A stretch of DNA of 55,847 nucleotides from Propionibacteriaceae bacterium. Its GTDB lineage: Bacteria; Actinomycetota; Actinomycetes; Propionibacteriales; Propionibacteriaceae. The notes under the pieces are model-generated. The model searched no databases, was not told the DNA's origin, and saw nothing but the letters and a program-made list of their open reading frames with translations. Within the stretch, counting starts at the first letter, position 1; each line of letters opens with the position of its first letter. The stretch spans positions 1 through 55,847 of the forward strand of contig WQZD01000018.1 of the NCBI GenBank assembly GCA_009780915.1, given 5' to 3'. The position numbers and the translations under genes are program-made. This document shows positions 1 through 55,847 of the stretch, piece by piece.

Positions 1-1
1 C

Positions 2-700
2 ACCTTGGGTGCGGCCGGCCCGGTGGTCGGGGCGATCATGATCGGCGCCCTGGTGGCCAACACCGCGATCGAGGTCAACGACATGGTCGCCGACGCGACC
101 GGCCATAATTTCATCCAGGACACCATCTGTTCAGGCAACGCGGCGTGTTACACCGCTGTCGAGATCGGCGGCGCCGCCCTGGGCATGGTCGGCCCCACCG
201 GCGCCGCCGGGGCCGCGAAAGCCGCCACCGCCGCAGCCGAGGCGGAGAAAGCCGCGAAAACAGCCGCCGAGGCCGAGAAAGCCGCTGAGGAAGCTCAGAA
301 AGCCGCCGAAGCCGCAGCTGACGCCAGGAGAATGGCCGAAACGGCTGGAACTGCAGTCGAAGGAACTCCTCAGTATGTCTACCGTGGGGGAACGCGAAGC
401 ACTGTAAACATGACCCCCCGACCGGGCATTGACGATGTTGGCGACAATCCTGGACTGTCAACATGGACAACACCTGAAGCTGCGGCTCCGAATGGAGGCA
501 ATGTGCAGGTTATTGACACCACAAAACTTGAATTATGCGAGGCTCGATGTGACATTGCTCCAGACGGGCATGTAGCAATAACACCATCTGATGGCACCAC
601 AGTGTCTGACTGGGCCAATACGAGAGGGAGTGACCCGCCGAGTCCGCAGACTCAAGACGTCATTAACGCAATTGTAGGTACAATTAAGGTAAAGAATTGA
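2..700 (+). CDS. C-terminal part of a secreted polymorphic toxin (5' end outside window)
   Basis: The frame is open to the window edge, so this is the end of a larger protein; the TTG at position 5 is probably not the true start. The visible part has a hydrophobic glycine/alanine-rich segment, then an Ala/Glu/Lys-rich heptad-like linker (AAEAEKAAKTAAEAEKAAEE), then a small C-terminal domain beginning YVYRGGTRSTVNMTPRPG and ending near HVAITPSDGTTVSDWANTRG. A YRGG start followed by a GLST-like step and a late H-x-I-x-P resembles toxin tips of RHS/polymorphic toxins, some of which are ADP-ribosyltransferase-like; that activity is inference. The next gene overlaps its stop codon, as expected for a toxin-immunity pair. 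The domain-linker-tip layout supports a contact-dependent or secreted toxin; the exact enzymatic class is unknown. Confidence 0.6.
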   Translation, partial: TLGAAGPVVGAIMIGALVANTAIEVNDMVADATGHNFIQDTICSGNAACYTAVEIGGAALGMVGPTGAAGAAKAATAAAEAEKAAKTAAEAEKAAEEAQKAAEAAADARRMAETAGTAVEGTPQYVYRGGTRSTVNMTPRPGIDDVGDNPGLSTWTTPEAAAPNGGNVQVIDTTKLELCEARCDIAPDGHVAITPSDGTTVSDWANTRGSDPPSPQTQDVINAIVGTIKVKN

Positions 701-1113
701 TGATGGTATGTGATTGGTCTCGTCTGTCTGAGATGTGCGTTCAAGTGTTCTCACGCATGGCGGATGAGTTGAAGATAGTCTCACGGGGCGCATGTATTTC
801 GGTTTATCACATGTCGAATTCTGCATTTCACTTGAGTGTGACATTGTCAGTATTGAATAGTGTAATGGAAGATGAGATTGAAGCGCTGGAAATGTCTTTC
901 TGGCGCCCCCCGAACGCGTCCTGCGAGAAGTTCAGTACTTGTTTGATTCGCGGTGATGGGTCCTTTTTGGAGGATGGTCTTGATCGAGAGTTTCTGGGTC
1001 AGAATGACAGTTCCGAATTCTCCGACTGGGTGGGTGAGTGCATCGAGGAAGGTCTCGTGTGGTGCGATAACCACATGGACCTTATGAAGGCGGTGCTACT
1101 AAGGCGAAGTTGA
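697..1113 (+). CDS. Probable cognate immunity protein for the upstream toxin
   Basis: A 138-residue soluble protein with no signal peptide or membrane segment. It is rich in acidic residues (for example EDEIEALEMSF and DSSEFSDWVGECIEEG). I do not recognise the family. The ATG overlaps the stop of the toxin gene in an ATGA arrangement, so the two are translationally coupled; this position directly after a toxin tip is the standard place for an immunity gene. Base composition is more AT-rich than the downstream housekeeping genes, which fits horizontal exchange. Function is inferred from position only. Confidence 0.6.
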   Translation: MMMVCDWSRLSEMCVQVFSRMADELKIVSRGACISVYHMSNSAFHLSVTLSVLNSVMEDEIEALEMSFWRPPNASCEKFSTCLIRGDGSFLEDGLDREFLGQNDSSEFSDWVGECIEEGLVWCDNHMDLMKAVLLRRS

Positions 1114-1184
1114 GGGACGCGCGGCTGCTTTTCCCGACCCACGGCAAGGCGGATTCAGTAGTCTTGCGGCAATAGATAGGCTAG

Positions 1185-1322
1185 ACATTCGTCAAACCAT
1201 TGACCCTTGGCATGAGCCAGGGTATATCCTCGGGGGACGTGCTGGTCGACAAGTCCACTGGCGCTCTGTGGCTTAGATCCAAGACTGGACAGTTCCTGGA
1301 CACGGGGTTTATGAAAGCATGA
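1185..1322 (+). pseudogene. Remnant of a toxin C-terminal tail
   Basis: An open stretch of 45 codons without a proper start runs in frame to a TGA that overlaps the ATG of the next gene (ATGA). The peptide ends GDVLVDKSTGALWLRSKTG followed by QFLDTGFMKA. The pattern of a D-x-L/Y-x-V-D-K-x-T-G turn, an aromatic-basic strand and a final T-G-x is typical of the last residues of polymorphic toxin tips. It is preceded in frame by a TAG, so no intact toxin domain is present. I read it as the leftover end of a displaced or orphan toxin cassette whose immunity gene follows. Confidence 0.5.
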
Positions 1323-1813
1323 CATCGATGATATCTATCAAGTGTGATCTGACTCTTGAAGGGGTCCGGCTTGACCTGACGAAGGTCACCCAGGTTGTGG
1401 GCAGACGGCCCACGGTCACGCGTCAGGCGGATATGCGTGCTGGCCAGATGTCACCTGGGAGAGATGTCTGGGGGTATCGAGTGGAGACCTGGGGATGCTC
1501 GTCCGTCAGTGTGGGTGCTGAGGTTGGATGTGCTTGGCCGGCCATTGAGGTGCCGGTGCGGCGCCTTCTCGACGCCGTCTCGGGCAGGGAAGACGACATC
1601 GCCGTGTACTGCAGGTCGCATAATATTGATGTTCTCCTTGTTGTTGTGATCGGATCGTCAGATGAGCAACTCCCGTCCCTTGACCTGCCATCAGACATTG
1701 TGCTCCTGCTTGCCCGTCTGGGTGCCGCACTGGTCTTCGACACGTACCTCAACCTGGGTGCAGACTATGGCGAGGGACGGGGCTCGGAGCTTCCACGCGT
1801 TGAGCAGGGCTGA
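1319..1813 (+). CDS. DUF4279-like immunity protein
   Basis: A 164-residue cytoplasmic protein. The order of features matches DUF4279 proteins: an N-terminal strand then L-D-L-T-K-V-T-x-x-V-G-x-x-P-T (about residues 18-32), a central W-G-Y region, and a C-terminal segment PSDIVLLLARLGAALVFDTY. DUF4279 proteins are common as immunity genes in polymorphic toxin loci. The ATG overlaps the stop of the toxin-tail remnant at 1185-1322, so this looks like the immunity half of a spare toxin cassette. It would protect against toxins of kin that carry the lost tip. The immunity role is inferred from family and context. Confidence 0.55.
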   Translation: MTSMISIKCDLTLEGVRLDLTKVTQVVGRRPTVTRQADMRAGQMSPGRDVWGYRVETWGCSSVSVGAEVGCAWPAIEVPVRRLLDAVSGREDDIAVYCRSHNIDVLLVVVIGSSDEQLPSLDLPSDIVLLLARLGAALVFDTYLNLGADYGEGRGSELPRVEQG

Positions 1814-2086
1814 TGATGACCGCGTCCATGGGCGGAACACGTATTCAAGCTGAGAGGATGGGATCAGTTGGCAGCCGAGATGTCTGGCGATGACGCTCTC
1901 TTCGTTGGACCAGCCATGGGAAGGGACATCATCCGCAACGAGACATATCCTGGTCAGAGTAGTGTTCTGAATGAGGTGATGACAGTCGGCATCCGCATGG
2001 GTTCGACCAGCGGCGCACCGACGATAGATATTGCTTATCCGAGTGGGCCAAGTGGTGAAAATCCATGTGGCGTGAAGGAGGTGATC

Positions 2087-2506
2087 ATGGTAGGTGCGTT
2101 TAGTCGTATGTTGTTCATGGAGGGGCTCAGTGACTGGGTGATGCTCGCTGCTCTGCGTATGGGGTTCATCGGGGAAGACCCGTCGGAGGACCGGTTCGTC
2201 GCGAAGTCGCGTGCCGCTTTGGAGCCCCTTCTGCGCGATGGGTTGATGGTGATGGGGGATCTCACCGCTCCCGGGGGGAGGTTCCATGCCTGGGATGTGT
2301 CTGTCGAGGAGTGCCTCGACCGGTTTGAGTGGGAGTGCCGTGATGACCACACTCCTCACAAGACCGGCGACTGGTCGTGGGGAACCTGGCTCTGCTTGAC
2401 ACCGAAGGGAGAGGTTGTCGCGGAGGAGTGCTATGCCTCGGACCCCGATCCACTCGGTATTGATGCTTCGCGTTATGGAGGCGCCGTGCCGGGAGGTGTG
2501 TTGTGA
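2087..2506 (+). CDS. Small protein of unknown family, probable orphan immunity protein
   Basis: The start is set by a strong ribosome binding site (AAGGAGG, about 2075-2081) just before ATG 2087, giving 139 residues; the frame is open upstream to 1820 but without a good start. The protein opens MVGAFSRMLFMEGLSDWVML, has a helical RAALEPLLRDGLMVMGDL segment resembling a winged-helix, then a Trp-rich acidic C-terminal part (GDWSWGTWLCLTP). Similar actinobacterial proteins follow toxins, but I cannot name a family. The stop overlaps the GTG of the barstar-like gene (GTGA), so the two are coupled. Immunity function is inference. Confidence 0.5.
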   Translation: MVGAFSRMLFMEGLSDWVMLAALRMGFIGEDPSEDRFVAKSRAALEPLLRDGLMVMGDLTAPGGRFHAWDVSVEECLDRFEWECRDDHTPHKTGDWSWGTWLCLTPKGEVVAEECYASDPDPLGIDASRYGGAVPGGVL

Positions 2507-3171
2507 ATGAGAAGGAATGGGTCGCTGACGGAGTGCCCGTTCGGTTGGGGCGGATTGACGAGAGCCCCTGGCTGGCTCTCGATCGCACCCTCTCTGAGGT
2601 CGGTGATGCGTGTTTGCGCTGGCTCATGGCTGGCTTTTCTGTGCGGTGGGTGTCTGGCAGGCAGATGGGTGGTCTTGACGGGGTCTTCGCACAGTTTGCT
2701 GCCGCGTGGCAGTTTCCCCCGTTCTTCGGCTGGAACCTGGCGGCGTTCGATGAGTGCCTGAGGGAGGTGGACATCAATCAGGTGGTGCCGCCTGGTCGAG
2801 GTTATGTGGTGGTGCTGTTTGATGCGGGGTCTGTCCTGGTCGGGGAAGAACCGGATTTGCCTCCCCTTGTTCGCGCGATGAGTTATGCGCATGAGGTGTA
2901 TTCGAAGCCCATCATCCGCGGTGAGTGGTGGGATCGTCCCGCACTGCCATTTCATGTGGTACTCCACATGGGGCGCGACCATGCTCGACGCTGGGAGGAT
3001 GCTGGGGTGTCCTTGTCGTGGCTCGACCAGGAGTCTGACGGCATGGCTATCGACGGTCTGAGGAATCCACGACGGTCCCTGTCTTTTCCATCGACCAAGC
3101 ACGCTACTACCAATGGGAGGCATCCCAATGAGCTATCTCACATATCTTGCGGGGTTGTCTTCCAGAATTGA
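2503..3171 (+). CDS. Barstar-family (ribonuclease inhibitor-like) immunity protein
   Basis: A 222-residue protein starting at GTG 2503, which overlaps the previous stop. Residues about 52-90 carry the barstar signature: a G-x-x-M-G-G-L-D-G strand, a helix ending in AAWQFPPFFGWNLAAFDECL, which matches the family F-P-x-x-F/Y-G-x-N-x-x-A-x-x-x-C-L core. Barstar proteins bind and block barnase-type RNases. The C-terminal half beyond residue about 115 is extra compared with the usual roughly 90-residue barstar and is not recognised. No matching RNase toxin is visible in the window, so it is an orphan immunity gene or protects against other strains. Confidence 0.65.
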   Translation: MNEKEWVADGVPVRLGRIDESPWLALDRTLSEVGDACLRWLMAGFSVRWVSGRQMGGLDGVFAQFAAAWQFPPFFGWNLAAFDECLREVDINQVVPPGRGYVVVLFDAGSVLVGEEPDLPPLVRAMSYAHEVYSKPIIRGEWWDRPALPFHVVLHMGRDHARRWEDAGVSLSWLDQESDGMAIDGLRNPRRSLSFPSTKHATTNGRHPNELSHISCGVVFQN

Positions 3172-3691
3172 GAAACTGTCGAATCGTGCGCAATCGGCTT
3201 TGTTTTGGGTTCTGGGAGAAGGACTTCTTGCAGGCCTGGAAGCGCCTGACAGGTGGTGGGATTGGATTCGGAGTGCTTCCCGGCAGGGGTTCGGGTATGC
3301 GACCACAGGTCGGGCTTCGCCTGATTCTTTCAGCCTACGAGTTCAAGCTAGCGATCTTGCCAGCATCGAGGAGATGCCTCAACACCTACAGTCAGTGGTG
3401 GGATGTCTCATGAGCGCCATCGGCGACGACAGTGGGCCTCATTCGGGAGGTGCTGTTTCACTGGCATTCTTTCCATTGATGCGGGATGAGTCGCTGCGCT
3501 TGTTCGGTGATGTCGCGCAGGGAGGCGATTGTGAGGAAGATGAGGTTTTCGGTCGGCCAAGAATCCAGCAAGCTGTCGGTTTCGTGAACGCGATAGTTGA
3601 TATTCTAAACAAGACTCCAGCTCCGACGGCAGCCTTCGTGAGTGGTATTCAACGAGGGTCTGAGGTGCTGTCACCTGTCGTTGACCGATGA
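3128..3691 (+). CDS. Uncharacterised protein, probable orphan immunity protein
   Basis: The start ATG 3128 is chosen because GGGAGG lies about seven bases upstream; an in-frame ATG at 3113 lacks a site. The 187-residue product is soluble, with no recognised motif. It begins MSYLTYLAGLSSRIEKLSNR, contains WWDWIRSA and a C-terminal region with RIQQAVGFVNAIVDIL. The gene overlaps the end of the barstar-like gene by 44 bases and is the last member of the same-direction run of small genes downstream of the toxin. Its membership in the immunity string is inferred from position and size. Confidence 0.45.
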   Translation: MSYLTYLAGLSSRIEKLSNRAQSALFWVLGEGLLAGLEAPDRWWDWIRSASRQGFGYATTGRASPDSFSLRVQASDLASIEEMPQHLQSVVGCLMSAIGDDSGPHSGGAVSLAFFPLMRDESLRLFGDVAQGGDCEEDEVFGRPRIQQAVGFVNAIVDILNKTPAPTAAFVSGIQRGSEVLSPVVDR

Positions 3692-3838
3692 GGGCAGGTG
3701 GACGCGACGGAGTCTGTGCTGGCGGGTGTACGTCGGTGTGCGATCTTCCAGGTGATGGATGACCTCGTGACGATTCGAACGCGCAAGTACTTTGCGAACC
3801 CACGGCAAGGAATGGTGGTGGAACTTGCCCCCGCCTAC

Positions 3839-3844
3839 TAGACT
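3839..3844 (+). promoter_or_regulatory. -10 element of dxs, leaderless spacing
   Basis: TAGACT lies six bases before the dxs ATG, and there is no Shine-Dalgarno sequence between them. A transcript would start at or next to the ATG. Confidence 0.45.
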
Positions 3845-3850
3845 GGCAAG

Positions 3851-5728
3851 ATGCCTCAACTATCCGATCTGACATGTCCAGAAGATCTCGCCGCATTGTC
3901 CGAGGAAGACCTGGACGACCTGTGCACGCAGATTCGGCAGTTTCTGATCGAGAAGGTGTCGGTGACGGGAGGACACCTCGGGCCTAACCTGGGAGTCGTC
4001 GAGGTCACCATGGCCATCCACCGGGTCTTCCAGTCTCCCTTCGACCCCATCATCTTCGACACCGGGCACATCAGCTACGTCCACAAGATCCTCACCGGAC
4101 GCCAGGCGGGTTTCGACCAGTTGCGCCAGGCGGGAGGGCTGTCGGGATACCCCAATCGGGCGGAATCCGCCCATGACTGGGTCGAGAACTCCCATGCCTC
4201 CGCCGCCCTGTCCTGGGGGACGGGGATGGCCGAGGCCTTCCGTCTCCAAGGGAACCCCCACTGCGTCGTGGTGGTCGTCGGCGACGGCGCCTTGACCGGC
4301 GGCATGGCCTGGGAGGCCCTGAACAACATCGCGGTGCAGAAGGACCTGCGCATGGTGATCGTCGTCAACGACAACGGGCGTTCGTATACCCCGACCGTGG
4401 GTGGTCTGGCGGAGCACTTGTCTGGGATCCGCACCGACCGACGGTACGATCCGACCCTGGACGTCGTCAAGACGGTCGTCCAGAAGGCCCCGCTCGTGGG
4501 GCGTCCCGCGTACGACCTCCTCCATGGGCTCAAAGTGGGCCTGAAGGACATTCTCGCCCCCCAGGGCCTCTTCTCCGACTTGGGCCTGAAGTACATCGGC
4601 CCGGTGGCCGGGCACGACCGATCCGCCGTCGAGAAGGCCCTCACCCAGGCCAAGGGGTACGAAGGCCCCGTGATCGTCCACTGCCTCACCGAGAAGGGCC
4701 ACGGGTTCTCCGCCGCCGAGCAGGACGACGCCGATCGCTTCCATGCCGTGGACGGTTTCAACCTGGAGACCGGCAAGGCTCAGCACGATGTCACCGGGAG
4801 GTCGTGGACCCAGGTCTTCTCCGACGAGATGGTCGCCCTGGCCGGGACGGATCCCGACCTGGTGGCGATCAGCGCCGCGATGATCAACCCGGTGGGCCTG
4901 GGGCCGATGGCGGCCGCCTACCCGGATCGGGTCTTCGACGTGGGGATCGCGGAACAACACGCGGTCGTCAGCGCCGCCGGTATGGCCATGGCCGGGCTCC
5001 ATCCGGTCGTGGCCGTGTACGCCACCTTCCTGAACCGTGGCTTCGACCAGGTGCTCATGGACGTGGGCCTCCATTCCATGCCTGTGACCTTCGTCCTCGA
5101 CCGGGCGGGCGTCACCGGCCCGGACGGCGCCAGCCACCACGGCATCTGGGACATGTCGATCTTCGCGGACGTGCCCGGGATGCATATCGCCGCCCCGCGC
5201 GACGAGGAGACCCTCAGGCGCGCTCTGCGGGAAGCCCTCGCCGCGTCCCATCCCTGTGTCGTGCGTTTCCCCAAGGGGGAGGTGCCGGCCCCGCTGGCCC
5301 CCGTGCGCTGCGAGGACGGCATCGACATCCTCATGGACCACGCCGGCGAGGGGACGCCGCAGGTGTGCCTGATCGGGTACGGCCCCATGGCCCAGCTGGC
5401 GGTCCAGGCAGGGGAGGACTTGGCCGGTCGGGGAGTCGGCGCCATGGTCATCGATCCCGTGTGGGCCGCGCCCGTGACGCCCGCCTTGCTCGCAACCGTC
5501 GCATCCGCCCGCGTGGTGGTCACCATCGAGGACGGCATCGACGCCGGTGGTGTGGGGCAAAGGCTCCAACTCGCCTTGGCTGACGCCTCCAGCGGAGCGA
5601 CCGTCGTCAGATGTGCCATCCCCACGTCTTTCGTGCACCAGGGGTCTCGGGCGTCCATCCTGGCCGAGCTCGGGTTCACGCCCGAGGCCATCGTCGACCG
5701 AGTCCTCGCGGCCCTAGCCGAGCGCTGA
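3851..5728 (+). CDS. dxs: 1-deoxy-D-xylulose-5-phosphate synthase
   Basis: Condenses pyruvate and glyceraldehyde 3-phosphate into DXP, the first step of the MEP isoprenoid pathway, using thiamine diphosphate. The 625-residue length is normal. Residues 40-51 (GGHLGPNLGVVE) and the GDGALTGG motif at 144-151 form the ThDP and magnesium site; the central DVGIAEQHAV and C-terminal transketolase domain are present. The ATG is six bases after a TAGACT hexamer, so the mRNA is probably leaderless. It supplies isopentenyl units for the undecaprenyl or decaprenyl carrier lipid needed by the glycan locus downstream, as well as for quinones. It converges on the ribonuclease D gene, overlapping it by 15 bases at the 3' end. 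Confidence 0.97.
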   Translation: MPQLSDLTCPEDLAALSEEDLDDLCTQIRQFLIEKVSVTGGHLGPNLGVVEVTMAIHRVFQSPFDPIIFDTGHISYVHKILTGRQAGFDQLRQAGGLSGYPNRAESAHDWVENSHASAALSWGTGMAEAFRLQGNPHCVVVVVGDGALTGGMAWEALNNIAVQKDLRMVIVVNDNGRSYTPTVGGLAEHLSGIRTDRRYDPTLDVVKTVVQKAPLVGRPAYDLLHGLKVGLKDILAPQGLFSDLGLKYIGPVAGHDRSAVEKALTQAKGYEGPVIVHCLTEKGHGFSAAEQDDADRFHAVDGFNLETGKAQHDVTGRSWTQVFSDEMVALAGTDPDLVAISAAMINPVGLGPMAAAYPDRVFDVGIAEQHAVVSAAGMAMAGLHPVVAVYATFLNRGFDQVLMDVGLHSMPVTFVLDRAGVTGPDGASHHGIWDMSIFADVPGMHIAAPRDEETLRRALREALAASHPCVVRFPKGEVPAPLAPVRCEDGIDILMDHAGEGTPQVCLIGYGPMAQLAVQAGEDLAGRGVGAMVIDPVWAAPVTPALLATVASARVVVTIEDGIDAGGVGQRLQLALADASSGATVVRCAIPTSFVHQGSRASILAELGFTPEAIVDRVLAALAER

Positions 5729-6979
5729 GGGATTCGTCTCGGCGTCAGAGGCGACGGCGTCGAGGCTGGCGTGTGTAGCCAACACGTCACAGATGACGGG
5801 GACGACGATCTGACGTTGCCAGGGGCGTGCCTGGAGTCGCGCCAACTGGGCGTCGACGCTGGCCGGGTCTGTTCCCGTGGGTTCCCACAGGAGGGCTCGC
5901 AGCGCTTTGGGCGCCAGGAGGTTCTCGAGGGGCACGCACAGGGTCTGTGCGAGCTCCAGCAGGGCTGGGCGCACGACATCCCATCGGACGGCCGCCTCGG
6001 GGTTCCTGCGATGCCATTGGCCTGGCGCGGGGATGGGCGGTCGAGGAGATTTCAGGGGTGGAAGATCCGTGGGACCCATCGACGCCACCCTCTCGACGGC
6101 TTCGGCGAAGTCGGGCAGGTAGTCCTGGTTGACCCGGTGCTTCCAATCGCCCCAATGGAGGGCTTTACGGGCTTGGGAGACCGAGTCCTCGCTCACCCGG
6201 GCGGCCATGGCGGTGATGGCCCGGTCATTGACGATGCGATGAGGCGCCAGGTCCGTCTCCTGGGCGATGAGGTCCCGCGCGACGTAGAACTCTCGTACCA
6301 GCCCCAAGCCCCTGCGGGTGCGCACCAGGTGGATGTCCGCCGTGCGCCGCCACGGATCGGGCTTGGGCTCGGGCGGATCTTGGGTGAGGAGGTACTCGAA
6401 CTCCTCACGGGCCCACTGCGTCTTGCCCGAGTCGGCCAGCTCCTGCTTCTCACGCTCGACCAACTCGATGAGGAACTCCACGTCACCGGCCGCGTAGGAC
6501 AGCCAGGACTCGGGGAGAGGCCGGACGGACCAATCAGAGTTGGAGTGCTCCTTGGCGAGGGTCACGCCCACCACGTCGGCCACCATAGGGCCCAGTCCCA
6601 CCTTCTCCCGTCCGAGCAAGCGGGCGCACAACTCGGTGTCGAAGAGGACACGAGGGTTCAGGCCGCACTGCCGCAAGGAGGGAAGATCCTGGCTGGCGGC
6701 GTGGAGGATCCATTCTTTGTCGCTCAGCGCGGAGTCCAGGTCCGCGAACGCCTGCTCATGGATGCCGATCGGGTCGATCAGGGCGATGCCCGTCGTCAGA
6801 GTCTTGAGTTGGATCAGGTAGGCCCGTTGGTCGTAGCGATACCCGCACGCCCGTTCCGTGTCCACCGCGACAGGACCGGGGTCCCGCCGCAGATCCGCCA
6901 CGAGCTGGGCCAGGGCGTCGTCCGTCTCGATGACGTCAGGCGCCGGGGTCTCGTACGGCTGGACGGACTCCTCGCTCAT
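5714..6979 (-). CDS. Ribonuclease D-like 3'-5' exoribonuclease with HRDC domain
   Basis: DEDD-family 3'-5' exonuclease expected to trim tRNA or other stable RNA ends. Motif I is VAVDTERA (residues about 37-44), motif II is in WILHAASQDLPSL, and motif III is YAAGDVEFL. A C-terminal HRDC-like helical region follows (about residues 205-290). The start is placed at ATG 6979 because it overlaps the TGA of the DUF3000 gene (ATGA); a longer frame to 6994 has no better site. The DUF3000-rnd pair is conserved in actinobacteria, and both are probably one transcript. About 421 residues, within the range for actinobacterial homologues. Confidence 0.9.
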   Translation of the reverse strand: MSEESVQPYETPAPDVIETDDALAQLVADLRRDPGPVAVDTERACGYRYDQRAYLIQLKTLTTGIALIDPIGIHEQAFADLDSALSDKEWILHAASQDLPSLRQCGLNPRVLFDTELCARLLGREKVGLGPMVADVVGVTLAKEHSNSDWSVRPLPESWLSYAAGDVEFLIELVEREKQELADSGKTQWAREEFEYLLTQDPPEPKPDPWRRTADIHLVRTRRGLGLVREFYVARDLIAQETDLAPHRIVNDRAITAMAARVSEDSVSQARKALHWGDWKHRVNQDYLPDFAEAVERVASMGPTDLPPLKSPRPPIPAPGQWHRRNPEAAVRWDVVRPALLELAQTLCVPLENLLAPKALRALLWEPTGTDPASVDAQLARLQARPWQRQIVVPVICDVLATHASLDAVASDAETNPSALG

Positions 6980-7569
6980 CGTCGCGCCGCCCACCGGGTG
7001 GCGAACGGGACCACCGTGTCGTCTTCGGGCGGCAGGCCCGCGATCTCCAGCAAGAGGTCCTGCCAGGCTTCCATGTGGGCGACCAGGGCGTGGTCGTCGG
7101 TCAGATCAGGGGTCCACGATGCGCGGATCTCAATCTGTGAGACAGTCTTCTCGTCCTGTTTCGTCCCGTACGGCGTGGACGCCGTCGTCGTGATCGTGCC
7201 GCACTCGCAGGTGTGGAGAGCTCCGCGCGAGGACAGGGCGCCGATCAGCCAGGACCATCCGACGTCGGCGAGAAAAGGGTCGTGAACCATCTCAGCCGTC
7301 ACGTCCGCTTGGGCGAATGTCACGCATCGGAACGTGCCGCCCCACAGATCGTTCCCGTCCGGATCGTGGAGGAGGATCAACCGTCCCGTCCCGACTTCCT
7401 CCGAATCGACGAGGATGTCCGCGTCGATGGCCGCCGCGTAGGGCGCGATATGGGTCGGGGGCTCGAGTTCGCTGATGTGGATACGGGGGTCCCATGAGAA
7501 AGAACTGAGATCGTGCACAGCGGAAGCGAAGGGGAGGGGGAGTATTCCGATGTGAGGCGATGTGTTCAC
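6976..7569 (-). CDS. DUF3000 family protein
   Basis: A 197-residue soluble protein of the actinobacterial DUF3000 family, function unknown. Family-like features are the N-terminal ISELEPPTHIAPYAAAIDAD segment, the LLHDPDGNDLWGGTFRCV core and the C-terminal EIRASWTPDLTDDHALVAHM. The start is GTG 7569; six bases upstream on the minus strand is TACTCT, so translation is probably leaderless. It overlaps and is co-transcribed with the ribonuclease D gene, suggesting a link to RNA metabolism, but that is inference from gene order. Confidence 0.85.
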   Translation of the reverse strand: MNTSPHIGILPLPFASAVHDLSSFSWDPRIHISELEPPTHIAPYAAAIDADILVDSEEVGTGRLILLHDPDGNDLWGGTFRCVTFAQADVTAEMVHDPFLADVGWSWLIGALSSRGALHTCECGTITTTASTPYGTKQDEKTVSQIEIRASWTPDLTDDHALVAHMEAWQDLLLEIAGLPPEDDTVVPFATRWAARR

Positions 7570-7686
7570 CCCTCAAGAGTAGCCAGGGGTACGTGGGGCG
7601 GCTCGACGGCGCGCCGTGGAGGGGTCGCATACGCGTTTCTGATCGCAGTCCGGAGCATGGATGCGGCGGTGGCACAATGGGGAATC

Positions 7687-8670
7687 ATGTCAGACAAACA
7701 CACCTCACACGCACCGATGTCCGCCCCGTCGGCGCATCGACGACACTCAGACGATCATGATCACGGCCATGATCACGGCCACGGCGCGCCGGAGAGCCCC
7801 TCACACGCCCGTCCCGTCCCGGACGTGCTGGATCTGCTGCGCGCGCCCTCGACCGTCCGTATGGTGGACCTCGATCCGGACGCCACCCCCGGGTACCCCG
7901 GCAAAGACAAGCTGGACGCCCCCGCCCTGACCGCGGAGCTCGCCCCGACCCTCTCGGGATGGCAGGAGAAGCTGTACGCCGAGAACACACAGCCGGACAC
8001 CCCCGCGCGCAACCTGCTCGTCGTGCTGCAGGGGATGGACACCTCGGGCAAGGGCGGCATCATCAGCCATGTCTTCGGTCTGGTCGACCCCCAGGGCCTG
8101 CACGTCCACGCCTTCAAAGAGCCCACCCCGGAAGAGTTGTCCCACGACTTCCTGTGGCGGATCCGCAACCAGGTGCCCGGGCGCGGGATGATCGGCATCT
8201 TCGACCGTTCACAGTACGAGGACGTCCTCGTCGTGCGCGTCGACGAACTCGTCGGGCCCGAGGTCTGGGAACAGCGCTTCGACCAGATCAACGACTTCGA
8301 GGCCGACCTCGTCGCGTCCGGCACCCGGATCGTGAAGTGCTTCTTGAACATCAGCCCCGACGTGCAAGAGCGTCGGCTGCTGGAACGGCTGAACAACCCG
8401 TCCAAATACTGGAAGTACTCGACGAGCGACGTCAAGACTCGACGCCGGTGGCACGACTACATGGGGGCGTACGAGGACGTGCTCAACCGCTGCAACACCG
8501 AGGTCGCGCCGTGGTACGTGATCCCGTCGAACCACAAGTGGTACCGGAACTGGGCCGTGGCGACGCTGTTGATGGAGCACCTACGACAGATGGCCCCGCA
8601 ATGGCCGGCGCCCACGTTCACAGTCGAGGACGAGATCGCGGCGGTGAAGGCCTCCCTACCCGAGTGCTGA
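7687..8670 (+). CDS. PPK2-family polyphosphate kinase
   Basis: Transfers phosphate between polyphosphate and nucleotides. The 327-residue protein has the Walker A loop GMDTSGKGG (residues 116-124), the lid/Walker B region with FDRSQYEDVLVVRV, and the C-terminal KTRRRWHDYMGAYEDVLNRC and WYVIPSNHKWYRNWAV motifs of PPK2. ATG 7687 is chosen because homologues begin near here and a CACAAT hexamer lies eight bases upstream. The N-terminus carries an unusual His/Asp/Gly-rich tract (about residues 17-33) that could bind metal. Class (ADP- or AMP-phosphorylating) cannot be decided by eye. It overlaps the convergent chelatase gene by 15 bases. Confidence 0.92.
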   Translation: MSDKHTSHAPMSAPSAHRRHSDDHDHGHDHGHGAPESPSHARPVPDVLDLLRAPSTVRMVDLDPDATPGYPGKDKLDAPALTAELAPTLSGWQEKLYAENTQPDTPARNLLVVLQGMDTSGKGGIISHVFGLVDPQGLHVHAFKEPTPEELSHDFLWRIRNQVPGRGMIGIFDRSQYEDVLVVRVDELVGPEVWEQRFDQINDFEADLVASGTRIVKCFLNISPDVQERRLLERLNNPSKYWKYSTSDVKTRRRWHDYMGAYEDVLNRCNTEVAPWYVIPSNHKWYRNWAVATLLMEHLRQMAPQWPAPTFTVEDEIAAVKASLPEC

Positions 8671-9447
8671 GATCTCGATGGGGTAGATCTCGTGGATCTC
8701 CTCCTCGTCGGCCAGCAGATCCATGGCGGCGAAGGCGTACCGGGTGAGGATGAGGTCCAGGACCGTGTCATCGACCCCGATGGGAGCGGACACCGCGATG
8801 GCCCCGTGGCGCAGCGCCATGTGCGCCTGCGCCTCGAAATCATGGTCGGGCGCCAGGTAGAAGGAGCCGACGCCCACGTGGCGGCGGCCTTGGGCGTTCA
8901 GGCTCTCGATGGCCGCGCCGACGTTCGGCGAGGCCCCGTCGTTCATGGCCAGCACGCAGGGCAGTTTGTGATGGGCGCCCCACTGTCGGGCCCTCCTCGC
9001 CAGCATCCCGGCGCCGCGCACGTCGCACGGCCCCTCGGCCGACAGGACGAGAGCGTCGATCTCGGTGGCGTGGGCCATCCACAGGGCGGAGCGCAGACGA
9101 TCGTCGAGAGGGGTCAGCAGACAGGCCTCCGGCCCGATCGGGCGGGCGACCTCGAACTTGACGTGCGGATGGGCCAGGCGCACCTTGGCCACGACCGAGT
9201 CGATCGCGGGATCGTGGTCGACGACGGCGGACAGTTGCAGGGGCTGGAAGACGATCTCCGTGATGCCGCGTCCCACGAGGTGGGTGACGACCTGTGGTCC
9301 ACTGGGTGGACAGTGGTCGATGAACGCCGCGTTGATATCCAGGGTTGGACGGATTGTTTGCAGGCCGTAGCGAAGATGGTGGCTGACATCAGCCACGCTG
9401 GGATCGGTACTACCATGGGTCAGCATGACCAGTGCTGGCGCTGCCAT
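8656..9447 (-). CDS. CbiX/sirohydrochlorin chelatase-like protein
   Basis: A 263-residue, two-half protein of the CbiX family. The N-terminus MAAPALVMLTHGSTDPSV has the catalytic-type H-G-S motif of class II chelatases, and the second half has GSFYLAPDHDFEAQAHMAL with candidate metal-binding histidines. These enzymes insert Co or Fe into sirohydrochlorin, or are anaerobic cobalamin or siroheme enzymes. No other cobalamin or siroheme genes are nearby, so the substrate is unassigned. A Shine-Dalgarno AAAGGA precedes the ATG. The 3' end overlaps the PPK2 gene. Confidence 0.75.
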   Translation of the reverse strand: MAAPALVMLTHGSTDPSVADVSHHLRYGLQTIRPTLDINAAFIDHCPPSGPQVVTHLVGRGITEIVFQPLQLSAVVDHDPAIDSVVAKVRLAHPHVKFEVARPIGPEACLLTPLDDRLRSALWMAHATEIDALVLSAEGPCDVRGAGMLARRARQWGAHHKLPCVLAMNDGASPNVGAAIESLNAQGRRHVGVGSFYLAPDHDFEAQAHMALRHGAIAVSAPIGVDDTVLDLILTRYAFAAMDLLADEEEIHEIYPIEISALG

Positions 9448-9641
9448 TGTCGTCCTTTCTCGTCGAAGTGACTACGAGCGGCGCCTTTGCCGAAGCGACC
9501 CCCCGCCTCGTGCGGCGGCAGACCACCTAAAACAAACTCCACACCACATGGCGTCAGGATGCAAGTTGTCCGTCCACATAGTGAGATAGGGTGCCCGGTG
9601 AGCGACATCCGAGGGCCGATCCGGGGGATTCGCCGTGGGTT

Positions 9642-9670
9642 TTGAGGTGCTCGCCTTCAGATGCTATGGT
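9642..9670 (+). promoter_or_regulatory. Promoter of tRNA-Tyr
   Basis: TTGAGG at 9642-9647 and TATGGT at 9665-9670 are separated by 17 bases, and the mature tRNA begins 18 bases later. The rest of 9448-9641 shows no gene. Confidence 0.6.
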
Positions 9671-9688
9671 TAAGCGCCGGAGATTCCT

Positions 9689-9771
9689 GGCGGGTTGCCC
9701 GAGCGGCCAATGGGAGCAGACTGTAAATCTGTCGGTGTAAGCCTACGGAGGTTCGAATCCTTCACCCGCCA
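9689..9771 (+). tRNA. tRNA-Tyr (anticodon GTA)
   Basis: The acceptor strands GGCGGGT and ACCCGCC pair perfectly. The anticodon loop CTGTAAA carries GTA, and a long variable arm typical of class II tRNAs is present. The T-arm is GGTTCGAATCC-type, and CCA is not encoded. Confidence 0.97.
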
Positions 9772-9782
9772 CTGATCATCTC

Positions 9783-9815
9783 GAAGGGTTGGGCCCGTGT
9801 GCCCAACCCTTCTTG
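9783..9815 (+). terminator. Hairpin downstream of tRNA-Tyr
   Basis: A perfect 12-bp stem (GAAGGGTTGGGC with GCCCAACCCTTC) closes a six-base loop, followed by a weak T-rich stretch (TTGCTTGCT). It probably ends the tRNA-Tyr transcript. Confidence 0.65.
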
Positions 9816-9898
9816 CTTGCTCAGTTCGTGGATCTTCGTGGGGCGACCCTCGTCTTGCCGACCAAAGGCCGCCCTGACAAGCAAAGATATGCCAGCAT

Positions 9899-9928
9899 TT
9901 GGCGAGATCGGCTTTTGTCGTGTATCTT
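9899..9928 (+). promoter_or_regulatory. Promoter of the tRNA-Thr, tRNA-Met, rpmG group
   Basis: TTGGCG (9899-9904) and TATCTT (9923-9928) are 18 bases apart; tRNA-Thr starts 11 bases after the -10. Confidence 0.5.
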
Positions 9929-9938
9929 TGATGCGCTT

Positions 9939-10011
9939 GCCCCTATAGCTCAGTCGGTAGAGCGTCTCCATGGTAAGGAGAAGGTCTGCAGTTCGATTCT
10001 GCATGGGGGCT
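9939..10011 (+). tRNA. tRNA-Thr (anticodon GGT)
   Basis: The acceptor GCCCCTA pairs with TGGGGGC, the D-arm is GCTCAGTCGGTAGAGC, and the anticodon stem CTCC/GGAG closes the loop ATGGTAA with GGT. The T-arm holds TTCGATT. Confidence 0.97.
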
Positions 10012-10046
10012 CGTTGTCTGGCTGTGAGTCATCTCAGTCAGACAGT

Positions 10047-10120
10047 GGCGGGATAGCTCAGACGGTTAGAGCGAGCGGCTCATAATCGCTAGGTCGCGGG
10101 TTCAAGTCCCGCTCCCGCTA
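10047..10120 (+). tRNA. tRNA-Met (anticodon CAT), elongator type
   Basis: The acceptor is GGCGGGA with TCCCGCT (first pair G-T), the D-arm is GCTCAGACGGTTAGAGC, and the loop CTCATAA carries CAT. The paired first base and lack of the three G-C anticodon pairs of initiators point to an elongator. It precedes rpmG, as in many actinobacteria. Confidence 0.93.
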
Positions 10121-10152
10121 CCGCACGACGTATACAAGGATCGGAGAATTCC

Positions 10153-10323
10153 ATGGCGAAGAAACAGGGCGAGATTCGTCCCAAGATCACTTTGGCATGC
10201 ACCGAGTGCAAAGAGCGCAACTACATCACCAAGAAGAACCGTCGTAACGATCCCGATCGTCTCGAACTGATGAAGTTCTGCCCGCGCTGCCGCAAGCACC
10301 AGACCCACCGCGAAACCCGCTGA
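10153..10323 (+). CDS. rpmG: 50S ribosomal protein L33
   Basis: A 56-residue ribosomal protein, [20 protein letters not shown] at the start and [16 protein letters not shown] at the end. The two C-x-x-C pairs (ACTEC, FCPRC) are the zinc-binding, C+ form of L33. A GGAG site sits about seven bases before the ATG. It lies 32 bases after tRNA-Met, a linkage widespread in actinobacteria, where secE and nusG often follow; here a GNAT gene follows instead. Confidence 0.96.
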
Positions 10324-10346
10324 GTCTGATCCTTTTTTCCCTTGTG

Positions 10347-10383
10347 AGGCCAGCCTGACGTCGCTGGTCTGTGATAGTTTTTC
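10347..10383 (+). terminator. Rho-independent terminator after rpmG
   Basis: AGGCCAGC (10347-10354) pairs with GCTGGTCT (10363-10370), with one G-T pair, across an eight-base loop. A run of T follows at 10378-10383. Confidence 0.65.
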
Positions 10384-10445
10384 TCCCGTAGTCGTTGATC
10401 CAGAGATCGACGAGGACTCGATTCACCTGAGTTGGGAGAAACACC

Positions 10446-11531
10446 ATGACCCCCGAGTGGACTTTTGTGGACGTGCCCGTCACGGAGCGTCTGGACGACC
10501 CCGTCCACGGGTGGACCTTCCACGCGTTGGAAGCCCTTGACCGGGCGTGCCGTGTGGATATGCACGACAGCGACGATGAGACCCGCACAGCCAAAGAGTT
10601 CTTCGTCCGGCGTGCCAACGACACCGAGGCGCACTGCCACTGGATCCTGGCCATGGAAGGCGAGGACCCCATCGGGGCAGCGATGATCGACTTGCCCGTC
10701 CGGGCGGATCGCGACAAAGCCCTGTTCTCTGTGGGCGTACGCCCCGACGCCCGACGCGCTGGCGTGGCCAGCGCCCTGATGAATCAGTGCGAGGCGATCG
10801 CGAGACAGGCCGGGCGACGGCTGGCGGTCGTCGAGGCTGGGTACGGCGCCATCGAAGACCATGCCCCGTATCTGCACGCGTGCGCCGGCTCCCAGGCGCC
10901 GGAACAGGCCGGGTACGTGGGATTCCTCCACCACCGCGGATACGTGCTCGCCCATGCGGCTCGCCGCTCCACACTTCGTCTTCCTCTGCCGACCGGCCTG
11001 GAGGATCGCCTCATGGCCGAGTCCGTCCCCTTCACGCACGGCTATCGCCTCCACACCTGGATCAACGAGATCCCATCCGATTGGGTCGAGCCCTACGCCC
11101 GGCTGCGGGAAGCCTTCAGCCGCGACGCGCCGATGGGCGACGTCGCGTGGGAGGAAGAGGTCTGGGACCGGGCCCGGGTCGAACGACGGGTCGAGGACCT
11201 CACGTCACAGGGCAAGCATTTCGCGATGACGGCCGTCGAACACCTGGAAACGGGCGACTTGGTCGGCTACACAGAGCTGAGGTGGGAGGTGGCGGAGCCC
11301 TGCGAGTGGAGCGACCAGTGGATCACCATCGTGCTCGGACCCCATCGGGGGCATCGTCTGGGGATGTGGATGAAACTGGTCAACCTGGAGGCGATGACCG
11401 CCAGGCGCCCCGAGATCTCACGTGTCCACACGGACAACGCTCAGGAGAACGCTCCCATGTTGGACATCAACATCGCTATGGGGTTTCGTCCTGATGGCGG
11501 GATCGCCACCATGCGGAAATCTCTCGCCTGA
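10446..11531 (+). CDS. GNAT-family N-acetyltransferase, two GNAT domains
   Basis: A 361-residue protein with two acetyl-CoA-binding folds. The first has motif A in FSVGVRPDARRAGVASALM (residues about 95-115), a match to V-x-P-x-x-R-x-x-G-x-A/G. The second has ITIVLGPHRGHRLGMWMKLV (about 295-315) and the terminal D-N-A-x-E-N-x-P-M-L-D-I-N-x-x-M-G-F-R stretch common to GNAT enzymes of actinobacteria. A GGGAGA site precedes the ATG. The substrate is unknown; MshD-like and antibiotic-acetylating enzymes share the tandem architecture. It is convergent with manA. Confidence 0.87.
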   Translation: MTPEWTFVDVPVTERLDDPVHGWTFHALEALDRACRVDMHDSDDETRTAKEFFVRRANDTEAHCHWILAMEGEDPIGAAMIDLPVRADRDKALFSVGVRPDARRAGVASALMNQCEAIARQAGRRLAVVEAGYGAIEDHAPYLHACAGSQAPEQAGYVGFLHHRGYVLAHAARRSTLRLPLPTGLEDRLMAESVPFTHGYRLHTWINEIPSDWVEPYARLREAFSRDAPMGDVAWEEEVWDRARVERRVEDLTSQGKHFAMTAVEHLETGDLVGYTELRWEVAEPCEWSDQWITIVLGPHRGHRLGMWMKLVNLEAMTARRPEISRVHTDNAQENAPMLDINIAMGFRPDGGIATMRKSLA

Positions 11532-11550
11532 CCGACGCCGTCGGCTTGGC

Positions 11551-12720
11551 TCACACCCCGGGGGAGCAGAGGAAGATGGTCGCTGACCCGGTGGCCGTGG
11601 CGTCCTCGCCGAAGGGGATGAGCACGGCCTGGCCCATGGTCAGGTCCAGGGTCGTCTCGCCATGGCACAGTTGGGCCTCTCCGTCGACCACGAGCGCGAT
11701 CCGGCACGAGTCCGTGCGTGGGACGGGCACCGGGTCGCTGGACAACTCTCCGCGCCACACGGCGAACTCCGGCGTCGGGGTCACGTAGCGGACGAAGCCG
11801 CCGTCCACCTCGGTGGCGACGGGAGCGACCTGGCTGGGGGTGAAGTCCACCACCCGGATCAACTCGTCCACGCTGATGTGCTTGCTGGTGAGCCCGCCAC
11901 GGAGGACGTTGTCCGAGCAGGCCATGACCTCGATGCCCACGCCGCCCAAGTACGAGTGCAGGGTCCGGGTGGGCAAGAACAGCCCCTGTCCGGGCTCGAG
12001 ATGGATCCGATTCAAGAGCAAGGCGGCGAGGATGGACGGGTCGTGGGGGAAGCAGCGGTTCAGGTCGACCGCCGTGCGGGCGAACAATCCTAGGTCGGTG
12101 TCGTCCTCGTAGTGGTTGTACGCCAAGCGCACGACCTCGTCCACATGGTCGGGCCGGTCCAGGCTGAGGATGTCCAGGAAGACCTCGGCGAGGGCCGCGG
12201 GCCCCTTCCTCTTGCTCAGGGGCCCGATGACCGTGTCCAAGGAGTCGCCCACGCCCAAACCCCGGAACAGGTCCACGGTCGCGGCAGGGTCTCTGAAGCC
12301 GCACAGGCCGTCGAACTGCGTCAACGCCACGAGCAGTTCCGGTTTGGGCCAGTCGTCCCGGTACACGCGAGTGGGGTCGTCCAAGGAGATCTTCGCCCGA
12401 TTTTCGTCTGCGAAGCCCTGCTCGGCCTGTTCGCGATTGGGATGAGCCTGCAAGGACAGGGGATGGTCGGCGGCGAGGATCTTCATCAGCACGGGGAAGC
12501 GGTCACCGAAGGCGTCGTGGACGCTGTCGCCCACCCACTCGGGGTGCGACACGAGGGCCTGGTCCAAGCCGATTCCGTCCACCGTGGCCGGAGCTTGCGG
12601 GTAGGCGCCCAGCCAGTATTCGGCCTGTGGCTCCCCTGTGGGAGCGGTGCCTATCAGTTCGGGAATAGCCGTCAAGGAGCCCCACGCGTAGTAACGTATC
12701 TGGCCTGTAAGCTGCAGCAT
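11551..12720 (-). CDS. manA: Mannose-6-phosphate isomerase, class I
   Basis: Interconverts fructose 6-phosphate and mannose 6-phosphate, feeding GDP-mannose and glycan synthesis. A 389-residue zinc enzyme: the N-terminal YYAWGS motif, the metal-site LQAHPNREQAEQGF stretch (Q-x-H-P), and the FLPTRTLHSYLGGVGIEVMA region with another metal histidine. The start is ATG 12720, with GAGAGGA before it; a longer frame to 12756 lacks support. It is transcribed away from the DUF3263 gene. The mannose supply could serve the envelope glycan locus. Confidence 0.95.
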   Translation of the reverse strand: MLQLTGQIRYYAWGSLTAIPELIGTAPTGEPQAEYWLGAYPQAPATVDGIGLDQALVSHPEWVGDSVHDAFGDRFPVLMKILAADHPLSLQAHPNREQAEQGFADENRAKISLDDPTRVYRDDWPKPELLVALTQFDGLCGFRDPAATVDLFRGLGVGDSLDTVIGPLSKRKGPAALAEVFLDILSLDRPDHVDEVVRLAYNHYEDDTDLGLFARTAVDLNRCFPHDPSILAALLLNRIHLEPGQGLFLPTRTLHSYLGGVGIEVMACSDNVLRGGLTSKHISVDELIRVVDFTPSQVAPVATEVDGGFVRYVTPTPEFAVWRGELSSDPVPVPRTDSCRIALVVDGEAQLCHGETTLDLTMGQAVLIPFGEDATATGSATIFLCSPGV

Positions 12721-12855
12721 GTCATCCTCTCGTCCTTGGCTTGGGCGACCGCGCATCGACGAATCTCACCACTGAGAAGTCTACTCGAACGCTATCAGGG
12801 AATGCGAGAAGGAGGCACGCCGGAGAATGGCCCGGGGGTATGGGGGCGATGTCGC

Positions 12856-12861
12856 TACGAT
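12856..12861 (+). promoter_or_regulatory. -10 element of the DUF3263 gene, leaderless spacing
   Basis: TACGAT lies seven bases before ATG 12869 with no ribosome binding site between. Confidence 0.4.
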
Positions 12862-12868
12862 GGGGCGT

Positions 12869-13150
12869 ATGAGCCTGAAAGAAGCTGTGGGGGAGTCGAC
12901 TCTGACTGACGTGGAACGTGGGGTCCTGGAGTTCGAGCGTCAATGGTGGAAGCTGCCGATGGCCAAGGAACAGGCCATTAAACAGACCTTCAACTTGTCT
13001 GGTCCTCAGTACTACCAGATCCTCAACGCGCTCATCGATCGGCAGGAGGCTCTGGCGGCCGATCCGTTGCTCGTCAAGAGACTGCGGCGGCTCCGCGCCC
13101 AGCGACGAGAGCAGCGGCATGGCGCCCATGTCCGGGCCGACGTTCGGTGA
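12869..13150 (+). CDS. DUF3263 family protein
   Basis: A 93-residue basic protein of actinobacterial family DUF3263, with the diagnostic FERQWWKLPMAKEQAI stretch, the GPQYYQILNALID helix and the Arg-rich tail VKRLRRLRAQRREQR. The layout resembles a small helix-turn-helix or RNA/DNA-binding protein, but the function is unknown. It sits directly upstream of an LCP-family gene, a linkage seen in other actinobacteria. The ATG at 12869 is seven bases after TACGAT, supporting a leaderless start; upstream in-frame starts are less likely. Confidence 0.87.
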   Translation: MSLKEAVGESTLTDVERGVLEFERQWWKLPMAKEQAIKQTFNLSGPQYYQILNALIDRQEALAADPLLVKRLRRLRAQRREQRHGAHVRADVR

Positions 13151-13203
13151 CGGCCGCCCCGTCCCACTCATCGAGATTGCCTAGCAGTATTCTTCGTTCA
13201 TTC

Positions 13204-13233
13204 TTGGTTTCATTCTTTCCGAGGCGGTAAAAT
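13204..13233 (+). promoter_or_regulatory. Promoter of the LCP gene, leaderless spacing
   Basis: TTGGTT (13204-13209) and TAAAAT (13228-13233) are 18 bases apart, and the ATG follows the -10 by seven bases. Confidence 0.5.
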
Positions 13234-13240
13234 CATCCCC

Positions 13241-14731
13241 ATGGCTGATGACCGCGTCCCTCCGTGGGCCCCTTTTGACCGGTCCGGAGAGAATGCGGAA
13301 CGGTCACACGAGCAACCCCGATCCGATGCGACGTGGTCGACCACCCCGCAGAGCGCCGCCTCATGGGACCACCACGTGGTGGCGGAACAGCCCCATGACG
13401 ACGTGGACCTCCAGCCCATCAGGGGTCGGTCTCACTCCGCCGCCCCCGCGCGTGCCATCGTCGACCACGAGGGGGTCAAGGTGGCCGCCACCTCGGCCAA
13501 ACCCCGTCGCGGGGTCAAGCGCCATCGTGGCGCGAAGGTGACCTTGATCGTCGCGTTGGCGGTCGTCCTCGTCGCCGCCGGGGGACTCGCGTACGCCTGG
13601 CTCGACCTGAACTCGAAGTTCCACAACCAGCAAATCGGCAACATCTTGGGGTCCAGTCGCCCCCCGACCCAGAGCGCGTCCGCCACGGTGAAGTATCCCG
13701 GAGATCCCTACGCCGGACGGGCGGTCAACATCCTCGTCATGGGAACCGACTCCCGGGAGGGGGGCAACACGGCCGTCTCGGGCGACGATCCCGGCGGCAT
13801 GCGCTCCGACACGACCTTCATCGCTCACGTCTCCGCCGACCGTACCCGGGTGGACATCGTGTCGATCCCCAGGGACACCTGGATCACGATCCCCGACTGC
13901 ACCACCCAATCGGGGAAGGTGATCTCCGAGGCCGGGTGGATGCACATGGGCTTCAACGCGGCCTTCGCGTACGGCGCCGACGCCGGCGGTGACGTGGCCA
14001 CCGGCGCCGCCTGTGCCATCAGGGCCGTCGAAGCGATGTCCAACGTGCGCATCGACGCCTATGTGGTCGTGGACTTCATGGGTTTCGTCAACGTGGTCGA
14101 CGCGGTCGGGGGAGTCGACGTCACCTTGCTGTGCCCCATCAAATCCCGTGACGCGGGGAACCTGAACCTCCCGGCCGGAGTCATCCACCTCGACGGCGCG
14201 ACAGCCGTCCAAGTGGCGAGGGCTCGTACCGGCACCGGCGTGGGCGACGGGTCCGACCTTCAGCGCATCACGCGCCAGCACGCCCTCTTCAACGCGATCA
14301 TGGCCAAGGTCTTTGCCATGAATTATGTGACCGACTTCCCGAAGCTCTACAACCTCGTCGCAGCCGTGATCGACTCGGTGACGACCGACCTGGGCACCAA
14401 CCTGGCTGAGATCGCCGGTTTCGCCTACTCCCTGAAGAACCTGAGCATGTCGAACGTCACGTTCATGACCATTCCGATCGGGGACGCGGGCAACGGGGCG
14501 AACGTCGTCCTTCTCCCCAGCCAGGACAAGCCCGTGTGGGAGGCCTTGGCCGCGGACCAGCCCATCCCCGGCAGCGCGCCCGAACAAGCCGCCGAGCAGC
14601 CCTCGCAGACGCCCACCGACGACACCGCTCAGGCCGGAGACACGGGAACGGCGAACGACCCGCAACAAGGTCCCACCGAGTCTGCGCCCCCGACGCCTCC
14701 CCTCATCCAGACCGCGACGGACTGCGACTGA
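13241..14731 (+). CDS. LytR-CpsA-Psr (LCP) family glycopolymer ligase
   Basis: LCP enzymes transfer lipid-linked glycopolymers onto peptidoglycan at the outer face of the membrane. The 496-residue protein has a cytoplasmic N-terminus (about 98 residues), one membrane helix (about 99-120), the LCP core with NILVMGTDSREG, MRSDTTFIAHV, IVSIPRDTWI and a late QVARARTGTGVGDGSDLQR, which carry the conserved Asp/Arg pyrophosphate and metal site. The C-terminus is a Pro/Gln/Thr-rich low-complexity tail. It opens the glycan locus and is the likely enzyme that attaches the finished polymer to the wall. Confidence 0.93.
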   Translation: MADDRVPPWAPFDRSGENAERSHEQPRSDATWSTTPQSAASWDHHVVAEQPHDDVDLQPIRGRSHSAAPARAIVDHEGVKVAATSAKPRRGVKRHRGAKVTLIVALAVVLVAAGGLAYAWLDLNSKFHNQQIGNILGSSRPPTQSASATVKYPGDPYAGRAVNILVMGTDSREGGNTAVSGDDPGGMRSDTTFIAHVSADRTRVDIVSIPRDTWITIPDCTTQSGKVISEAGWMHMGFNAAFAYGADAGGDVATGAACAIRAVEAMSNVRIDAYVVVDFMGFVNVVDAVGGVDVTLLCPIKSRDAGNLNLPAGVIHLDGATAVQVARARTGTGVGDGSDLQRITRQHALFNAIMAKVFAMNYVTDFPKLYNLVAAVIDSVTTDLGTNLAEIAGFAYSLKNLSMSNVTFMTIPIGDAGNGANVVLLPSQDKPVWEALAADQPIPGSAPEQAAEQPSQTPTDDTAQAGDTGTANDPQQGPTESAPPTPPLIQTATDCD

Positions 14732-14793
14732 CGACTGATCGCGACTGACGCCAGCCCGGCTCGTCGCTCAACCCGGCCAGCCCGGGGTGTGCG

Positions 14794-15732
14794 TCACGGG
14801 CGAAGCTGGTCGGGCATCGCCTGAGGTATGGCCTGTGCGAGGACCTCGCCGGTCGGACGAGGGCGGGTGGTCATCCCGGCGCGTAGTCCGCGCAGACCCG
14901 CGTCGAGGAGTCTGGCCCTGTTCGTCGACTTCCTCCACGTCGTCACCCAGCGTCTGAGGGTGGAGGCGACGTAGGCGCACCAGTCCAGCGGTGAGAAGAC
15001 CTGGGGGGACGAGAAGGTCCACACTTTGTTGCGCACTTCAAAAAAGAACCGGTCGCCGGGGTCGATGTCCGTCCCGGCGAACGCCGCCGTCTTGTGGACG
15101 ACCTGGGACGCGGGGACGTACAGCCCCGTCCCGCGGCGCAGGACCCTGGCGGAGAACTCGAAGTCGTCGTTCCAGATGAAGAAATCAGCCACAGGCAGGC
15201 CGACGCGCTCCACGGCCTGTGCGCTCACGAGCATGGACACGAACGAGGTCGTCCTCAGGGGCGTCGCGCCCACGGCACGCGCGCGGCTCACGTCACGCGA
15301 CGACGCCCTCCACCGGGGGCGCGCGGTGTTCATGGGATGCTCCACGCCGTCGATCCACACGGCCTTCGAGGCGAGGATGTCCACGTCCGTCCCGTACCCG
15401 GCCCCGGCCTTCAACAGTTCGTCCAGGGCCGTCCGCGTGGGGATGGTGTCGTCGTCCATGAGCCAGACCCACGTGGCGCCGAAGCGGCGCACGGCCAGGT
15501 CCATGCCGGTGGCGAAGCCCCCGGCGCCGCCGATGTTCTGGGTGAGGACCACGAGATGGGGGTGGCTGGGATGCCGGGCGGCGACCAGCGCCGCGTCGTC
15601 AGTGGAGGCGTTGTCGACGACCAGAACGGCGTCGACGGGGCGTGTCTGGGTCGCCAGGGCGTCGAGGCACTCTCCGAGCAGCGCAGGGCGGTTGTACGAC
15701 ACGACGACGGCGATGACCTTTTCCGGAACCAC
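14794..15732 (-). CDS. Family 2 glycosyltransferase, GlfT1-like
   Basis: A 312-residue GT2 enzyme: VIAVVVSYNRPALL at the N-terminus, VLVVDNASTD, NIGGAGGFATGMDLA and WLMDDDTIP. The N-x-G-G-A-G-G-F and D-D-D pair is typical of the rhamnosyl/galactofuranosyl transferases that include mycobacterial GlfT1. With glf in the same locus, a galactofuranosyltransferase role is plausible; the specificity is inference. GTG 15732 is chosen because TAGACT ends seven bases upstream, which fits a leaderless transcript; a TTG at 15768 is possible. It is divergent from the next gene. Confidence 0.85.
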   Translation of the reverse strand: MVPEKVIAVVVSYNRPALLGECLDALATQTRPVDAVLVVDNASTDDAALVAARHPSHPHLVVLTQNIGGAGGFATGMDLAVRRFGATWVWLMDDDTIPTRTALDELLKAGAGYGTDVDILASKAVWIDGVEHPMNTARPRWRASSRDVSRARAVGATPLRTTSFVSMLVSAQAVERVGLPVADFFIWNDDFEFSARVLRRGTGLYVPASQVVHKTAAFAGTDIDPGDRFFFEVRNKVWTFSSPQVFSPLDWCAYVASTLRRWVTTWRKSTNRARLLDAGLRGLRAGMTTRPRPTGEVLAQAIPQAMPDQLRP

Positions 15733-15951
15733 GCTGGGGAGTCTAGGCCATGGTCTGGTGAATCTCAACCGAGGCCGCGCGGGCTTGGGGAAGGCCCCAG
15801 CCCCAGCTCGGGACCAGGCGGGTCGACCAGGCCGCCATAGGTCTGGTTTCCTTGTGGTCGATCAAGGTATGCTGGTCCCGTGAAACGCAGGTGGCGACGC
15901 AGCCCGCCTGTGAGGGGTGTCCCGCAGTAGCTCGATGTAAGGAGAGGCCTC

Positions 15952-17448
15952 ATGCTTCAGCGAGTCGCGAATGTGCTCGTCAACCTGGTCAGGATGCCGA
16001 ACAGGATCAAGGATCTGCATGCCTTCATGGCCTCGCAGGGTTTCCCCGGTCGCCCGGGGATCCCGGCCGACGCGCAGGGCCCGGCGACGTTCGCGAGGAT
16101 CTCGAACGACTTGGCCGAGGTGCGGTCCGCTGTCGCCGACGTGCACGAGCAGAGCCGGTGGGCGGAGTACTTCGCCGAGGTGTCCGCCGTGAACGCGACC
16201 ACGCTCCTGCGTCGCACCCATCGGGTGGGCAAGCCCTTCCACGTCCTCTTCCTGATCCATCACGTCGGCGCCTGGGCGAGCGTCGCGCCGGTCATCCAGC
16301 GTCTGTCGCAGGACCCGGATTTCATCGTCACCGCCGCGTCCATCGGCCCGAAGTTCCGCGGCCGCAGCAGTGCCGGCACGCGGGTGGTCGACGAGGAGCT
16401 GGATCGCATGGGGGTGACCCACATCCGTCTGCCCATCCCGCAGGTGCACCAGTCGTTGCGGATCATCGAGGCGTTGTCGCCCGACGTCATCTTCCGCCAG
16501 TCCCAATGGGATCAGGATTACGAGGACGCGTTCAAGATCCCGTCGTTGGACTTCACCCGGTTGTGCTACATCCCGTACGAGACCATGAACCTGTTGGAGG
16601 TCGCGGGCGTCCCGTCGTCGGAGACCGCCCTGACCTCTCAGCTGCACCAGGTCGCCTGGCGGGTCTACTGGGCCAATGAGACCGCCCTGGCGCAGTCCGA
16701 GGAGCTCATGGGTCGCACCATGCCCGGATATGTGGCGACCGGCCATCCGAAGTTGGAGCACATCCGGGCGGCGCAGCCCTGGTGGCCGCTGGACGGCGCG
16801 AAAGCGCCAGGCGCGCGGACCGCCAAGCGTGTCCTGTGGTCCGCCCATCACAGCGTCGACCAGGACTGGACCAAGTTCGGGATGTTCCCCCAGATGATCG
16901 GCCCTATGACGCGGTGGGCCCGCGCCCACAAGGACGTCCAAGTCGTCTTGATGTCGCATCCCCTGCTGGAGATCATGCTGCGCGACCCCCACGCCGGCCC
17001 ATGGACCGACGAGATGGTGGACCATTGGTTCGAGCAGTGGAACGAGTTGCCCAACACGGCGGTGTACACCGGCGCCGACTACGCCGGGTTGTTCAAGGCG
17101 TCCGACGCGATGATCACGGACGGAATCAGCATGCTCCTGGAGTACCAGATCGTCGGCAAACCGCTGGTCTTCGTGGAGAGGGACGGGCATCGGGCGTTCA
17201 ACTGCCTCGGGGAGGTCGTCATGGACGGGCTGCACCGGACACCGGACGTGGGCCAGGCCCTGAAGCTCCTCCAGTCATGGCTGAACGGCGCCAAGGACAC
17301 CCACGCCCCTCGCCAGCCGGAGGTGGTGGCGGCCCTGTTCGCCCATGACGACGCCGCTGAGCGTATCGTCGCCGACCTCAAGGCCGGGCTGGAGGCCGCG
17401 AGCGTCGACGAAGGGCTCTCGGTGGACGCGGTGTCTCAGCCGCGCTGA
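15952..17448 (+). CDS. CDP-glycerol glycerophosphotransferase-like GT-B protein
   Basis: A 498-residue soluble protein. The first 60 residues are helical and amphipathic. Residues about 95-190 have VLFLIHHVGAWASVAPVI and VIFRQSQWDQDYEDAFKI, the latter followed by LCYIPYET, as in TagB/TagF-type proteins. The C-terminal half has the analogous LMSHPLLE and a final SDAMITDGISMLLEY with GKPLVF, the family I-T-D-x-x-S-x-x-x-E pattern. This fold transfers glycerol phosphate or a related group from a CDP-linked donor. The substrate is not known. A strong AAGGAGAG site precedes ATG 15952. It could act with the similar domain at 33923-36181. Confidence 0.7.
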   Translation: MLQRVANVLVNLVRMPNRIKDLHAFMASQGFPGRPGIPADAQGPATFARISNDLAEVRSAVADVHEQSRWAEYFAEVSAVNATTLLRRTHRVGKPFHVLFLIHHVGAWASVAPVIQRLSQDPDFIVTAASIGPKFRGRSSAGTRVVDEELDRMGVTHIRLPIPQVHQSLRIIEALSPDVIFRQSQWDQDYEDAFKIPSLDFTRLCYIPYETMNLLEVAGVPSSETALTSQLHQVAWRVYWANETALAQSEELMGRTMPGYVATGHPKLEHIRAAQPWWPLDGAKAPGARTAKRVLWSAHHSVDQDWTKFGMFPQMIGPMTRWARAHKDVQVVLMSHPLLEIMLRDPHAGPWTDEMVDHWFEQWNELPNTAVYTGADYAGLFKASDAMITDGISMLLEYQIVGKPLVFVERDGHRAFNCLGEVVMDGLHRTPDVGQALKLLQSWLNGAKDTHAPRQPEVVAALFAHDDAAERIVADLKAGLEAASVDEGLSVDAVSQPR

Positions 17449-18650
17449 GACACGCTCCGGGCCTCCAGGGTCAGCAACTCGGTGGACAGCACGCGAGCCG
17501 CTGCGTCGTCGGCGTTCGCCGCGACCGTGTCGAAATAGGTGCGCATGTGGGCGGCGGGAGTCGGCAGGACCTTCCGCAAGATCGCGGCGACCATCCGAAC
17601 AGGGGCGCCCCCCAGCGCTTTGCGGACCGCGACCTTGCCCGCGGCGAGGACGCCGTGGCGGTGGCGGTAGAAGGCCAGCAGGACCCGGGCGGGCAGGGTC
17701 CCCTTGTACGAGGGGGAACAGACCATCGCGATGACGGCCCGCGTGGGCGCCGGCAGGCGCCGCAGGACGGCGTCGTCGAGGAAGAACTCCTCCATGACCG
17801 ACCTGAGCCCGGGCGTCACCCGTGCCCGCACGACGGGGGATTGGCCCATCAGGTCGAGGACGAGGAAGGTGATCGCCCAGTCGGCGATGGCCGGCGCCGA
17901 GGTCTCGAGCCAGCCCTTGTCCCTCCACCCCGTGAAGATGCGCCGCGCGATGATGTGATGTTCTTTCTGGCGCAGGACGAGGTTCTCGTCGCGGATGCGC
18001 ATCAAGGACCCGGTGCGGTTGGCCCGGTAGATGTACAGCTTGTCCGACAGCAGGACGGTCTTGCGCGAGGCCGGGTACGCCATGAAGTGGAAGATCTGGT
18101 CCTCGCCGAAAGCGACGGTCTCGTCGAAGCGCAGGTCGTTCTCGGCCAGGAATTGCGCGGACACGGCGGTGCGCCACACGAAGGGGCTCGCGTCCTCGGC
18201 GAACAGCAGCGCGTCCTCATAGGGGGAGTACACCCGGTCGCGGGGGCTGAGCACTGTGTCCAGCCACGGGTAGGAGGCCGACGCCGGGAAGACGGTGGCG
18301 CCGAAAGTCACGACCTGAGGGTCGTGGACGTCGAAGGCTTTCTTCACCACGGCGCACGCCTTCGGCTCCAACATGTCGTCGGAGTCCACGAACATGATGA
18401 TCGGTGCGGTGGCCGCCCTCAACCCGGCGTTGCGTGCCGCCGACAGGCCGGCGTTGGGCTGCGTGACGACATGGACCCGAGGATCGGCTGTGCTGGCCAG
18501 GTCGAGGATGGCGCCACTACGGTCGGTCGAGCCGTCGTTGACGCAGATGATCTCGATGTCGTGGAGAGTCTGGCGGCGCAACGAGTCCAGGCACAAGGCC
18601 AGGTACTGCTCCACGTTGTAGACCGGAACGATGATCGACACGTCGGCCAT
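17436..18650 (-). CDS. Family 2 glycosyltransferase
   Basis: A 404-residue GT-A fold transferase. Its N-terminus VSIIVPVYNVEQYL, IICVNDGSTDRS and MFVDSDDMLEP are the classical GT2 nucleotide-sugar and metal-binding motifs. The start ATG 18650 follows AAGGAGCTGACT. A hydrophobic helical C-terminal region (roughly 290-385) may lie at the membrane. It lies two bases after the next GT2 gene on the same strand, so the pair is co-transcribed with the ABC exporter genes upstream. The sugar is unknown. Confidence 0.88.
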   Translation of the reverse strand: MADVSIIVPVYNVEQYLALCLDSLRRQTLHDIEIICVNDGSTDRSGAILDLASTADPRVHVVTQPNAGLSAARNAGLRAATAPIIMFVDSDDMLEPKACAVVKKAFDVHDPQVVTFGATVFPASASYPWLDTVLSPRDRVYSPYEDALLFAEDASPFVWRTAVSAQFLAENDLRFDETVAFGEDQIFHFMAYPASRKTVLLSDKLYIYRANRTGSLMRIRDENLVLRQKEHHIIARRIFTGWRDKGWLETSAPAIADWAITFLVLDLMGQSPVVRARVTPGLRSVMEEFFLDDAVLRRLPAPTRAVIAMVCSPSYKGTLPARVLLAFYRHRHGVLAAGKVAVRKALGGAPVRMVAAILRKVLPTPAAHMRTYFDTVAANADDAAARVLSTELLTLEARSVSQRG

Positions 18651-18652
18651 AG

Positions 18653-19762
18653 TCAGCTCCTTCCGAAGAACTTTCGTCTGACCATGCGGGCCAGCATAGT
18701 CACCCCGCCTGATTTCAGGTAATACGCCGCCTTGGCCACCACGGAGTGCCCGCGTCGGTTGTTGCGGCTCGCGTGGAAGAGCTCGGGGGATTCGAGGATC
18801 ATCGTCAGGTCGGACTTCTTCCACGGCTCGAACAGTTCCCAGTCGAGGTGGCCGGCGGCTTTGTCAGCCAGGAAGTCCGTCCTCATCCGCTGGAGGAAGT
18901 CCAGCCGGTACTGGTCGGCGATACGGTCGTAGTTCCACTGGTAGGAGTCGTACTTCATCTTGGTCAGCACCTTGCGCAGGTACACGGCCCGCTCGGGCCG
19001 TTCACTCAGGTACCTCTCGATCTCGTCGTACTCGTCGCACACGCAGTACACCTTCTCGGGGTTCTTCACCGACGACGCTTCGTTGTCCTGGCGGTAGTGC
19101 AGGTAGGCGGGGTGGAGGAAGAAGACCCTCTCGGCCGAGATCCAGACCTTCGTGGAGAAGCCCAGGTCCTGGTACGAGGCGCCCGGCGTGGGCAGGAAAT
19201 CGATCTCGTTGTCGACCAGGAACTCCCGGGAGTACAGAGCCGTCCAGATGCAGGGCTTGAGATAGAACATGTCCTGTTCCGTCTGGGGGTTCACCACACG
19301 ATCGCACAGACTCGCGGGGTAGACCTCGATGAACTGATCGGTGGGGTACGGCGTGGACCAGTGGTTCAGGAAGTTGGACTTCACCATCTGCACGTCGTGG
19401 GCGGTGATCGTCTCGTGCAGGATCGCGAACATGTTCTCGTCGACGAAATCGTCCGACTCGACGATGCCGATGTAGGTCCCCCGTGCGCGGGCCAGCCCCT
19501 GGTTCATCGAGTCGCCATAGCCGGAGTTGGCCTTGTCGATCACCGTGAACCTGTCGTCGGTGGACACATAGGACTCGATGATCTCCCGCGAGGAGTCGGT
19601 GGAGCCGTCGTTGATGCAGATGACCTCCAGGTCGGTGAAGGTCTGCTTCTGGATGGACGCCAGGCACTGGTCGAGGTAGCGCTCCACGTTGAAGATCGGC
19701 ACCAGCACCGTGATCGCCGGCGCGGCGCCCTCGGTGTCGTGATGTCCATGGTGGTCTGTCAT
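18653..19762 (-). CDS. Family 2 glycosyltransferase
   Basis: A 369-residue GT2 enzyme with ITVLVPIFNVERYL, VICINDGSTDSSREI and GIVESDDFVDENMF. The middle TPGASYQDLGFSTKVWI stretch, with an acceptor-site Q-D, is common to envelope polysaccharide transferases of this type. GAAAGGA precedes the ATG. Transcription runs from the exporter genes into this gene and then the GT2 at 17436-18650. The N-terminus has a short His-rich tract (HHGHHD). Acceptor and donor are not predictable. Confidence 0.88.
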   Translation of the reverse strand: MTDHHGHHDTEGAAPAITVLVPIFNVERYLDQCLASIQKQTFTDLEVICINDGSTDSSREIIESYVSTDDRFTVIDKANSGYGDSMNQGLARARGTYIGIVESDDFVDENMFAILHETITAHDVQMVKSNFLNHWSTPYPTDQFIEVYPASLCDRVVNPQTEQDMFYLKPCIWTALYSREFLVDNEIDFLPTPGASYQDLGFSTKVWISAERVFFLHPAYLHYRQDNEASSVKNPEKVYCVCDEYDEIERYLSERPERAVYLRKVLTKMKYDSYQWNYDRIADQYRLDFLQRMRTDFLADKAAGHLDWELFEPWKKSDLTMILESPELFHASRNNRRGHSVVAKAAYYLKSGGVTMLARMVRRKFFGRS

Positions 19763-19780
19763 GTCAGTCCTTTCCTGCCG

Positions 19781-20539
19781 TCAGGCGCCCTGGTGAAGAA
19801 GGTCGACCGCTTCGGCGATGGTGCCGTCCAGGACGACTTCCCCTTGTCGTAAGACGATCCCGCGGTCGCAGATCTCTTGGATGCGACGCAAGTCGTGGGA
19901 GACGACGACCAAGGTCTGGCCGGCGGCTTTCAGTTCCCGGATCCTGTCCAGGCACTTGCGCTGGAAGGGCTCGTCGCCGACCGCGAGGATCTCGTCGACC
20001 AGGAAGATGTCGGGTTGGGAGTGGATCGCCACGGAGAACGCGAGGCGCAAGAACATCCCCGACGAATAGAACTTCACTTCGGTGTCGATGAACTTCTCGA
20101 TCTCGGAGAAGGCCACGATGTCGTCGAACTTCCGCTCGATCTCCTCTTCGCTCATCCCGAGGATGGCGCCGTTGAGGTAGACGTTCTCCCGGCCTGTGAG
20201 GTCGGGGTGGAAGCCCGCGCCGACCTCGATGAGACCGGCCACGAGCCCCTTGATCTGGACGTCCCCCGCGTCGGGCTGCATGACTCCCGAGATGAGTTTC
20301 AGCAGGGTCGACTTCCCGGAGCCGTTCAGGCCGAGCAGGCCCACGGACTCGCCCGAGCCGATGGAGATCGAGACGTTGTTCAGGGCTTTGAAGGTCTGAC
20401 TGAGCTCGCCCTTGCGGCCTTTCACGGTCCACACCACGTACTCTTTGATCGAGCGGGTGTGGCGCAGCGTGAAGATCTTATCCACGGACTGGACGCGGAT
20501 CACAGGCTCGTCGGGGGTCGGATCGACAGTGTTCGTCAT
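19781..20539 (-). CDS. Polysaccharide ABC exporter, ATP-binding subunit (Wzt-like)
   Basis: Energises export of a lipid-linked polysaccharide with the permease at 20542. The 252-residue protein has Walker A GLNGSGKSTLL (about 73-83), the Q-loop region GLIEVGAGFHPDLTGREN typical of TagH/Wzt proteins, the ABC signature YSSGMFLRLAF, Walker B IFLVDEILAVGD and the switch histidine VVSHDLR. The start ATG 20539 is within three bases of the permease stop. It lacks the long C-terminal carbohydrate-binding domain of E. coli O9a-type Wzt, suggesting a TagGH-like or chain-length-independent exporter. Confidence 0.93.
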   Translation of the reverse strand: MTNTVDPTPDEPVIRVQSVDKIFTLRHTRSIKEYVVWTVKGRKGELSQTFKALNNVSISIGSGESVGLLGLNGSGKSTLLKLISGVMQPDAGDVQIKGLVAGLIEVGAGFHPDLTGRENVYLNGAILGMSEEEIERKFDDIVAFSEIEKFIDTEVKFYSSGMFLRLAFSVAIHSQPDIFLVDEILAVGDEPFQRKCLDRIRELKAAGQTLVVVSHDLRRIQEICDRGIVLRQGEVVLDGTIAEAVDLLHQGA

Positions 20540-20541
20540 CG

Positions 20542-21435
20542 TCACAGCTCCTCGGCGAATCGGGATTCGTGGGTACGGAAGACCAGTTGTCCCAGCACCA
20601 GCAGGACGACGGAGATGGCGAATCCCACGCAGATCCACATGCCGAAACCGGGCGGGTTGGCCGCGTTCGCCGTGATCACGGTGATCGGCGTGCCTCCGCC
20701 GTCTCGGGTGGGCGCCCAGAAGCCGTAATGGAACAGTTCGACAGCGACGGACAAGGGGTTGCATTGGTACACGGTCCACAACCAGCCGGGCACGGCGGCC
20801 TGCACCATCGACCAGGCGTAGAACACGGGGGAGAACCAGATGGCGACCATGCTGATCAAGTCCACGATGTTCTCCGCGTCCCGGAACAGCACGTTCCAGG
20901 CGCTGAACATCAGGCCCAGGCCCAGAGCCAGCATGGCGACGAGGAGGATGCCTCCCAGGACGGCCAGGATGTTCATCGGGCCCGGACGCCAGCCGAACAG
21001 CACGGCCGCGATCAACAAGACCACCACCTGGGGGATGAAGTGGATGAACGCCACCCACAGGCTCGCCACGGGGAACAACTCGCGCGGCAGATAGATCTTT
21101 CCGACCAGGGGCGCGTTGCCGACGATGGAACTGGTCGTGTTGCGCAGGATCTCGTTGAACACGTTCACCATGACGATGCCGGAGAACAGGTAGACGATGT
21201 AGTTGGGGATCTGGGCGTTGAGCCGCAGGAACCGTCCCATCGCCAGGTAGTAGACCAGGAGTTGGATGGCGGGTTTGACGTAGGTCCACAGCATGCCGAG
21301 CACGGAGCCGCGGTACCTCACGCGCAACTCCTTGCGCACGAGCAGGCTGAGGAGGAAATACCAACGAGGGATCTCGATGAGCCCCCTCGAGTGCCCGGGG
21401 TGGTGCAGCCGCATCATGGCTGGGGTGCGATTCAC
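20542..21435 (-). CDS. Polysaccharide ABC exporter, permease subunit (Wzm/TagG-like)
   Basis: A 297-residue ABC-2 type permease with about six membrane helices. The cytoplasmic N-terminal WYFLLSLLVRKELRVRYRGS, the VLGMLWTYVKPAIQLL helix and the PLVGKIYLPRELFPVASLW amphipathic stretch are hallmarks of the Wzm/TagG family. The start is GTG 21435, with ATAGGAG upstream. It forms the channel for the ATPase at 19781-20539. The glf gene lies directly upstream (stop about eight bases before), so Galf supply and export are one operon. Confidence 0.93.
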   Translation of the reverse strand: MNRTPAMMRLHHPGHSRGLIEIPRWYFLLSLLVRKELRVRYRGSVLGMLWTYVKPAIQLLVYYLAMGRFLRLNAQIPNYIVYLFSGIVMVNVFNEILRNTTSSIVGNAPLVGKIYLPRELFPVASLWVAFIHFIPQVVVLLIAAVLFGWRPGPMNILAVLGGILLVAMLALGLGLMFSAWNVLFRDAENIVDLISMVAIWFSPVFYAWSMVQAAVPGWLWTVYQCNPLSVAVELFHYGFWAPTRDGGGTPITVITANAANPPGFGMWICVGFAISVVLLVLGQLVFRTHESRFAEEL

Positions 21436-21442
21436 CGTTCTC

Positions 21443-22636
<1,194 letters not shown>

Positions 22637-22770
22637 CTAGTCCGGACGCCAGTGGTTGATCGCCGACGCCTCCTCACCTTCGCACCCATTATGTCACGCC
22701 CTTCTGAGGTCCCCCAAAGTCCTGGGGCACGGTCGGTGGGGGTGGTTCCGCAGTCCAGGCGCCCGGCCTG

Positions 22771-24762
22771 TCACCCACAAGCGTCGACACGATACAGCGA
22801 GGCGTGGCCCACCTGGGCCACCAGGGCGAACCCGTCGGCGCCGGACAGGTCGTCGAATCCGGGATAGGGGTGGTGAGCCCCATGGACCTCTTTGTCCCCG
22901 AAATCGAGGACGTACCCGACGTTCAGATCCTTCACGGCGGGGCACACGTACGAGGGCTCGGCCACCGCGTCGACCAGCGAGTTGTTGATGATGTCCAGGT
23001 CCGGGGTCGAGGTGTAGCCCACGTGGGTGGTCGTCGTGGGGATGTTCTCCAGGGCGTACGCCATGGAACTGCCGTTCCACGGGTCGGTGGCCACGCGGAC
23101 GCCAGCCGGGACGAGGTCCGGCAACTGCTGGATCAGGGCGTACTCGTCGGCGTCCACCAAGGCCGAGTTCTCGTCGATCACGTAGGTGGACTTCACCCAG
23201 GCGATGTGCTGGCCCATGGCCGCGCTGAACTGCACCCCGCCCACGAGGATCAGGCCCGCGCACACCACCGCGACGGCACGGACCCAGGCGACGTCCAGGC
23301 GGGGCCGACGTCCGAGCCAGGCCGTGATCCCGGCGAGGATCTGCTGGGCTCCCATGATCGTGATCGGGAACAGGATCATGGGCAGCAAGGCGGCCAGGCG
23401 ATAGGGGTCGTTGTAGTACCCGGCGACGAGGAGGTTGCGCCACAGGCTGTCGTGCATCGCCGACACGGCCCACCACAGGACGCACACCACCGCCGAGGGA
23501 CCGGCCCACCACCGCAGCGACGGGGTGCGCACCAGCCAGATCAGACCGGCGACGATGAGGACGCCCAGGACCCAGAAGGGCCGTAGGAGCAAGGGGGAGG
23601 CCAGCAGGATCTCGCCGATGGAGGTCTCCGACGAGTTGGGGGGACCCCAGGACGGCTGTGTGTAGCCCAGTCGCCAGATGACGGCGAAGACCCCGAGGGC
23701 CAGCACGGTGGCGCCCATGTACGCCCAGGACAGGACACGGCGGGAGCGCCAGGTTCGGCGCACCCCCCGGTACGCCCAGGTCAGCCCCATGGGGCTCATC
23801 ATGGCGACCAAGGAGAGGAAAGCGTTGGGATGGGCGATGAACAGTCCGGGCAGGCAGGCCAGGAACATCACGACGGCATGGATCGCGGGGACGGCCAGGC
23901 GCGAGGGGGCCAGCCCGAGGATGGACGCGGCCAGGCCGAGGAGGACCGGCAGGAGGCTGAAGCCGAGGAAGTTCGGGAACAGGACCCCGAATCCGATCAG
24001 CAACGACGGGAAGGCCGCGAAGGACGACGCCAGGATGCCGATGGTTACACGCAGGACGACGCTCGCGGCAGGGAACAGACGCGAGGCGAGGAAGAGGCAG
24101 GCCAGGGGCCACACCACGGCCATGATGACCAGGTTGACGGCGTTGGACGAGTACGCGATGTTCGTCGAGCCGAGGGTGAGGTTCACCAGGGACACCAGGT
24201 CGTGCCACGCGGCCGGATAGAAGGTGGGCGGCTGGCCTCCCGAGATCATGGAGATGACGGACAGGCTCGACGCGTCATGGGTGTCGAGGATCCACCGCAC
24301 GACGTTCATGTGGAAGATGTTGTCGTACGTCTGGGAGAAGTTCCCAGGCGAGACCACCATGCGCATGAACTGCCAAATCGCGATCACGGCGGCGACGGCC
24401 AGCGCTGTCGCGGGAATCCAGATCCGTCGGCGGGCCGACTCCGCGGCCGTGCCGTCGGCGCGGCTCGTGTCGCCCACCGTCGGACGGAAGACGCGCGGGA
24501 GCAGGGACCGACCCGCGAGGTCGACTGCGAGGATGACGACGACAAGGATCACCGTCACCGCGGCGACAGGAAGCCACCCCCACGACAGGTGGATCTTCTG
24601 GGCCACGATGGCGGCCACAGAGATGATGGTGACCGACAACACAGGCGCCACCTGGACCAACGCCCACCCGCGCAGGCGCGTGACCGCGCCCACCAGCAAG
24701 CCAGGGATCAGGAGCGACGCCAGTGCCACGGCCACATAGGGGACAAGGATGAACCAATCCAT
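22771..24762 (-). CDS. Polytopic membrane protein, DUF6541-like (GT-C-type)
   Basis: A 663-residue protein with about 12-14 predicted membrane helices followed by an outer C-terminal domain. The stretch FSQTYDNIFHMNVVRWILDT (after helix 4) with a conserved acidic residue is characteristic of the actinobacterial DUF6541 membrane proteins, which look like GT-C glycosyltransferases using polyprenyl-phosphate sugars. No enzymatic assignment is proven. It lies between glf and a GT4 gene on the same strand. It could add a side-chain sugar outside the membrane. Confidence 0.75.
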   Translation of the reverse strand: MDWFILVPYVAVALASLLIPGLLVGAVTRLRGWALVQVAPVLSVTIISVAAIVAQKIHLSWGWLPVAAVTVILVVVILAVDLAGRSLLPRVFRPTVGDTSRADGTAAESARRRIWIPATALAVAAVIAIWQFMRMVVSPGNFSQTYDNIFHMNVVRWILDTHDASSLSVISMISGGQPPTFYPAAWHDLVSLVNLTLGSTNIAYSSNAVNLVIMAVVWPLACLFLASRLFPAASVVLRVTIGILASSFAAFPSLLIGFGVLFPNFLGFSLLPVLLGLAASILGLAPSRLAVPAIHAVVMFLACLPGLFIAHPNAFLSLVAMMSPMGLTWAYRGVRRTWRSRRVLSWAYMGATVLALGVFAVIWRLGYTQPSWGPPNSSETSIGEILLASPLLLRPFWVLGVLIVAGLIWLVRTPSLRWWAGPSAVVCVLWWAVSAMHDSLWRNLLVAGYYNDPYRLAALLPMILFPITIMGAQQILAGITAWLGRRPRLDVAWVRAVAVVCAGLILVGGVQFSAAMGQHIAWVKSTYVIDENSALVDADEYALIQQLPDLVPAGVRVATDPWNGSSMAYALENIPTTTTHVGYTSTPDLDIINNSLVDAVAEPSYVCPAVKDLNVGYVLDFGDKEVHGAHHPYPGFDDLSGADGFALVAQVGHASLYRVDACG

Positions 24763-24879
24763 GCGAACCTCACGTCAGACATGTGCACCACGCACGTCCA
24801 TGACTCTACCTAGATGCGCGACGTCTATTCAAACACAGGTGTGCCCTACGGGCGGCACTGGTCGGCGTGGATGAACGCC

Positions 24880-26067
24880 TCACGACGCGGGGAAGAGAGC
24901 GAGGTATCCCTCGCCCATCCTCTCCCGTGAGAAGTGCTGCGCATTGTCCACGCACGCGGCTGATATCGCGGGGTTCTTCTCGGACCTCACGACGAGGTCG
25001 AGCATCTCGTCCACGTGTGGACCTGACGTGACCCGTCCGGTGACCCCGTCGATGATGGTCTCAGGCGCCCCATCCGTCGGATAGGTGATCACGGGGGTCC
25101 CACACGCCTGCGCCTCGATGTTGACCATGGAGAGGGTCTCGTGGTGTGTGGGGTTGACGAGGACATGCGCGTCCGAGTAGGCCTGCACGAGGTGCGCGAC
25201 GTCGTCCGTCCGAGGGATGTGCTCGATGGACGTCGGCAGGCGAGTGGATCTCGGAAGGCGTCCGATGAGCCGCAGCCTGTACCCGTCGGGCAGTCGTCCC
25301 GCGAGGTCGATCAGATCCGGCAACCCCTTCTGTGCGCTCCAGACGCTGGCCACGGCCAGGACGATCTTCTCGGGGTGGTCGATGGGGGGCAGCGGGTGGA
25401 AGGTCTCCAGGTCAGTCCCATTGTGGACCGTGTGGATGGGGTACGAGGAGAGGAAGGAGCCTTCGATGACCGAGGAGAGCCAGTGCGACGGGGTCACGAT
25501 CGTCATACGGGGGACGGACGAGAACCAGGTCCGCTTCAGGACGGCGTTGCGGGTGTACCGGTCCACGGCTGAGAAGGGATACTCCCAATGGCGGGCGCCG
25601 GACTGGGGGATGGCGTCGCGATACCGCTCCTCTTCGGTGAGGTGTGCCGAATGGCCGGTGATGGCCCACATGTCGTGGAGGGTCCACAGGACGTGTCCGT
25701 GGAACTCCTCTTTCAGATAGGCGAAGAGGTGTGGGACATTGAGGTAATAACCATGGATATTGTGCAGATGGATGACGTCGGGGGAGAGGTCGGCGACCTG
25801 GGACAGGAATCGACGGGTCCTCGCTCGGGACGACATGCCGTGATTGTCGAAGAGCAAGGTCTCGCCCGCGTGCTCGAGCATGTCGAATGTGGATCCGATC
25901 TTGAAAGATCGCAGGTCGGGGGCGGCGGTTCCACGGCCATAGGCGATGGTGGGCTCATAGCCGGCGGCCTCGTACGCCCAGTACAGATCCTTGCAGATGC
26001 GACCCGTCGACCTAGTGTCGGCGAGGACGTTGACCAAGAGAACTGTCAATGGTTTTCCCATGGGCAT
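24880..26067 (-). CDS. Family 4-type glycosyltransferase (GT-B)
   Basis: A 395-residue GT-B enzyme. N-terminal VNVLADTRSTGRICKDLYWA and DVIHLHNIHGYYLNVPHLF contain acceptor-side motifs; C-terminal NPTHHETLSMVNIEAQACG and GAPETI form the E-x-x-x-x-x-x-E donor-binding motif of GT4. The protein resembles colanic-acid WcaC-like and other capsule GT4 enzymes. ATG 26067 or 26061 could be the start. It lies four bases after the flippase stop, so both are one operon. Confidence 0.87.
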   Translation of the reverse strand: MPMGKPLTVLLVNVLADTRSTGRICKDLYWAYEAAGYEPTIAYGRGTAAPDLRSFKIGSTFDMLEHAGETLLFDNHGMSSRARTRRFLSQVADLSPDVIHLHNIHGYYLNVPHLFAYLKEEFHGHVLWTLHDMWAITGHSAHLTEEERYRDAIPQSGARHWEYPFSAVDRYTRNAVLKRTWFSSVPRMTIVTPSHWLSSVIEGSFLSSYPIHTVHNGTDLETFHPLPPIDHPEKIVLAVASVWSAQKGLPDLIDLAGRLPDGYRLRLIGRLPRSTRLPTSIEHIPRTDDVAHLVQAYSDAHVLVNPTHHETLSMVNIEAQACGTPVITYPTDGAPETIIDGVTGRVTSGPHVDEMLDLVVRSEKNPAISAACVDNAQHFSRERMGEGYLALFPAS

Positions 26068-26071
26068 CAGT

Positions 26072-27343
26072 CTATGGCACGGGGTTGAGGGACGGTCGAT
26101 GCCAGTTCCTCCAGATCACCGCGCCCATGATGATGGTTTGCAGGACGAAGACGACCAGGAAGATCAGGCACGCGCCGCGAAGCCCCTGCCACGATATCCA
26201 CAGTGGCGATGTCATGGCGACCCCGGCGACCACGACCAGAGACCACGCCATGGCGACCTGTCGGCGCATGATGGTGAGGATGATGATGAAGAGGTTCGAC
26301 ATCGCCACGAAGCCGCCGGCGACCAACAGGATGGCCAAGTCTGTGCGCAGCCCGGTGAGGGCTACGCCTGAGATGAAGGAGAGGATCGGAAGGCCGATGA
26401 GGACGCCGCCGATGACGCACACGACCGTGATCCCGATGGTGATCAGGGTCACTGTGGCGATCGTGCTGAAGAGTCGCTTCAGGTTCCGATCGATCCATTG
26501 CGTGGACATGGAGTAGATCAGCGGGTTGAAGATGACGAAGCTGAGCAAGGAGATGACGAAGACGGGCATGGAGATGAGATTGAATTGTCCCTGCGCCGTG
26601 TCGTCGAGCACGGCGTCGATGCCGTACTTGGGCGCGTTGGTGATGTACATCGACAGGAAAGCCGCCAAGAACAAAGGCGCGCACGTCCACAGCAAGCCGG
26701 CGACGTGCCGTGCCTGCGCCTTCTGGTGGTTGTGCTCCCGATAGTCGTGCATGGCGGGCACGAGCAGGATCACGAGCAGGATCACGGAAGCCGCCAAACA
26801 GAACAACAAAGAGATTGACAAGTCGCGTGTGACGATCAGCGCGACGGCGAAGACGAGCGTGTTGAGGACGACGCGAGCGGAACTCACCCTGGAGCCGATG
26901 TCCAGGCGGCCGATCTGTTGGAAGAACCCCACCCAGACGTCTTCGACGGCGTCGACGGCCCGGATGAGCGTCACCAGGAAGATGATCCACGCCTTCTGTC
27001 CGGAGTAATGTCCGGTTCCCGCCATGACAAGCAGGAAGACGCTGGCGCTGAGCATCATCAGACCGACGGACAGCACACGGGACCACACGTACTCGCGCAG
27101 GCAGTACAGGCGGTTGACGTCCGAGGCTTGGTACTTGCGCATTCCGAAGGAGCCGATGGCCCACAGAATGATGGCCTGTGCCACGGCGAGGGCGAAGAGA
27201 CCGGCGTCTTCCACGCCGAGGAGGTTGGAGACGATGAAGAGCATCACCACCGACTGGGCCGCGAAGCACACGCTGGCGGTGATACTCCATACATAGGAAC
27301 TTCTCTCGACGTTCGTCGTCGTCGTGAGCAGGTGTCTGAGCAC
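26072..27343 (-). CDS. Polysaccharide flippase (Wzx-like)
   Basis: A 423-residue protein with about 12 membrane helices of the polysaccharide transporter/MATE-like type, moving lipid-linked repeat units across the membrane. The N-terminus YVWSITASVCFAAQSVVMLF and the early RKYQASDVN loop resemble Wzx proteins near lipid-linked oligosaccharide genes. The start is GTG 27343 with AAGGA upstream. No Wzy polymerase is obvious unless the DUF6541 protein plays that part. Its presence beside an ABC exporter suggests two export routes or two polymers. Confidence 0.85.
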   Translation of the reverse strand: MLRHLLTTTTNVERSSYVWSITASVCFAAQSVVMLFIVSNLLGVEDAGLFALAVAQAIILWAIGSFGMRKYQASDVNRLYCLREYVWSRVLSVGLMMLSASVFLLVMAGTGHYSGQKAWIIFLVTLIRAVDAVEDVWVGFFQQIGRLDIGSRVSSARVVLNTLVFAVALIVTRDLSISLLFCLAASVILLVILLVPAMHDYREHNHQKAQARHVAGLLWTCAPLFLAAFLSMYITNAPKYGIDAVLDDTAQGQFNLISMPVFVISLLSFVIFNPLIYSMSTQWIDRNLKRLFSTIATVTLITIGITVVCVIGGVLIGLPILSFISGVALTGLRTDLAILLVAGGFVAMSNLFIIILTIMRRQVAMAWSLVVVAGVAMTSPLWISWQGLRGACLIFLVVFVLQTIIMGAVIWRNWHRPSLNPVP

Positions 27344-27514
27344 TGTTGTGTCCTTCGAGCATGTGGAGTCGCCAGCAATTGCCCCTCATCTTACCTCGCG
27401 TCCGATGGCGGGGGAGCCGGGCAGGGACACCGCCGCAGGGTACACTAGGCTGGAAAACTGCCACGGGTCGCAGCCCTGTGACGAAAGAACCTGGTGTATG
27501 CGGAAAGGAACGGC

Positions 27515-28549
27515 ATGAGTCGGACGATAGAGGGAAAGACCATTGCCATCACTGGAGGGACGGGCTCTTTCGGGTCGACGATGACGGCCCATGTCTTGGC
27601 GTCGGGGGCGAAGGCCGTGCACATTTTCAGTCGCGACGAGGCGAAGCAAGACAACATGCGTCGCCAGCTGAATGACGACCGCGTCCGTTTCTTCCTGGGC
27701 GACACCCGGGACCGCGAGAGCATCAGGCCCGCGTTCCAGGGCGTCGACTATGTCTTCCACGCGGCCGCCCTCAAGCAGGTGCCCTCGTGCGAGTTCTTCC
27801 CCCAGCAGGCCGTGCTGACCAACATCGTCGGCAGCCAGAACGTCATCAGCGCGGCGGACGAGGCCGGTGTGCGCTCGCTCGTGTGCCTCAGCACGGACAA
27901 GGCCGTCTACCCGATCAACGCCATGGGCATGTCCAAGGCGCTCATGGAGAAGACCGCCCAGGCCTTCGCGAGGAACAACCCGAACTCGTCCATGACGGTG
28001 TCCATGACGCGCTACGGCAACGTCATGTACTCGCGTGGCTCCGTGATCCCGGTGTTCGTGCGCCAGGTCACCTCCGGGCAGCCCCTGACGCTCACCGATG
28101 GCGACATGACACGCTTCCTGATGTCCCTGGCCGACTCCGTCGACCTGGTGGAGTACGCCTTCACCCATGCCGAGCCGGGCGACCTGTTCGTCATGAAGGC
28201 GCCGGCGTCGACGATCACGGTGCTGGCTCAAGCGGTGGCGTCTCTGTTCGGCGTCGAGGACCCCGACATCCGTGTGATCGGGCTTCGCCACGGGGAGAAG
28301 ATGCACGAGACCCTCCTGTCGAGCGAGGACGCCATCAAAGCCGTCGACGAAGGCGGGTACTTCCGGGTCCCCATCGACGCGCGGGGGTTGCAGTACGAAC
28401 AGTACTTCGACCAAGGCTCCGCTGGCGCGAACGCCGAGGCGTACACCTCCGCCAACACCACGCGCCTGGACGTCGAGGGGACGAAGGCTCTGCTGCTCAC
28501 GCTTCCCGAGATCCGCGAGGAACTTGCCAAGGCGGGTATCCCAGCATGA
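27515..28549 (+). CDS. capE: UDP-GlcNAc 4,6-dehydratase/5-epimerase (CapE/FnlA type)
   Basis: First enzyme of UDP-N-acetyl-L-fucosamine synthesis, converting UDP-GlcNAc by dehydration and C5 epimerisation. The 344-residue protein has the NAD-binding GGTGSFG (14-20), AAALKQVPSCEF, the M-x-x-x-K catalytic region NAMGMSKALMEK in which the usual Tyr of SDRs is a Met, as in the CapE family, and GLRHGEKMHETL. ATG 27515 follows AAAGGAACGGC. It starts a tightly packed four-gene operon capE-capF-capG-GT4, with overlapping stop/start codons. Confidence 0.9.
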   Translation: MSRTIEGKTIAITGGTGSFGSTMTAHVLASGAKAVHIFSRDEAKQDNMRRQLNDDRVRFFLGDTRDRESIRPAFQGVDYVFHAAALKQVPSCEFFPQQAVLTNIVGSQNVISAADEAGVRSLVCLSTDKAVYPINAMGMSKALMEKTAQAFARNNPNSSMTVSMTRYGNVMYSRGSVIPVFVRQVTSGQPLTLTDGDMTRFLMSLADSVDLVEYAFTHAEPGDLFVMKAPASTITVLAQAVASLFGVEDPDIRVIGLRHGEKMHETLLSSEDAIKAVDEGGYFRVPIDARGLQYEQYFDQGSAGANAEAYTSANTTRLDVEGTKALLLTLPEIREELAKAGIPA

Positions 28550-29640
28550 CCCGTGTGGCCACGACTGGCGGCGACGGCTTCCTCGGTTGGCATCTCAGCT
28601 GTGCCGTGAAGGAAGCGGGCCCCGACCTCGCCGACGTTCCGGTGGGGGAGTTCTTCGACGCTGACCAGGCCCGACGAGCCGTGGACGGCGCCGATCGTCT
28701 CATCCACATGGCCGGCGTCAACCGCGGGTCGGATGACGATGTCCGAGACGGGAACATCCTCTTCGCTCGACAGATCTCCCAGGCGCTGCGCGAGGCGGCG
28801 GAGCCGGTCAAGAAGATCGTGTACTCCAACTCCATCCAGGCGTCCTTGGACAACGTCTACGGACAGGCCAAGAGCGAGGCGGCGCAGATCCTGGCCGACA
28901 CCGCTCACGCCATCGGCGCCGAGTTCGTCGACATCCGTTTCCCGAACCTCTTCGGCGAGCACGGTCGGCCCTTCTACAACTCCGTGGTCGCGACCTTCTG
29001 CCATCTGTTGGCAAACCAGGGCCGACCGGAGGTGAACCAGGACCGTGAGCTCACCCTCCTCCATGCCCAAGACGCGGCCGATGTGCTCCTGGGGACGGTC
29101 TCGGTGCCGGACATGGACGCCCTGACCCATCAGGAGACCGTGACCGGCCTCCTGCGTCGACTGACCGCCATCGCCGACACCTACCGGCGAGGCGAGATCC
29201 CCGACGTCGAGTCGCGGTTCGACCGCGACCTGTTCAACACGTACCGGTCGTACACCCCCTGGCTCACCACCGGGGTCGAGCTGACCCGGCACACCGACCC
29301 GAGGGGATCCTTCGTGGAGATGCTGCGCTCCCATGGCGGGTGCGGGCAAGCCTCCTTCTCGACCACGATGCCGGGGATCACGCGCGGGCAGCACTTCCAT
29401 CGCCGCAAGATCGAGAGATTCATCGTCGTGTCCGGCGAGGCCGCCATCGGTCTGCGGAAGTACGGGAGCGCGGACGCGGTGAGCCTCGACGTGTCCGGCG
29501 ACGCACCCGTGGCGGTGGACATGCCGACCGGCTGGACGCATAACATCCGCAACACCGGCTCGACTCCGCTCTACACGATTTTCTGGACCAATGAGTTGTT
29601 CGACCCCGAACGACCTGACACGATTGCCGAGGTGGTGTGA
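28546..29640 (+). CDS. capF: UDP-FucNAc pathway reductase/epimerase with cupin domain (CapF/FnlB type)
   Basis: A 364-residue two-domain enzyme. The N-terminal SDR domain begins MTRVATTGGDGFLGWHL and contains VYGQAKSEAAQIL (catalytic Y-x-x-x-K type). The C-terminal cupin (about 250-364) has GQHFHRRKIERFIVVSGEA with metal-binding histidines. CapF acts after CapE, combining a metal-dependent C3 epimerisation with NADPH reduction to UDP-6-deoxy-L-talose-type sugar, before CapG. The ATG overlaps the capE stop (ATGA). This matches the known capE-capF-capG gene order. Confidence 0.9.
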   Translation: MTRVATTGGDGFLGWHLSCAVKEAGPDLADVPVGEFFDADQARRAVDGADRLIHMAGVNRGSDDDVRDGNILFARQISQALREAAEPVKKIVYSNSIQASLDNVYGQAKSEAAQILADTAHAIGAEFVDIRFPNLFGEHGRPFYNSVVATFCHLLANQGRPEVNQDRELTLLHAQDAADVLLGTVSVPDMDALTHQETVTGLLRRLTAIADTYRRGEIPDVESRFDRDLFNTYRSYTPWLTTGVELTRHTDPRGSFVEMLRSHGGCGQASFSTTMPGITRGQHFHRRKIERFIVVSGEAAIGLRKYGSADAVSLDVSGDAPVAVDMPTGWTHNIRNTGSTPLYTIFWTNELFDPERPDTIAEVV

Positions 29641-29642
29641 CC

Positions 29643-30770
29643 ATGGGAAAGCTCACAGTCATGTCCGTCGTGGGGACTCGACCGGAGATCATCCGGTTGT
29701 CCGCCACGCTCAAACTGCTCGATACCTGCGTGAACCATGTGCTCGTCCACACGGGACAGAACTACGACTACGAGCTGAACGAGGTCTTCTTCGAGGATCT
29801 GGGGCTTCGGCGACCCGACCACTTCCTCGGGGCCGACACCTCCACGCTCGGCTCGTCCCTCGGGTCGATCATCACGAAGATCGAGGAGGTCATCCGGGCC
29901 GAACGCCCCGACGCCTTCCTCGTCCTCGGGGACACGAACAGTTGCGTCTCGGCGGTGATGGCGAAGCGGATGCGCGTCCCGGTGTTCCACATGGAGGCGG
30001 GCAACAGGTCCTTCGACGAGAATGTGCCGGAGGAGACCAACCGTCGCCTGATCGACCACGTCGCGGACTACAACCTGGCGTACACCGAGCATGCTCGTCG
30101 CAACCTGCTCGCCGAGGGCCTGCACCCTGCGAAGGTCATCGTGACCGGCTCGCCCATGCTCGAGGTCCTCAACCAGAACGCGACGCAGATCGACGCCAGC
30201 ACCGTCGTGGAGGACCAGGGCCTGGAGCCGGGGGAGTACTTCCTCGTCAGCCTCCACCGTGAGGAGAACGTCGACTACCCCCAGCGCCTGGCCATGGCCG
30301 TCGACGCGCTGCGCCGACTGCACGAGGCGTACGACCTGCCGATCCTCGTGTCGACCCACCCGCGTACCCGCAAACGGTTGGAGGCGATGTCGCTGACCGG
30401 GGTGGACGGGATCCACTTCCACAAGCCCTTCGGCTTCCACGACTACTGCAAGCTGCAGAAGCAGGCCAAGCTCGTGCTGTCCGACTCGGGGACGATCAGC
30501 GAAGAGTCGTCCATGCTGCGCTTCCCCGCTGTGACGTTGCGTGATTTCATCGAGCGGCCCGAGGCCGTGGACACCGGATCGATCATCACCGCGGGCATCG
30601 ACCCCGAGTCGGTCCTGGATGCGGTGAGCCTGGCGTTGTCCTTGCCCATTCCTCAAGCGCCTGTGGATTACCGGGTCCCCGACACCGCCCAGCGGGTGGT
30701 GTCGTGCATCGTCGGGACGGTCCACTCCCACGCTCGTCGGCTCGGCTTGTTCCAGGAGTCGACTCGGTGA
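29643..30770 (+). CDS. capG: UDP-N-acetylglucosamine 2-epimerase-like enzyme (CapG/FnlC type)
   Basis: Final UDP-FucNAc step, a C2 epimerisation. The 375-residue product has the WecB fold: VVGTRPEIIRLSATL at the N-terminus, LVLGDTNSCVSAVMA, FHMEAGNRSFDENVPEETNR and SDSGTISEESS in the C-terminal half. The stop of capF overlaps a possible GTG start at 29637, but ATG 29643 has a better distance to the GAGGTGG site. WecB and CapG are close relatives; the capE-capF context favours CapG. GTGA overlap with the next gene. Confidence 0.9.
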   Translation: MGKLTVMSVVGTRPEIIRLSATLKLLDTCVNHVLVHTGQNYDYELNEVFFEDLGLRRPDHFLGADTSTLGSSLGSIITKIEEVIRAERPDAFLVLGDTNSCVSAVMAKRMRVPVFHMEAGNRSFDENVPEETNRRLIDHVADYNLAYTEHARRNLLAEGLHPAKVIVTGSPMLEVLNQNATQIDASTVVEDQGLEPGEYFLVSLHREENVDYPQRLAMAVDALRRLHEAYDLPILVSTHPRTRKRLEAMSLTGVDGIHFHKPFGFHDYCKLQKQAKLVLSDSGTISEESSMLRFPAVTLRDFIERPEAVDTGSIITAGIDPESVLDAVSLALSLPIPQAPVDYRVPDTAQRVVSCIVGTVHSHARRLGLFQESTR

Positions 30771-31786
30771 AGATTCATGTCATCAACCATCATTTCTGGC
30801 CGGACGGGTCCCCCTCCGCTGTTCTCGAAGAGGAACTGGCGGACGCCCTGCGCCAGATGGGGCACGACACCGTCCTCGTCGCCGGATCGGGGTCGTTCCA
30901 CGATCTCGACCGACCGGCCCCGCAGTCGCCGATCATCCGCCTGACATCGGGAGAAGCCGGCAAGCGCGACAGCCAGATCGACATCCTGCGCGACTATCGG
31001 CTGTTCTGGAAAGCGGTGCGATCGTACATCCGCGAGCAGGTGGGTCCCGAGGACGCCGTGCTGGCCACGTCGTCCCCATTCCTCAACGTCTTCCTCATCG
31101 CCGGTCTTCACCGCCGCGCGCCGGGGGTGAAGACCATCTTCCACCTCCACGACTACCTGCCGAGCAATCTTCGGTCTCTGGGCGTCCTCTATCGCATGGC
31201 GGCGCCCTTCGTGAAGCGGATCACGGATCATTACCTGCAGAAGTGGGGACGGGTGATCTCGTGCGCGGGCAACATCGCGTACACGAAGGACAACTGCGTC
31301 GTGGCGCGGTTCTGGCCTACGATCACGGCGGACGAGAACCGACACATGGCGAGCGGGCGCCGCGCCCTGTACGCCGGGAACCTGGGGATCGCGCACGATG
31401 TCACGTCCCTGGTCGACGCCATGGACGATCTCCATGGGCAGGGATGGGAGATCGATTTCTACGGCGACGGACCCATGGTCAGCCGACTGCCGGCGTACGT
31501 GAACCGGCATCCCTTCGTCTCGGGCGAGGAGTACATCGACGTGCTGTACGGACATCCCATCCACTTCGTGACGGGGGTCGGTCGCGATGGCACGGGCGCG
31601 TTCCCGTCGAAGACGCACAACTCCCTGTACATCGGCGCCCATGTCGTGCCCTGCGGCTTCAGCCCCGAGATGGTCGAGGAACTCGACTACCTGCGCACCG
31701 TCCCAGACCTGTCACACAACCGCTGGGTCGCAGCCGAGGCTGTGAGCGAGTACTTGGGCACGCCCGCCGAACCCGCGCTCGACTGA
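30767..31786 (+). CDS. GT-B glycosyltransferase, WbuB/GT4-like, probable FucNAc transferase
   Basis: A 339-residue protein starting at GTG 30767, which overlaps the capG stop. The N-terminus has INHHFWPDGSPSAVLEEELA as in WbuB-type L-FucNAc transferases; a middle FHLHDYLPSNL segment and GNLGIAHDVTSLVDAM with FYGDGPMV are GT4-like. Since it directly follows the UDP-FucNAc genes, transfer of FucNAc onto the growing chain is likely. The C-terminal end is shorter than usual for GT4, but the donor site with HNSLYIGAHVVPCGF is present. Confidence 0.8.
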   Translation: MKIHVINHHFWPDGSPSAVLEEELADALRQMGHDTVLVAGSGSFHDLDRPAPQSPIIRLTSGEAGKRDSQIDILRDYRLFWKAVRSYIREQVGPEDAVLATSSPFLNVFLIAGLHRRAPGVKTIFHLHDYLPSNLRSLGVLYRMAAPFVKRITDHYLQKWGRVISCAGNIAYTKDNCVVARFWPTITADENRHMASGRRALYAGNLGIAHDVTSLVDAMDDLHGQGWEIDFYGDGPMVSRLPAYVNRHPFVSGEEYIDVLYGHPIHFVTGVGRDGTGAFPSKTHNSLYIGAHVVPCGFSPEMVEELDYLRTVPDLSHNRWVAAEAVSEYLGTPAEPALD

Positions 31787-31845
31787 GCGACGGCCGGGAG
31801 ACGGCCGAGCGTGCGCCCCGGCGAGGGCACACGCTCATCGGCTCG

Positions 31846-33942
31846 TCACTCGCTCAAGTTGCCGAACAACAGCGGGAACTTCTCCACCAGATGCCAGTTG
31901 GCGAAGTCACGGGCGTCTCCCACGACCTCGAAGCGGTCGCCGAAACCAGGATCCGAGTTCCACATGGGCCGGTACCACACGTAGGTGCGTGGCGCCAGGG
32001 AGTCCTCGGGGACGTCGAAGTACGACACCGTGTCTGCGCGTGGCGTCGTCACCGCGTCGTAGGCCTGGTTGGTGGTGTGTGGCATCGGTCCCGCGTCCTT
32101 GAGGACGGTCGGCCACAGGTTGAGCTGCGACGTGGGCGCCGCGCTGAACGCGAGGGGCTCCGTCGACGAGCCACGTGGCTTGACGAAGAGGCTGGCGAGG
32201 AGGGGATGGTCCAACTCGCGGATCTCCGCGCTCACCTGGCGGCCATGGTCGGCGGTGATGATGATCGTCGCGTCGTCGTAGATGCCGAGCCGCTTCATTT
32301 CGTCGAGGTAGTCGTAGATGATGTGGAAGACGCCCTTGGTCTGGACCAAGTCATTGGTCCCCCCGGCGACGGGACGTCCGTCCTCTCCGAGGGTCCAGGG
32401 GGCGTGGGAGCCCTGCAGATGGAAGAAATTCACCTGCGGCTGGTCCCCCCTCAGGGTGAGGCCGTGCTGGTCGAGCTTCGTCGAGAACGTGAAGTCGTCG
32501 AAACCATAGGGGGCGGGAGCGTCGGCGGGCGTGGTCGTGACGTGGGCGAACTCCGTCGTGTCCATCCAGAAGCTGGGCTTGGCGATCACGGGGGCGTCCA
32601 CGAAGGAGGCCAGTTGGAGCATCCCCTTCGCCATGACCTTCCGGTCCACGACCGTCGGCGCGGTGGCGAAGTTGTCGACCAGCCCGGCGATGTCAGAATC
32701 GTGGGCGTAGGAGTTGAACTGGCCGGAGTACACGTTGACGGAGTAGCCCGCGTCCTTCAGCGTCCTCAGCGCGGTCGCGTCCGCCCATGCCTGGCTCTTG
32801 TACGCGCTGTACGTGGTCGTGAAGAAGTAGTCCTGGCCTGTCAGCATGCTGGGCACGCCGGGATCGGTCTGGCTGAACCGACTCATGTTCTGCGTGAACT
32901 GGGTGAATCCGGTCAGCGGGTCGAAGAAGTGCGGATCGTCCTGCCGGATCCGATCGGGGATGTTCCCGTCGAACTCGTCGACGACGAAGATCACCGCGTT
33001 CCGGGTCGACGACAAGGAGAAGGCATTGTTATATGACAGGTAGCCGACGTTCTGCTGGGTGGTGGCCACCTGTGTGGACGAGGCGGAGTAGGTGCCGATG
33101 AGCGACACGGAGCTGCCGGCCAGGATGACGATGGCCAGCACGACCATGACGGCGGTCCACAGTTTCTTGCTCAGGACTCGAATCAGGAAGACGGCCGCGA
33201 TGACGGCGAACCACATGGCGAGGTTGACCACGGCCACTCTCGTGTAGTCCTGCCACTTCACCGGGACTCCCATGAAGGAGCCGAAGTCGGGGTTCCAGAA
33301 ATGCATCTGGAGCCACCCGGCGGTCGAGACGCCGGCCACAGCGCAGATCAGCGCGTCGAAGACCCGTCCTCGGAAGATGAACAGCGCCACCGTCAGTCCG
33401 GCGCCCAGGCAGGCGAAGATCAGCAGGGTGACCGGCAGGAGGTCATGGATGGTGAAGGCGAACTGCGTGGCGTTGCTGGAGAAGAGGTCCAGCACCGAGA
33501 AGAGGACGAACACCATCGCCAGGGAGAACGACATGGCGGCGGACAGGCCCAGGCGGGCCCACCACCGGCGGTCGTCGTGCCAGAGGAAGGCACGCTTGGA
33601 CCAGGTGGTCGTGGTGGGGGCGGCCTGCGTCCCGGCGGCGTCCTCGACGGCCAGGCGGCGCTTCTTCTGGGCCTTCCAGGCACGGCGTCCCGAGGCGGTG
33701 AAGGTCCGCACCCAGAAGGCCGAGGTCTTGGCGCCCAGCGTCAGGAAGAAGAGCTGGAGTTTGCGGAAGAAGACCCCGATGGCCACGCTGAGGGTGATGA
33801 CCAGGCCGGACACGATCTGGATCAGATAACTCGTCGTGGCGGGATCGATGTACGCGGCGTTGGCGGGGGCCGGGGTGAACCCCACGCATGCGACCGCCGT
33901 CAGGAGGACCCAGAACGCGCGTTTAGGCATGAGCCGTCTCAT
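31846..33942 (-). CDS. Membrane-anchored sulfatase/alkaline phosphatase-fold enzyme, phosphodiester transferase-like
   Basis: A 698-residue protein. Residues 1-27 look like a signal or first helix ending PANAAYIDPATTSYLIQI; the AYIDP-x-T-x-x-x-I-Q motif is seen in other envelope proteins. About four further membrane helices follow to residue about 315, then an extracellular alkaline-phosphatase-superfamily domain with AVIFVVDEFDGNIPDRI, FSQTDPGVPSMLTGQDY and IIITADHGRQVS (metal sites). LtaS-type phosphoglycerol transferases and sulfatases have this fold; the D-E-F variant is common in capsule loci. Overlap of about 20 bases with the YidC-fusion gene suggests co-translation. It may add or remove phosphodiester substituents outside. 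Confidence 0.75.
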   Translation of the reverse strand: MRRLMPKRAFWVLLTAVACVGFTPAPANAAYIDPATTSYLIQIVSGLVITLSVAIGVFFRKLQLFFLTLGAKTSAFWVRTFTASGRRAWKAQKKRRLAVEDAAGTQAAPTTTTWSKRAFLWHDDRRWWARLGLSAAMSFSLAMVFVLFSVLDLFSSNATQFAFTIHDLLPVTLLIFACLGAGLTVALFIFRGRVFDALICAVAGVSTAGWLQMHFWNPDFGSFMGVPVKWQDYTRVAVVNLAMWFAVIAAVFLIRVLSKKLWTAVMVVLAIVILAGSSVSLIGTYSASSTQVATTQQNVGYLSYNNAFSLSSTRNAVIFVVDEFDGNIPDRIRQDDPHFFDPLTGFTQFTQNMSRFSQTDPGVPSMLTGQDYFFTTTYSAYKSQAWADATALRTLKDAGYSVNVYSGQFNSYAHDSDIAGLVDNFATAPTVVDRKVMAKGMLQLASFVDAPVIAKPSFWMDTTEFAHVTTTPADAPAPYGFDDFTFSTKLDQHGLTLRGDQPQVNFFHLQGSHAPWTLGEDGRPVAGGTNDLVQTKGVFHIIYDYLDEMKRLGIYDDATIIITADHGRQVSAEIRELDHPLLASLFVKPRGSSTEPLAFSAAPTSQLNLWPTVLKDAGPMPHTTNQAYDAVTTPRADTVSYFDVPEDSLAPRTYVWYRPMWNSDPGFGDRFEVVGDARDFANWHLVEKFPLLFGNLSE

Positions 33943-36181
33943 ACTGCTTCTCCAGTTCGTCTGCTTGGTGGCGGATGGCGTGCGCCTTGGACTCCAGATC
34001 GTCGGCCTGCTCGCGCATCCGTGTGATCTTGCCTCGTTCGATCCGTGCACTTTCCTCCTCTAGGAGCTTCAATTGTTCTGCGGTGGCCGTGCCGGTCGCG
34101 TCGGCGTGCTCGGCGGCCGCCAGGTCTTTGGCGTGCGCCTTCTCGGCCAGCGATGCCAGGAGATAGGCCGCGCCCGCCTGTGCGCTGTCCCCGACATGGA
34201 AGAGGTTGGTGGTGACGACCTCGTCGATACGGGCCGCCCATGTGGTGGGGTTGGCGACCATCCCGCGTGCCACGTCGCCGATGGTGGCGAGGTCGTCCAC
34301 GTCGATCGACACACCGATCTCGTCGCGCAGGGTGATGTCCAGGGGGACGGCGTCGATTCTCGTGTAGTTGTGGTTCATGATCTTCATCGGCGTGTTGATG
34401 AAGATGGACGGCTTCTTCGTGACGTACGAGAACTCCTGGGCGATGGACGACCAGTCGGTCACGACCACGTCGGCGTTGTACACCGTCGAGTTCGAACTGA
34501 AGTCCGTCTCGATCTGGAGTCGTCCGTCGGCGACGGCGTCACGGAACTGGTCGCGGATGGCGTCCACCTTGTCGGGGAAGCGCTTGCAGAACTCGGGATG
34601 GGGCCGGATGATGACGATGAATCCGGCGTCCAGCAGGGGCTGGACGGTCGGCGTGAGGCAGATCTCCAGCAGGTTCTCGGGTTGCCAACTCGGCGCGATC
34701 AGGGCGATGGGCGGGTCGTTGACCACCAGCCCGCCTTGGGCCTCGACGCCCGCCAGCATCTGGTCGAGGAGCGGATAGCCGACGTTGACGAGGCGCTTGG
34801 CCGGCAGGGAGTACGCCTCCTCGGTCTGACGCACCTCGGTGATGTGGTTGGGGCCGTTGCAGAAGATCGTGTCGAAATGATCCAACGCGCCCTCGCGGAA
34901 CGTCAGGTGGAAGCTGGTCATGCCATGGTCGACATAGACGTACTCCACATCGGGGCGCACCAGGGAACGCTTGAGGTGGTACGTCTCCAGGTCGGGCGTG
35001 GTCATCACGGCGATGTCGACGTCCAGGCGCATCAGGAAGGGGATGAGCGCCCTCGGCGACACGCAGTACGGGACCAACTGCTCGCTGGCGTGGGAGAAGA
35101 CCTGGTCGTTGACGTCATTCGTGACGTAGTGGACGACGACGTCGGACTGGGCGATGAGGGCCTCGACGAGGCCGGCGAAGTACTTCCAGTAGCCGGAGCC
35201 CTCGGAGTACACCATCACCTGCTTGGGGCCGGCCTTGTGGAAGCGGCGCACGTCCACCCGAGATTTCGCAGCCGTGGCCTTCTTGAGCGCGCGCTGCTCG
35301 GGGGAGACGCGTTTCTTGGTGACGACGACGGAGTAGTCGACCTTCTTCCTCGGGTCGGCGATCACGTTGCACAGCCAGACCACCAGGATGGTCAGGAGGT
35401 TTCCGGCCGTCCAGTACAGGCCGAAGGCGCCCGGCAGGACCAAGGCGAAGTAGCCGGAGAAGGCAACCATGAAGGCCGTCATGCCCCAACGGGAGCCTCG
35501 GCCGGCCATCTTCTGGAGGACGTAGTACCTGTTCTGGTACAGGCACATGGCCAAGGCTGACAACCCTGACAGCACGGGCCAGATCATCGACGCGGACCCC
35601 CACGTGGGGACCTCGGCGAGGTTGAATCCGAAGAAGGACAGGTCGACGCCCTGGATGGCGGACAGGTCGGCCAGAGGGGCCACGCCCTGGAAGGTCGTGG
35701 GGTCCGACTGGACGAGTTCCATCACCCGGGTCTCTCCGGCCAGCCCGAGGTCGGCCGGCGTGGTGTGGAGAAGGGAGGCCGCCTGCTGCACCAAGGCGGT
35801 GATCGACTCGGCCGAGAGCCTCAGGATGTGGCGCAGCGGATGGTACACGACGGCGATCACGCCGAGGACGATCGGGATCTGGATCAACAGGGGCAGGGAG
35901 CCCTTGACAGCGGAGTAGTGGTTCTCTTTGTACAAGCGGCGTTGCTCGTCGAGGATGAGGGCGCTGTTGCCCTCGAACCGCCTCTTGATGTCGTCCAGGC
36001 GTGGTTTCAGCAGCGCCATGGTGATGGCATTGTGCTGGGCGAGGAGCGACAGCGGGAAGAGGATGGCTTTGACGACGAGCGCGAACAGGATGATCGCCCA
36101 GCCATAGCTGAGGGTGATCTGGTAGCACCCGTGCAGGAGCCAGCCCAAGGGCGTGCCGAGGAGCCAATCGAGGAAAGACAT
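33923..36181 (-). CDS. YidC/Oxa1-like membrane insertase domain fused to a TagB/TagF-like glycerophosphotransferase
   Basis: A 752-residue fusion. Residues 1-277 match the YidC/Oxa1 core: helix and LPLLIQIPIVLGVIAVVYHP, LYKENHYSAVKGS, and late helices WGMTAFMVAFSGYFAL and GLYWTAGNLLTILVV. The groove position, Arg in most bacteria, seems to be Lys38 (ALVVKAILFP). Residues about 318-690 match CDP-glycerol transferases: YVDHGMTSFH (His419), IIRPHPEF (526-531) and DVVVTDWSSIAQEF (571-584). A predicted coiled coil (about 700-752) ends the protein. ATG 36181 is the likely start. The gene is divergent from the LicC-LicA fusion. YidC domains normally fold membrane proteins; fused to a transferase, this one may hold the lipid-linked acceptor or an anchor. 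The role is inference. Confidence 0.85.
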   Translation of the reverse strand: MSFLDWLLGTPLGWLLHGCYQITLSYGWAIILFALVVKAILFPLSLLAQHNAITMALLKPRLDDIKRRFEGNSALILDEQRRLYKENHYSAVKGSLPLLIQIPIVLGVIAVVYHPLRHILRLSAESITALVQQAASLLHTTPADLGLAGETRVMELVQSDPTTFQGVAPLADLSAIQGVDLSFFGFNLAEVPTWGSASMIWPVLSGLSALAMCLYQNRYYVLQKMAGRGSRWGMTAFMVAFSGYFALVLPGAFGLYWTAGNLLTILVVWLCNVIADPRKKVDYSVVVTKKRVSPEQRALKKATAAKSRVDVRRFHKAGPKQVMVYSEGSGYWKYFAGLVEALIAQSDVVVHYVTNDVNDQVFSHASEQLVPYCVSPRALIPFLMRLDVDIAVMTTPDLETYHLKRSLVRPDVEYVYVDHGMTSFHLTFREGALDHFDTIFCNGPNHITEVRQTEEAYSLPAKRLVNVGYPLLDQMLAGVEAQGGLVVNDPPIALIAPSWQPENLLEICLTPTVQPLLDAGFIVIIRPHPEFCKRFPDKVDAIRDQFRDAVADGRLQIETDFSSNSTVYNADVVVTDWSSIAQEFSYVTKKPSIFINTPMKIMNHNYTRIDAVPLDITLRDEIGVSIDVDDLATIGDVARGMVANPTTWAARIDEVVTTNLFHVGDSAQAGAAYLLASLAEKAHAKDLAAAEHADATGTATAEQLKLLEEESARIERGKITRMREQADDLESKAHAIRHQADELEKQYETAHA

Positions 36182-36270
36182 GGCCGCAAGATTACCATGT
36201 TGACACATCGTCCAGAGAGTCACTATTGTTGCCAGATCGAATGTTCGTCAAGCATGTCAGAATCGAGAAA

Positions 36271-38061
36271 ATGAACAGCATAGCCACCCTGTGTCGGGAG
36301 ATCGCCTCGTCCCCCGTGACGTCCCAGCGAGAGATCGCCTCTCGGCTCGACTGCTCGCTCGGTCGGGCGCACAGCCTCATCACCGAGGCCATGGCGAGGA
36401 GCTATGTGCGGCATGCCAACGGGGGATACGAACTGACTGACACGGGCCACGTCTGGCTCGACCAGTTCAAAGTCGACAACGCCATCATCTTGGCGGCCGG
36501 GTTCGGGTCGCGGTTCGTCCCGTTCACGTACGACACGCCCAAGGGGCTGATGAAGGTCAAGGGCACTCCCATGATCGAGCGCCAGATCGAGCAACTCCAT
36601 GCCGCGGGCGTCACCTCGATCCAGGTCGTGGTGGGGTACCTGAAGGAGAAGTTCGAGTACTTGACCGACAAGTACGGCGTGACCCTGGTCTTCAACCCCG
36701 AGTACGCGACCAAGAACAACATGGCGAGCCTGTACCACGCCCGTGGATACCTGGGCAACACCTATATCCTCGTCGCCGACAACTGGATCGAGAACTCCCT
36801 CTTCCACGCCTGGGAGCCCGACAGCTGGCTCAGTTGCGTGTTCTTCGACCAGCCGGCGGACGAGTGGAAAGTCAACCTGGGATCCTATGGGCGCATCACC
36901 AAGATGGAGATCGGGCTCACCAGCGGTTGGGCCATGATCGGCCCGGCGCACTTCACGAGGGAGTTCTCCCAGACGTACGTCCCGATGCTGGAGGCTTACT
37001 ACCACCGCCCGGGCACCCAGGATTTCTATTGGGAGCACATCGTCAAGGAGAACCTCAAATCCCTGCCGATCCACATCAACAAGCAGGCGACGGGCAATGT
37101 GTACGAGTTCGAGTCCTTCGAGGACCTACGACGCTACGACGCGACCTACATGATGAACTCGAACAACGAGGCGCTGGCCACCATCGAGACCGTGTTCGGG
37201 GTCTCCCAGGCGGAGATCACCGGCATCCGTCCCCTCCAGGGCGGTTTGACCAACTTGAGCTTCGTCTTCGAGTGCCAGGGGACGGCGTACGTCTACCGCC
37301 TGCCCGGGGCGGGAAGCGACAAGCTCATCGACCGCCACGACGAGAAGGCCACGTACGACCTGATCGCAGGGCTGGACATCGCGGACGAGATCTACTACTT
37401 CGACCCCGAATCGGGGGTGAAGATATCACGGTTCTATTCCGACGTCCGGGTCTCGAACGCCGAGTCCGAGGATGACGTCCGCGACTCGATGCGGCTGCTG
37501 AAGACCATCCACGACGCCGGGATCACCCCCGATCACCGCTTCGACATCGAAGAGCGCATCGCGTACTACGAGACGCTGGCCCAGGACATGGACGCCATCA
37601 CCTTCGCCGACTACCCGAAGGTGCGCGCCAAGGCGGACGAACTGCTGGCCTTTCGACGCGCCCTCGACGTCCCCGAGGTGCTGTGCCACATCGACTACAT
37701 CTATGCCAACATCCTGCGGGTGCCCGACGGGTCGATCCGTGTGATCGACTGGGAGTACTCCGGCGCCGCCGACCCCCTGATCGACATCGCGATGTACGGC
37801 ATCTTCGCCTACTACACCAAGGCCCAGATCGACCGGGCTCTGCGCTACTACCTGGACCGCGAGCCGACCGCCCGCGAAGAGGCGAGGACGTACCTGTACG
37901 TCGCGCTCGGCGGGTTCGTGTGGAGCATCTGGTGCGAGTACAAACAAGCGTGTGGTGACGAGTTCGGGGACTACTCGGTGACCATGTACCGGTATATGAA
38001 GGAGTATTACCGGATTCTCAAAGATGGAGGGTATCTCGATGAGTGTGTTGACAGCCACTGA
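36271..38061 (+). CDS. Winged-helix + LicC-like cytidylyltransferase + LicA-like choline kinase fusion
   Basis: A 596-residue three-domain enzyme. Residues 1-62 form a winged helix: TSQREIASRLDCSLGRAHSL then GGYELTDTGH. Residues 69-295 match LicC: AAGFGSRFVPFTYDTPKGLM, NNMASLYHARG and ILVADNWIEN. Residues 300-590 match choline kinase LicA: GGLTNLSFVF, then LCHIDYIYANIL (His473, Asp475, Asn480) and IRVIDWEYSGAADPLIDIA (Asp493). LicA phosphorylates choline, LicC makes CDP-choline, and both serve phosphocholine decoration of surface glycans. The LicB-like gene starts within its 3' end. The N-terminal DNA-binding-type domain could make this an autoregulator or sense choline; that is inference. 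ATG 36271 is the likely start. Confidence 0.9.
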   Translation: MNSIATLCREIASSPVTSQREIASRLDCSLGRAHSLITEAMARSYVRHANGGYELTDTGHVWLDQFKVDNAIILAAGFGSRFVPFTYDTPKGLMKVKGTPMIERQIEQLHAAGVTSIQVVVGYLKEKFEYLTDKYGVTLVFNPEYATKNNMASLYHARGYLGNTYILVADNWIENSLFHAWEPDSWLSCVFFDQPADEWKVNLGSYGRITKMEIGLTSGWAMIGPAHFTREFSQTYVPMLEAYYHRPGTQDFYWEHIVKENLKSLPIHINKQATGNVYEFESFEDLRRYDATYMMNSNNEALATIETVFGVSQAEITGIRPLQGGLTNLSFVFECQGTAYVYRLPGAGSDKLIDRHDEKATYDLIAGLDIADEIYYFDPESGVKISRFYSDVRVSNAESEDDVRDSMRLLKTIHDAGITPDHRFDIEERIAYYETLAQDMDAITFADYPKVRAKADELLAFRRALDVPEVLCHIDYIYANILRVPDGSIRVIDWEYSGAADPLIDIAMYGIFAYYTKAQIDRALRYYLDREPTAREEARTYLYVALGGFVWSIWCEYKQACGDEFGDYSVTMYRYMKEYYRILKDGGYLDECVDSH

Positions 38062-39127
38062 GCAGAAGACGCGCCTGAAGCGCACGTTCTTCACGAAGGG
38101 CCTGGTCATCGCGACGGTGTCAGGCATGGCCTACGGGCTGTACTCGGCGTTCGTGACGCAGGCCATGGGGCAAGGAGTCTGGGGGTCCTGGTACGGGCCT
38201 GACACGGTCCTGTCCGCCTTCGTGGTGGTCTATGTCCTCGGCGTGCTGGGGTCGGGGATCAACGATCTGGTCAGCGCCGTGTGGGCGGTGGGCATCGCCG
38301 GTCTCAAGGGCAAGTTGATGGATTTCTTCCGGTCTGTGAAGACGAGGCCGGGCATGGTGATCATGGCCTGCGCGGTGATCGGCGGGCCGATCGCCTCGGC
38401 CGCGTACATCATCTCCCTGCAGATGGCCGGGTCGATCATCGCGCCGATCACGGCCCTGTGCCCGGCGCTGGGCGCGATCCTGTCGCGGTTCCTCTTCAAG
38501 CAGAAGCTCAACCTGCGCATGGTGATCGGCATCCTCATCTGCCTGGCCGCCACGCTCATGATCGGGTGGTCCAGCCTCCAAGCGGACGCGCGTCCCGGCG
38601 CTGTCCTGGGCTGTGTGATCGCCTTCATCGCGGCCGTGGGCTGGGCGATCGAAGGGGCGGTGGCCGGGTTCGGCACGACCGTGGTCGAGTACGAGATCGG
38701 CATCACCATCCGTCAGCTCACCTCCGGGGTGGTCAACCTGCTCGTGGTGCTGCCGTTGATGTGCTTCTTCGCCGGTCACATCGGCCTCGCGCCGCGTCTG
38801 GTCGTCGACGCGGTGACCAGCGGCGGATCCATGATCTTCTTCGTGATCTCAGGGTTGTTCGCCCTGTTCGCCTACAGTCTGTGGTACAAGGGCAATTCCA
38901 TGTGCGGGACCGCGCTCGGCATGGCCTGCAACGGCGCGTACTCCTTCTGGGTGCCCTTCTTCTGCTGGCTCATCCTCGGCGTGTTCTTCGGCCAAGACGG
39001 CTGGGCCCTGCAGCCCATCGCCTGGGTCGCGGCCGTCGTCATGTTCCTCGGCATCCTCGTGATCGCCGTCAATCCTCTGGAGTGGTTCCGGCGGAATACG
39101 TCTTCGCTCATGGAAGAGGTGGCCTGA
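38039..39127 (+). CDS. LicB-like choline permease (DMT superfamily)
   Basis: A 362-residue membrane protein with about ten helices in two EamA-type repeats. It starts at ATG 38039 after GGAGGG, overlapping the 3' end of the lic fusion by 23 bases. LicB imports choline for LicA and LicC. Family-like segments are GLVIATVSGMAYGLYSAFVT, SLQMAGSIIAPITALCPALG and FALFAYSLWYKGNSMCGTAL. The first repeat contains LSAFVVVYVLGVLGSGINDLV. Choline specificity is inferred from the gene partner. Confidence 0.85.
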   Translation: MSVLTATEQKTRLKRTFFTKGLVIATVSGMAYGLYSAFVTQAMGQGVWGSWYGPDTVLSAFVVVYVLGVLGSGINDLVSAVWAVGIAGLKGKLMDFFRSVKTRPGMVIMACAVIGGPIASAAYIISLQMAGSIIAPITALCPALGAILSRFLFKQKLNLRMVIGILICLAATLMIGWSSLQADARPGAVLGCVIAFIAAVGWAIEGAVAGFGTTVVEYEIGITIRQLTSGVVNLLVVLPLMCFFAGHIGLAPRLVVDAVTSGGSMIFFVISGLFALFAYSLWYKGNSMCGTALGMACNGAYSFWVPFFCWLILGVFFGQDGWALQPIAWVAAVVMFLGILVIAVNPLEWFRRNTSSLMEEVA

Positions 39128-39130
39128 GAC

Positions 39131-39397
39131 ATGTTGCCGCTCAATTACGCGATCCTCGCGCAGTTCGCCCACGGGGAGGAAGCCGACGCCGACACGGTGA
39201 TGGGCGCCTTGGCCGGCGCCTACTCCTCGGCGCGGCAGTTCACGAAGAAAGCCGTCGTGGAGGCTCTGATGACCGCCCACGCCAACGGTTTGCTGGACGA
39301 GACCCGCTTCGACCTGGATGACCGGGACCAGTTGAGGATCTACTATCAGGCCACCGACTCCGGACGGGACATGATCCACCGCTACATCGGGGTCTGA
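39131..39397 (+). CDS. Small winged-helix-like protein of unknown function
   Basis: An 88-residue acidic, soluble protein, MLPLNYAILAQFAHGEEADAD at the start. It has a helix-rich SARQFTKKAVVEALMTAHAN segment then LLDETRFDLDDRDQLRIYY, like the recognition helix and wing of small winged-helix regulators, and a final TDSGRDMIHRYI. It starts only three bases after the LicB stop, in the same operon. I do not know the family. A regulatory role for the lic genes is possible. Confidence 0.65.
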   Translation: MLPLNYAILAQFAHGEEADADTVMGALAGAYSSARQFTKKAVVEALMTAHANGLLDETRFDLDDRDQLRIYYQATDSGRDMIHRYIGV

Positions 39398-39460
39398 CCG
39401 TCAGGCAGGGGTCCCTCAGGTAGGGGGTCCCTCAGGCACGGGTCCGTCAGGCGGGCGGGT
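39398..39460. repeat. Four imperfect 15-17 bp tandem units
   Basis: Four units of the type CCGTCAGGCAGGGGT, with variants such as CCCTCAGGTAGGGGGT, run head to tail between the lic operon and the convergent DUF2304 gene, extending into its last codons. Confidence 0.6.
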
Positions 39461-39833
39461 CCGTCTCCTGCGGTTCGCTGGCCGGGGAGGACGGCGCCAC
39501 GCGGCGCTCCAGATCGGCACGCAGGATAGCGGCCTCCTCGGCGAGGCGGCGGATCTTGTCTTCTTGCGAGGAGACCTCCAACGACAGGTGGAGGCACACC
39601 CCCAGCAGGAGGAGGATGGCCAAGGTGAACAGCAGGTTGGATCCGACCTGGATGCCGACGAAGTGGGCGACTGTTCCGAGCAGGCTGGGGAAAGCCACCA
39701 AGACCAGGCAGGCGACGCCCACCAGGGCCCACAAGATGGCGTACTTCTCTTTCAGCTTCCGCGAGCGCAGCAGCAGGAAGATGGCGAGCAAGAGCGCGAC
39801 GGTGATGACGCAGAAGAAGATGATCGCTCTCAT
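39447..39833 (-). CDS. DUF2304 membrane protein
   Basis: A 128-residue protein with three membrane helices (MRAIIFFCVITVALLLAIFL, then AILWALVGVACLVLVAFPSL and LLFTLAILLLLGVCLHL) and a cytoplasmic coiled-coil-like tail (about 85-110). DUF2304 proteins commonly pair with dolichyl-phosphate-mannose-synthase-like transferases, as here. The start ATG 39833 overlaps the upstream gene stop (ATGA). It probably helps anchor the polyprenyl-phosphate glycosyltransferase at the membrane. The repeat 39398-39460 overlaps its last codons. Confidence 0.85.
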   Translation of the reverse strand: MRAIIFFCVITVALLLAIFLLLRSRKLKEKYAILWALVGVACLVLVAFPSLLGTVAHFVGIQVGSNLLFTLAILLLLGVCLHLSLEVSSQEDKIRRLAEEAAILRADLERRVAPSSPASEPQETDPPA

Positions 39834-40546
39834 CGGGCGGGGCCTCCTTTGACGGTGCTGGGTCGTGTCAAAGCGATCAGCAGGGCGACCATGGACCGCA
39901 CGAGGTAGACGGCTGACTTCCAGGGGTTGTGGGACGGGGTCCCAGCCTGGCGGGTGCGCATGACCACGGGGATCTGGGTGACGCTCAACCCCGCGCGGAT
40001 CGCCCCGATCAGGGAATCGACGGTGTCGCCCAAGTACTCGGCCGGGTAATGGCGGCAGTACTGCGCGATGGCTCGGGAGTTGCCGGCCCTGAATCCGCTG
40101 GTGATGTCGGTCAGGCGCGCGTGTCCCACACGCGAGACGATGGACGCCAGGAGCCGCATGGCCCACTTGCGGGGCCCCTTGACGACGTACGTCCCCTTGT
40201 CGGCGAATCGGGCGCCGATGCAGATGTCGGCGTGGTCCAGCCCCGCCAGCACGGCGAGGATGTCGCCCGGATCATGCTGTCCGTCGGCGTCGACCTGGAT
40301 GGCCTGGTCGTACCCGTGCCGTTTCGCGTACTCGTACCCCGCGCGCATCGCGCCGCCCACACCGAGGTTGAAGGGCAGGCGCAGGACGACCGCTCCGGAC
40401 TCTTCGGCCACATCGGCGGTTCGGTCGGTGGAGCCGTCGTCGACGACCAGGACGTCCAACTGCGGCACTGTGGATCGTATCTCGGTCAGCGTCGCGCCGA
40501 TGGCGTCGACCTCGTTCCACGCCGGCACGATGATCAACTGCTTCAA
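39830..40546 (-). CDS. DPM1-like polyprenyl-phosphate glycosyltransferase
   Basis: A 238-residue GT2 enzyme, IIVPAWNEVDAIGATL, LVVDDGSTDRTADVA, NLGVGGAMRAGYEYA and QVDADGQHDPGDI. The start is TTG 40546: a GGAGG site lies seven bases upstream and ORF extensions have no better one. It probably makes a polyprenyl-phosphate-linked sugar used by GT-C enzymes such as the DUF6541 protein; which sugar is unknown. It overlaps the DUF2304 gene (ATGA) and follows the next GT2 gene by about 13 bases. Confidence 0.87.
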   Translation of the reverse strand: MKQLIIVPAWNEVDAIGATLTEIRSTVPQLDVLVVDDGSTDRTADVAEESGAVVLRLPFNLGVGGAMRAGYEYAKRHGYDQAIQVDADGQHDPGDILAVLAGLDHADICIGARFADKGTYVVKGPRKWAMRLLASIVSRVGHARLTDITSGFRAGNSRAIAQYCRHYPAEYLGDTVDSLIGAIRAGLSVTQIPVVMRTRQAGTPSHNPWKSAVYLVRSMVALLIALTRPSTVKGGPAR

Positions 40547-40559
40547 AGCTGGACCTCCA

Positions 40560-41462
40560 CTATCGGTGACGTGACTGGGCGCGCAGCGGGCCAGGCGTCG
40601 GCGTCGTCTCGTCGAACACACGCTCGGCGTTGGACGGGACCACCCAGGTTCCCACTCGCAACCACAGATGATACCCGAAGCGGCGGACCAGGGCGGGCAG
40701 GTAGCGGTACAGCGGTCCTCGCAGAAGGCGGTTCCGGACCCACTGCGTCGGCGTGATGAACCCCATGGACAGGAACTCCCGCTGGAGTTGAGCCTCCGAG
40801 CGGGCGAGTTTGCCGCCTCCGCGCCGGTGGAAGGCGCCGTCGCCGGTGCGGTAACACACCAACACCTCGTTGATGTTGGTGACGTTGGCGCCGTTCATGA
40901 TCATCTTGGCCCACAACAGGTAGTCCTCCATCTGCCGGAGGATGGGGTACCCGCCGGCTTTGAGGACCGCCTGCTTGCGGAAGACGACCGTCGGGTGGTG
41001 GAAGGGGGACCCCAGTCGCGCGTGGTGGAGGATCGCGGCTCGCGAGGTCTTCACCGGGCGCATGGCGTCTGGATGGTCGGGGTCGGTGTGGAACTCGGCC
41101 ATCGCGGAGCCGACCAGGTCGAAGCCGGACTCGATGACGGGGATCTGGCGCGCGAAGCGTTGAGGCAGGCAGATGTCGTCGGCGTCGGCGCGCGCGACGA
41201 TGTCGGTGGTCACATAGGTCAGGCCGAGGTTCAGGGCTGCCGCGAGCCCCATGTTGGTCGGGATGCGCACGACGGTGGTGCGCGGATCCTGCTCGATCTC
41301 GGCCAACCACGCCGACACCCCGTCGGTCACGGGCCCGTCCTGGACGACGACCATCTGCGTGGGAGCCAACTCCTGGGCTGTGGTGGCGCTGAGGAACGCC
41401 GAACGGACATACCGCTCGTCGTCCTGGGCGTACACCGCCATGAGAAGGGCAAACTCTCCCAT
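40560..41462 (-). CDS. Family 2 glycosyltransferase
   Basis: A 300-residue GT2 enzyme, FALLMAVYAQDDERYV, MVVVQDGPVTDG, NMGLAAALNLGL and DIVARADADDICLPQR. The family-typical R-x-D-x-D-D metal motif is clear. The C-terminal HPTVVFRKQAVLKAGGY and QMEDYLLWAKMI are usual for envelope-polysaccharide GT2 enzymes. The start ATG 41462 is the first in-frame ATG consistent with homologues; no strong ribosome site. First gene of the three-gene minus-strand unit with the DPM1-like and DUF2304 genes. Confidence 0.87.
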   Translation of the reverse strand: MGEFALLMAVYAQDDERYVRSAFLSATTAQELAPTQMVVVQDGPVTDGVSAWLAEIEQDPRTTVVRIPTNMGLAAALNLGLTYVTTDIVARADADDICLPQRFARQIPVIESGFDLVGSAMAEFHTDPDHPDAMRPVKTSRAAILHHARLGSPFHHPTVVFRKQAVLKAGGYPILRQMEDYLLWAKMIMNGANVTNINEVLVCYRTGDGAFHRRGGGKLARSEAQLQREFLSMGFITPTQWVRNRLLRGPLYRYLPALVRRFGYHLWLRVGTWVVPSNAERVFDETTPTPGPLRAQSRHR

Positions 41463-41560
41463 TTGTGAACCAACACTCTCGTTCGCACGTCGTGTTATGA
41501 CTGTATCAGGCCGAGGCGGTGCGTGGTGGACGGCTCCCCGCGCGTGAGGGGATCGTCCGG

Positions 41561-42586
41561 TCACGCCAGCTGGGCGTCGGCGTACCCGTGGGGGTTCCCC
41601 GACTGCCACCGCCAGGAATCACGGCAGGCGTCGAGGACGGTCTTGGTGGCGACCCAGCCCAGGTCGGCCCGCGCGCGGGTGGGGGAGCAGTACAGGCTGG
41701 CCAGATCTCCGGGGCGGCGAGGCGCCACCTGGTAGGGGATGGGGGCGCCGCACGCCTGCTCGAAGGCGTGGATGAGCTCGAGGACCGAGGTGCCGTGGCC
41801 GGTGCCCAGGTTGTGCGTGGAGACTCCCGGGCGCAGGTGCTCCAGGGCGGCCACGTGTCCGCAGGCCAGATCCGTCACGTGGATGTAGTCCCGCACCCCC
41901 GTGCCGTCGGCCGTGTCGTAGTCGTCGCCGAAGACGTTGACGTGATCGCGGCGGCCCGTGGCCACCTGGGCCACGAAGGGCATGAGGTTGTTGGGGATCC
42001 CGGTCGGGTCCTCGCCGATGAGGCCGGATTCGTGCGCCCCCACGGGATTAAAATACCGCAGGAGAGAAATTTCCCAGGTGGGGTCGGCCTGGGCCGTGTC
42101 CCGCAGAATTTGTTCGATCATGAACTTGGTCCAGCCATAGGGATTGGTGATTCCCACGCCGACGCGGCTCTCCTCGGTCAGGGGCAGGGCTTCTGGGTCC
42201 CCGTACACGGTGGCCGACGACGAGAAGATAAGTTTGCGCACCCCTGCGGACGCCATGGCGGACAGCAGGGACAATGTGGAATTGATATTCGTGTCGTAGT
42301 ACCGCACGGGCTGCGCCACCGACTCTCCGACGGCTTTCAGGCCGGCGAAGTGGATGACGGCTTCCGGCGTGTGACGAGCGAAGACGGCGTTCAGCCCCTC
42401 GGTGTCGCGCACGTCGAGCTCGATGAAGGGGAGGGGGCGACCCACGATCGTCTCCACCCGCGACACGGCGGTCCGGCATGAGTTGGACAGGTCGTCCACG
42501 AGGATGGGATCGTGGCCCATGGCGCACAGTTCCACGGCGACATGGGTGGCGATGTACCCCGCTCCGCCTGTCAACACAATTCGCAT
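41561..42586 (-). CDS. galE: UDP-glucose 4-epimerase
   Basis: Interconverts UDP-glucose and UDP-galactose; UDP-galactose feeds Glf. The 341-residue SDR enzyme has VLTGGAGYIATHVA (NAD), VIHFAGLKAVGESV, FSSSATVYGDP, PYGWTKFMIEQIL (catalytic Y-x-x-x-K) and LLRYFNPVGAHESG. ATG 42586 is chosen because homologues start at MRIVLTGG and TATGCT lies seven bases upstream. It closes the glycan locus. Confidence 0.95.
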   Translation of the reverse strand: MRIVLTGGAGYIATHVAVELCAMGHDPILVDDLSNSCRTAVSRVETIVGRPLPFIELDVRDTEGLNAVFARHTPEAVIHFAGLKAVGESVAQPVRYYDTNINSTLSLLSAMASAGVRKLIFSSSATVYGDPEALPLTEESRVGVGITNPYGWTKFMIEQILRDTAQADPTWEISLLRYFNPVGAHESGLIGEDPTGIPNNLMPFVAQVATGRRDHVNVFGDDYDTADGTGVRDYIHVTDLACGHVAALEHLRPGVSTHNLGTGHGTSVLELIHAFEQACGAPIPYQVAPRRPGDLASLYCSPTRARADLGWVATKTVLDACRDSWRWQSGNPHGYADAQLA

Positions 42587-42593
42587 GCCTGTC

Positions 42594-42599
42594 AGCATA
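42594..42599 (-). promoter_or_regulatory. -10 element of galE, leaderless spacing
   Basis: On the minus strand TATGCT ends seven bases before the galE ATG, with no ribosome site between. Confidence 0.45.
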
Positions 42600-43103
42600 C
42601 AGCCCCCATGGAGGCGCCCGACCTGGCCGGCGGGTCCTCCATACGTCCTCGACACGCCCGTCCACGAGTGTGGGAATCACGATTCGGACGCGGCCGCGTC
42701 AGGTGGACTTGCCCGCGGGGGAAGAGTATCGTTAATGGAGTTCTTGAGAACTAGATTCGGTGGCTGGGTGGATCCGAAATCTGGGGGCGTGATCGAGAAT
42801 GTGACCGGTGACGGTCGCATAGGTGACGACGTGCGGGATTCAGAATCCGCAGTTGATGGGAAAATTGTAAAATCAATCTCATAATTTCACATACATGTAG
42901 ACAAAGTGATAGCCTACAAATAATCGAGGATCTCATGCGGGGGGTATGCATGATTGGTCCGCACCACATAATAACGTGATAGAGCTGAAGCTTTCCCCGT
43001 TGCTTTAGCTCGTCCGATGAAAATCGGATTATCCCACCCCGGATGGTGGCGGTTTCCCCAAGCCGCCACCATCGCTATGTCTGCGACCCGGTAGGGTAGG
43101 GGC
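42600..43103. other. Intergenic region with three hairpins and an AT-rich stretch
   Basis: No convincing gene. About 42720-43030 is clearly more AT-rich than its surroundings. Three stem-loops lie in a row near the 3' end: GAGCTGAAGC (42982-42991) with GCTTTAGCTC (43002-43011); TCCGAT (43013-43018) with ATCGGA (43024-43029); and the perfect ATGGTGGCGG (43044-43053) with CCGCCACCAT (43064-43073). No T-run follows any of them. TAGGGT at 43092-43097 is a plausible -10 for the next gene. Confidence 0.5.
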
Positions 43104-44411
43104 ATGGATCTTTCTGAGCAGTTGATCACTGATCTGGCGCGTATGGTCGCCATCCCTTCCATCGGCGCCCTCGACGAGCATGCGGGGGACGTCTCCGCCT
43201 CGGCACAGCTGATCGCCACGATGTTGAGCGAGGTCGGATGCCCGGACGTCCGCGTGATCGACGGGCCCTGCGCGCCTGCCGTCATCGGTCGTTTCCCCGC
43301 CCCTGACGGCGCTCCGACGATCTGTCTGTACTCGCACCACGACGTCCAGCCCATCGGGGACCTGTCGGACTGGGTCCACCCGCCCCTGGAGATCACCCAG
43401 GTGGGCGACCGCCTGTTCGGACGCGGAGCGGCCGACGACAAGGGCGGCGTGGCGGTCCACCTCGCGACGCTGCGGGCCTTCGAGGGGCGTCCGCCTGTGG
43501 GGATCACCGTCTTCATCGAGGGCGAGGAGGAGATCGGGTCTCCGCACTCCGCCCAGTTCATCGCCGACAACGCCGACCTCATCCGTGCCGACGCGTACAT
43601 CATCATGGACGCTGGCACCTGGGCGGTGGGCGAGCCGGCCTTCACCACGACTCTGCGCGGGGTGTGCGACGCGATCATCGAGGTCGAGACTCTCGACCAC
43701 GCCTTGCACTCCGGACAGTTCGGGGGAGTCGCTCCCGACGCCCTCACCTCCTTGTGCCGACTGCTGGCCACGATGCACACCGACGACGGGGACGTGGCCG
43801 TCGAGGGGTTGCGCACATCGGTGAGTTTCGACATCGACTACTCCACGCAATCCGTGCGTGAATCGGCGGGCATCCTCGACGGGGTGCGCGAGTTGGGGAC
43901 CGGGTCCATCGCTGATCGACTGTGGGCCAAGCCCTCGTTGACCGTCATCGGGCTCGACACCGTCCCGGTGGCCGAGTCCTCCAACACACTGCTGCCGACC
44001 GCCCGCGCGAGGGTCAGCGTCCGCGTGCCCCCGGGCATGCGGGCCGCCGAGGCTCTCGACGCCCTGGTCGCCCACTGCGAGGCCCATGCCCCCTGGGGCG
44101 CCCACGTGAGGGTGATCCGTGGCAGCGTGGGCAACCCGGGCCAGATCCCCGTGGACGGGCCCCTGGTCGCGGCGGGGCGATCGGCATGGGAAGAGGGCTT
44201 CGGAGTCGCTCCGGTGCTCGTGGGCCAGGGCGGGGCCATCCCCCTGGTCGGGGAACTGCACGCGGCCTTCCCGCACGCGGAGTTCCTTGTCACCGGGATC
44301 GCCGACCCCGACGCGCGCATGCACGCGCCCAACGAGTCGGTGTCCCTGTCCGACTTGATCCGTACCGTCCGTTCGCAGATCGGCTTCCTGGAAGCGGCCG
44401 CGCGCCTGTGA
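43104..44411 (+). CDS. M20-family dipeptidase (DapE/ArgE-like)
   Basis: A zinc-dependent cytosolic exopeptidase of 435 residues. The metal site residues lie in LYSHHDVQP, the FGRGAADDKGG stretch, the catalytic FIEGEEEIGS, and IIMDAG; the terminal MHAPNESVSLSDL supplies the last histidine. The dimerisation domain sits in the middle (about 180-310). ATG 43104 follows TAGGGT by six bases, so leaderless translation is likely. Substrate is probably dipeptides, not proven. It is followed by purF. Confidence 0.88.
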   Translation: MDLSEQLITDLARMVAIPSIGALDEHAGDVSASAQLIATMLSEVGCPDVRVIDGPCAPAVIGRFPAPDGAPTICLYSHHDVQPIGDLSDWVHPPLEITQVGDRLFGRGAADDKGGVAVHLATLRAFEGRPPVGITVFIEGEEEIGSPHSAQFIADNADLIRADAYIIMDAGTWAVGEPAFTTTLRGVCDAIIEVETLDHALHSGQFGGVAPDALTSLCRLLATMHTDDGDVAVEGLRTSVSFDIDYSTQSVRESAGILDGVRELGTGSIADRLWAKPSLTVIGLDTVPVAESSNTLLPTARARVSVRVPPGMRAAEALDALVAHCEAHAPWGAHVRVIRGSVGNPGQIPVDGPLVAAGRSAWEEGFGVAPVLVGQGGAIPLVGELHAAFPHAEFLVTGIADPDARMHAPNESVSLSDLIRTVRSQIGFLEAAARL

Positions 44412-44448
44412 AGGGTGGGACGGCGACTCCATCGGCCCGCTCGACGGG

Positions 44449-44454
44449 TAATCT
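44449..44454 (+). promoter_or_regulatory. -10 element of purF, leaderless spacing
   Basis: TAATCT ends seven bases before GTG 44462. This distance is one reason to choose that start. Confidence 0.4.
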
Positions 44455-44461
44455 GGTGGAT

Positions 44462-45949
44462 GTGACGGATGTGACATCAGAATGCACCGATGATCGGGCC
44501 AAGGATGAATGCGGCGTCTTCGGTGTGTGGGCGCCGGGGGAAGTGGTCTCGAAGCTGACCTATTTCGGCTTGTACGCCCTGCAGCACCGGGGCCAGGAGT
44601 CAGCGGGCATCGCGGTGGCCGACGGCGAGCGGGTCATGGTCTTCAAGGACATGGGTCTGGTCTCGCAGGTCTTCAACGAGTCGACGCTGAACTCTCTGAC
44701 GGGGTCCATCGCGATCGGGCACACCCGCTACTCCACCACAGGCGCCTCCCGATGGGAGAACGCCCAACCCACCTTCCGTGCCACCCCGTACGGCGACCTG
44801 GCGTTGGCCCACAACGGGAACCTGACTAACACTCAGGCGCTGAGCGCCCACGTGTCGGGACTCGACCCCAGCCGGATGGCACAGCCGTCCACGCACGGGG
44901 ACTCCAGCTCTGACACGGCCCTCCTCGCCAGCATGCTGGCCGACCACCCCGGCCCGTGCGAGACAGCCGCCGAGGCGGTCCTGCCGCTCTTGGAGGGCGC
45001 CTTCTCTCTGGTCTTCTGCACGAAGGACCGGCTGTTCGCCGCACGCGACCGCCATGGGATGCGGCCGCTGTGCGTGGGCGCCCTCGGCGACGGCTGGGTG
45101 GTCGCGTCGGAATCGGCGGCCCTGGACATCGTCGGAGCGACGTTCCTGCGCGACGTGGAGCCGGGGGAGTTCCTCGTCATCGACGAGCGGGGACTGACGT
45201 CGAGCCGGTTCGCCCAGCCGGAGAAGAAAGAGTGCCTGTTCGAGTACGTGTACCTCTCGCGACCCGACACGATGCTGGGCGACCGTCTCGTCCACAACAT
45301 CCGTGTCAAGATCGGCAAGCTCCTGGCGCAGGAGTGCCCCGCCGACGCGGACTTGGTGATCCCGGTGCCGGACTCCGGGACCCCGGCGGCCATCGGGTAC
45401 GCGGCCGCCTCCCGCATCGAGTACGGCCAGGGCCTGGTGAAGAACGCCTACGTCGGGCGCACTTTCATCCAGCCCTCCCAGACCTTACGCCAGTTGGGGA
45501 TCCGGCTGAAGCTCAATCCGCTCAAACGCGTGGTGGTGGGCAAGCGTCTGGTCGTGGTGGACGACTCGATCGTGCGCGGCAACACCCAGCGCCAGGTCGT
45601 CGCCATGCTGCGACAGGCGGGGGCCGCGGAAGTCCATGTGCGTATCTCCTCCCCGCCCGTGATGTGGCCGTGCTTCTTCGGCATCGACTTCGCCGATCCG
45701 CACGAGTTGATCGCCCGCGAGATGGACGTCGATCAGATCGCCGCGTCCATCGGAGCCGACTCCCTGGGCTATGTCAGCCTCGACTCCCTGATCGAGGCGA
45801 CCCACGTCGCCAAACAGGATCTGTGCCGGGCCTGCTTCGACGGCAGGTACGACGTGCCCGTGCCGGCCCAGGACGCTTCCCGCCTGGGACTGGGGCCCCA
45901 GGGCACCGGCCAGGCCACGACCGACCATCTCGACTCTCCCGTTTCTTAA
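44462..45949 (+). CDS. purF: Amidophosphoribosyltransferase
   Basis: First committed step of purine synthesis: PRPP plus glutamine to phosphoribosylamine. A 495-residue enzyme with a short propeptide before the catalytic Cys in KDECGVFGVW, the glutaminase site HTRYSTTG and HNGNLTN, and the PRPP loop VVVDDSIVRGNT in the C-terminal half. Cys pairs for the Fe-S cluster of this type are seen at KKECLFEYVY and KQDLCRACFDG. Start GTG 44462 is chosen by spacing from the -10; GTG 44456 is possible. AAGGAGG separates it from purM. Confidence 0.96.
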   Translation: MTDVTSECTDDRAKDECGVFGVWAPGEVVSKLTYFGLYALQHRGQESAGIAVADGERVMVFKDMGLVSQVFNESTLNSLTGSIAIGHTRYSTTGASRWENAQPTFRATPYGDLALAHNGNLTNTQALSAHVSGLDPSRMAQPSTHGDSSSDTALLASMLADHPGPCETAAEAVLPLLEGAFSLVFCTKDRLFAARDRHGMRPLCVGALGDGWVVASESAALDIVGATFLRDVEPGEFLVIDERGLTSSRFAQPEKKECLFEYVYLSRPDTMLGDRLVHNIRVKIGKLLAQECPADADLVIPVPDSGTPAAIGYAAASRIEYGQGLVKNAYVGRTFIQPSQTLRQLGIRLKLNPLKRVVVGKRLVVVDDSIVRGNTQRQVVAMLRQAGAAEVHVRISSPPVMWPCFFGIDFADPHELIAREMDVDQIAASIGADSLGYVSLDSLIEATHVAKQDLCRACFDGRYDVPVPAQDASRLGLGPQGTGQATTDHLDSPVS

Positions 45950-45958
45950 GGAGGCATC

Positions 45959-47017
45959 ATGAGCCAAGAATCCGCGTACGCCCGTGCGGGGGTGGACATC
46001 CACGCCGGCGACCGCGCTGTCGAGTTGATGAAAGCCCATGTCGCCACGACCGCCCGGCCGGAGATCATCGGGGGCTTGGGCGGATTCGCCGGCCTCTTCG
46101 ACGCCACAGCTCTGAAGGGGTACGACCGCCCCGTGCTGGCCACGTCCACCGACGGTGTGGGGACGAAGGTCGCCATCGCCGCCGCCATGGACGTCCATGA
46201 CACCATCGGTTTCGATCTCATCGGCATGCTCGTGGACGACCTCGTCGTCGTGGGCGCCGAGCCCTTGTTCGTGACCGACTACATCGCGTGCGGGCGCGTG
46301 GTCCCCGACCGGATCGCCGCCATCGTGAAGGGGATCGCCGCGGCCTGCGTGCACGCCGGGGCGGCCCTGCTGGGCGGGGAGACCGCCGAGCATCCCGGCC
46401 TGCTGGCGCCCGACGAGTACGACATCGCCGGAGCGACGACGGGCGTGGTGGAACATGACGCGATCCTCGGCGCCCACCGCGTGCGCGAGGGCGACAGGGT
46501 CATCGCCCTGGCCTCCTCGGGGTTGCACGCCAACGGATACTCCCTGGTGCGCCACGTCCTCCTCGACGGCGCCGGGATGAAGCTGGACGCCCACGTGGAC
46601 GACTTCGGGCGCACCCTGGGCGAGGAGTTGCTCGAGCCCACCCGGGTGTACGCGCGCGACTGTCTGCAGGTGATCCGATCCGTCGAGGTCCATGCCATGA
46701 GCCACATCACGGGCGGAGGGCTCGCCAACAACCTCGCCCGCGTCATCCCCGACCATCTGTCCGCCCTGGTGGACCGCTCGACATGGCGCCCGCAGCCGAT
46801 CTTCGACATGGTCGCCCGTGTCGGGAAGATCAGCCAAGCGGACATCGAGGAGACGCTCAACATGGGTGTGGGCATGGTGATGATCTGCCCGCCCGACGCT
46901 GTCGAGCAGGCCGTCGACATTCTCGGCTCGAGGGGAATCCCGGCCTGGGACGCCGGCGTGGTGACAACCAGACGACCCGACGGCGCGGCCGTGGAATTGT
47001 CCGGGCGGCATCACTGA
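45959..47017 (+). CDS. purM: Phosphoribosylformylglycinamidine cyclo-ligase (AIR synthetase)
   Basis: Fifth step of purine synthesis, closing the imidazole ring with ATP. A 352-residue enzyme: YARAGVDIHAGDRAVELMK, LATSTDGVGTKVAIA, DLIGMLVDDLVVVGAEPLF, LLGGETAEHPGLL and IALASSGLHANGYSLVR are family motifs. AAGGAGG lies about seven bases before the ATG. It follows purF by nine bases and forms one operon with it. The C-terminus is a little shorter than E. coli-type relatives. Confidence 0.97.
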   Translation: MSQESAYARAGVDIHAGDRAVELMKAHVATTARPEIIGGLGGFAGLFDATALKGYDRPVLATSTDGVGTKVAIAAAMDVHDTIGFDLIGMLVDDLVVVGAEPLFVTDYIACGRVVPDRIAAIVKGIAAACVHAGAALLGGETAEHPGLLAPDEYDIAGATTGVVEHDAILGAHRVREGDRVIALASSGLHANGYSLVRHVLLDGAGMKLDAHVDDFGRTLGEELLEPTRVYARDCLQVIRSVEVHAMSHITGGGLANNLARVIPDHLSALVDRSTWRPQPIFDMVARVGKISQADIEETLNMGVGMVMICPPDAVEQAVDILGSRGIPAWDAGVVTTRRPDGAAVELSGRHH

Positions 47018-47033
47018 ACATTCGTGTGTCGGC

Positions 47034-47062
47034 TTGGACCTACTGGGGGAAACGGGTAGTCT
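47034..47062 (+). promoter_or_regulatory. Promoter of the DUF3073 gene
   Basis: TTGGAC (47034-47039) and TAGTCT (47057-47062) with exactly 17 bases between. The RNA would have a leader of about 60 bases ending in a strong GAAGGAGG site. Confidence 0.6.
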
Positions 47063-47128
47063 AAGGGGCACGATTACATTCCACACATTAGTCACGCGGG
47101 GTTGCCGCGAGTGAAGGAGGCTGACCCT

Positions 47129-47359
47129 ATGGGGCGCGGCCGTCAGAAGGCAAAGCAGACAAAAGTCGCACGGGAACTGAAGTACCGACCAATTTCGACA
47201 GATTTCGCATCTTTGGAAGAGGAGTTGCGGAAGGGGGCGGGTTACGACATCCCCGCTGCGTATGCCGACATCGCTGAAGAATATTCTCATGACGAGGACG
47301 AGGAAGACCTCGACGAGGACACGCCGTACGGCGACTCGTCTGAGGTGACTGACAGGTAG
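47129..47359 (+). CDS. DUF3073 family protein
   Basis: A 76-residue protein: MGRGRQKAKQTKVARELKY is the family's conserved basic N-terminus. The C-terminus is highly acidic (about residues 50-68, HDEDEEDLDEDTP). DUF3073 is actinobacterial and commonly follows purM, as here. A nucleic-acid-binding role is suggested by the charged ends but not established. GAAGGAGG nine bases upstream and a -35/-10 pair at 47034-47062 suggest high expression. Confidence 0.9.
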   Translation: MGRGRQKAKQTKVARELKYRPISTDFASLEEELRKGAGYDIPAAYADIAEEYSHDEDEEDLDEDTPYGDSSEVTDR

Positions 47360-47423
47360 GCCTTTCTCTTAGCGGGGTCCCTTCCAGGTGGACATGTGGT
47401 CTTTGCACCTGAACAGGAGTGTG

Positions 47424-48563
47424 ATGGACATCAAAGCATCGCGATTCGGTCTCGCGTCCATGATCGCGAAATGGCGGACAACGCTGTCTCAGAATGTGGA
47501 CATCATTGATCCAGATAGTGAGACGCCTGTGGCAGAAGGGCAGATCCCCGACGCGGGCGCATGGGACGCCGAGTGGCGTCCGGATCCCCTCCTCGACGGA
47601 TTCGAGGTCCTCACGTACACCATGGGCTCACGGCCCCACCTGCCCGAGGAAGGCACGGGGAACCTGGTCTCCACCCTGGTGCGCCATCATCCCCCTCGCC
47701 GCCGCCGGGCGATCCTGCACATCCACGGGTGGAACGAGTACTTCTTCCAGCGCCATGTGGCCGAGTTCTACGAGAGCCTGGGGTACGACTTCTACGCCGT
47801 GGACCTGCACCGGTACGGGCGCAGCCTGCAGTCCGGCGAACTCTTCGGATACATGGACGACGTGGAGGACTACTACGAGGAACTCGACGCCTGCGTCGCC
47901 GCCATCAGGGCCGACCACGCCAGCGTGGTCCTCTCCGGCCACTCCACCGGGGGCCTGATCGCGAGCCTGTACGCGAACGACCGTCCCAAGACCTTCATCG
48001 GCGTGGTGCTCAACGCGCCGTGGATCGACATGCAGGGCTCGGCTCTCTTCCGTGCCCTGACCCCGCCGATCGTGAGGGGGCTGGCCGTCGCATCGCCGAC
48101 CATGGTCCTCCCCACGGCGGAGAACGATCTGTACGGGCAGTCCCTGCACACCCTGTACAAGGGCGAGTGGGAGTACGACCTGGGGCTGAAGAGGGTGGAC
48201 TCCCAGCCATTTCGCCCGGGCTGGATCAGAGCCGTCGTGAACGGGCACGACCGGATCTCGGCGGGCCTGCACATCGACTGTCCCGTCCTGGTGGTCACCT
48301 CTGCCCGGTCCTCGGCCCCCAAGGAGTGGTGCGAGGACGTGACCAGCACCGACACGGCCTTGGACGTGGACCGCATCGCCGCCAGGTCCCCCTTGCTGGG
48401 ATGGCACGTGACGATGGTCCGGCTGCTGGGCGCCATCCACGACGTCTCCTTGTCCCGGTCCGACGTGAGGGACCGTTTCTTCGACGAGATCCGCCGGTGG
48501 GAGTTGGCCTACCTCGCAGGGCCAGGCGCCCAGGAGAGGGCCGCTCGCGACCTGTCGGAGTGA
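47424..48563 (+). CDS. Alpha/beta hydrolase (monoacylglycerol lipase-like)
   Basis: A 379-residue serine hydrolase. The nucleophile elbow is GHSTGG, with a preceding LHIHGWNEYFFQ oxyanion-region and DLHRYGRS. The acid and histidine of the triad are probably in VVTSARSSAPK... and GAIHDVSLS regions, with His in the latter. It resembles lysophospholipase/monoacylglycerol lipase-like enzymes of actinobacteria. The start ATG 47424 follows CAGGAG. It ends three bases before the sirtuin gene and is probably co-transcribed with it. Confidence 0.82.
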   Translation: MDIKASRFGLASMIAKWRTTLSQNVDIIDPDSETPVAEGQIPDAGAWDAEWRPDPLLDGFEVLTYTMGSRPHLPEEGTGNLVSTLVRHHPPRRRRAILHIHGWNEYFFQRHVAEFYESLGYDFYAVDLHRYGRSLQSGELFGYMDDVEDYYEELDACVAAIRADHASVVLSGHSTGGLIASLYANDRPKTFIGVVLNAPWIDMQGSALFRALTPPIVRGLAVASPTMVLPTAENDLYGQSLHTLYKGEWEYDLGLKRVDSQPFRPGWIRAVVNGHDRISAGLHIDCPVLVVTSARSSAPKEWCEDVTSTDTALDVDRIAARSPLLGWHVTMVRLLGAIHDVSLSRSDVRDRFFDEIRRWELAYLAGPGAQERAARDLSE

Positions 48564-48566
48564 GCC

Positions 48567-49286
48567 ATGCCCGAGGACCTGTCACAGATCATCGCGCGAA
48601 GCGAGCGCATCGTCTTCTTCGGAGGAGCGGGTGTGTCGACCGAGTCCGGGATCCCCGACTTCCGATCCGCCGAGGGTCTGTACAACCAGGAGACCACCAC
48701 GACGTGGTCGCCCGAGCAGGTGCTCAGCCACAGCTTCTTCCTCGATCATCCGGACGAGTTCTTCGCGTACTACACGACTCACCTCGTCCACCTGGAGGCC
48801 CGGCCCAACCAGGCGCACCGGGCCCTGGCGAGCCTGGAGGCTCGGGGAAAACTCACGGCTGTGGTGACCCAGAACATCGACGGACTCCACCAGGCGGCCG
48901 GATCGCGCGAGGTGATCGAGCTCCACGGCAGCGTCCTGCGCAACTATTGCTGCGGGTGCGGCGCGGAGCACACCGTGCAGACGGTGGTGGCCGCTCGGGG
49001 CGTCCCGCGATGCCCGGCCTGTGGCGGGGTGATCCGTCCTGACGTCGTCTTGTACGAGGAACCCCTGGACATGGACGTGATGGACGCGGCTGTGCGCGCG
49101 GTCGCCTCGGCCGACACGCTCATCGTGGGCGGCACGTCGTTGGCCGTGTATCCGGCCGCGGGCCTGATCGACTATTTCCGAGGATCCACGCTCGTGCTGA
49201 TCAACAAGGACCCCACGCCGGCCGACCGGCTCGCCACGCTGGTCATCCATGCGAGCCTCGGCGCCACGCTGGCGCCGTACCTGTGA
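48567..49286 (+). CDS. NAD-dependent protein deacylase (sirtuin)
   Basis: Removes acyl groups from lysines with NAD. The 239-residue protein shows FFGGAGVSTESGIPDFRS (NAD), VTQNIDGLHQAAGS (catalytic region) with ELHGSVLRNYCC, and a zinc site of CCGCG and CPAC. VGGTSLAVYPAAGL and INKDPTP complete the fold. Likely adjusts metabolic enzymes such as acetyl-CoA synthetase; the targets are unknown. The ATG follows the hydrolase stop by three bases. Confidence 0.94.
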   Translation: MPEDLSQIIARSERIVFFGGAGVSTESGIPDFRSAEGLYNQETTTTWSPEQVLSHSFFLDHPDEFFAYYTTHLVHLEARPNQAHRALASLEARGKLTAVVTQNIDGLHQAAGSREVIELHGSVLRNYCCGCGAEHTVQTVVAARGVPRCPACGGVIRPDVVLYEEPLDMDVMDAAVRAVASADTLIVGGTSLAVYPAAGLIDYFRGSTLVLINKDPTPADRLATLVIHASLGATLAPYL

Positions 49287-49298
49287 CGGCCCGGTCCC

Positions 49299-50177
49299 TT
49301 AGGACGCGACCTGCTGGAGAGCCGTCAGGAGCTCGGAGGCCGTGCGCGGAGTGACCGTCGACGCGTTGGGCTGCAAGTCGAAGCTCACCTGCACGCCGTT
49401 GACGAGGAAGGTGGGCGTGGCGTTGATGCCGCCCTGCTCGCCTTCCTGCTCCATGGCCGTCACCTCGGCGGTCGTCGCCTTGGTGTCGTAGCAGGTCTGG
49501 AAGTCGGTGTAGTCCTGGCCGGTGATCCCGGCTTGCTGGGCGAAGTCCATGCGCAACTGGTCGTCGGTGTACCCCACGCCCTCGGTGGGCTGGTTGGCGA
49601 AGATCGTCGAGTGATAGGTCCAGAAGTGTCCGACTTTGTCGGCGCACAAGGCGGCGGCCGCCGCGCGCTCAGAGGAGTCGTTGCCGATCACCTGATCGCC
49701 GATCAGGGTACGGATGTGGATGCGCAGGTCGATGTCGCCGGATTGGGCGAGCTGGCTCAGGGCGGCGCCGTAGATCTCCTCCGCGCGGCCGCACCAGGGG
49801 CACTGATAGTCGCTGTGGATCTCCAGGATGATCGCGCCGGGCTTGACCGTGGGGGAGACCTCGACGTACTGGGTGAAGAAGATCGGCGCGGTGGGAGTCG
49901 ACGCGGTCGTGGTCGGGGTCGCGGACGGCGAGGTCGGGGCGGGTGTCCCGCCACCGCGCATGACCAACAGGACCACCGCGACCACCAGAGCCACCGCGAT
50001 CACGCTGACGGCACCCAAGGCGACCTGCAGGGTGCGGATGAGGGAGTCCTTGGGATCCGTGGGCGTCGGGGCGACGTCGTCCTGTGTCGCCATCGTCAGG
50101 GATTCGGTCTCCTCGGATGAGACTGGTGGTTGTTCTCCAGCTAGTTTCGCAGCTTCGGACCTCTTGATTTTCGCCAT
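49299..50177 (-). CDS. Membrane-anchored DsbA-like thiol oxidoreductase
   Basis: A 292-residue protein: a cytoplasmic N-terminal part (about 49 residues), one membrane helix (about 50-73), a Thr/Pro-rich linker, then a thioredoxin-fold domain with DYQCPWCG (Cys126-Cys129) and a cis-proline stretch GGINATPTFLVNG. Actinobacteria use such proteins to form disulfides in secreted proteins. GAGAGGA precedes the ATG. It ends close to the sirtuin stop, convergent. Confidence 0.92.
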   Translation of the reverse strand: MAKIKRSEAAKLAGEQPPVSSEETESLTMATQDDVAPTPTDPKDSLIRTLQVALGAVSVIAVALVVAVVLLVMRGGGTPAPTSPSATPTTTASTPTAPIFFTQYVEVSPTVKPGAIILEIHSDYQCPWCGRAEEIYGAALSQLAQSGDIDLRIHIRTLIGDQVIGNDSSERAAAAALCADKVGHFWTYHSTIFANQPTEGVGYTDDQLRMDFAQQAGITGQDYTDFQTCYDTKATTAEVTAMEQEGEQGGINATPTFLVNGVQVSFDLQPNASTVTPRTASELLTALQQVAS

Positions 50178-50338
50178 GCGCGCGTCCTCTCCAATGGATG
50201 CCTATCGTATCATCACATTCGAGGTTGTCGCCCACGCCTTGCCGTTGTGGGACGAGGATTCGAGAGGATGCGCGACGATGGACGGGGGCGCCATCCGGGG
50301 TCTGGATCGTGGGAGGCCCCGGCCATGGGCATGGGGAC

Positions 50339-50344
50339 TAGGCT
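50339..50344 (+). promoter_or_regulatory. -10 element of the SRAP gene, leaderless spacing
   Basis: TAGGCT ends seven bases before ATG 50352, with no ribosome site between. Confidence 0.45.
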
Positions 50345-50351
50345 GATCGCT

Positions 50352-51101
50352 ATGTGCGGTCGATTCGTCTTCTCTCGAACCTCGTCGGATCTCCAGGCCG
50401 TGTTCGAGATCGATCAGGTGGACGAGGATCTGCCTCGACCCTCGTTCAACATCGCGCCCTCCGAGCAGATCTGTGTCGTCGTGGAACCTGGGTCCCGGGC
50501 CGACGCGGATCCGTCCCCTGGGTCCGATCGGCGTCTGGTGGCGGCGCGTTGGGGGCTGATCCCCCGGTTCGCACGGTCGATGGCCTCCGGCCCCACGCCG
50601 TTCAACGCGCGCGCCGAGAAGCTTCTGGATTCGCCTCTGTACGCCGGGCCGTACGCCACGAGGCGGGCGATCATCCCCGCAGACGGGTTCTTCGAGAGGC
50701 GGAAGGCTGATCGCGTCAGTTACTACATCCACCCCGGCGACGGGTCCGTCCTCGCTTTCGCGGGTGTGTACGAATGGTGGCGTCCTCCCCAGGTCGACCT
50801 CCCGCGACCGGGCGCGTGGGTGCTGTCGACCGCCATCGTCACCTCCGACGCGCATGGCCCGATGGCGAGGATCCATGACCGGCAACCGGTGTGCTTGCCC
50901 CGCGACATGTGGGCGGCGTGGCTGGATCCTGGCGTCGTCGGTGATCGGGACTTGCTGGAGGAGGCCGTCCTCACATCCCATGCGGTCATGGACGCCCTCG
51001 ACTTCCGCCAGGTCGGACCCGGATGGGGGTCCACCCAGCCGGGGACGCGACGTGACGATCCAGGACTCATCGAGGAATGGGACTCGACCGATGCTCCGTA
51101 G
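50352..51101 (+). CDS. SRAP-domain protein (YedK/HMCES, abasic-site DNA crosslinker)
   Basis: Forms a covalent thiazolidine link with abasic sites in single-stranded DNA, shielding them. The 249-residue protein begins MCGRFVFS: Cys2 is the reactive residue after Met removal, which fixes the start at ATG 50352. Other conserved parts are SFNIAPSEQ, ARWGLIPRF, PFNARAEKL (catalytic Glu), IPADGFFER and the late IHDRQPVCL (catalytic His). The TAGGCT -10 seven bases upstream fits a leaderless transcript. Family role is known; here not tested. Confidence 0.94.
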   Translation: MCGRFVFSRTSSDLQAVFEIDQVDEDLPRPSFNIAPSEQICVVVEPGSRADADPSPGSDRRLVAARWGLIPRFARSMASGPTPFNARAEKLLDSPLYAGPYATRRAIIPADGFFERRKADRVSYYIHPGDGSVLAFAGVYEWWRPPQVDLPRPGAWVLSTAIVTSDAHGPMARIHDRQPVCLPRDMWAAWLDPGVVGDRDLLEEAVLTSHAVMDALDFRQVGPGWGSTQPGTRRDDPGLIEEWDSTDAP

Positions 51102-51179
51102 TGAGGGCGTACACGAAATGGCGGCGTACGCGAAACGCTGAGCGGCATGTGGAACGGGAGAGGGTGACGGGTGGAAAGG

Positions 51180-51253
51180 TGGCCAAGGTCGGGATCGAAC
51201 CGACGACCTCATCCTTTTCAGGGATGCGCTACTACCGACTGAGCTACCTGGCC
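51180..51253 (-). tRNA. tRNA-Phe (anticodon GAA)
   Basis: Read on the minus strand, GGCCAGG pairs with CTTGGCC (one G-T pair), the anticodon stem CATCC/GGATG closes CTGAAAA with GAA, and the T-arm is GTCGGTTCGATCCCGAC. The D-arm has only three good pairs (GCT with AGC). CCA is not encoded. It follows tRNA-Asp in one transcript. Confidence 0.93.
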
Positions 51254-51275
51254 GAATGAGCCATGTGCTGACTCT

Positions 51276-51352
51276 TGGCGACCCCGATGGGACTTGAACC
51301 CACGACCTCCGCCGTGACAGGGCGGCGCGCTAACCAACTGCGCTACGGGGCC
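51276..51352 (-). tRNA. tRNA-Asp (anticodon GTC), CCA encoded
   Basis: On the minus strand GGCCCCG pairs with CGGGGTC, the D-arm is GCGCAGTTGGTTAGCGC, and the loop CTGTCAC carries GTC between CGCC and GGCG. T-arm GTGGGTTCAAGTCCCAT. The 3' CCA (TGG on the plus strand, 51276-51278) is encoded. Confidence 0.95.
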
Positions 51353-51383
51353 ATAATGGCCTGCCGGCGAACCGGCTTGAAGA

Positions 51384-51413
51384 ACTATATCCTATCTTCG
51401 GCTGAAGGTCCAA
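51384..51413 (-). promoter_or_regulatory. Promoter of tRNA-Asp and tRNA-Phe
   Basis: On the minus strand TTGGAC (plus 51408-51413) and TATAGT (plus 51384-51389) are separated by 18 bases. This shows the chromosome is intact to at least 51413, so the mobile element starts beyond that point. Confidence 0.55.
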
Positions 51414-51652
51414 ACTCCTTCTCGGCCCGAAGATCGGTGCGTTCTTCGCATCCCCAACGGGGTTCGAACACATTTTACTCATGAAAAATTACCCGATCCC
51501 ATAAGGGAAAATATTATGCGACAAGGGGAGACTATATCTATAGACATCGGCATGAATACACAGAAATACACTACAATGGACTAAAAATAGGCGTGAAATA
51601 GGCGCAAAATGGGCGCGGAAATCGCCTATCTATCAAGGAGAAATGTGGAACA
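51414..51652. other. Left end of the integrated element, junction not resolved
   Basis: No gene seen. The sequence becomes AT-rich after about 51480, with several A/T runs up to the integrase. A short palindrome GTTCGAAC lies at about 51463. I could not find a matching copy at the other side, because the right end of the element lies outside the window. Confidence 0.4.
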
Positions 51653-52834
51653 ATGAGCGAGAAACGGGGCGCGAGTTCCGCGCCGAAGAGCCCAACTATG
51701 CCACGAACTCGCGGTGCGGGGTGGGGGTCGGTTGTGCAACAGGAGTCGGGCCGCTGGATGGTCCGCTACACGGTCAACGGCAAGCGATTCCAGGAAATGC
51801 ATCCCACTAAACGACTCGCTGAAGAGGCTCTGAACCGTATCCAGACTGACGTGTCGCGCGGGGTATGGAAGTCTCCAGCAGAGGTTAAGGCTGAAGCGGC
51901 TGCGCGGGCCAATGCTCACACTGTCGAGACGTGGTCAAGGGTGTACCTGCTGATGCCCGGCAAGCGCGGGCCGCGCAAGCCGCGTACCACCGAAGACTAC
52001 GAGGGATACTTGCGGCGCTTCGTCATTCCCGCCTTCGGAGACATGCTACTAACTGACATCACAAGGGAGCAGGTCACGCTATGGGCATCCAATCTCTGCC
52101 CTAATCGACCATCACAGCGAGCCAACGTCTACACGTTCTTTGCCGGGTTGATGATGGCCGCCGCGCGCCAAGGGCTCATCCCATTTACTCCATGTGTAGT
52201 ACCGGGAGCTTCCACTAAGCACCGACAAGGCCGGACAATTCTCCCATCGGGGAATGATGTCATCTTGGCATCCGGTCTCATGCCCTCCGGCTACGAACTT
52301 ATGCCACTTATTGCGGGGTGGTGTGGACTGCGAGAGGGTGAAGTGATCGGCCTTACTCGCGGCGCTATTGACATTGAGGCACGTCTTATCCACGTGTATC
52401 AGGCGGCAGAGTTCTACGACAAGAAAGCGCATGCCGGGACTCCGAAGAGCCACACAGCAAGATCAGTTCCAATCCGGGCCGAATGGCTTGTGGAGCGGCT
52501 TATCAAACACATGGCAACACTTCCTAACCGCCCCGATATGCTCCTATTCCCACCTCCGCGCTCTGGCGCTCTCCTCAACCGTTACACGATGATTGAATGG
52601 TGGAACAACGCCAAGGCGGCAATCGGTATTACAGATGTGCGCTTCCACGACCTACGGGGCCTCTATGCCTCAATGCGTGCCGAGATGGGCGCTACATCGT
52701 GGGAAATCATGGAAGAAATGGGCCAGAAATCTATTGGGGTTCTAGCCTTGTACATCAACCGGACCCCAGAGCGGGCGCAAAAAATCAAGGAGCAACAGCT
52801 TCCTATCCCGTCGATTCTTGCCCTCGATTCCTGA
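51653..52834 (+). CDS. Tyrosine-type site-specific integrase
   Basis: A 393-residue phage/element integrase with an N-terminal arm-binding region (about 20-80), a core-binding SAM-like domain (about 90-175) and a catalytic domain. The catalytic residues are Arg227 (CGLREGE), Lys265 (TPKSHTARS), His332 and Arg335 (FHDLRGLYAS), and Tyr367 (LYINR). The second histidine of box II, usually in G-H-x-S, is Gln358 here (MGQKS), a noted but tolerated variation. The gene starts with ATG 51653 after AAGGAG. It is the first gene of the mobile element and drives its integration. Confidence 0.93.
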   Translation: MSEKRGASSAPKSPTMPRTRGAGWGSVVQQESGRWMVRYTVNGKRFQEMHPTKRLAEEALNRIQTDVSRGVWKSPAEVKAEAAARANAHTVETWSRVYLLMPGKRGPRKPRTTEDYEGYLRRFVIPAFGDMLLTDITREQVTLWASNLCPNRPSQRANVYTFFAGLMMAAARQGLIPFTPCVVPGASTKHRQGRTILPSGNDVILASGLMPSGYELMPLIAGWCGLREGEVIGLTRGAIDIEARLIHVYQAAEFYDKKAHAGTPKSHTARSVPIRAEWLVERLIKHMATLPNRPDMLLFPPPRSGALLNRYTMIEWWNNAKAAIGITDVRFHDLRGLYASMRAEMGATSWEIMEEMGQKSIGVLALYINRTPERAQKIKEQQLPIPSILALDS

Positions 52835-52916
52835 GAAACTCCGACAATTCAGAGAATATCTCTGAAGCATGTACGTACTTTGTACGATTATCACGCGACG
52901 CTCCTTGTTCCCGCAT

Positions 52917-52988
52917 GGTGGGGGCATTGGTGGGGGCATTGGTGGGGGCATTGGTGGGGGCATTGGCGGGGGTATTGGCGGGGGTAAC
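52917..52988. repeat. Six tandem 12-bp units, minisatellite
   Basis: Four perfect copies of GGTGGGGGCATT (52917-52964) are followed by two variants, GGCGGGGGTATT and GGCGGGGGTAAC. The array lies 83 bases after the integrase stop in a non-coding region. In one frame it would encode repeats of V-G-A-L, but the frame is not a convincing gene. Confidence 0.85.
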
Positions 52989-53264
52989 TCCGGTGGGAGT
53001 GGCGTGGTGACAACCTTGCCTGACAGTGGATTTCACAATAAATCTCGGCGCTTGTAACGGCGTTAGTAACGTGTTAGTAACGCCGTTACATGGTCGTGTG
53101 AGTCACAGTGTTACGGGTCGTGTGACTCACAGCGTGACATATGGATATCTGGCTTGTTTACGCTGAAAATACCACGTTTCGAGCTGATTGTGACACTCAT
53201 ACACTGGATGGCACGGGGCACGTCTGCCCTGCGCAATCGTGTACTAAATGAGAGGGAAGACACA
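52989..53264. promoter_or_regulatory. Regulatory region of the element with inverted and direct repeats
   Basis: GTAACGGCGTTA (53054-53065) and TAACGCCGTTAC (53078-53089) are perfect 12-bp inverted repeats around a 12-base spacer holding GTAACG. Right after come two 23-base near-copies, at 53092-53114 and 53116-53138, with cores TGTGAGTCACA and TGTGACTCACA that are reverse complements of each other. These are good operator candidates for the excisionase-like protein downstream or a replication protein. No gene in this part. Confidence 0.55.
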
Positions 53265-53465
53265 ATGAATAATACACGTACAGGCCAGTACTCATGCGAG
53301 AGGGTCTACGCCAGTCGAGCGGAAATAGCAGATATCTTGGGTATTAACGTACGAACAGTGGAACGTTTGGAATATCGCGGTGAGTTGCGGGCCTACAAGA
53401 TCGCGGGCTGTGTCCGCTACAAGGTCGCTGATGTCCGGCGCTGGGCAGAGTCCCGGGAGCGCTGA
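53265..53465 (+). CDS. Excisionase-like helix-turn-helix protein
   Basis: A 66-residue protein of the MerR-like/HTH_17 excisionase type. ASRAEIADILGINVRTVERL is the helix-turn-helix and RAYKIAGCVRYKVADVRRW is the wing and final helix, with the usual V-R-Y-x-x-x-D-V-x-x-W ending. ATG 53265 follows GAGAGGGAAG. It probably controls excision with the integrase or acts as a repressor at the repeats just upstream. Confidence 0.88.
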   Translation: MNNTRTGQYSCERVYASRAEIADILGINVRTVERLEYRGELRAYKIAGCVRYKVADVRRWAESRER

Positions 53466-53466
53466 A

Positions 53467-53874
53467 ATGACGAGTAAGAAGCAACAACAAACCACTATTG
53501 CCAATCGGGGGCCGCGCTCTATTGCCGATCATAGGAAAGACATCCATGGCCGTAACCGTCGCTGGACTCGCACGCCAATGCCTCTATCACGATGCCGGGC
53601 ATGCGGGCAACTTGCGCCGTTGGGCATGATCCTCGATGCAGAAGAGCACTGGACAGATAGCTATCTACGTGCGCTCTACATTGACGCACGAGATGCACTT
53701 AACGGCGCTCCGGGCATGCCCACGGCGGCTGAGCTGTGGATGATCTTTGGCGGGTATGCACCACTTGACGCTAGGCGCAACGCTGCAAATACTCTAGTGG
53801 TGCGCGGTTGGATGAGTCGGACTACGGCGGCTATGGTCTGCCGGATACCCCTGCGGGCCGGTAGTGATGACTGA
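53467..53874 (+). CDS. Mobile-element protein of unknown function
   Basis: A 135-residue protein starting at ATG 53467, one base after the excisionase stop. A basic N-terminus (residues 1-40, many Lys/Arg) is followed by a short C-x-x-C pair in SRCRACGQLAP and a helical C-terminal part with PTAAELWMIFGGYAPLDARR. A DNA-binding or helper role in element replication is possible. I do not recognise the family. The end overlaps the next gene. Confidence 0.6.
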   Translation: MTSKKQQQTTIANRGPRSIADHRKDIHGRNRRWTRTPMPLSRCRACGQLAPLGMILDAEEHWTDSYLRALYIDARDALNGAPGMPTAAELWMIFGGYAPLDARRNAANTLVVRGWMSRTTAAMVCRIPLRAGSDD

Positions 53875-55030
53875 GGCGTTAACACGAAAACATAGACCTG
53901 TCGATATCGCAGACACGCTAGCGAAAATCGACGCGCTACTAGCCCGGTATGTCGTCTATCCCTCCGATCAAGCGCGCTGGGCACATGTTCTCTGGATTGT
54001 CCACACGTGGCTAATCGAGTGCTGGCAGATTACCCCGAGAATTGCCTTTATGAGTCCTGAGCCTGGGTCAGGCAAAACGCTTTGCCTTGATCTCTCACGC
54101 CTCCTTGTCAAGAATGGACACATGGCGGCGGCGATCTCTCCGGCGGCAATGCGTAGGATGATTACGCCGGGCAACCGTCCCACCTTCCTAGCTGATGAAA
54201 TTGACCTTGTTTTCACTAAGAAGAATCAAGATGACGGCATGAGCCTGATGCAAGTTCTTAACTCGGGATACACAGCGAGCGGCTACTACATAGGTTGTAA
54301 CGGTCCCATGCAAACACCAACCACGTGGTCTACATATTGCGCGGTTGGCATCGCGGGGCTGAAAAACCTCCCGCAAGCCCTAGAACAGCGGACAATCCTT
54401 ATCCCCATGCGAAAACGTGAGCCCGGCGTGCGAGTCGAGAAATTCAGAGAAACAAGAATCCCTAGGGACGAGCTGAAAGAAATCATCTCGGGTATCCGTT
54501 CGTGGGTGGCCATGGTTGAGCCAACAGTGATGAGCAAGGAGGCGTCATATCCGGACGGCCATGATGGGAGGACAGAAGATATCTGGGAGCCCTTGCTGAT
54601 TATCGCAGACATGGCGGGCCGTGAGTGGCCGTCTAGGGTGCGTGAGTCTCTGGAGTGGTGCTCTCGTGTCGAAAAGAAGGAGACAATAGGCGTTGAATTA
54701 TTGAGGGATATTAAGGCAGTCTTTGTGGGTGCGTTCATGAGTTCCCAAGACCTGACTGACACGCTGAATAGGCTCGAAGAATCACGGTGGTCCGACCCGA
54801 ACGATACGCCTCTGAGCGCGCGCGGCGTCGCAAGACTCTTGGCACCGTACGGCGTCAAGCCCAACCCACCGCGAAAGATCGATGGTCGCGCGCAACGCGG
54901 GTACTACCGTGGTGATTTCGTTTCGGCATGGAAGACGTACCTCCCTGACGGGGCTGAAAGTAATAGAACAACGCCGCCGCTCGATCCATGGGCCGAAGTG
55001 CTGGATGCGAACATGAGCGACTACCACTAG
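53867..55030 (+). CDS. DUF3631-like ATPase, probable element replication protein
   Basis: A 387-residue P-loop ATPase. Walker A is SPEPGSGKT (residues about 63-71) and Walker B is PTFLADEID (about 105-113). The C-terminal domain (about 270-387) matches DUF3631-type proteins found on phages, plasmids and integrative elements, with the RGVARLLAPYGVKP motif then PPRKIDGRAQRGYYRGDFVSAW, typical of primase-linked helicases. ATG 53867 is preferred to GTG 53864; it overlaps the previous gene. The downstream 55034-55723 repeats could be its origin. Confidence 0.85.
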   Translation: MTEALTRKHRPVDIADTLAKIDALLARYVVYPSDQARWAHVLWIVHTWLIECWQITPRIAFMSPEPGSGKTLCLDLSRLLVKNGHMAAAISPAAMRRMITPGNRPTFLADEIDLVFTKKNQDDGMSLMQVLNSGYTASGYYIGCNGPMQTPTTWSTYCAVGIAGLKNLPQALEQRTILIPMRKREPGVRVEKFRETRIPRDELKEIISGIRSWVAMVEPTVMSKEASYPDGHDGRTEDIWEPLLIIADMAGREWPSRVRESLEWCSRVEKKETIGVELLRDIKAVFVGAFMSSQDLTDTLNRLEESRWSDPNDTPLSARGVARLLAPYGVKPNPPRKIDGRAQRGYYRGDFVSAWKTYLPDGAESNRTTPPLDPWAEVLDANMSDYH

Positions 55031-55033
55031 CCG

Positions 55034-55131
55034 GTTACGTTTCAAGTTACGCAACGAAAACTAGAAGCGTAACCGACGGATTACGCCATGACAAGGGGAT
55101 ATGAGGGGTCGGTTACGGATAACACTTGTAT
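55034..55131 (+). repeat. 98-bp inverted repeat, left arm
   Basis: Starts GTTACGTTTCAAGTTACG and ends AACACTTGTAT. The reverse complement of 55626-55723 differs from it at only five positions out of 98. Confidence 0.9.
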
Positions 55132-55337
55132 TCTAGGTGCGGGTTGGCGCATCACGCCGCCTTGGCGCGCGGTCGTTTCCCACGTGGCAAGCCAATCCCG
55201 ATTGTCGACTCATGGCCGTAGGGGGTGGGGGGTATACCCCCCCACCTCTGCTAAGGCTCTTCCTGAGGCATAGGGCCGATTTTCCCCCGGGGTGTTACGC
55301 GGGGGTGTTACGCGGGGGTGGACTCTGGGACCGAGAC

Positions 55338-55355
55338 CGGACCATGGGCGGACAT
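55338..55355 (+). repeat. 18-bp direct repeat, copy 1
   Basis: CGGACCATGGGCGGACAT, identical to 55392-55409. Confidence 0.85.
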
Positions 55356-55391
55356 CACTAGTACGTCGGTGTGACACGGTGTTACTGAAAT

Positions 55392-55409
55392 CGGACCATG
55401 GGCGGACAT
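55392..55409 (+). repeat. 18-bp direct repeat, copy 2
   Basis: CGGACCATGGGCGGACAT, identical to 55338-55355. Confidence 0.85.
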
Positions 55410-55625
55410 TCGTGCGTCCGATGTTCGCTGGGTGTTACGTGCCTACTACTATAAACAACAATAATATATATATGGATGTATATATGGCAAGCGTTGTAGT
55501 GGATCTAGTTGCGGGTCTTCCAATCGCCCTATTGCCCCGGTGGAATCGAGTCTTGCGACTGGCGGGTTAACGGTTGCGGGCATCACCGGCGTCTTGCGGG
55601 GAATTCTCGAATTCACGGACTCGGG

Positions 55626-55723
55626 ATACAAGTGTTATCCGTAACCGACCCCTCATGTCCCCTTGTCATGGCGTAATTCGTCGGTTACGCTTCGAGTTTT
55701 CGTTGCGTAACTCGAAGCGTAAC
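55626..55723 (-). repeat. 98-bp inverted repeat, right arm
   Basis: Reverse complement of 55034-55131 with five differences. The two arms enclose 494 bases. Confidence 0.9.
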
Positions 55724-55724
55724 T

Positions 55725-55764
55725 TGCTGGGGGGTTGTCATGGTCGGATCTTGTCTTGATGTGC
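55725..55764 (+). repeat. 40-bp direct repeat, copy 1
   Basis: Begins TGCTGGGGGGTTGTCATGG and ends GTCTTGATGTGC; identical to 55808-55847. The spacing of repeat starts is 83 bases. Confidence 0.85.
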
Positions 55765-55807
55765 AGGAGCTTGACGGCCTGCGCCCTGGTCTACGATGTT
55801 GCGGGCC

Positions 55808-55847
55808 TGCTGGGGGGTTGTCATGGTCGGATCTTGTCTTGATGTGC
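55808..55847 (+). repeat. 40-bp direct repeat, copy 2 (runs to the window end)
   Basis: Identical to 55725-55764. The true unit may be longer, because the window ends here. Confidence 0.85.

Follow-up and report, generated by a model that had tools for sequence, protein, structure and literature searches.

A YidC-TagF-like fusion protein and its alkaline-phosphatase-superfamily partner beside lic genes in a member of the Propionibacteriaceae

The window analysed here is a stretch of 55,847 nucleotides, contig WQZD01000018.1 of GenBank assembly GCA_009780915.1, from a Propionibacteriaceae bacterium; the source organism is described as a gut bacterium. On the minus strand, positions 33923..36181 form one frame of 752 residues, with an ATG at 36181 and the stop codon at 33923-33925, in which a YidC/Oxa1 domain is joined to a TagF-like GT-B domain. 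The end of this gene is overlapped by 8 bases by the gene for a partner protein, whose likely start is the ATG at 33930, and genes for a LicC-LicA fusion and a LicB-like permease are arranged divergently:

33923..36181, minus strand: YidC-TagF-like fusion gene, 752 aa, ATG at 36181
35342..36181, minus strand: YidC/Oxa1 domain, residues ~1-280 (TIGR03592, PF02096, PDB profile matches, model helices)
36068-36070, minus strand: codon for Lys38, inside the YidC/Oxa1 domain
within 35342..36181, minus strand: aromatic pair Tyr256-Trp257 of the YidC/Oxa1 domain
34112..35230, minus strand: TagF-like GT-B domain, residues ~318-690 (PF04464, Foldseek match to TagF, aligned motifs)
within 34112..35230, minus strand: His419, RPHPE at 526-530 and TDWSS at 575-579, motifs of the TagF-like domain
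33926..34081, minus strand: C-terminal long helix, residues 701-752 (predicted model)
31846..33930, minus strand: partner, a membrane protein of the alkaline-phosphatase/sulfatase superfamily (PF00884, conserved Thr)
36182..36270, no strand: stretch separating the divergent fusion and LicCA genes, if the LicCA ATG is that at 36271 (an inferred start)
36226..38061, plus strand: LicC-LicA fusion with an N-terminal winged-helix-like segment (domain and PDB profile matches)
38024..39127, plus strand: LicB-like choline permease (sole PDB match at E<=1, LicB 7b0k)

The joining of YidC and a TagF-like GT-B domain in one protein is a real fusion. The original prediction had placed a YidC-like core and a CDP-glycerol-type transferase in the same chain, and both domains do score above their curated cut-offs. 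In the first half, PF02096 matches residues 26-272 (E 3.8e-28; 98.9 bits against a cut-off of 35) and TIGR03592 matches residues 25-271 (99.7 bits against 84.3), and a profile from 11 family members found seven distinct PDB sequences at E<=1, all of them YidC, with a best E of 3.2e-16. An AlphaFold2 model of the fusion, for which the alignment input was 11 family sequences, has a mean pLDDT of 85.9 and a pTM of 0.68, with long helices between residues 26 and 274 and an alpha/beta domain from residue 320 onward. The predicted helices of the YidC half (26-68, 73-86, 91-113, 197-219, 228-248 and 251-274) appear, when judged by eye, in an order resembling that expected for YidC; Foldseek comparison of the model with the PDB gave no YidC among the 50 matches listed. 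Judged by its sequence, this half belongs to the YidC/Oxa1 family.

In the second half, PF04464 matches residues 453-595 only (E 1.9e-6; 27.5 bits against a cut-off of 22.1). Its proposed likeness to TagF is upheld by Foldseek, in which TagF (3l7k) ranks first against the PDB (E 7.2e-9, TM 0.57 by target length), and by alignment with four TagF-like proteins of the same genome, in which His419 corresponds to WHA, RPHP to KMHP and TDWSS to TDYSS (hhalign 96.9%). Close behind TagF in the Foldseek ranking come the Actinobacillus pleuropneumoniae capsule multienzyme and then mostly other GT-B-type enzymes, and the 50 matches listed against viral structures are of low similarity and largely to glycosyltransferases. 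The positions originally given for Lys38, His419, RPHPE (526-530) and TDWSS (575-579) are all correct. In an alignment of 78 family proteins His419 is present in every one, and RPHPE and TDWS in all 77 sequences with letters there; the His and the TD-x-S-S motif have a catalytic role in the TagF family. At the C-terminal end, where a coiled coil was originally noted, the model has a single long helix (residues 701-751), which is poorly conserved among family members in both length and sequence.

Position 38, which we take to be the groove position from a by-eye placement of the YidC motif, is occupied by Lys in 77 of the 78 proteins and by Arg in one, and Tyr256, Trp257 and Asn217 are present in all 78. 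The original suggestion that Lys38 is unusual does not stand, and the idea of an altered groove was dropped: a housekeeping YidC, that of Subdoligranulum (L044), has Lys in the matching stretch, and in E. coli YidC the R366K variant supports growth in a Y517A background (excerpt of PMC8920935), so that Lys at this place does not signal decay. Replacement of the housekeeping YidC by the fusion was also rejected, because the genome (G000) encodes a separate YidC on contig C16. There the genes run dnaN, dnaA, rnpA, yidD, yidC, jag (by eye, from translations), and the rnpA-yidD-yidC-jag order is found around that gene instead of around the fusion. In a tree of YidC domains (24 from fusions and 50 others, the fusion rows being cut at 320 residues with the linker included), a branch labelled 100/99, with long-branch warnings, separates the fusions from the rest, and their side adjoins the YidC of Subdoligranulum.

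The 78 aligned proteins are that of the window, its paralogue, those of 10 contig loci, and those of 66 Coriobacteriia loci from 65 of 74 matching genomes; one contig appears twice among the 78, as L052 and as L122, and some proteins are cut by contig ends. Each of the 78 has letters in the YidC and the TagF half alike, within a single frame, which settles in favour of a single gene the doubt, raised originally, that the fusion might be a frame error. Members of the family originate from Propionibacteriaceae, Bifidobacteriaceae and Coriobacteriia, the 10 loci from the scan of genome contigs being titled as Propionibacteriaceae, Actinomycetes, Bifidobacteriaceae and Coriobacteriales/Coriobacteriia MAGs. 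The sample codes Emb289 and Cu122 in locus titles refer to the termites Embiratermes neotenicus and Cubitermes ugandensis (extract of PMC7024585). A fusion match at E 1e-40 was found in 74 of 396 sampled genomes of a class taken as Coriobacteriia, to which a Coriobacteriales contig belongs. In the window's own class the family was found in one of 394 sampled genomes, G000 alone; G003, G012 and G013, of the same genus and with the family present, were presumably not drawn in that sample. Among 57 genomes related at levels from genus to order, these four have a whole-protein match, and matches in the others are confined to the YidC half. The same genome carries a second copy of the fusion, 63% identical to that in the window. 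The fused architecture recurs in several lineages, and it is statistically linked to LicCA.

Nine further Coriobacteriia genomes contributed 10 loci that are kept outside the main counts. Both halves are in one frame in six of these; at L187 the protein is cut, yet its TagF half is in frame with the closing part of the YidC half; two are pieces cut before the YidC half; and in G740 (L186) the match is split over two overlapping frames, one of 350 and one of 524 residues, the break falling in the TagF part near residue 330. The G740 break, which may be a frameshift or a true split, counts in favour of an artefact of assembly or reading frame, or of an erroneous joining of two genes, but an explanation of this kind for the family deserves practically no credence when the halves share one frame in 78 aligned proteins that come from many assemblies and several classes. 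The fusion is a stable architecture, not a frame error. A viral or plasmid origin was considered and rejected: a search of viral contigs gave no relative, and in the 20 listed of 32 plasmid records the matches stay inside residues 1-313, in the YidC half. Two of these records were examined, and both matches are YidC genes in a dnaA-to-jag neighbourhood.

The most constant feature of the fusion neighbourhood is the partner, which the original prediction had overlooked. Its adjacency was counted over the 70 of 78 loci with at least 1.3 kb of sequence downstream, and in 64 of them it either follows the fusion directly or shares its frame: 56 identified by script, L171 by eye, and seven triple fusions in which YidC, TagF and partner parts form frames of 1357-1401 residues. 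Elsewhere the partner is directly upstream (L055 and L175) or 3.4 kb downstream (L149), and it was not found at L048 (with 1.9 kb of room), L151 or L164. Among the 10 further loci, eight have room, and seven of these eight have the partner, adjacent in six and as a triple fusion in L192, the exception being L193. In the window the partner matches PF00884 (E 6e-8; 32.8 bits against a cut-off of 25), and its layout is one of several hydrophobic stretches followed by a 416-residue domain. Thr occupies the presumed nucleophile position in 65 of 66 partner sequences, and 65 or 66 of the 66 also have two Asp, a paired Asp-His and two more His. A partner profile gave 36 PDB matches at E<=1, each over part of the protein, beginning with a phosphonate monoester hydrolase (E 1.7e-8) and LtaS (E 1.5e-7) and including sulfatases; the motif Cys-x-Pro-Ser-Arg, which is that of sulfatases, was not seen by eye in the partner stretches displayed. 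Our reading of the partner is as a putative outer-face phosphotransferase or phosphodiesterase.

The pairing of these two proteins admits a reading in which the YidC domain is a dedicated insertase, placing the partner beside the transferase to form a two-enzyme complex without movement of lipid. Retention of Lys38 in 77 of 78 proteins and of Tyr256-Trp257 in all 78 would suit such a role, as would a directly downstream partner with several hydrophobic stretches, encoded in the window by an overlapping gene, and the triple fusions do bind both enzymes together. Yet in the triple fusions the partner is already part of the same chain, and the genome has a housekeeping YidC, so that we judge this reading quite improbable.

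The divergent neighbour had been predicted to make CDP-choline, and its gene is indeed a LicC-LicA fusion by its PDB matches, to the CTP:phosphocholine cytidylyltransferase 1jyk (E 2.3e-42) and to the choline kinase 4r77 (E 6.9e-37). The next gene product matches LicB (7b0k, E 1.9e-6), with PF00892 below its cut-off. No LicD domain (PF04991) was detected in the fusion at E 0.1, and a search of this genome, which is 99.4% complete, gave no LicD match even at E 10. CDP-choline, first proposed as a possible donor, is a likely one, given the neighbouring LicA, LicB and LicC and the failure to find LicD in the genome. With LicC-LicA and LicB encoded divergently from it, the fusion becomes the strongest candidate for the role of the phosphocholine transferase that is otherwise missing. 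It may work like LicD, though it is not a member of the LicD family.

The association with LicCA extends to other genomes, the E threshold differing between counts. At 1e-60, LicCA is present in 66 of the 74 Coriobacteriia genomes with the fusion, eight having no match, compared with 83 of the 322 without it; at 1e-30, among the 57 relatives, the figures are 4 of 4 with the fusion and 3 of 53 without. At 1e-20, LicCA lies inside the fetched stretch at 16 of the 66 Coriobacteriia loci, where about one would be expected, and is absent from the stretch at the other 50. Because the genomes are related, p-values overstate the significance. Among LicCA genomes, LicD occurs in 40 of the 57 that carry the fusion and in 71 of 80 that lack it (80 of the 86 such genomes having been searched; p 0.008, uncorrected for kinship). 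Where the two coexist, in 40 of the 57, the fusion is therefore not simply a substitute for LicD, and the proposal that it replaces LicD everywhere was rejected.

No lic match occurs in the 18.6 kb stretch of the second copy of the fusion (L042). In G233 a stand-alone TagF half follows genes for a PEP mutase-cytidylyltransferase, a TPP enzyme and an Fe-ADH, and the triple fusion at L169 has PEP-mutase and Fe-ADH matches nearby. The cytidylyltransferase domain of Fom1 yields CMP-hydroxyethylphosphonate, and lic genes are reported to lie relatively nearby in Olsenella uli and Atopobium rimae (both from extracts of the PntC paper, PMC6697681). Taken together, the lic-free second copy, the phosphonate neighbours and the Fom1 product mean that the donors are best described, as a class, as small headgroups activated with CDP or CMP, and they speak against a pure choline role.

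These same data bear on a more conventional view, that the fusion is a transferase or polymerase of the teichoic-acid type which uses CDP-glycerol or CDP-ribitol to add polyol phosphate, with the YidC domain as a plain anchor and the lic genes as incidental neighbours. TagF is, after all, the top-ranked solved fold; five PF04464 matches above cut-off lie outside both fusions, on contigs C13 and C14, so that CDP-glycerol and similar donors may be at hand in the genome; and 50 of 66 Coriobacteriia loci lack LicCA in the fetched stretch. Against this view, both the co-occurrence with LicCA and its local clustering exceed chance, phosphonate genes lie near two family members, and this genome gave no LicD match. 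On balance we consider the polyol-phosphate view unlikely, though a serious contender.

The explanation that we prefer, and to which we would give an even chance of being right, is that the fusion is a membrane-anchored headgroup transferase that draws on a CDP or CMP donor in the cytosol and stands in for LicD in this genome, with the partner acting at the outer face. Within it, we infer the identity of the donor, the acceptor, the order of the steps and the job of the YidC domain. LicB, LicA and LicC would supply CDP-choline in this genome; the cytosolic TagF-like domain would take the phospho-headgroup from the CDP or CMP donor and put it onto a membrane-bound acceptor held near the YidC-type domain; and the partner, as the next gene product or as part of the same chain, would then act on the product at the outer face, either as a transferase or as a trimming phosphodiesterase. 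The TagF half should lie inside, because CDP donors are cytosolic and a basic stretch follows the last YidC helix, and the 416-residue domain of the partner should lie outside, since it follows the last hydrophobic stretch. LtaS has its catalytic domain outside the membrane, the placement expected for the partner. With the TagF half inside and the partner outside, the product must become reachable from outside, for which two routes can be envisaged: a Wzx-type flippase might move the lipid-linked glycan once it is complete (the window encodes a PF01943 protein), or the YidC half might itself move the lipid.

Several observations weigh against the headgroup-transferase explanation: LicD coexists with the fusion in 40 of 57 LicCA genomes; 83 genomes have LicCA without the fusion and 8 of 74 have the fusion without LicCA; the PF04464 match is limited to 453-595 and the matches of the partner include several sulfatases; and the partner is missing from four loci with room for it (L048, L151, L164 and L193).

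The second route invites a different assignment of tasks, in which YidC scrambles or presents a lipid-linked product and the partner transfers the headgroup outside, CDP-choline feeding a route that proceeds through a lipid donor. Scrambling of lipids in liposomes has been reported for E. coli YidC and other insertases (extract of preprint PMC10491306), and the YidC domain may have such a scrambling job or serve to present lipids. The partner, in which the Thr is conserved and several Asp and His hardly vary, and which has LtaS among its matches, would be suited to the transfer, and PptA, of the same superfamily, has been discussed in connection with a phosphatidylcholine-donor model (extract of PMC10434233). 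The presence together of a lic locus (LicA, LicB and LicC) and a phosphatase-superfamily enzyme is itself a combination that bears on that discussion of PptA, though the partner need not be a PptA itself. Since the lipid product is hypothetical, the partner could be a hydrolase, and scrambling by YidC, seen in vitro, is putative in cells, the lipid-donor route is a minority reading, unlikely but with some real claim. Its most detailed form, in which an insertase domain has come to handle lipid within a machine for surface decoration, the TagF-like domain makes a phosphocholine or phosphonate lipid from a CDP or CMP donor inside, the YidC groove carries the headgroup across and the partner domain passes it to a surface glycan, is unlikely and plainly speculative; were it true, a polypeptide of about 1,380 residues would make, flip and transfer.

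No description of a YidC-TagF fusion came up in a search of open-access literature, and extracts of PMC6381275 do not treat the subject. The families to which the parts belong are known; the combination, the near-constant third component and the link to lic and phosphonate genes look undescribed. As first interpreted, the protein had YidC-type and TagF-type halves, with CDP-choline as one of two possible donors; this is supported, CDP-choline being the likely donor, and the special status of Lys38 is not. If the preferred explanation is true, a sizeable share of Coriobacteriia would have a LicD-independent route for decoration with phosphocholine (probably also phosphonate), and a YidC-family domain would have gained a job in glycan or lipid modification. 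The fusion would offer a natural test of lipid handling by the insertase groove in cells, and a plain label of 'YidC' or 'CDP-glycerol transferase' would conceal a machine of two or three parts.

With LtaS, EptA and PptA, phosphonate monoester hydrolases and sulfatases, the partner shares PF00884, the presumed Thr nucleophile and hydrophobic stretches before the domain, though only parts of it align to solved chains; its likeness to EptA was judged by eye. Activation of phosphonates by PntC is comparable in that CMP-activated headgroups serve for surface decoration; the extracts of that paper (PMC6697681) name LicD-like phosphotransferases and glycosyltransferases, and the fusion is not named in them. 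The Lic-1 pathway is represented by LicA, LicB and LicC, which adjoin the fusion; with no LicD match in the genome, the fusion occupies the place of LicD in the neighbourhood. To TagF, the CDP-glycerol:poly(glycerophosphate) glycerophosphotransferase of 3l7k, the fusion is related by the GT-B fold and the His, RPHP and TD-S-S motifs, and it would likewise be expected to use a CDP-linked donor and a membrane-bound acceptor. TagF is not known to have a YidC domain, and the fusion differs from it in matching PF04464 at 453-595 only, in its link with LicCA and in its nearly constant phosphatase-superfamily partner. With YidC/Oxa1 proteins the fusion has in common the TIGR03592 score, the helices of the model, a positive residue at the groove place and the aromatic pair, and it differs from them in being joined to a transferase, in lying outside the housekeeping locus and in being set apart in the tree.

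The gene for the YidC/Oxa1-TagF-like fusion protein is flanked on both sides by glycan genes, identified from domain matches and by reading of the translation. Features of the window considered here are as follows.

24880–31786 and 39447–42655, glycan locus either side of the fusion
35600–35824, long stretch separating the second and third membrane helices of the YidC half (residues about 120–194)
36226–38061, LicC-LicA fusion with a winged-helix-like segment at its N-terminus

The glycan locus encodes GT4, Wzx-like, GT2 and DUF2304 proteins, together with a GalE-like frame (read by eye) and three genes resembling FnlA, FnlB and FnlC, which presumably furnish UDP-L-FucNAc. Within the fusion itself, the long stretch in the YidC half is found in the window's branch of the family, and the matches of family members at about 40% identity omit about residues 114–193. 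The N-terminal segment of LicC-LicA matches PF25213 and MarR_EPS, both below cut-off, and might act as a built-in regulator of the divergent genes; two Coriobacteriia LicCA frames (L086 and L133) have a similar-looking initial stretch.

Features elsewhere in this genome, and in loci from other genomes, are listed next.

Contig C13, 28088–50579, and contig C14, 39498–40421, five PF04464 (TagF-like) matches over cut-off, besides the two fusions
L151, 7981–10038, partner-less fusion gene
L186, 6782–9110, family member of genome G740 in two overlapping frames, broken near query residue 330
L091, 5523–10240, consecutive genes for a PEP mutase-cytidylyltransferase, a TPP enzyme, an Fe-ADH and a stand-alone TagF-like half

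The C13 and C14 genes are assigned to a separate teichoic-acid-type locus. The L151 gene, which has no partner, lies among many frames resembling ribosomal protein genes (read by eye), and the broken member in L186 represents either a frameshift or a split. The gene row in L091 is a candidate hydroxyethylphosphonate decoration pathway.
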